This document shows, one piece after another, positions 1 through 23,013 of a DNA stretch of 23,013 nt. Position numbers and translations under genes: made by a program. This DNA comes from a virus, in IMG/VR virus record IMGVR_UViG_3300018421_000234, positions 1 to 23,013 of that record, one strand, 5' to 3'. The notes beneath the pieces were generated by a model that worked only from the letters and a program-made list of their open reading frames with translations, made no database searches and was not told the origin of the DNA. Position 1 is the stretch's first letter. Every line of letters begins with the position of its first letter.

Positions 1-1
1 C

Positions 2-397
2 TTTTTGTGCGTCTCTCCTGATTATTCTGGTATTGTAACCCAGCATCTCTCCCATTCACTGTCCGTGGATGGGGAGATTTTTCATATAGAAGCGGTAAAT
101 GTGCCATTTCCTGACGAAAACCCCCTCAAGTATCAGGTAGATTTTGAACTAAACTATGCTGAGTGGTTATTAGATTGGAAAAAATTCGTTCTTATTGAAG
201 CAGGAGTGATCCGTGGTGGTAATTACACCTGGATTACCCAGACAATGGAGAAATTCATGGAGGGTAATTACTATACTGTTGCCCTATGTGAGAACATTGG
301 AAGCACATTTAAGAGTGATTTCGTCTCCCTTTACTATCAAGATAGTCAAATAGACCTTCATTTTTGGTGGGAACAACCCAATAACCATTGGCAATAA
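2..397 (+). CDS. Unrecognised protein, 5' end outside window (partial)
   Basis: This reading frame is open at the left edge of the window, so only its last 131 codons are seen. The TTG at position 5 is unlikely to be the true start because there is no stop upstream of it inside the window. The visible protein is acidic and rich in aromatic residues (for example NYAEWLLDW and FWWEQPNNHWQ at the C terminus). It has no obvious membrane segment, signal peptide or coiled coil. I do not recognise the family. Its place just upstream of gp25 and gp6, on the same strand, suggests a virion or baseplate-associated role, but that is inference from context only. It shares a 17-base exact repeat, coding YAEWL, with the end of the next gene. 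Confidence 0.6.
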   Translation, partial: FLCVSPDYSGIVTQHLSHSLSVDGEIFHIEAVNVPFPDENPLKYQVDFELNYAEWLLDWKKFVLIEAGVIRGGNYTWITQTMEKFMEGNYYTVALCENIGSTFKSDFVSLYYQDSQIDLHFWWEQPNNHWQ

Positions 398-400
398 ATA
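393..400 (+). promoter_or_regulatory. Weak late-promoter-like octamer AATAAATA
   Basis: AATAAATA differs from the T4 late promoter octamer TATAAATA at one base. It overlaps the stop codon of the upstream ORF and lies about 56 bases before the ATG of the 66-residue gene. One mismatch in an AT-rich genome is weak evidence, so this is only a candidate. Confidence 0.22.
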
Positions 401-446
401 AATTTGGAGATAGCAACCTCCCAAAAAGTTCTGGAAACAGATTTTT

Positions 447-451
447 GGAGG
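447..451 (+). promoter_or_regulatory. Ribosome binding site GGAGG
   Basis: GGAGG sits five bases before the ATG at 457. It decides the start of the 66-residue gene: the frame extends upstream to a TTG at 388, but that start overlaps the preceding ORF and has no such site. Confidence 0.7.
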
Positions 452-456
452 AAAAA

Positions 457-657
457 ATGGCAAATTATCCAAATCCAGATTATGATCCTGTTCAAATGGA
501 GGCAGAATTCGGCACAAAATGCCTAATTACCAATCCAGTTGCTGATTATTACCTTAAAAAAGCATCAAAACCGAAAAATAACCCCCCAAAAGACCGACTT
601 TCTCGACCATGTGGTGGAAAGGGGGGTTTTGACGACTATGCTGAGTGGTTAACCTGA
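457..657 (+). CDS. Small hypothetical protein, 66 residues
   Basis: The start is the ATG at 457, chosen for the GGAGG five bases upstream. The product begins MANYPNPDYDPVQMEAEFG, has a Lys/Pro-rich middle (KKASKPKNNPPKDR) and ends with a Gly-rich stretch followed by DDYAEWLT. No membrane segment or signal peptide is visible, and I do not recognise a family. It lies 25 bases upstream of gp25 in the same direction, so it is probably expressed with the baseplate genes. A small tail accessory protein is possible but unproven. The last codons repeat 17 bases found in the upstream ORF. An 8-base inverted repeat (AACCCCCC at 580-587, GGGGGGTT at 621-628) falls inside the gene. Confidence 0.7.
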   Translation: MANYPNPDYDPVQMEAEFGTKCLITNPVADYYLKKASKPKNNPPKDRLSRPCGGKGGFDDYAEWLT

Positions 658-659
658 TA

Positions 660-674
660 TATAAAATATAAAAC
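660..674 (+). promoter_or_regulatory. Possible weak late promoter before gp25
   Basis: The 25-base gap before gp25 is almost entirely A and T and contains two overlapping near-matches to the T4 late octamer, TATAAAAT (660-667) and TATAAAAC (667-674). Neither is exact. The position, 8 to 15 bases before the ATG at 683, is close for a promoter. A degenerate late promoter or a plain AT-rich leader are both possible. Confidence 0.25.
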
Positions 675-682
675 CAAGTAAA

Positions 683-1075
683 ATGGCAACAGTATCCAAA
701 AAATTTGTTGATCTGAACCCTAATTTTGAGAAAAATCCCCTGACTGGGGACTTACCTCTTCTTAAAAATGTAGATGCCATCAAACAATCGGTAAAGCACA
801 TCGTTTTGACTGCCCGTGGTGAACGACCATTTCGCCCATTTTTTGGTAGTACTGCAAGTTCAGCACTTTTTGACAATTTTGACATTGTTGTTAGTGACAC
901 TATCACCGTTGCTATTGAAGATGCTCTACGTGCATATGAACCTAGAGTTGAAGTATTAGAAGTTATCTTCGTTGACGACATTGATAATAACTCTCTGGAC
1001 GTAACTATCGAATATAGAATTGTTGGGATACCACTTGATCCACAGTCACTTAATCTTATCTTAGAAAGGGTATAA
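683..1075 (+). CDS. 25: Baseplate wedge subunit gp25
   Basis: The product has 130 residues, the usual size for T4 gp25 (about 132) and for the GPW/gp25 family. This protein is part of the inner baseplate wedge of contractile tails, where it joins the gp6-gp7 core and is thought to help start sheath assembly. The family signature EPR is present as YEPRVEV near residues 89-95, preceded by the typical ALRAYEPR helix. Residues around 35-55 (QSVKHIVLTARGERPFRPFFG) match the conserved N-terminal half, where an I-R-GERPF..FG-like pattern is usual. The stop codon overlaps the start of gp6 by one base (TAATG), so the two are probably translationally coupled. No strong ribosome site precedes the ATG. 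Confidence 0.95.
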   Translation: MATVSKKFVDLNPNFEKNPLTGDLPLLKNVDAIKQSVKHIVLTARGERPFRPFFGSTASSALFDNFDIVVSDTITVAIEDALRAYEPRVEVLEVIFVDDIDNNSLDVTIEYRIVGIPLDPQSLNLILERV

Positions 1076-2922
1076 TGGCATTTAACCAAGTAACAAATCT
1101 AGATTTTGAGGATATTAAGACAAGTTTAAAGGAGTACCTACGTGCTTCTGAAACTTTTACTGACTACAATTTTGAAGGTTCGGTATTATCTCAACTTCTG
1201 GATGTTTTAGCGTATAATACTTACTATTCTGCAGTTAACGCTAACCTTGTTGCTAATGAGGTGTTCTTTGATAGTGCATCTATCAGAGAGAATGTCGTTT
1301 CACTTGCAAAATTGATCGGATATACTCCTAGATCAGCAAAAGCAGCAAAAGCGACTATCACAGTCGATATAGAAGTCCCCCCATCGATCCCTGTATTGAC
1401 CCTGAAGAAGGGTGTAGCGTTTACTGGGTCCAACGGTGAGGGGACTTTTGTATTTTCGCTTCTAGATGATACTACAAGAGAAGCATACATTGACGTAAAC
1501 GGTGTCAGGAAGATCACTTTCAGTCAATTAGAAGTTTATCAAGGAAATATCTTAAATATCAGTTACGTTGTTGATACATCAACAAAACAGAAGTTTATCA
1601 TTCCTAATGAGAATGCTGATGTAGGAACTTTGAGAGTTATTGTTGATGAAATTAATAACGACATCCCACAAACGTATAGAACTGTAAGAGACATCACCGA
1701 AATTGGTGCTGCTGATAAAGTATACTTCTTACAAGAGACCAAAACTGAGAGATATGAAGTTATTTTTGGTGATGACGTTTTTGGACGTAAATTAAAGAAT
1801 AAAGATATCATCACTATGGAGTATTTGGTCACTAATATGGATAGTGGCAATGAATGTAGTGAATTTAACTTTGTAGGAACATTACAATATAACAATACTG
1901 TAATTACAGACGTAAATCCAGTAATTACCACAAATATTTCTTCTGTTGAAGGAGCACAACCTGAAAGTATCAGTTCTATCAAGTATCTTGCTCCTAGATT
2001 CTATGCATCTCAGAAGAGAGCAGTCACTGTAAGAGATTATGAGACCCTTGTAGCAGATCTATATCCTAATCTTGACTCATTATCAGTATTTGGTGGAGAA
2101 GATGCTGAACCACCTCAGTATGGTAAAGTATTCATCGTTGCAAAACCAGTAGGAGCAGAAAAACTTACTACTACAGGTAAGCAAGAACTTCAAAAGTCGA
2201 TCAAGAACTATAGCGTACTTTCTGTTGTTCCTGAAATTCTTGATCCATCATACGTTTACCTAGAATTTGATTCTTATGTTTATTATGATGCCAATAGAAC
2301 TCGTAGGTCTTCTACACAGGTAAATGAACTGGTCAAGAAAACTATTTTTAACTTTGGATCGTCTAAAGACATTAACAGATTCAATGGTAAATTCAAATAC
2401 AGTAAATTAGTAGCAGAAATTGATGATTCTGATCCTGGTATTACCTCAAACATTACCAGAGTTCGTTTGAGAAAGAATTTACAAGTTCTTTCTAATATTT
2501 TTGCTTCGTATCAAGTTTGCTATGGTAATAGAATTTCATCAAACACTGATGTAATCTCTTCTGGATTTAAAATTACAGGAGAAAATACAAATTATACATT
2601 CTACTTTGAAAAAGTTTCTAATAGTAATACTCTTGCTATTTTCCGCTATGATGGAAGTGAAAAGAGGTATTACAGCAAGAACATTGGGTTTATTGACTAT
2701 GAAAGAGGCGAAATAAATATTAGTGCGATTAATGTAAACAGAACAGTAGACGGTACAGGTTATATTAAGTTTTCTGTTATCCCTGCGTCTAACGATATTG
2801 TTGCATTACGTGATTTGTATATTACAATCGCACAGGAAGATGTTAAAGTCACTACTATTGTTGACCAATTATCATCTTCATCGAGAACATCAGGTGTAGG
2901 TCAAATTCCAGTATCTAGTTAG
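1075..2922 (+). CDS. 6: Baseplate wedge subunit gp6 (baseplate J-like)
   Basis: The product has 615 residues against roughly 660 for T4 gp6. gp6 dimers form the continuous ring that links the baseplate wedges, and it is the T4 counterpart of P2 gpJ. The N terminus is diagnostic: LDFEDIKTSLKEYL, then DYNFEGSVLSQLLDVLAYNT, then NLVANEVFFDSASIRENVVS and AKLIGYTPRSAKAAKA, within about residues 10-100. The middle holds the J-like core, with YEVIFGDDVFGRKL near residues 227-240 and APRFYASQKRAVTVRDYETLV near 305-325. The start overlaps the stop of gp25 and has an AAAGGG upstream. The giant gp7-position gene begins two bases after the stop. I see no disruption. Confidence 0.96.
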   Translation: MAFNQVTNLDFEDIKTSLKEYLRASETFTDYNFEGSVLSQLLDVLAYNTYYSAVNANLVANEVFFDSASIRENVVSLAKLIGYTPRSAKAAKATITVDIEVPPSIPVLTLKKGVAFTGSNGEGTFVFSLLDDTTREAYIDVNGVRKITFSQLEVYQGNILNISYVVDTSTKQKFIIPNENADVGTLRVIVDEINNDIPQTYRTVRDITEIGAADKVYFLQETKTERYEVIFGDDVFGRKLKNKDIITMEYLVTNMDSGNECSEFNFVGTLQYNNTVITDVNPVITTNISSVEGAQPESISSIKYLAPRFYASQKRAVTVRDYETLVADLYPNLDSLSVFGGEDAEPPQYGKVFIVAKPVGAEKLTTTGKQELQKSIKNYSVLSVVPEILDPSYVYLEFDSYVYYDANRTRRSSTQVNELVKKTIFNFGSSKDINRFNGKFKYSKLVAEIDDSDPGITSNITRVRLRKNLQVLSNIFASYQVCYGNRISSNTDVISSGFKITGENTNYTFYFEKVSNSNTLAIFRYDGSEKRYYSKNIGFIDYERGEINISAINVNRTVDGTGYIKFSVIPASNDIVALRDLYITIAQEDVKVTTIVDQLSSSSRTSGVGQIPVSS

Positions 2923-2924
2923 AT

Positions 2925-5900
2925 ATGTTAAACGATTTAAAAGTATCGTCTTGTATTAGAGGTCAAATTCCTCAATACTATCCGAACGAGTATCCAAATT
3001 TAGTTAATTTTTTAAAAGATTACTATAAATTTTTAGAAGTCAATAGTAATCCTTTAGATTTAATTAATAGCACGTTAGATCTGGTAGATATTGACACGTA
3101 TAGTGGGGTAGATCTTACTGCAACATTAACTGCTCCCGTATTACAGGGACAGAGTGAGATCACTGTGCTTGACTATGTTGAATTTCCAAAAAATGATGGA
3201 TTACTTAAAATCAACGACGAAGTAATCCTGTATAAGACCAGAGAGCACGTTTTAGATGGTGAGACAAAACTCACGGTCTTTAAAGAGTGTAAGCGTGGAT
3301 TTACTTATAATGATTTAGACATTGATACTGGATTTACTGCAAATATTTCAACGATTGATGTATCCCATAGTGTTACCTCAGTTGTATACAACCAATCATA
3401 TGCTTATGTTCTTTATTTCTTAGAGAAACTCAGAGCACAGTATCTTTCTGATTTTCCTAAGAATATCTTAGCAGATAATCTCAATAATGTCAACTTTAAC
3501 CTTCTCCTCAAGAGAATTAAGGATTTCTACTTATCTAAGGGAACTCCTAGTGGCATTGACTTCTACTTTAAGTTCCTTTTCCAGAAGCAACCACAATTAC
3601 TGAATTATAATGAATATTTGATGGCACCTTCTGATGCCATCTATCAAAGTAAGAATATTGTACGTATTCAGACCTTAGATGATTATTACATTCCTGAACT
3701 TAGTGGAAACTCATTAATTCAGTTAAATACTGAATATCCAGTACAAACTACTGAAAACGTTTATACATTTGCAAGTCAAGTATATGAAGCAGAGATTGCA
3801 AATGCAGAAACTATTGTACCCACAAATTTCACTATTATTACTGCACAAATTCAAGAGAATAAACTGTATGTAGATTCTACGTATGGATTTGCAAATAGTG
3901 GATTTCTTAGAATCAATAATAGTATTGTAGAATATTCAGACAAAGAAGAGAATTATTTTGTTATTGATAATTTACCAGAATATTATGCAGTAAGTGATAA
4001 AGTGTATGAAGGTAGAACACTTGCTACTGTTAAAGATAGACCAGATTCGTATTTTGTAATTTATGCTGGCGTTTTGGGATTTGAAATTGATAAGAACTAC
4101 ACTTATTACCAAAAAGGTGATTTTGGATTTGTAAGTGATGTTATTGAAGAAACTGATCTATTGGTTTCTGGTTGGCAATTCAATGATGTATTGCCTGTAG
4201 AGTTAAGATATGATTATCTTCCAGGTATAACATCAGCATATACTGATGAAGATGCAGTTTATCTGTATACATCTGGATTGCCTTATTATGATATTGCACC
4301 CTCTACAACTCTTAACAATAAAAATGTTTTAATTGAAGATGCTAGAATTTTAAAGAAAATTCCTAGAACATTTAAAAAGACATCAGAAGGTTTTAGATTT
4401 TCTACTCAACCTAACAGTCCTGTAGGATTTCTTCGTGATGGCACTGTAATTTACAATTGGAAGAGTTCTACTACTTTTATTAGAGGTGGTGTAAAGCGTA
4501 TTGATATTGTTGATGGTGGAGATAACTATAACGTCAACAATCCACCAACTCTTTCTATCGATTCTCCATTAGATAATTCTGGGACAGGTGCTAGTGCTTC
4601 GTTAATTGTAAATGGTGGCGTTAAAGAAGTTTATGTATTAGATAGTGGACAAGGTTATCCAAGTAACACATTAGTTACTCTTGAGAAAGATCCTACTGAT
4701 AATGTTTACACTGGAGAAAACTTTAGACCAGCAACACTTCAAGCAATTGTTGTAAAAGGTAAAATTTCTAAAATTAGAGTTGTCGATCCAGGATTTGGAT
4801 ACACAAAACAACCTACTATATCAATTTCCCCATCCTACAACATCACTAGAAATCAACTGCCAGTGGGCACCACAGTGCCCTTCGATGCCGTTGTAGATCT
4901 GTTTGTAGGTGGACCTATCGGACAGGTCGTTATTGACGATCCAGGGTCATTCTACGATAGGGATCCAAACTATGAGGTATCATATGGTGTTGCTGCATCT
5001 GCCTCAATTACTATTGAAAATGGTCGTATTGTAGAAGCACAGGTAGTTAATGCTGGTAATGGTTATAATTCATCTCCTATCGTTGAAGTAGTAGATGAAT
5101 CTGGGCAAGGATTTGGTGGTAGAATTTATGCACAATGGAATGCTCAAACTAAATCTATTGATGATTATGTAGTATTGAATGCAGGTATTAATTATTCAAA
5201 TATCAATACCGTAGCAAAAATCTACGAGTCAGGTAGTGGAGCAATTTTTAATATTTCAGTAGAATCTTGGAATTTAATCAATAATTGGAATACCGCAAAT
5301 GATTTCTATTATTTTAATAATAATGGTGGATATCTTTATGGCGATAATGTTATTTCTACAGACACAGGTACTAAATTTGGCAAAAAATATTCAGTATTAG
5401 GTTTCCCCCGTGAACTTGGATTGACAAATCCACAAACAGGTAAAGTTGAAACGATTGCATTAAATACAAACACAGGACATTCTCCAATTATTGGTTTTGC
5501 TCTAGATGGAGCACCTATCTATGGTCCATTTGGATATGAAAATCCATTAGATGCTAATTCTGATGTTATTAGAATGGTATCTGGATATCAAATTAAATCA
5601 AATGCAGAAACCCCAGCAATTAGAAATGTTGGAATTTTAGGAACATATACTAAAGGTTCATTCCAAGAAGATTATAAGTGGAATATTAACGTTGCTACGT
5701 TAGATAGGCAGAATGGAAGATATTGTATAACACCAGAGTATCCCAATGGTGTATATGCTTACTTTATGACGGTTAATCGTAATAATAAGAGAATTGGATA
5801 CCCATATTTTATTGGTCCTGAGTTTGCAGGTGAAGTATATGAAGAATTTAACTTCCTTGAGGGTATTAGACCAGAAAATCTCACTAATGTTAAAAGATAC

Positions 5901-8900
5901 CTTTCTCCATACTCAAATTCTGTACCAAAACCATTAGATGTTGGTAAGTTCCAAGTATCTGGAGTTCCAATTTCAGATGATGCTAAAGTAGATAGCGTTT
6001 CTGTTATTTCTTCTGGAACTGGTTATAAAATTGGAGATACTGTAACATTTGATGATTCTGATACTGGTGGTTTTGGTGCTGCTGGATTTGTAAGTATTCT
6101 TAGAGGAAAACCCGTTACTTCAGTAACTTCTGATTTATATGATCTATTAGAATATAAAGATGAAAATATTCCATTTGGAGTTGGTGCAACAATTAAAACT
6201 GCTGATGGATTTACTGCAGACATCTATGCAATTGATCAGATCAATAAAAAAGCGTATTTGGAAAATGTTTCTGGAGATGTACCTGTTAGAGATGAAGTAA
6301 TTTACGATAATGATCTAACTACACAATTACTCACGTTTACTGAACTGACAGGTGTTGATGTTTCAACTGTGGCGATTGGTACTACCCAACAAACAGCAGC
6401 ATTAGTAAACAACATCACTCAATCTACAAAATTAATTGAGTTGAAAACTTTTGCTAACTGTACTATTAATGATTTCTTCTCAAATTACAAAAGAATCATT
6501 AAAATTAATAATGAATACATGAGAGTGTTGAAGATTGATATTACTAACAATACAGCATTAGTAGAAAGAGGGTATGAATCATTTGTTACATCTCATAGTG
6601 CTGATGATCCAATTGTATTATTAGATGAAATTGATGTATTTGATAGTTCTGAATTTTTGATCAACGATATTATTAAAATTGATAATGAAATCTTTAAAGT
6701 TGTCAATATTAGAGTAGAAAAGCAGTATGAAGTAGTTGCTACTAAAATTGATGATGGAACTGGAACTCAATTTGGCACTCAATATTACTTGTACCTTAAT
6801 GGAGTGAAGCAAGAGAATAGTAATGCTCCAATTGGAGTACCATTTGATCAAGCAGTTGTTCAATTGAACAATGATGGAGATATTGAAGATTTAATTTTTG
6901 ATACCAATATTTACACTTATGCTGCAAACCCCACTGCTGTAATTTCAACATCAGCAACATATCCAACTGAGCAACAATTACTTGCAAATCCAAATTTAAT
7001 TGTACCAAATACTGATATTAAAGCATCGACTTATAAGCATACTTTGGTTTTGGAGAGACAGGCATATGATAGTATCATTGCAGCACACTATCCAAGAACT
7101 TCTGTATATCGTTTGACTTTTGTTAATGCTAGAGTTCAATCGTACTCAACTAATCAAAGATTAGCACGTCTTTCTGTTCAAAATTCAGATATTGTTCTTA
7201 ATGAGAACATTTCAATTTCTGCTGCTACTGCACAAACAGTAAACTATACAATATCGTATGCTTATAACGGTGGAAATCCAATTTTAACTGGTATTGGAAC
7301 ATCTTTAGTTTTGTATGAAAACTCAAACTACGTTTTTGAATTAGATCCAAGTTCTGATAACATTTTTGTTAATTTCTACACACCATCCAATACCACAACA
7401 AAACAGAAAGAGTATTTTGATTTAGATATTGAAAGAGTTTATGATATTAGTGATAATTTAGAAAGATTTACACTTAGACCTAAGGATTATAATCTAACTG
7501 AACTAGTAATGAGAATTTCTGGTTCTAATGGATTCCATATTGATGTTAAATTGAATATTACTCCAGAACCCATTAACGGTGACTATATTGTAGTAAATTC
7601 CTCACCTTCATTTATTGAAGTACCAGTAGAAACCAATTTATTATTTGAATCTTTATACAATCAAACAAATATTAAGTATACCACCATATCTAAAACTGCT
7701 TCTGGTGGTATTGATGTAGTAACTTTATCTTCTGGTGGTTTTGGTTACAACACTGTTCCTAGTATTTCAGGAGTCGAATCTGTTTCTGGAACTGGAGCAA
7801 TTTTAGAATCAGTATCTAATAATATTGGTTTAATTAATAGTATTGTTGCAGTAAATTCAGGATATGGGTATAATCCAAATCCCGCACTAAAACCAACGTT
7901 AGTATTTCCTAGAATTGCAAAAATTAATAGAAACTTTATTGTAAAATCGGTAGCACTTACCAACAAAGGTGAGGGATTCCTCTTTACTCCAAATATTGTC
8001 GTTTCTGGTGGTGGACTTGGTTCTGGATCTTCAGATCATGCTGTATTAACTCCAATTATTACAAATGAAGTTTTTAGTGGAGTAAGTGTTGATTTTTCAG
8101 GAGTAGGATATAGTACTGCACCAACAATTACAGTTGAAAAATTATTCTTCTGCACAGTTAATGCTAACGGTGAAATTCTGTTTAAATTTAGTTTCAGAAG
8201 GTATATTCGAGATGATGATTCATTCATTTTAAGAGCATTCTATAATGATGCCAATGGTGATCTACAATCTGCAGATAGCACTGTCACATTCTATGCAACA
8301 CTGGGTTCTTCTACCGTTTCTGCAAAACTTTTACCAGGAAGTCAGTTAGCAGTAAATCCAAGAGATTATATTACAACACCAGAAGAACCACTTTACTATC
8401 AACTTATTTTAGCAGAGAGAACTGCTGAATTAACTGCAATTGTTGAAAAATCAACTTTCATTGCGGGTGAAAAAGTAATATTTAATGATAATCCTGCATT
8501 GTTTGGATTTGTATCCAGGCAGCAAGGATGGCAACCAAATAATTCAATTTTAAGAATTGAGAAAACTAATTATGAGGCAAAAGTCAATGATAGAGTGACT
8601 GGTGCAAGTTCTTCTTCTTTTGGTTACATTAGTGAAACATTTGGTGTAGAATGTGATGGAACACTTAATGCACTGATTGAAACACCTAAACAATTCTTGA
8701 ATTCTAAATCATTCCTTGGGATTAATGCATTAAAAATCCAAGATAGTTTTAGATATCAAAAATATGCTTATGAAATTGGTATCGATGTACCATTTAATAA
8801 TTGGAAAGATAACTATCAAAAAGCAGCACACCCAACAGGATTTAACCTGTTTGCAAAAACTGCAATTACAAATGCAATCACAGCAAAACCATCAGCAGCA

Positions 8901-11900
8901 ACTACAGTTAAAATTTCAACTGATATTTCATCTGTAGCAAGATTGAAGCAAAAAAATAATTATATTATTGCTAGAAACGCTGGATTTGATGAAGTAGAGG
9001 TTATTAATAGATTGCTAACTGACGTTAAAGAATTAAAATCTTCAGTAGTTGCTACTTTTGAAGATTTTTCAAGTCAGTTTGATGGAGTAAAGAGCACTTT
9101 TGAGTTAAAAATCTTAGATCCAATTACACAAACTTATTTGGAAAATGATCAGTATGATATTGATCAAATGGTAGTATCCCTTGATAATATTATTCAATCA
9201 TATGGAACATCTTGGACAGTTATTGACTCTAGCAAAGAGTTTAATTTTACTTCAGTTCAGCAAGCTGGAGAATTACTTCCTTCTGGTGAAATTTTAACAT
9301 ATAGACAATTCAATGAAGATGCTGTAATTTATAACTACGCAGAAACTTCAACTAGTGTAACTGATACATTTACTATCAGACAGCAAGATACTAATCTATT
9401 CCCTGGATCAGTATATGCTCCGATTGTTGCAGAAAAATGGTTAGTATTTGTAGATGGTGTTCATCAACAAGCATCTTCTTATACGTTAACTACAGATACT
9501 ATCACATTCTCTGAAGATATTTCTACAGATTCTCAAATTTCAGTTCGTTATATTAGTTCGTTGCTTGCGAACGATTTTACTTCTGGATCAGTAACTTCTG
9601 GTGTTGCAGTTGCTTTGTCTAACAAACCAAGTATTACATCTAAAGAAAGTTATTTTGTCTTTGTTGATGGTATGCTACTGTCAACTAGTGATTATGAATT
9701 AGATTCAAATAATAACGTGGTATTTAATTATGGATTTACTTATGATTCATTATCTGTATGCATTGACAGTTTGGGTGTTTCACTTGATTCTTCAACCCAT
9801 GTATTAATTGAAAACCTGTATCGTTATAAGATTGAAGATGGATCTACGGAAATCCCAGCTGGATTTAGTTTAAATCCAGAAGATTATATTGTTGATATCG
9901 CTGGTATTATTCAAACTCCATTTATTGCGTACAGTTCTGCTACTAGTGGAGTCAGACAAATATTATTCAATGAACCACCTCAAAGATATGTGGATCCAGA
10001 TAGAGTCAGTGGAAGGCAATTTATTGGATTGTTGTATCAAAGAGAAGATGCTGCAGGAGTGACATCAACACCAAACTTCCAGTTTGATGATGTTAGTAGA
10101 AACATAATTCATCTTAAAGATAATCCACAAGATTTTATAATTGGAGATTATGTAAATACGTCCACATCATCAGCAGCGATTGTTGAAAAATCGGTTTCAA
10201 CAAATAGAAAAGTTGTTGAAACTGGTTATAGTGGGTCAGTTGCATCTTCTGCAACATTTGATATTATTGTTTCTGATATCAAACGTCTCTATGTTGGTGA
10301 TAGAGTTAAATTTAATAGTGCCTTTGGTATGACCAGTATTCTTGATAATGAATTAGAGATTAGTGCAATTGACAGATTAACTAAAACCGTAACTATTACA
10401 AATATTTCACCATCTACGTTAACAATCTCTATTCAGCAAGATACTTCTATCAGATTTAATAGAATTTACCTTGTAGTAGATCAATTAGAAACAACAGTAC
10501 CAGATAGAGATGATGCTTTTGTTGCAAACGATACCTTATTGTCTGGATTTATTTCTTCACAAAAAACAGGCATTACTACAATTGCTAATGAACCATTTGG
10601 TATCCTTGATGTTGACACTGAAATTACTGTAAATAATGCTTCGGTATTTGCACAGAATGATTACGTCCTTCTCAATAATAGTGAAGTAGTTAAGATTACT
10701 AATATCGTTTCAAATACTCTTACCATAGTTCGTTCTCAGTTAAAAACTGAAGCATCTCTTTCTTATGGCAATGGAATTACTGTTGAGAAAATTATTCCAC
10801 AAGAAGTCACAGTATCTCAGTTCTTTAGAGGATTTGACGGGGATAAAACTACCTTTGTCTTAGCAGAACAGGAGCAACCAGTTTTCATTGAGGCAAACAA
10901 AGACCTATTCATTATTGTCAATGGAGTACTTCAAATTCGTGGATCTTCTTATCAATTAAATGAAGTTGGTGGTCCATCTCCATACACTGAAATAGTGTTC
11001 TTTGAACCACCACAGGCAAGAACTCCCTTTAATGCGTTCTATGTTGGTGAAACTATTGCTATTCAAGATATTTCACCTCAATTTAATGGTGTTGATACTT
11101 TATTTGATTTAAGAAGTACGACTGGAGAGATCTTTAGTTTACTTGTTCAAAACTACCCAGATATTAATGTATCTGCTAACCTACTTCTGTTTATTGATGG
11201 TGTATATCAAATTCCATCAAGTAACTTAGGTGATGGTGTTCAATCTTATCCAGATTCGGTTTCAGCATTCCAATTATTAGGTAGTTCTATTGAATTTACT
11301 TCAGCACCAAGATCTGGATCTAGTTTTGAAGGTTATATCTTTGTTGGTTCTTCTAATGACTATAAGAGTACTGATATTGATGCTACCATTGAAGATGGTG
11401 ATATTATCATTCAAAGTAATGAAATTTCACCTAGAAAGATCTTTAACATTACAAGTGCCACAAAAATGTCAGTCAATACATCATCTGGAGTAATTGATAC
11501 AACTCCAAATGCTGGTATTGAAATTGCTGCAGGTGACTATGGATGGTGGAAAACAGATGTACTTAAAGTTACTAGAATTAGAGAATCTTTACGTGCAAGA
11601 AGAACAATTCCTTCTACTATAATTGGATTTGGTGGATCTTCACCATACCCACTTTCTGGGAAAACTCTTTACACAATTTCCCTACAAACTATTGAACTTG
11701 ACGATCTTTCCTCAGATTTACCACAATCTCCAGATGACGATAGTAATTTGATTAGTTTTATTCTTCCTGCAACTGCCAACTTCCCAGAAAGAGCAATCAA
11801 CGCTACATATACAACTTATGTACCTAGATTAACATCATCTTCTGGTTCTGATGAACTTCAAGGTGTAAAAGTTGGATTTGATCTTCCATTTAATCAGATT

Positions 11901-12176
11901 CTGAAATTATCTGGAGCATCTGCAGAAACATTTGAAGATCCTTCATTTGTAGGTTGGGGTGTCAAACCATACATTCAAATTACTTATGGTGCAGGAAAAA
12001 CTGCTAGCATTGTAAATTGGGATATTACGAATCAAATTATTTACTTGTATCTCGATGATCCATTAACACCATTAACAACGGCAGATACACTTGAAGGATA
12101 TACTATTACTGATGATTCATTAGTCAATGAATATCAAACATTGCAAATTGGTGACAAGTCGATATATAATTTCTAG
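2925..12176 (+). CDS. Giant gp7-position baseplate/tail protein with YHYH-type domain
   Basis: This 3083-residue protein lies between gp6 and gp8, where T4 has gene 7 (about 1,030 residues). Residues 1-220 resemble the C-terminal part of T4 gp7: PQYYPNEYPNLVNFLKDYYKFLE near 15-37, and DFYLSKGTPSGIDFYFKFLF at 200-219. The matching end of that gp7 region appears far downstream: QDSFRYQKYAYEI at 1939-1951, and W1960 followed by HPTGF at 1969-1973. Between them lie short INDE-type beta motifs, five GGIxxIxVxxxGxGY repeats (521-723), a YHYH-type domain (782-968, with GFALDGAPIYGPFGYE and NGRYCITPEYPNGVYAYF), one more repeat near 1020-1045 and four more at 1594-1738. Residues 2052-2808 hold fibre-like VDGVxQ repeats. 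No signal peptide or catalytic motif is seen. It probably serves as the expanded wedge protein with surface decorations. Homology to gp7 is my comparison with the remembered T4 sequence. Confidence 0.85.
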   Translation: MLNDLKVSSCIRGQIPQYYPNEYPNLVNFLKDYYKFLEVNSNPLDLINSTLDLVDIDTYSGVDLTATLTAPVLQGQSEITVLDYVEFPKNDGLLKINDEVILYKTREHVLDGETKLTVFKECKRGFTYNDLDIDTGFTANISTIDVSHSVTSVVYNQSYAYVLYFLEKLRAQYLSDFPKNILADNLNNVNFNLLLKRIKDFYLSKGTPSGIDFYFKFLFQKQPQLLNYNEYLMAPSDAIYQSKNIVRIQTLDDYYIPELSGNSLIQLNTEYPVQTTENVYTFASQVYEAEIANAETIVPTNFTIITAQIQENKLYVDSTYGFANSGFLRINNSIVEYSDKEENYFVIDNLPEYYAVSDKVYEGRTLATVKDRPDSYFVIYAGVLGFEIDKNYTYYQKGDFGFVSDVIEETDLLVSGWQFNDVLPVELRYDYLPGITSAYTDEDAVYLYTSGLPYYDIAPSTTLNNKNVLIEDARILKKIPRTFKKTSEGFRFSTQPNSPVGFLRDGTVIYNWKSSTTFIRGGVKRIDIVDGGDNYNVNNPPTLSIDSPLDNSGTGASASLIVNGGVKEVYVLDSGQGYPSNTLVTLEKDPTDNVYTGENFRPATLQAIVVKGKISKIRVVDPGFGYTKQPTISISPSYNITRNQLPVGTTVPFDAVVDLFVGGPIGQVVIDDPGSFYDRDPNYEVSYGVAASASITIENGRIVEAQVVNAGNGYNSSPIVEVVDESGQGFGGRIYAQWNAQTKSIDDYVVLNAGINYSNINTVAKIYESGSGAIFNISVESWNLINNWNTANDFYYFNNNGGYLYGDNVISTDTGTKFGKKYSVLGFPRELGLTNPQTGKVETIALNTNTGHSPIIGFALDGAPIYGPFGYENPLDANSDVIRMVSGYQIKSNAETPAIRNVGILGTYTKGSFQEDYKWNINVATLDRQNGRYCITPEYPNGVYAYFMTVNRNNKRIGYPYFIGPEFAGEVYEEFNFLEGIRPENLTNVKRYLSPYSNSVPKPLDVGKFQVSGVPISDDAKVDSVSVISSGTGYKIGDTVTFDDSDTGGFGAAGFVSILRGKPVTSVTSDLYDLLEYKDENIPFGVGATIKTADGFTADIYAIDQINKKAYLENVSGDVPVRDEVIYDNDLTTQLLTFTELTGVDVSTVAIGTTQQTAALVNNITQSTKLIELKTFANCTINDFFSNYKRIIKINNEYMRVLKIDITNNTALVERGYESFVTSHSADDPIVLLDEIDVFDSSEFLINDIIKIDNEIFKVVNIRVEKQYEVVATKIDDGTGTQFGTQYYLYLNGVKQENSNAPIGVPFDQAVVQLNNDGDIEDLIFDTNIYTYAANPTAVISTSATYPTEQQLLANPNLIVPNTDIKASTYKHTLVLERQAYDSIIAAHYPRTSVYRLTFVNARVQSYSTNQRLARLSVQNSDIVLNENISISAATAQTVNYTISYAYNGGNPILTGIGTSLVLYENSNYVFELDPSSDNIFVNFYTPSNTTTKQKEYFDLDIERVYDISDNLERFTLRPKDYNLTELVMRISGSNGFHIDVKLNITPEPINGDYIVVNSSPSFIEVPVETNLLFESLYNQTNIKYTTISKTASGGIDVVTLSSGGFGYNTVPSISGVESVSGTGAILESVSNNIGLINSIVAVNSGYGYNPNPALKPTLVFPRIAKINRNFIVKSVALTNKGEGFLFTPNIVVSGGGLGSGSSDHAVLTPIITNEVFSGVSVDFSGVGYSTAPTITVEKLFFCTVNANGEILFKFSFRRYIRDDDSFILRAFYNDANGDLQSADSTVTFYATLGSSTVSAKLLPGSQLAVNPRDYITTPEEPLYYQLILAERTAELTAIVEKSTFIAGEKVIFNDNPALFGFVSRQQGWQPNNSILRIEKTNYEAKVNDRVTGASSSSFGYISETFGVECDGTLNALIETPKQFLNSKSFLGINALKIQDSFRYQKYAYEIGIDVPFNNWKDNYQKAAHPTGFNLFAKTAITNAITAKPSAATTVKISTDISSVARLKQKNNYIIARNAGFDEVEVINRLLTDVKELKSSVVATFEDFSSQFDGVKSTFELKILDPITQTYLENDQYDIDQMVVSLDNIIQSYGTSWTVIDSSKEFNFTSVQQAGELLPSGEILTYRQFNEDAVIYNYAETSTSVTDTFTIRQQDTNLFPGSVYAPIVAEKWLVFVDGVHQQASSYTLTTDTITFSEDISTDSQISVRYISSLLANDFTSGSVTSGVAVALSNKPSITSKESYFVFVDGMLLSTSDYELDSNNNVVFNYGFTYDSLSVCIDSLGVSLDSSTHVLIENLYRYKIEDGSTEIPAGFSLNPEDYIVDIAGIIQTPFIAYSSATSGVRQILFNEPPQRYVDPDRVSGRQFIGLLYQREDAAGVTSTPNFQFDDVSRNIIHLKDNPQDFIIGDYVNTSTSSAAIVEKSVSTNRKVVETGYSGSVASSATFDIIVSDIKRLYVGDRVKFNSAFGMTSILDNELEISAIDRLTKTVTITNISPSTLTISIQQDTSIRFNRIYLVVDQLETTVPDRDDAFVANDTLLSGFISSQKTGITTIANEPFGILDVDTEITVNNASVFAQNDYVLLNNSEVVKITNIVSNTLTIVRSQLKTEASLSYGNGITVEKIIPQEVTVSQFFRGFDGDKTTFVLAEQEQPVFIEANKDLFIIVNGVLQIRGSSYQLNEVGGPSPYTEIVFFEPPQARTPFNAFYVGETIAIQDISPQFNGVDTLFDLRSTTGEIFSLLVQNYPDINVSANLLLFIDGVYQIPSSNLGDGVQSYPDSVSAFQLLGSSIEFTSAPRSGSSFEGYIFVGSSNDYKSTDIDATIEDGDIIIQSNEISPRKIFNITSATKMSVNTSSGVIDTTPNAGIEIAAGDYGWWKTDVLKVTRIRESLRARRTIPSTIIGFGGSSPYPLSGKTLYTISLQTIELDDLSSDLPQSPDDDSNLISFILPATANFPERAINATYTTYVPRLTSSSGSDELQGVKVGFDLPFNQILKLSGASAETFEDPSFVGWGVKPYIQITYGAGKTASIVNWDITNQIIYLYLDDPLTPLTTADTLEGYTITDDSLVNEYQTLQIGDKSIYNF
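4485..5094 (+). repeat. GY beta-repeat block A (five copies)
   Basis: Five consecutive copies of a degenerate protein repeat of about 35-55 residues occupy residues 521-723 of the giant protein. Each copy follows Gly-x-[IV]-x-x-[IV]-x-[IV]-x-[DN]-x-G-x-G-[YF], then a Pro and a hydrophobic strand. Cores are RIDIVDGGDNY, EVYVLDSGQGY, KIRVVDPGFGY, QVVIDDPGSFY and EAQVVNAGNGY. The DNA is not repetitive, so the copies are old. The repeat probably forms a beta-solenoid or stacked beta modules. Confidence 0.75.
4865..4880 (+). other. Hairpin GGGCAC-CACA-GTGCCC inside the giant gene
   Basis: A perfect six-base-pair GC-rich stem with a four-base loop lies in a locally GC-richer patch of an otherwise AT-rich gene. 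It is intragenic with no following T-run, so it is not a terminator. It may be incidental. Confidence 0.4.
5268..5830 (+). other. YHYH-type domain within the giant protein
   Basis: Residues 782-968 resemble the YHYH domain found in some bacterial and phage surface proteins. The best markers are GFALDGAPIYGPFGYE at 857-872 and the C-terminal pair NGRYCITPEYP and NGVYAYFMTV at about 930-950, ending with YPYFIGPEF. The literal tetrapeptide YHYH that names the family is not present. The domain function is not established, and a role in surface display or ligand binding is inference. Confidence 0.7.
7704..8138 (+). repeat. GY beta-repeat block B (four copies)
   Basis: Four copies of the same Gly-Tyr beta-repeat as in block A lie at residues 1594-1738, with cores DVVTLSSGGFGY, SIVAVNSGYGY, SVALTNKGEGF and GVSVDFSGVGY, each followed by a Pro-containing strand. 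A single copy (SVSVISSGTGY) also lies near 5985-6050. The blocks flank the central region between the two gp7-like parts. Confidence 0.7.
9078..11348 (+). repeat. Fibre-like VDGVxQ repeats (about six copies)
   Basis: Residues 2052-2808 contain about six degenerate copies of a unit running FxGxxTxFxL, then an acidic segment, then [LV]F[IV]DGVxQxxSxYxL, then IxFxxxPxxG and a closing YxG. Clear cores are LVFVDGVHQQASSYTL, FVFVDGMLLSTSDYEL, FIIVNGVLQIRGSSYQL and LLFIDGVYQIPSS. Opening motifs include FDGVKSTFEL, FDGDKTTFVL and FNGVDTLFDL. This style of repeat is common in phage tail fibre and tail-tip proteins and probably forms stacked beta domains. Confidence 0.7.
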
Positions 12177-12179
12177 TCC

Positions 12180-12187
12180 TATAAATA
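12180..12187 (+). promoter_or_regulatory. T4-type late promoter TATAAATA before gp8
   Basis: An exact TATAAATA, preceded by C, lies in the 33-base gap between the giant gene and gp8, ending 22 bases before the gp8 ATG. This is the consensus of T4 late promoters, which are read by RNA polymerase carrying the phage late sigma factor gp55 and gp33. No strong ribosome site follows. An identical octamer at the same distance from its gene lies at 20276. Confidence 0.75.
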
Positions 12188-12209
12188 AAAAGAAAACCTA
12201 CTTTAAAAA

Positions 12210-13628
12210 ATGGCGGCTATTCTAACTGATAGATTTAGGGTTCTCCTTGCTAGGCAATTTAGGGAGATTATTGAGAGTGGGGAAGCAAATTCCCCCAGCA
12301 GCCCTTCGGTATGGTTGTTTTTTGCAAAGGCAAAGCAATGGGATGTAATTACTGACCCTGATGATCCTGTTGATAATCAGGATGCTGCTTTTGGAATTTA
12401 TGATCAAATCATTGGATTGAAGCGCATTCCTTCATCAGAAATGCGTCCAGTTATTAGAAACAACAAGTGGACTACTGGAATTACGTATGATATCTACCGT
12501 CATGATTATGGTAATATTAAGTCCGAAAATGGAAGTATTGTAACTTATATTCAAACCCCAACTGCTGAACAGCATTTATATGAAACTAATTACTATGTTG
12601 TAAATTCAGAGTATAGGGTTTATAAGTGCTTAAAGAATAATAATAACCAACCATCAACTATTGAACCATTTTCTACAAGTAATGCTCCATTTACTTTAGC
12701 AGATGGATACATGTGGAAATACGTGTATACGATTAATGCAAATGACTTTGAAAAATTTAAAACCGATGAATATATTCCAATTCCATCAGATCTAAGTGTT
12801 GTAGAAAATAACAAAATTATTGCGACCAATAGTGAAAGTAATCCTGGGTATGGTGGTGCAGTATATAACGTTTTAATTGATGCTGCTGGATCTGGATATC
12901 AAGTTGGACAAGAATTTGATATTATTGGTGATGGAGCAAATGGAACAGTTAGAGTTACGTCAATTTCTGAAAATGGTGGCATTACTTCGATTGCTGTGTT
13001 GAATCCTGGCGTAGGATATACCTACGGTCAAATTAACACTACCACTGGTACAAATGCAATTCTAACGCCAATCATTTCCCCCAAAGAAGGTATTGCAGTT
13101 GACATTGGATTAGAACTTGGTGCATACAGATTAGCACTTCATACAAAATTAGAAAATAGTGATTTTGTATTTGGTAATGATTTTAGTGTTGTTGGTCTTA
13201 TTTGGTCCCCATCAATTAGTGCTGCTGGAGATTCATTAGCGATTGGTACAAAGCAATTAGTTCTTAGTGGACCACTTGCATCTGCACCAGAAGTGTATCA
13301 TGATGCCCAAATTGAAGTTCAAGGTGGTGGTGGCGCTACTGGTAGAATTGTTCACTATGAAGCATCAAATCTTACAATTTACTATACTCAAGAAAATGAA
13401 GTTGGATATGGTATAGATACCTCTGGCAACAAGCAAGATTTTGTACCTGGAGATTTGTGTCAGATTGTTGATAACGGAGAATCATTTACTATCGCATCTG
13501 CTTCAGATGCAGTTAAGGACTCAGAACTCACAAGGGGTTCGGGAGAAATCATCTACATAGATAATAGGAATACAATTTCCAGAGCAGAAGATCAGACCGA
13601 AGATTTCAAAATTATTCTAGAGTTCTAA
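12210..13628 (+). CDS. 8: Baseplate wedge subunit gp8, enlarged
   Basis: The product has 472 residues against 334 in T4 gp8, a dimeric wedge protein that joins gp6, gp7 and gp10 in the baseplate. The N-terminal half fits: VWLFFAKAKQWDVITDPDDP, then GLKRIPSSEMRPVIRNNKWTTG, then DGYMWKYVYTINANDFEKFKTDEYIPIP. The C terminus is diagnostic: RGSGEIIYIDNRNTISRAEDQTEDFKIILEF at about 442-472 corresponds to the T4 end (SGEMIYMENRPP, DQTEEINILF). The extra length is a Gly-Tyr beta-repeat insert at about residues 211-281 (VLIDAAGSGY, SIAVLNPGVGY) and a second insert at about 335-430 with a Gly-rich EVQGGGGATGRIV stretch. The start follows a late promoter, and the next gene begins one base after the stop. 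Confidence 0.93.
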   Translation: MAAILTDRFRVLLARQFREIIESGEANSPSSPSVWLFFAKAKQWDVITDPDDPVDNQDAAFGIYDQIIGLKRIPSSEMRPVIRNNKWTTGITYDIYRHDYGNIKSENGSIVTYIQTPTAEQHLYETNYYVVNSEYRVYKCLKNNNNQPSTIEPFSTSNAPFTLADGYMWKYVYTINANDFEKFKTDEYIPIPSDLSVVENNKIIATNSESNPGYGGAVYNVLIDAAGSGYQVGQEFDIIGDGANGTVRVTSISENGGITSIAVLNPGVGYTYGQINTTTGTNAILTPIISPKEGIAVDIGLELGAYRLALHTKLENSDFVFGNDFSVVGLIWSPSISAAGDSLAIGTKQLVLSGPLASAPEVYHDAQIEVQGGGGATGRIVHYEASNLTIYYTQENEVGYGIDTSGNKQDFVPGDLCQIVDNGESFTIASASDAVKDSELTRGSGEIIYIDNRNTISRAEDQTEDFKIILEF

Positions 13629-13629
13629 A

Positions 13630-16600
13630 ATGCCCCAGTCAACTAATCTGAACACTCCTCCTTATTTTGAGGATTTTGATCCAAACAAGAATTTTCATAA
13701 AGTTCTCTTTAGACCAGGGTATCCCCTGCAGGCGAGAGAACTCACCACAATGCAATCTATCATGCAGAACCAGATTGAAAAATTTGGTTCTAGCATTTAT
13801 AAAGAAGGTGCCATGGTTATTCCAGGGCACATCATGTATGATCTAGAATACACCTCAGTTTTAATTGAAACTGAGTATTTTGGCATTGAATCAAATGCAC
13901 TAGTTGATTATATCGTTGGACAAGTTATTGTTGGCAATACTAGTGGAGTTAGAGCAGAAGTAGTAAAAGCACTAACTTCAGAGCAGTCGGAAAAGGGTTA
14001 TACAACTATCTACATCAAATATCTTTCAGCATCTGATGCAAATGCAGAAAGTTCATTTGCTGATGATGAAATTTTAATTACAGAAAATACATTTAGTATT
14101 GGTAACACAGTAATTCAAGAGAATACTGATTTTGCAAAATGTATTAGTTCTGGGGCAACTTATAGAGGATCTGCAGCAAAGATTACAAAAGGTGTATATT
14201 ATACAAAAGGTTTCTTTGTTGATGTTCCAGATCAAGAGATTGTTTTAGATCAGTTTGGAGTAACCCCATCATATAAGATTGGTCTTCAAATTTTAGAAGA
14301 AATTGTTACTCCAGAAGATGATCAATCCCTCAATGATCCTTCCCAGGGATACTCAAACTATGCTGCTCCTGGAGCACATAGATTTAAACTGTCTGCAATT
14401 TTAAGTAAAAAAGCATTAGATGATAATTCAGTAACTGACTTTATTGAATTATTGAGAATTGAAAATGGATTATTGAGAGATATTACTGTAGATAGCGAGA
14501 AAGCACAATTAGCAAAAACATTAGAAGAAACACTTGCCAGAAGAACTGCAGACGAATCTGGTGACTACGAAGTAAAACGTTTTTCTTATGCTAAAAATGA
14601 GTGTTTAGATAATGGTGTTAACAATGGTATCTACAAAGTAAATACTGTTACTGCATATGATAACACCGTATCTGATGATATTTTTGAAATTTCTGTAGGT
14701 CCAGGTAAGGCATATGTAAGTGGATTTGAAGTAGAGAAGAGAGGTAATAATTATGTTGATATTTTTAAACCAAGAACATCAGAAGCAAGAAATAATTTCT
14801 TCATTAGAACTGATGCTAGAGGTGTAGAATTTAGAGTTGATAATACCTCAGGTACTCAGCACGTTTCATATTCATTTGTTAATAACTCAATTAACAATCC
14901 AGTACCATTGCTGGATACTAATTCATTAGTAGTTGGATATGGTCTTTTAAGATCATACGAAGAAGTAGGAACTGATATTGTTCTTCGTATTAATAATATC
15001 AAATTTGTTCAAGACGAATTTACTATCGAAGGTAATGTAGATAAAGTACGTCTTGGTGGAACAATTGATTATAGAAATAATACTTCATCTGGAGGTTCAG
15101 TAAGAACTATTAGTAGTATTGAAGGATCTCCAATTCCACACCTTTTCCCTGCATTCTCACCTCAAGTGGTGATGAAGTCAGTTAGTGATGAGATTGTACA
15201 GAGATCTACTGGTAAGATTACTGGTCAAACAACAGCAAATTCAAATGTAATTTCAGTTGCTAGACAATTTACCAGCACAAATGGTAGTGATTATACTATT
15301 AGAATTGCAGATGATGCAGATTCAACTACAAGAACAATTTCTAATGTAACTATCGCTGGTGGAGTTGCTACGTTCACTTTCAGTGGAACTGCCCCAACTT
15401 CTGCAAAGAATTATTTAATCATAGGACCTGAAACTATTTCAGAACCTAAAATTAAGTTAATCTCTCATGAAAAAATGAGAGTTTTAAAATTATCTGATAT
15501 TACCAATAAGTATAAAGTAAATAATTACAAGTTAAATTTAGGTGTTACTAGAGTATCTAAGGTTCATGCTGTATACAATGCAGCAACTGGTAATTTTACA
15601 GATATCGTACCAAAAGTAACTCTTACAAATGCAGCAACTGTACTACAACCAAATGAAATTTTTGTAGGAAAGAGTAGTGGTGCAAAAGGTAGAGTAATTT
15701 CACAATCTGGAACTGCCGTTTATTTTGTATACGAAACTTCTATTAATTTTGTAGCAAACGAGGAAATTTATGGATATGCTGCAGGATCAACAGGATCTAT
15801 TGCAACTGTAGAAAATAACGGCGCTCCAAACATCAAAAAGAGGTATACTCTTGATGATGGACAAAGAGATCAAGTATTTGAGTATTCTTACTTAGTAAAA
15901 GCATCAAGAGAGAGTGTTATCTCTGGTGATATTTACGTTGTGTTTGATTACTTCAAAGATCAAAATGATGATGGAATCTTTTCCAGTATCAATTCATACT
16001 ATGACTCTGAACTAAAAGATATTCCAGTTTATAGAAGAAATGGTAGCAATTATTACCTTTCTGAATTTATTGACTGGAGAATTAATAAGCAAGAACTGTT
16101 TAATTCGAGTACATCAGGTCAAGTAGGAAATCCTTTTATTTTAGATGATGCAAAAATTAGAAGTTTTGCAGGTGAGATTCTTGGTCTTACTATTACTGAC
16201 AACACCACTGATCAACCAGACAATACTTATGTTGGAGTCGCTATTACTGGTGGAAGCGGTACTGGTGCAACCGCAGATGTAGTCGTTTCTGGTGGTGTAG
16301 TAACTTCAGTATCAAATATTACTGGCGGATTAAATTTCCAAGAAGGACAAACTGTAGGATTATCTGGTCATGCAGGAACTATTCTTACAGTAACCAGAAT
16401 TACATATAATAACGAACTGAGTGCATATTCAGGTACGGTTAGTAACGAGTATACTGCATCCAGTGATTATCTGTTCCCAACAGAATCTACAATTGCAGAT
16501 GTTGAGTACTATTTACCTAGAATTGATAAAGTTTATATTTCATCTTCTGGTACATTTGTAGTTAAGCAAGGCACTCCAGCTCCTCAACCAACTGCACCAG

Positions 16601-19600
16601 AAGATAGCATTGTAAATGCTATGCCTTTCTTACAGATCTCTATGCCAGCATATGTTAGAGATCTGAATGATATTACAATCTCTCGTTTTGAAAACAAGAG
16701 ATATACGATGAAAGATATTGGAAAACTTGAAGCAAGATTAAATAACATTGAATATTATACTGCTTTAAGTTTGTTAGAAAATGATACTGCTAACCAGTTC
16801 ATAGATGATGGCACTGGCAGCAATAGATTAAAAAATGGTTTTATGGTTGATAACTTTAAAACCCATGATTCTGGAGACGTTTTCCATCCAAACTATAAGT
16901 GTTCTATTGATACTGGAGAAGGAAACTTAAGACCACAGCATTACACTAAAAATGTTTCATTGAAAAGAAAAGATGTAAACAATAGATTTGTAAAAGGATC
17001 TTATGTAATGCTTGATTATGATCACAAGGTATTTGTAGATCAACCATTTGCTGCGGTAATTGAGAACGTTAATCCATTCCAAGTTATTTCTTGGGAAGGT
17101 GTTCTTGATATCTTCCCAGCATCTGACGATTGGTTTGATGAGGAAAGAGTACCAGAAGCAGTTACTGAGGTAGAAGGTGACTACTTAGCAACTATTGAAG
17201 CAGAAGGTGCGGATCCTAATACTGGTATTGCTCCCACAGAATGGGGTGCTTGGGAAACTCAATGGTCAGGAACTCACTGGGGTCATTGGCATGGTCGCTG
17301 GTGGTGGGGTCACTGGTGGCATTGGGGTTGGTGGGGATGGAACTGGTGGTGGTGGGGCGGTTGGCCATGGAGAACAACCGTTACACACCAAACCAGAACT
17401 GGTGTTGCCACTACAGTTAATGCTCGTTATGATAGAGAAGTACAAGAAGATAAGACGATTGAGACCAAGAGCATTCGTTGGTTAAGATCTAGAAATATCA
17501 CTATTCGTGCAAGTGGAGTAAAACCAAATATTAGAATGTATCCATTCTTCGGGGATCGTGAAGTAGAGACACTTTGCACACCAAAGATTGTTCGTATCAC
17601 AATGGAAAGTGGATCGGTAGCATTCCAAGTTGGCGAACTCGTTACAACTATGAGAAGTTTGGAGAGACAGTCAGTAGGTGATATTAGAGATACCAAATTC
17701 CTTGCAACGTTGTTAGCACCAGATTCTGCAACTTTAGCATCTAGTGGAGCAAATTACGCCTTCGCTCAAACTGGAACTTCATACACAGTTACTAGTGATT
17801 ATTTAAATTTAGATCTTGAGTCAATGCAACAATTGAATGGATCTGAATTTGGTGGTTACTTAATTGATGGAGATGTGATCGTTGGTCTTCAAAGTGGAGC
17901 GCAGGCAACTGTATCGTCTACAGCATTGATCACTGATCAACAGGGACAATGTAGATATAGTTTCTATATTCCAAATCCAAATACTGATGCTAACCCAAGA
18001 TGGCCAACTGGTGAGCAAACAATGCTGTTTACTGGTGACCCAGAAAACACTAAGATTCCTGGAATTACTGACAGTAGTGCAGAAGGTATTTACTCTGCTA
18101 TTGGTACTATCAATGTTAAGCAGTTACAAGTTAACTTAGTTAGAAACGCTGATGTTGTTAGAGATCAAGTAACTGATACCAGAACATTAACTAGAACATG
18201 GAGAGATCCTCTTGCTCAATCATTCCTTGTTAATGAACCAGATGGAGTATTCATTACAAAACTGGACCTTTATTTCCAAACTAAAGATAAGAGATTACCT
18301 ATTACACTTCAAATTCGTAATATGGTAAATGGTGTTCCTGGATTAGAGTCATATGGAAGCATTGATGTAAATCCAGATCAAATTAATATCTCAGATGATG
18401 CGTCAGTTCCAACTACATTTGAATTTGAAAACCCAATTTATCTCAAAGATGAAGATGAGTACTGCTTTGTTCTGTTGACATCATCTCTTGAATATAGAGT
18501 TTGGTTGTCCGAAATGGGTCAAAATGACCTGTCAGGAAACAAGATCACAAAACAACCTTATTTGGGTGTTCTGTTTAAATCTCAAAACGGCACTACTTGG
18601 ACAACTTCGGATCTTCAGGACTTTAAGTTTACTCTGTATAGGGCATCATTTAAGACAAATGAAAACGCTGTAGTTACTTTTGTAAATGATAATTCAGGAA
18701 ACTTACAGTATAATAAACTTAGAAGAGACCCAATTGAATTAAATGTCAATAATGGAAGAATCAAAGTACACCATGTAAATCATGGTCATCATGATAATTC
18801 TTCGTATGTAACTATCAAAGGTGTTTCATCTGAGAAATATCTTAAACTTGCTGATAATTGGTCTGGAACTCCAGGTACAACTCTCACTGTAAGTGGAGAT
18901 AGAGATCCATTTGCTAATATTTCATTGATTAATGGAAACGCACCATCATCAACAAATAAATCATTTATCAGAATTGGTGATTGTGTTTATACCTATCAAG
19001 TTGCCAATGTAAGTACCCTTACAAATGGAACGTTTACTATCTTAACTGATGAGTTGGTATCTGGAACTATCCCATCTGATGGTTATAAAAATACTCAAGC
19101 TAATTGGGAAGTTGAACTGTATCTGATTGATGGTGTTCCATTGACTTTAATTAATAAAACTCACACTGAATTAGAGTGGATTACCTTTGATAGTTATCAG
19201 ATCAATTTAAGTAATATTGTAAGAACTTCTGGAGAAAACCAAACTGTAGGTGGTGATAACGTTTTTGCAAGTCAAAATATTATTTACAGTCAGGTAAAAC
19301 CAACGATTACCATTAGTGAACTCCCAGAAACAAGTATTACTGCAGAACTTAGAGGTGCATCTGGAACTTCATTAGATACTTCTAGATTCTCAGATCCAGC
19401 ATCTACTGAAACTCCTGGACAAGCATCCTATGTTGTTGATAGTGAATTTAGAGGAATTACGTTAAATCAAAATAACGAATTTAATGATCCAAAAATTATT
19501 GCATCTGCAGTCAATGAAGATAAGCAAATGTTCGGCACTCCTTCATGTGAGATTAGATTAACTCTTACAAGTGCAAGAGATAATCTTTCCCCAGTTGTTA

Positions 19601-20067
19601 ACCTTGAAAGATTGAGTTTGACTACTACTGTAAATAGAGTAGCAAACTTTGACGGTGCTGTGGAAAATGAATATTTCCTTGCAGATGATGGTCAGTATAC
19701 AGATTTAGGAAGTAGTTCAATTCAGGACTTCAACCCAGCAAACTATATTACTAAACTGATTACTCTTGAAAACGTTAGTACTTCTCTAAAAGTACAATTT
19801 GCTGCACAAAGAAGACCAGAAACTGATTTTGATGTATACGTCAAATTCCTTACTGGAGATGAAGATGAAGAAAATATTGCTTGGACTGAATTAAATACAG
19901 CAACTTATGATAATACAAAAACAAACAATGGTGAATTTATTGACTATAGTTACTTCGCTCCTAACGGTGTTTCATTTAATAAATACCGTGTGAAGATCCG
20001 TATGAGATCTAGCAACCAAGCAATTGTTCCAATTATTAAAGATTTAAGATGCATAGCACTGGCTTAA
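13630..20067 (+). CDS. DUF4815-type giant tail/baseplate protein with Trp-rich segment
   Basis: This 2145-residue protein occupies the place of T4 genes 9 and 10. Its N terminus matches the DUF4815 style of phage structural proteins (FHKVLFRPGYPLQARELTTMQ and NQIEKFGSSIYKEGAMVIPG, residues 22-62). Further conserved blocks are TLDDGQRDQVFEYSYLV (about 741-757), KRYTMKDIGKLEARLNNIEYYT (1023-1044), SIRWLRSRNITIRASGVKPN (about 1281-1300), TWRDPLAQSF (1523-1532) with a following beta domain, and a His-rich loop at 1714-1721. Residues 1205-1247 hold 20 tryptophans in 43 positions. A Gly-Tyr-type repeat lies at about 868-917. No signal peptide or enzyme motif is visible. It is probably a large peripheral baseplate or fibre-attachment component. 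The exact function is unknown, and I see no reliable match to gp9 or gp10. Confidence 0.85.
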   Translation: MPQSTNLNTPPYFEDFDPNKNFHKVLFRPGYPLQARELTTMQSIMQNQIEKFGSSIYKEGAMVIPGHIMYDLEYTSVLIETEYFGIESNALVDYIVGQVIVGNTSGVRAEVVKALTSEQSEKGYTTIYIKYLSASDANAESSFADDEILITENTFSIGNTVIQENTDFAKCISSGATYRGSAAKITKGVYYTKGFFVDVPDQEIVLDQFGVTPSYKIGLQILEEIVTPEDDQSLNDPSQGYSNYAAPGAHRFKLSAILSKKALDDNSVTDFIELLRIENGLLRDITVDSEKAQLAKTLEETLARRTADESGDYEVKRFSYAKNECLDNGVNNGIYKVNTVTAYDNTVSDDIFEISVGPGKAYVSGFEVEKRGNNYVDIFKPRTSEARNNFFIRTDARGVEFRVDNTSGTQHVSYSFVNNSINNPVPLLDTNSLVVGYGLLRSYEEVGTDIVLRINNIKFVQDEFTIEGNVDKVRLGGTIDYRNNTSSGGSVRTISSIEGSPIPHLFPAFSPQVVMKSVSDEIVQRSTGKITGQTTANSNVISVARQFTSTNGSDYTIRIADDADSTTRTISNVTIAGGVATFTFSGTAPTSAKNYLIIGPETISEPKIKLISHEKMRVLKLSDITNKYKVNNYKLNLGVTRVSKVHAVYNAATGNFTDIVPKVTLTNAATVLQPNEIFVGKSSGAKGRVISQSGTAVYFVYETSINFVANEEIYGYAAGSTGSIATVENNGAPNIKKRYTLDDGQRDQVFEYSYLVKASRESVISGDIYVVFDYFKDQNDDGIFSSINSYYDSELKDIPVYRRNGSNYYLSEFIDWRINKQELFNSSTSGQVGNPFILDDAKIRSFAGEILGLTITDNTTDQPDNTYVGVAITGGSGTGATADVVVSGGVVTSVSNITGGLNFQEGQTVGLSGHAGTILTVTRITYNNELSAYSGTVSNEYTASSDYLFPTESTIADVEYYLPRIDKVYISSSGTFVVKQGTPAPQPTAPEDSIVNAMPFLQISMPAYVRDLNDITISRFENKRYTMKDIGKLEARLNNIEYYTALSLLENDTANQFIDDGTGSNRLKNGFMVDNFKTHDSGDVFHPNYKCSIDTGEGNLRPQHYTKNVSLKRKDVNNRFVKGSYVMLDYDHKVFVDQPFAAVIENVNPFQVISWEGVLDIFPASDDWFDEERVPEAVTEVEGDYLATIEAEGADPNTGIAPTEWGAWETQWSGTHWGHWHGRWWWGHWWHWGWWGWNWWWWGGWPWRTTVTHQTRTGVATTVNARYDREVQEDKTIETKSIRWLRSRNITIRASGVKPNIRMYPFFGDREVETLCTPKIVRITMESGSVAFQVGELVTTMRSLERQSVGDIRDTKFLATLLAPDSATLASSGANYAFAQTGTSYTVTSDYLNLDLESMQQLNGSEFGGYLIDGDVIVGLQSGAQATVSSTALITDQQGQCRYSFYIPNPNTDANPRWPTGEQTMLFTGDPENTKIPGITDSSAEGIYSAIGTINVKQLQVNLVRNADVVRDQVTDTRTLTRTWRDPLAQSFLVNEPDGVFITKLDLYFQTKDKRLPITLQIRNMVNGVPGLESYGSIDVNPDQINISDDASVPTTFEFENPIYLKDEDEYCFVLLTSSLEYRVWLSEMGQNDLSGNKITKQPYLGVLFKSQNGTTWTTSDLQDFKFTLYRASFKTNENAVVTFVNDNSGNLQYNKLRRDPIELNVNNGRIKVHHVNHGHHDNSSYVTIKGVSSEKYLKLADNWSGTPGTTLTVSGDRDPFANISLINGNAPSSTNKSFIRIGDCVYTYQVANVSTLTNGTFTILTDELVSGTIPSDGYKNTQANWEVELYLIDGVPLTLINKTHTELEWITFDSYQINLSNIVRTSGENQTVGGDNVFASQNIIYSQVKPTITISELPETSITAELRGASGTSLDTSRFSDPASTETPGQASYVVDSEFRGITLNQNNEFNDPKIIASAVNEDKQMFGTPSCEIRLTLTSARDNLSPVVNLERLSLTTTVNRVANFDGAVENEYFLADDGQYTDLGSSSIQDFNPANYITKLITLENVSTSLKVQFAAQRRPETDFDVYVKFLTGDEDEENIAWTELNTATYDNTKTNNGEFIDYSYFAPNGVSFNKYRVKIRMRSSNQAIVPIIKDLRCIALA
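17242..17370 (+). other. Trp/His/Gly-rich low-complexity segment
   Basis: Residues 1205-1247 of the DUF4815-type protein contain 20 Trp, 9 Gly and 5 His in 43 positions, including WWW at 1224-1226 and WWWW at 1239-1242. Because Trp has the single codon TGG, the DNA here is G-rich, with four GGGG runs at 17306, 17324, 17333 and 17354. The frame is correct on both sides: conserved blocks continue before and after it. Confidence 0.95.
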
Positions 20068-20288
20068 TTCCTGTTGAGGGTCACGGCGATCTGGGTCGTG
20101 ACCCATATTCAAACGCTATTGTAAATACAAACAAAAGTGAATTTGAGCAATACGTTGCAGAAAGGAATAAAAGATTAGAACAAAAGAATAAAATTGAAAA
20201 TACTGCTGAGGAACTCAAGGAAGTAAAACAAGAGATTGCAGAAATCAAGGATTTACTACTTAAATTAGCTAGTAGTATAAATACTTGA
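20049..20288 (+). CDS. Small coiled-coil virion-associated protein
   Basis: The product has 79 residues and overlaps the end of the DUF4815-type gene by 19 bases in another frame, so it is probably translated by coupling or re-initiation. The N-terminal part has the pattern GDLGRDPYSNAIVNTNKSEF, then YVAERNKR. This resembles small cyanophage structural proteins as I remember them, which carry RD..S.AIVNT followed by a YxxYxxxR stretch. From about residue 43 to 75 the protein is a charged heptad helix (IENTAEELKEVKQEIAEIKDLLLKL), a likely coiled coil. A connector, chaperone or fibre-attachment role is inference. A strong hairpin (20078-20104) lies in its first codons, and a late promoter octamer overlaps its stop. 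Confidence 0.8.
   Translation: MHSTGLIPVEGHGDLGRDPYSNAIVNTNKSEFEQYVAERNKRLEQKNKIENTAEELKEVKQEIAEIKDLLLKLASSINT
20078..20104 (+). other. Strong RNA hairpin after the DUF4815-type gene
   Basis: GGGTCACGGC (20078-20087) and GTCGTGACCC (20095-20104) form a ten-base-pair stem with one G-U pair and a seven-base loop. It begins ten bases after the stop codon of the 2145-residue gene and lies inside the early codons of the next gene. There is no T-run after it, so it is not a typical intrinsic terminator. An RNA-processing, stability or translation-coupling role is possible. Confidence 0.65.
20276..20283 (+). promoter_or_regulatory. T4-type late promoter TATAAATA before the fibre cassette
   Basis: An exact TATAAATA overlaps the last codons of the coiled-coil gene and ends 23 bases before the ATG at 20307. 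The octamer and spacing match the site before gp8, which supports both as real late promoters. It would start a transcript for the three fibre-type genes downstream. Confidence 0.72.
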
Positions 20289-20306
20289 TGAAGTAGGAAC
20301 ACAGTA

Positions 20307-20645
20307 ATGTTATCTGCGGTAACCAATCTTGTTGTATATCAAGGTGCTGATTTTGAGACCAATTTCTTTGTAACCAAAGACAATGGTTCTAGTTTTGACC
20401 TTACTGGATACACAGGAGCATCAAAAATTAAAAAACATTATGAAAGCAGCACCTCGACTGATATTTCGGTCGAGATAACACCTCCTGCGTTTGTAGGGGC
20501 GGTTAAGTTGTCTTTATCTAATGCTGTTACTTCAGCAATGACTCCTGGCAAATATGTTTATGATGTGGTTCTTACAGCTCCAGATGGAATTAAATCCAGA
20601 GTTCTGGAAGGTGTATTAACAGTAGTAGAAGGAGTAACTATCTAA
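20307..20645 (+). CDS. Small Ig-like tail/fibre structural protein
   Basis: The product has 112 residues and an all-beta pattern: LVVYQGADFETNFFV at 8-22, then FDLTGYTGASKIKKHY at 30-45, AVKLSLSNAVTSAM at about 65-78, and PGKYVYDVVLTAPDG at 80-94. The YQGADFE..F / LTGYT / GKYVYDV pattern is common in small phage baseplate and fibre-associated proteins with an immunoglobulin-like or BppU-N-like fold. The assignment is by pattern only. A TAGGA lies eight bases before the ATG, and a late promoter lies just upstream. The next gene starts one base after the stop. It is probably a connector or accessory of the fibre encoded downstream. Confidence 0.75.
   Translation: MLSAVTNLVVYQGADFETNFFVTKDNGSSFDLTGYTGASKIKKHYESSTSTDISVEITPPAFVGAVKLSLSNAVTSAMTPGKYVYDVVLTAPDGIKSRVLEGVLTVVEGVTI
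20453..20474 (+). other. Nine-base-pair hairpin inside the Ig-like protein gene
   Basis: The arms CTCGACTGA and TCGGTCGAG form nine pairs, one of them G-U, around the four-base loop TATT. It is intragenic and not followed by a T-run. Its GC content stands out from the surroundings. Confidence 0.5.
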
Positions 20646-20646
20646 A

Positions 20647-20856
20647 ATGGCTAGAATTAGATTTGGGGATCAATCTTTCCCTCAAGTTTCTAGAGTTGCC
20701 GTTGGAGGTGCTGCGACGATTCAAAACCTCGCAGATGTTGACACAGATACATTTGGTTTAGGTGATGGATATTTAATGGTATATAATTCGACAACTCAAA
20801 AGTTCCAAACCACAAATGTATTAAATAACGTAACAGTTAACGGAGGTTCGTTCTGA
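20647..20856 (+). CDS. Small fibre-associated structural protein, 69 residues
   Basis: The product has 69 residues. It starts MARIRFGDQSFPQVSRVAVGG and contains NLADVDTDTFGLGDGYLMVYNSTTQKFQT at about 27-55. The NLADVD...DGY.LVY....KF pattern recurs in phage tail fibre and needle-like proteins as a short beta unit. AAGGAG lies 12 bases before the ATG. The stop codon overlaps the start of the large fibre gene by one base (TGATG), which argues that the two products are made together and may interact. A free-standing fibre tip, collar or connector are all possible, and none can be chosen from sequence alone. Confidence 0.78.
   Translation: MARIRFGDQSFPQVSRVAVGGAATIQNLADVDTDTFGLGDGYLMVYNSTTQKFQTTNVLNNVTVNGGSF
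20842..20846 (+). promoter_or_regulatory. Ribosome binding site GGAGG of the tail fibre gene
   Basis: GGAGG lies nine bases before the ATG at 20856, inside the last codons of the 69-residue gene. It supports that ATG as the fibre start and suggests stronger initiation than for gp8 or the giant genes, which have no clear site. Confidence 0.6.
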
Positions 20857-23013
20857 TGGCATCAACCATCCTTATCAAAAGAAGTACAGGTACTACAGTA
20901 CCTGCTTCACTGGAATTCGGTGAACTTGCAGTAACAGTTGGTGCTGGTACTCAGGTTAACCGTGGAGACAGAGTTTTTATTGGTGACAATAATACCACAG
21001 TTCAAGTAATTGGTGGTAAGTATTTCACTGATATGTTGGATCATGTACATGGTACATTGACCGCAGATTCAGCACTTATTGTAGATAACAATTCTAAAGT
21101 AGATCGTTTCAGAGTAGACGATATTAATTTAGATGCAAACGTTATCGAAACAGATACTACCGATACCGATCTGATCTTTAGAGCAAACGGTACTGGTAAA
21201 CTGGTAATCGAAGACAGTCAAGAACTGGAATTTGGTACTACTGGAGATATTGAGTTTAGATTTGACGAAGTAGCAAATGTTCTTCGTTTAGATCGTGTAG
21301 GAACAAATACTCCAGAATTTCGTCTTGATGATGATCTTAGATTGCAGTTTGGTACTGACGGAGACACTGGTATCCGTTATGATGAAGCAACTAGTGACAA
21401 AATTAGAGTAGAAGGTGCAGATTGGCAGTTTGATAACGGTGTTGCTGTTAAATTTGCTGATACTACAGTATCATCTAGCGTTTCAACTGGCGCTGTGGTT
21501 ATCGATGGTGGTCTTGGTGTTGCAGGCACTGCATGGATTGATAACCTGAAAGTTGACGACGACGTAACTTTAGGTACTGCTAATACTGATACATTAACCA
21601 TTAATTCAACCACAACTTTTAATGCTGCGGTTACTTTTAATGGAACTCAGAATATTACTGGTACTGTAAACCAAACTGGTCAATTAAACCTTGACAATAT
21701 TCGTTTAGATGGTAATACCATTTCGACGAATGCTGGAAGTCAACTGATTCTTGACCCAGATCCTAGAAATGGAGATGCTGCTGGTGATCTGATTATTCGT
21801 GGTAATCTGCAAGTTGCTGGTACTACCACAACAGTGAACTCGACCCAAATGACGGTCAATGATCCTGTATTTAATCTTGGTGATAACGTAACAGAAAAGT
21901 CACTTAAGAGTGAAGCAGTCGCAGGGTCAACCTCACTTTCTGTTGATAATCCATCTGGAGTAGTTATTGGATCAACAGTTTCGGGAGCAAATGTTGGAAC
22001 TGGTGGTAGAACTATCACTTCTATTTCAGTAACATTTAGCACCGCATCTGGATTTGCTTCTGCGCCTTCAGTTGGTACTGCAATTTATACTTATGATGGT
22101 GCAAATTATGAGCGTATTGGTACATTTATTTCTCAATCTGGAACAACTGTTGCAGTTCAAGTTGACGCTAATGTATCTCTGAGAGAATCTGAGTACTATA
22201 ATGATTTTCAACTTACTGATGGTAATACAGGAACTCCTCAATCTGTAGAGATTGATCCTGCAATTGCAACAACTACTGTATTTGTTAATACTCTTCTGGG
22301 TCTTAATACTGGTATTTCTGGAACCATCGCTGCAGGTGATGCGGTATCAATCACTCAGGGTAGTGATGATGGTATGGATCGTGGTATTTCTTATACCTAT
22401 ATTAACGGTTCTACTACTAAGATTGGTTTCTTTGGTTATGATAGAACTGGTGCTGCCAACGGAACTGGTGCCTTTACTTTTATTGAGGATGCAGTTAATA
22501 CTAACAACATCTTTACTCACCAAGTAGGTGTTCTTGGTGATGTTCAAATTGAAAAAGATGATTTAAATAATAATAGTGGAACTACCCTCCCATCACAGGC
22601 AAATACAACATATACTGCTATTCCCGCTAGCGGCGGTAGTGGATCTGGTGCTGCCATTACATTAGTTAGAGATGCCAATGGTGCTCCTGTTAATGCATTT
22701 GTTGCAACTGCTGGTAGTTACTACCAAGAAGGTGATTTACTTACCATTCCTGGTGCTAATATTGGTGGAAACACTCCTGCAGATAACGTACAGATTCGTG
22801 TTCTTTCAGTATCCTCAAACCGAGGTACTGTAGTTGTTGGTAAACTTGAATTAGATGTCGATCTTCAAGTCGCTTATGGCGGTACTGGAAGATCCGAATT
22901 CAACTACAATGGCATCCTTTACGGAAATGGCACTGGTGAACTTTTAGAAACCGCTGGTGCAAACATGGCAAACCCAGGAGTTGGTCCTGACGTTGCCACA
23001 TCATTCCAGATCC
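20856..23013 (+). CDS. Large tail fibre-like protein, 3' end outside window (partial)
   Basis: The frame stays open from the ATG at 20856 to the right edge, giving 719 residues with no stop. The N terminus (MASTILIKRSTGTTVPASLEFGELAV, then GDRVFIGDN) is typical of phage fibres that begin with a GELA motif. Residues about 85-240 hold repeated short beta units (LIFRANGTGKLVIED, FRFDEVANVLRLD, IRYDEATSDKIRVEG). GNLQVAGTTTTVNST at 316-330, followed by NDPVFNLGDN, is a common unit in cyanophage fibres. A Gly-rich repeat of the GY type lies near 590-640 (ASGGSGSGAAITLV, AGSYYQEGDLLTI). YGGTGRSEFNYNGILYGNGTGEL at 674-696 is another widespread fibre repeat. It probably contacts the host surface. The C-terminal receptor-binding part is outside the window. 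Confidence 0.85.
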   Translation, partial: MASTILIKRSTGTTVPASLEFGELAVTVGAGTQVNRGDRVFIGDNNTTVQVIGGKYFTDMLDHVHGTLTADSALIVDNNSKVDRFRVDDINLDANVIETDTTDTDLIFRANGTGKLVIEDSQELEFGTTGDIEFRFDEVANVLRLDRVGTNTPEFRLDDDLRLQFGTDGDTGIRYDEATSDKIRVEGADWQFDNGVAVKFADTTVSSSVSTGAVVIDGGLGVAGTAWIDNLKVDDDVTLGTANTDTLTINSTTTFNAAVTFNGTQNITGTVNQTGQLNLDNIRLDGNTISTNAGSQLILDPDPRNGDAAGDLIIRGNLQVAGTTTTVNSTQMTVNDPVFNLGDNVTEKSLKSEAVAGSTSLSVDNPSGVVIGSTVSGANVGTGGRTITSISVTFSTASGFASAPSVGTAIYTYDGANYERIGTFISQSGTTVAVQVDANVSLRESEYYNDFQLTDGNTGTPQSVEIDPAIATTTVFVNTLLGLNTGISGTIAAGDAVSITQGSDDGMDRGISYTYINGSTTKIGFFGYDRTGAANGTGAFTFIEDAVNTNNIFTHQVGVLGDVQIEKDDLNNNSGTTLPSQANTTYTAIPASGGSGSGAAITLVRDANGAPVNAFVATAGSYYQEGDLLTIPGANIGGNTPADNVQIRVLSVSSNRGTVVVGKLELDVDLQVAYGGTGRSEFNYNGILYGNGTGELLETAGANMANPGVGPDVATSFQI

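Follow-up and report, generated by a model that had tools for sequence, protein, structure and literature searches.

A tryptophan-rich variant of a predicted hairpin-tip loop in the DUF4815/VrlC baseplate protein of a T4-like phage

Proteins of the VrlC/DUF4815 family are among the few structural proteins common to cyano- and pelagimyophages. A first-pass annotation of one of their genes, in IMG/VR record IMGVR_UViG_3300018421_000234 (positions 1 to 23,013; "the window" below is this whole stretch of 23,013 bases), marked 20 tryptophans within 43 residues. Tryptophan is a metabolically costly amino acid, and a loop that is 41% Trp would be an extreme of biased composition retained in a working virion protein. 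Here, we ask whether the tract is genuinely translated, where in the protein it lies, and what it might do.

Gene cluster and protein family

The window, from an uncultured virus, carries a T4-like baseplate gene cluster in which gp25, gp6, a gp7-like YHYH protein, and gp8, all baseplate wedge genes, precede the DUF4815 gene. The YHYH domain has been linked to putative receptor-binding proteins (PMC7029224).

683 to 12176, + strand: gp25, gp6, and a 3083-aa YHYH-containing wedge gene (Pfam and PHROG matches; synteny), comprising the next three entries
683 to 1075, + strand: gp25
1075 to 2922, + strand: gp6
2925 to 12176, + strand: gp7-like wedge protein of 3,083 aa, with an internal YHYH domain at aa 846 to 953
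12210 to 13628, + strand: gp8 baseplate wedge gene (Pfam Phage-Gp8, phrog_438), directly upstream of the DUF4815 gene
13630 to 20067, + strand: DUF4815/VrlC baseplate protein gene, 2145 aa, A511 gp106/phi812 ORF65 family (Pfam, phrog_358, PDB 9euf, fold match)
18217 to 18651, + strand, limits approximate: most of a jelly-roll lectin-like domain, aa ~1530 to 1674 (VIA-align)

By profile, sequence, and fold, the 2,145-aa gene product is a member of the DUF4815/VrlC family. DUF4815 was the sole domain found in the Pfam search (185 bits against a curated cut-off of 30; E 2.4e-54), and phrog_358 matched aa 938 to 1705 with 1650 bits. The phi812 protein ORF65 (PDB 9euf) was matched in four stretches by phmmer (E 7.8e-50), by Foldseek from the protein model (E 1.1e-17), and by VIA-align (Z 24.4 to 25.6, 28 to 29% identity), where an rmsd of 17 to 18 Å over the entire model means that the match covers the domains and not their relative placement. 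The jelly-roll domain also aligned with phi812 ORF65 and, at Z 12.8 and 3.5 Å over 153 residues, with the lectin-like domain of Cwp84 (4ci7); it lies elsewhere in the protein, and the Trp tract itself is without known fold.

Family members (A511 gp106, phi812 ORF65/TmpG, cyanophage VrlC; phrog_358) share the profile, sequence, and fold family of the window protein and the same place after gp25-gp6-gp7-like-gp8, and the cyanophage branch also has its Trp motif and hairpin loop. Members from Gram-positive phages differ in that the corresponding segment is much shorter, as is the hairpin counterpart in phi812. At its 3' end, the DUF4815 gene is overlapped by 19 bases by a phrog_473 gene for a virion structural protein (20049 to 20288).

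Composition of the tract

Translation reproduced the annotated composition exactly: residues 1205 to 1247 (17242 to 17370, + strand) read WGAWETQWSGTHWGHWHGRWWWGHWWHWGWWGWNWWWWGGWPW, with 20 W, 9 G, and 5 H, including WWW and WWWW runs. The remainder of the 2,145-aa protein holds 12 W, and elsewhere in the window W makes up 0.45% of codons. A binomial estimate for 20 W in 43 residues is ~1e-35, which treats residues as independent and so measures oddness, not a true probability. Part of the excess is ordinary for the family: in the motif WxxWxTxW, alignment columns W86 and W89 are invariant and W93 is at least 90% conserved across 100 homologues. As W1205, W1208, and W1212 are this motif, the unusual part comes down to 17 W in 32 residues.

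17242 to 17265, + strand: family motif WGAWETQW (W1205, W1208, W1212), conserved, 3 of the 20 Trp
17275 to 17370, + strand: Trp-rich tract proper, 17 W in 32 aa, HWGHWHGRWWWGHWWHWGWWGWNWWWWGGWPW (translation, codon test, loop survey)
17287 to 17346, + strand: imperfect 30-nt direct repeat inside the tract, two copies, 70% identical (repeat search)

Leu, Ile, Val, Met, Phe, Asp, Glu, and Lys are all absent from the tract, which sets it apart from a packed core and from a typical membrane anchor. The direct repeat is a possible trace of growth by duplication; the tandem-repeat listing of the window has no array at the tract. Runs with at least 13 Trp codons were also seen in L171 and L276, in ORFs of 157 and 169 aa, and are probably TGG microsatellites or shadow frames.

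Reading frame

The tract could in principle be an artefact in which a Gly-rich loop, read in the +1 frame as GVIGMVAGGGVTGGIGVGGDGTGGGGAVGHG, was turned into a Trp-rich one by a pair of indels, through sequencing error or recent mutation. Gly-rich loops do occur at the same site in relatives L042, L046, and L072, and in the listed TGG-rich viral contigs other readings with at least 14 W in 43 aa lie in ORFs of at most 169 aa, as expected of shadow frames. Moreover, the tract is known from a single sequence. Contig L049 (IMGVR_UViG_3300023176_006967, 1 to 8238) matches window positions 6630 to 14867 with 99.94% identity over 8,238 bp and is thus a second assembly of the same virus population; it stops at 14,867, 2.4 kb upstream of the tract, and no second contig was found across the tract. 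A search with the sequence downstream of the tract found no relative.

Against such a frameshift, the ORF is open and conserved on both sides of the tract.

17059 to 17163, + strand: conserved block preceding the tract, ENVNPFQVISWEGVLDIFPASDDWFDEERVPEAV (homologues from cyanophages, methylophages, and Listeria and Staphylococcus phages align here)

The first-pass annotation had argued for the frame from DUF4815 blocks on both sides. Its in-frame claim is supported by conserved flanks and codon choice, with one refinement: the Pfam DUF4815 match stops at residue 1174, ahead of the tract, and conservation on the downstream side is instead seen in phrog_358 (938 to 1705) and in the homologue alignment. 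Synonymous codon choice, which is independent of amino-acid composition, was compared in the three frames and gave z scores of -1.76 for the Trp frame, -4.7 for +1 (p 7e-5), and -10.5 for +2. Among 442 control windows from the same genes, 8% of true frames were as low as -1.76 and 0.45% as low as -4.7, and +1 shadow frames had a mean z of -4.45. By normal approximations from these control windows, the Trp frame, inside the normal range, is favoured several hundred to one, and the +1 codons are far off (5 GGG among 16 Gly codons, compared with 5% GGG elsewhere). The 9.2-kb frame and the rest of the 6.4-kb frame are intact, which argues against an indel-prone contig. A compensating frameshift pair around 17242 to 17370, named at the outset as what would overturn the tract, is thus unlikely on codon choice, and we regard the artefact as a whole as very improbable. 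The likeness of the +1 reading to the Gly-rich loops of L042 and L046 was set aside, as TGG-rich frames always give Gly in +1 and the codon test is against it.

A hypervariable hairpin tip

The tract occupies the variable tip loop of a predicted beta-hairpin.

17254 to 17283, + strand: predicted beta-strand 1 of the hairpin, aa 1209 to 1218 (AF2 model, E90-99)
17284 to 17367, + strand: hypervariable hairpin-tip loop, aa 1219 to 1246 (AF2 model; pLDDT <50 over aa 1225 to 1243)
17368 to 17394, + strand: predicted beta-strand 2 of the hairpin, aa 1247 to 1255 (AF2 model, E128-136)
17389 to 17403, + strand: conserved QTRTG block closing the hairpin (R1256 invariant, G1258 at least 90%; columns R137 and G139; 100 homologues)

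When aa 1120 to 1345 were folded by AF2 with 100 homologues, both strands were well predicted, and from their order and spacing we infer that they pair as a hairpin. The same stretch likewise had very low confidence in a 761-aa model; such low pLDDT may reflect lack of information rather than disorder. Folded alone, the hairpin region gave no significant fold match, and weak matches to pore-forming toxin folds (E >1) were not taken as evidence.

The first-pass annotation had proposed a comparison of homologues for length and Trp content. This comparison shows the segment to be a hypervariable hairpin tip family-wide: across 553 homologue pairs, the flanks are 70% and 67% identical and the loop 42%, with unequal loop length in 81%. 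The tip varies in sequence and length on a conserved stem (WETQWSGT... and ...TTVTHQTRTG); ordinary tips among the relatives are Thr/Gly/Arg/Ser-rich, whereas that of the window is Trp/Gly/His-rich. No other sampled family member listed equals its Trp density. We are therefore highly confident that the tract is a genuine in-frame variant of the hypervariable beta-hairpin tip loop of a DUF4815/VrlC baseplate protein.

Searches with the tract found nothing among PDB sequences and no relative in the bacterial genomes searched. With the whole protein, phmmer returned the uncharacterised PDB 4f54_A (E 6e-6), in which a Thr/Ser/Tyr-rich segment likewise comes after a short W/Y/G-rich stretch; it was rejected as a relative, the match being driven by biased composition (Pfam gives DUF4815 only and the tract alone matches nothing). 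Another compositional extreme is the strongly Gly-rich tip between WxxWxTxW and the R.G block in L042, L046, L072, and L150 (e.g., SGGGGGAGRGGGFNIIGGEGGGNNWW).

Recurrence of aromatic tips

New here are Tyr/Trp/Gly-rich loops at the site of the tract in a separate clade. Among the matches listed, ~15 distinct phage sequences of this other clade carry such loops (NYGYYGNWWWGWPYGYGYGYWGH...) at exactly the same position. We called a tip aromatic/Gly-rich if the loop from WxxWxTxW to the R.G block had at least 9 aromatics per 30 aa. Motif patterns were used to excise loops from the matches listed, so some homologues were skipped and the survey is a sample of the collection. Trp+Tyr+Phe per 30 aa was bimodal in the 201 non-redundant listed loops, 185 having 0 to 7 and 16, including the window, 9 to 20. 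The window loop, with 16 per 30 aa, thus joins 15 other distinct members among the listed loops.

The uncultured L350 clade (L350, L398, L403-L421, L426, L439, and L466) has its aromatic loops at the same position of the same protein. Like that of the window, these tips consist of aromatics and glycine with some His and hardly any aliphatics; they differ in that Tyr dominates (15 Y and 7 W in L398) and in their separate origin on the tree. The L350 loop, NYGYYGNWWWGWPYGYGYGYWGHYGYYGWRRGY, and the L398 loop, NYGYYGYYGGWWWGWPYGYYGYYGYWGYYGYWGWHRGY, are in frame within long ORFs, and their codon usage in this frame is normal.

A tree built from the flanks alone places the window (100/100) beside L079 and L002-L004, all of which have ordinary tips, although its branch is long and its exact place less sure than the support values imply. 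These four are also closest to it in path length and in identity (L079, 56%). All other aromatic loops cluster far from the window (99/94), in a group where L419 is the one reversal. Across the well-supported branches the aromatic label must change three times, for which two gains plus one loss is the simplest account. The placement of the window with ordinary-loop relatives and the three forced changes point to separate origins of aromatic tips; on this tree, the class appears to be one of likeness and not lineage.

Between L350 and L403-L406, 100 flank residues are identical. The substitutions that separate their tips are three Tyr-to-Trp, each needing two base changes, a Tyr-to-His, and an Arg-to-His. 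Over all aromatic-clade pairs, which are not independent of one another, no exchange is more frequent than Trp/Tyr. Two-base Tyr-to-Trp changes beside identical flanks suggest that aromatic character is selected, so that the trait under selection appears to be aromatic side chains with glycine between them, Tyr and Trp being equivalent. Unit swapping between near-repeats could be an alternative route to the interchange. In L419, a member of the aromatic-tip clade, the aromatic tip has been lost; its short loop, TTTVWEGNRTTTSV, offers a natural deletion to compare against.

Possible function

We consider it about an even chance that the window tip is an exposed, sticky aromatic/Gly contact surface on a baseplate pyramid of the A511 gp106/phi812 ORF65 type, touching the host surface. 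In cyano- and pelagimyophages, VrlC is regarded as belonging to a baseplate with two layers (PMC7029224). In A511, trimers of gp106 build pyramids that turn to face the cell wall once the phage has first attached, and lectin-like/CBM folds occur in gp106 homologues (PMC9863714, PMC11406892); together with the 4ci7 match of the window protein (Z 12.8), these folds give context for host contact. Pyramid behaviour is carried over here by analogy from Gram-positive phages at low sequence identity.

The tip became Trp/Gly/His-rich in the window phage and Tyr/Trp/Gly-rich in the separate clade, and it would be an exposed surface on the pyramid. After first attachment, the pyramid would swing cellward, as in A511 gp106, and each baseplate would push several aromatic tips against the host envelope. 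Binding might involve stacking on sugars (LPS, capsule, or wall glycan) or contact at the membrane interface, and it could increase avidity or help to keep the baseplate locked once contracted. We infer that a host-surface glycan or the envelope is the most likely partner. The aromatic binding patch put forward by the first-pass annotation is plausible as such an exposed surface, but its other suggestion, an oligomer-packing core, is less likely for a hypervariable, very low-confidence loop without Leu, Ile, Val, Met, or Phe.

A contact within the virion is a different possibility. The tip could dock in a pocket within its own trimer or in a different baseplate protein (the gp7-like protein, gp8, or the tail-fibre base) as an assembly clamp or conformational latch; baseplates rely on such contacts, and the conserved family Trp motif lies partly within the hairpin stem. 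We judge this unlikely, as a docking element with a conserved partner should not vary in length in 81% of pairs or drop to 42% identity, the closest relatives have Ser/Thr/Arg tips, and the tract lacks the aliphatic residues of a packed core. Neutral drift would instead require that the tip tolerates almost anything and that replication slippage of TGG/GGT-like units raised Trp without benefit. The imperfect 30-nt duplication, the variable sequence and length of the loop, and the frequency of TGG-rich DNA among the listed viral contigs agree with drift, yet the tract codons are no clean microsatellite or tandem array, Trp is costly, and aromatic tips occur in two lineages, are kept across ~15 distinct sequences, and exchange Tyr and Trp by two-base changes; drift is accordingly improbable in our view. 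As a similar Tyr/Trp/Gly tip evolved separately at the same spot, the window tip is probably a real sticky contact surface.

More tentatively, T4-like aquatic phages might have evolved aromatic-glycine hairpin tips at least twice as an adhesive device on their baseplate pyramids, one that recurs under selection and, as a simple contact surface likened to an antibody loop, provides the baseplate with a glycan- or envelope-binding site apart from the tail fibres. A hypervariable tip with separate aromatic versions singles out a 28-residue element as a candidate baseplate receptor-binding site, and it shows where these phages change while the remaining protein stays put.

The literature search on Trp-rich phage tail segments found nothing relevant. 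The T2-type gp38 adhesins (S16, PP01) are similar in having hypervariable loops and Gly-rich sequence at a distal host-contact tip; their hypervariable loops, with Gly-rich neighbours, contact the host and include W and Y at the loop ends (PMC12892980). In contrast to the baseplate beta-hairpin of the window, gp38 sits on long tail fibres and is built as a polyglycine-II sandwich, and it gave no match to the window protein in the Pfam, PHROGs, or PDB sequence searches; it is compared here as an analogue and not as a relative. At the left end of the window (2 to 397), a partial phrog_29004 protein terminates in HFWWEQPNNHWQ, a small Trp/His cluster.
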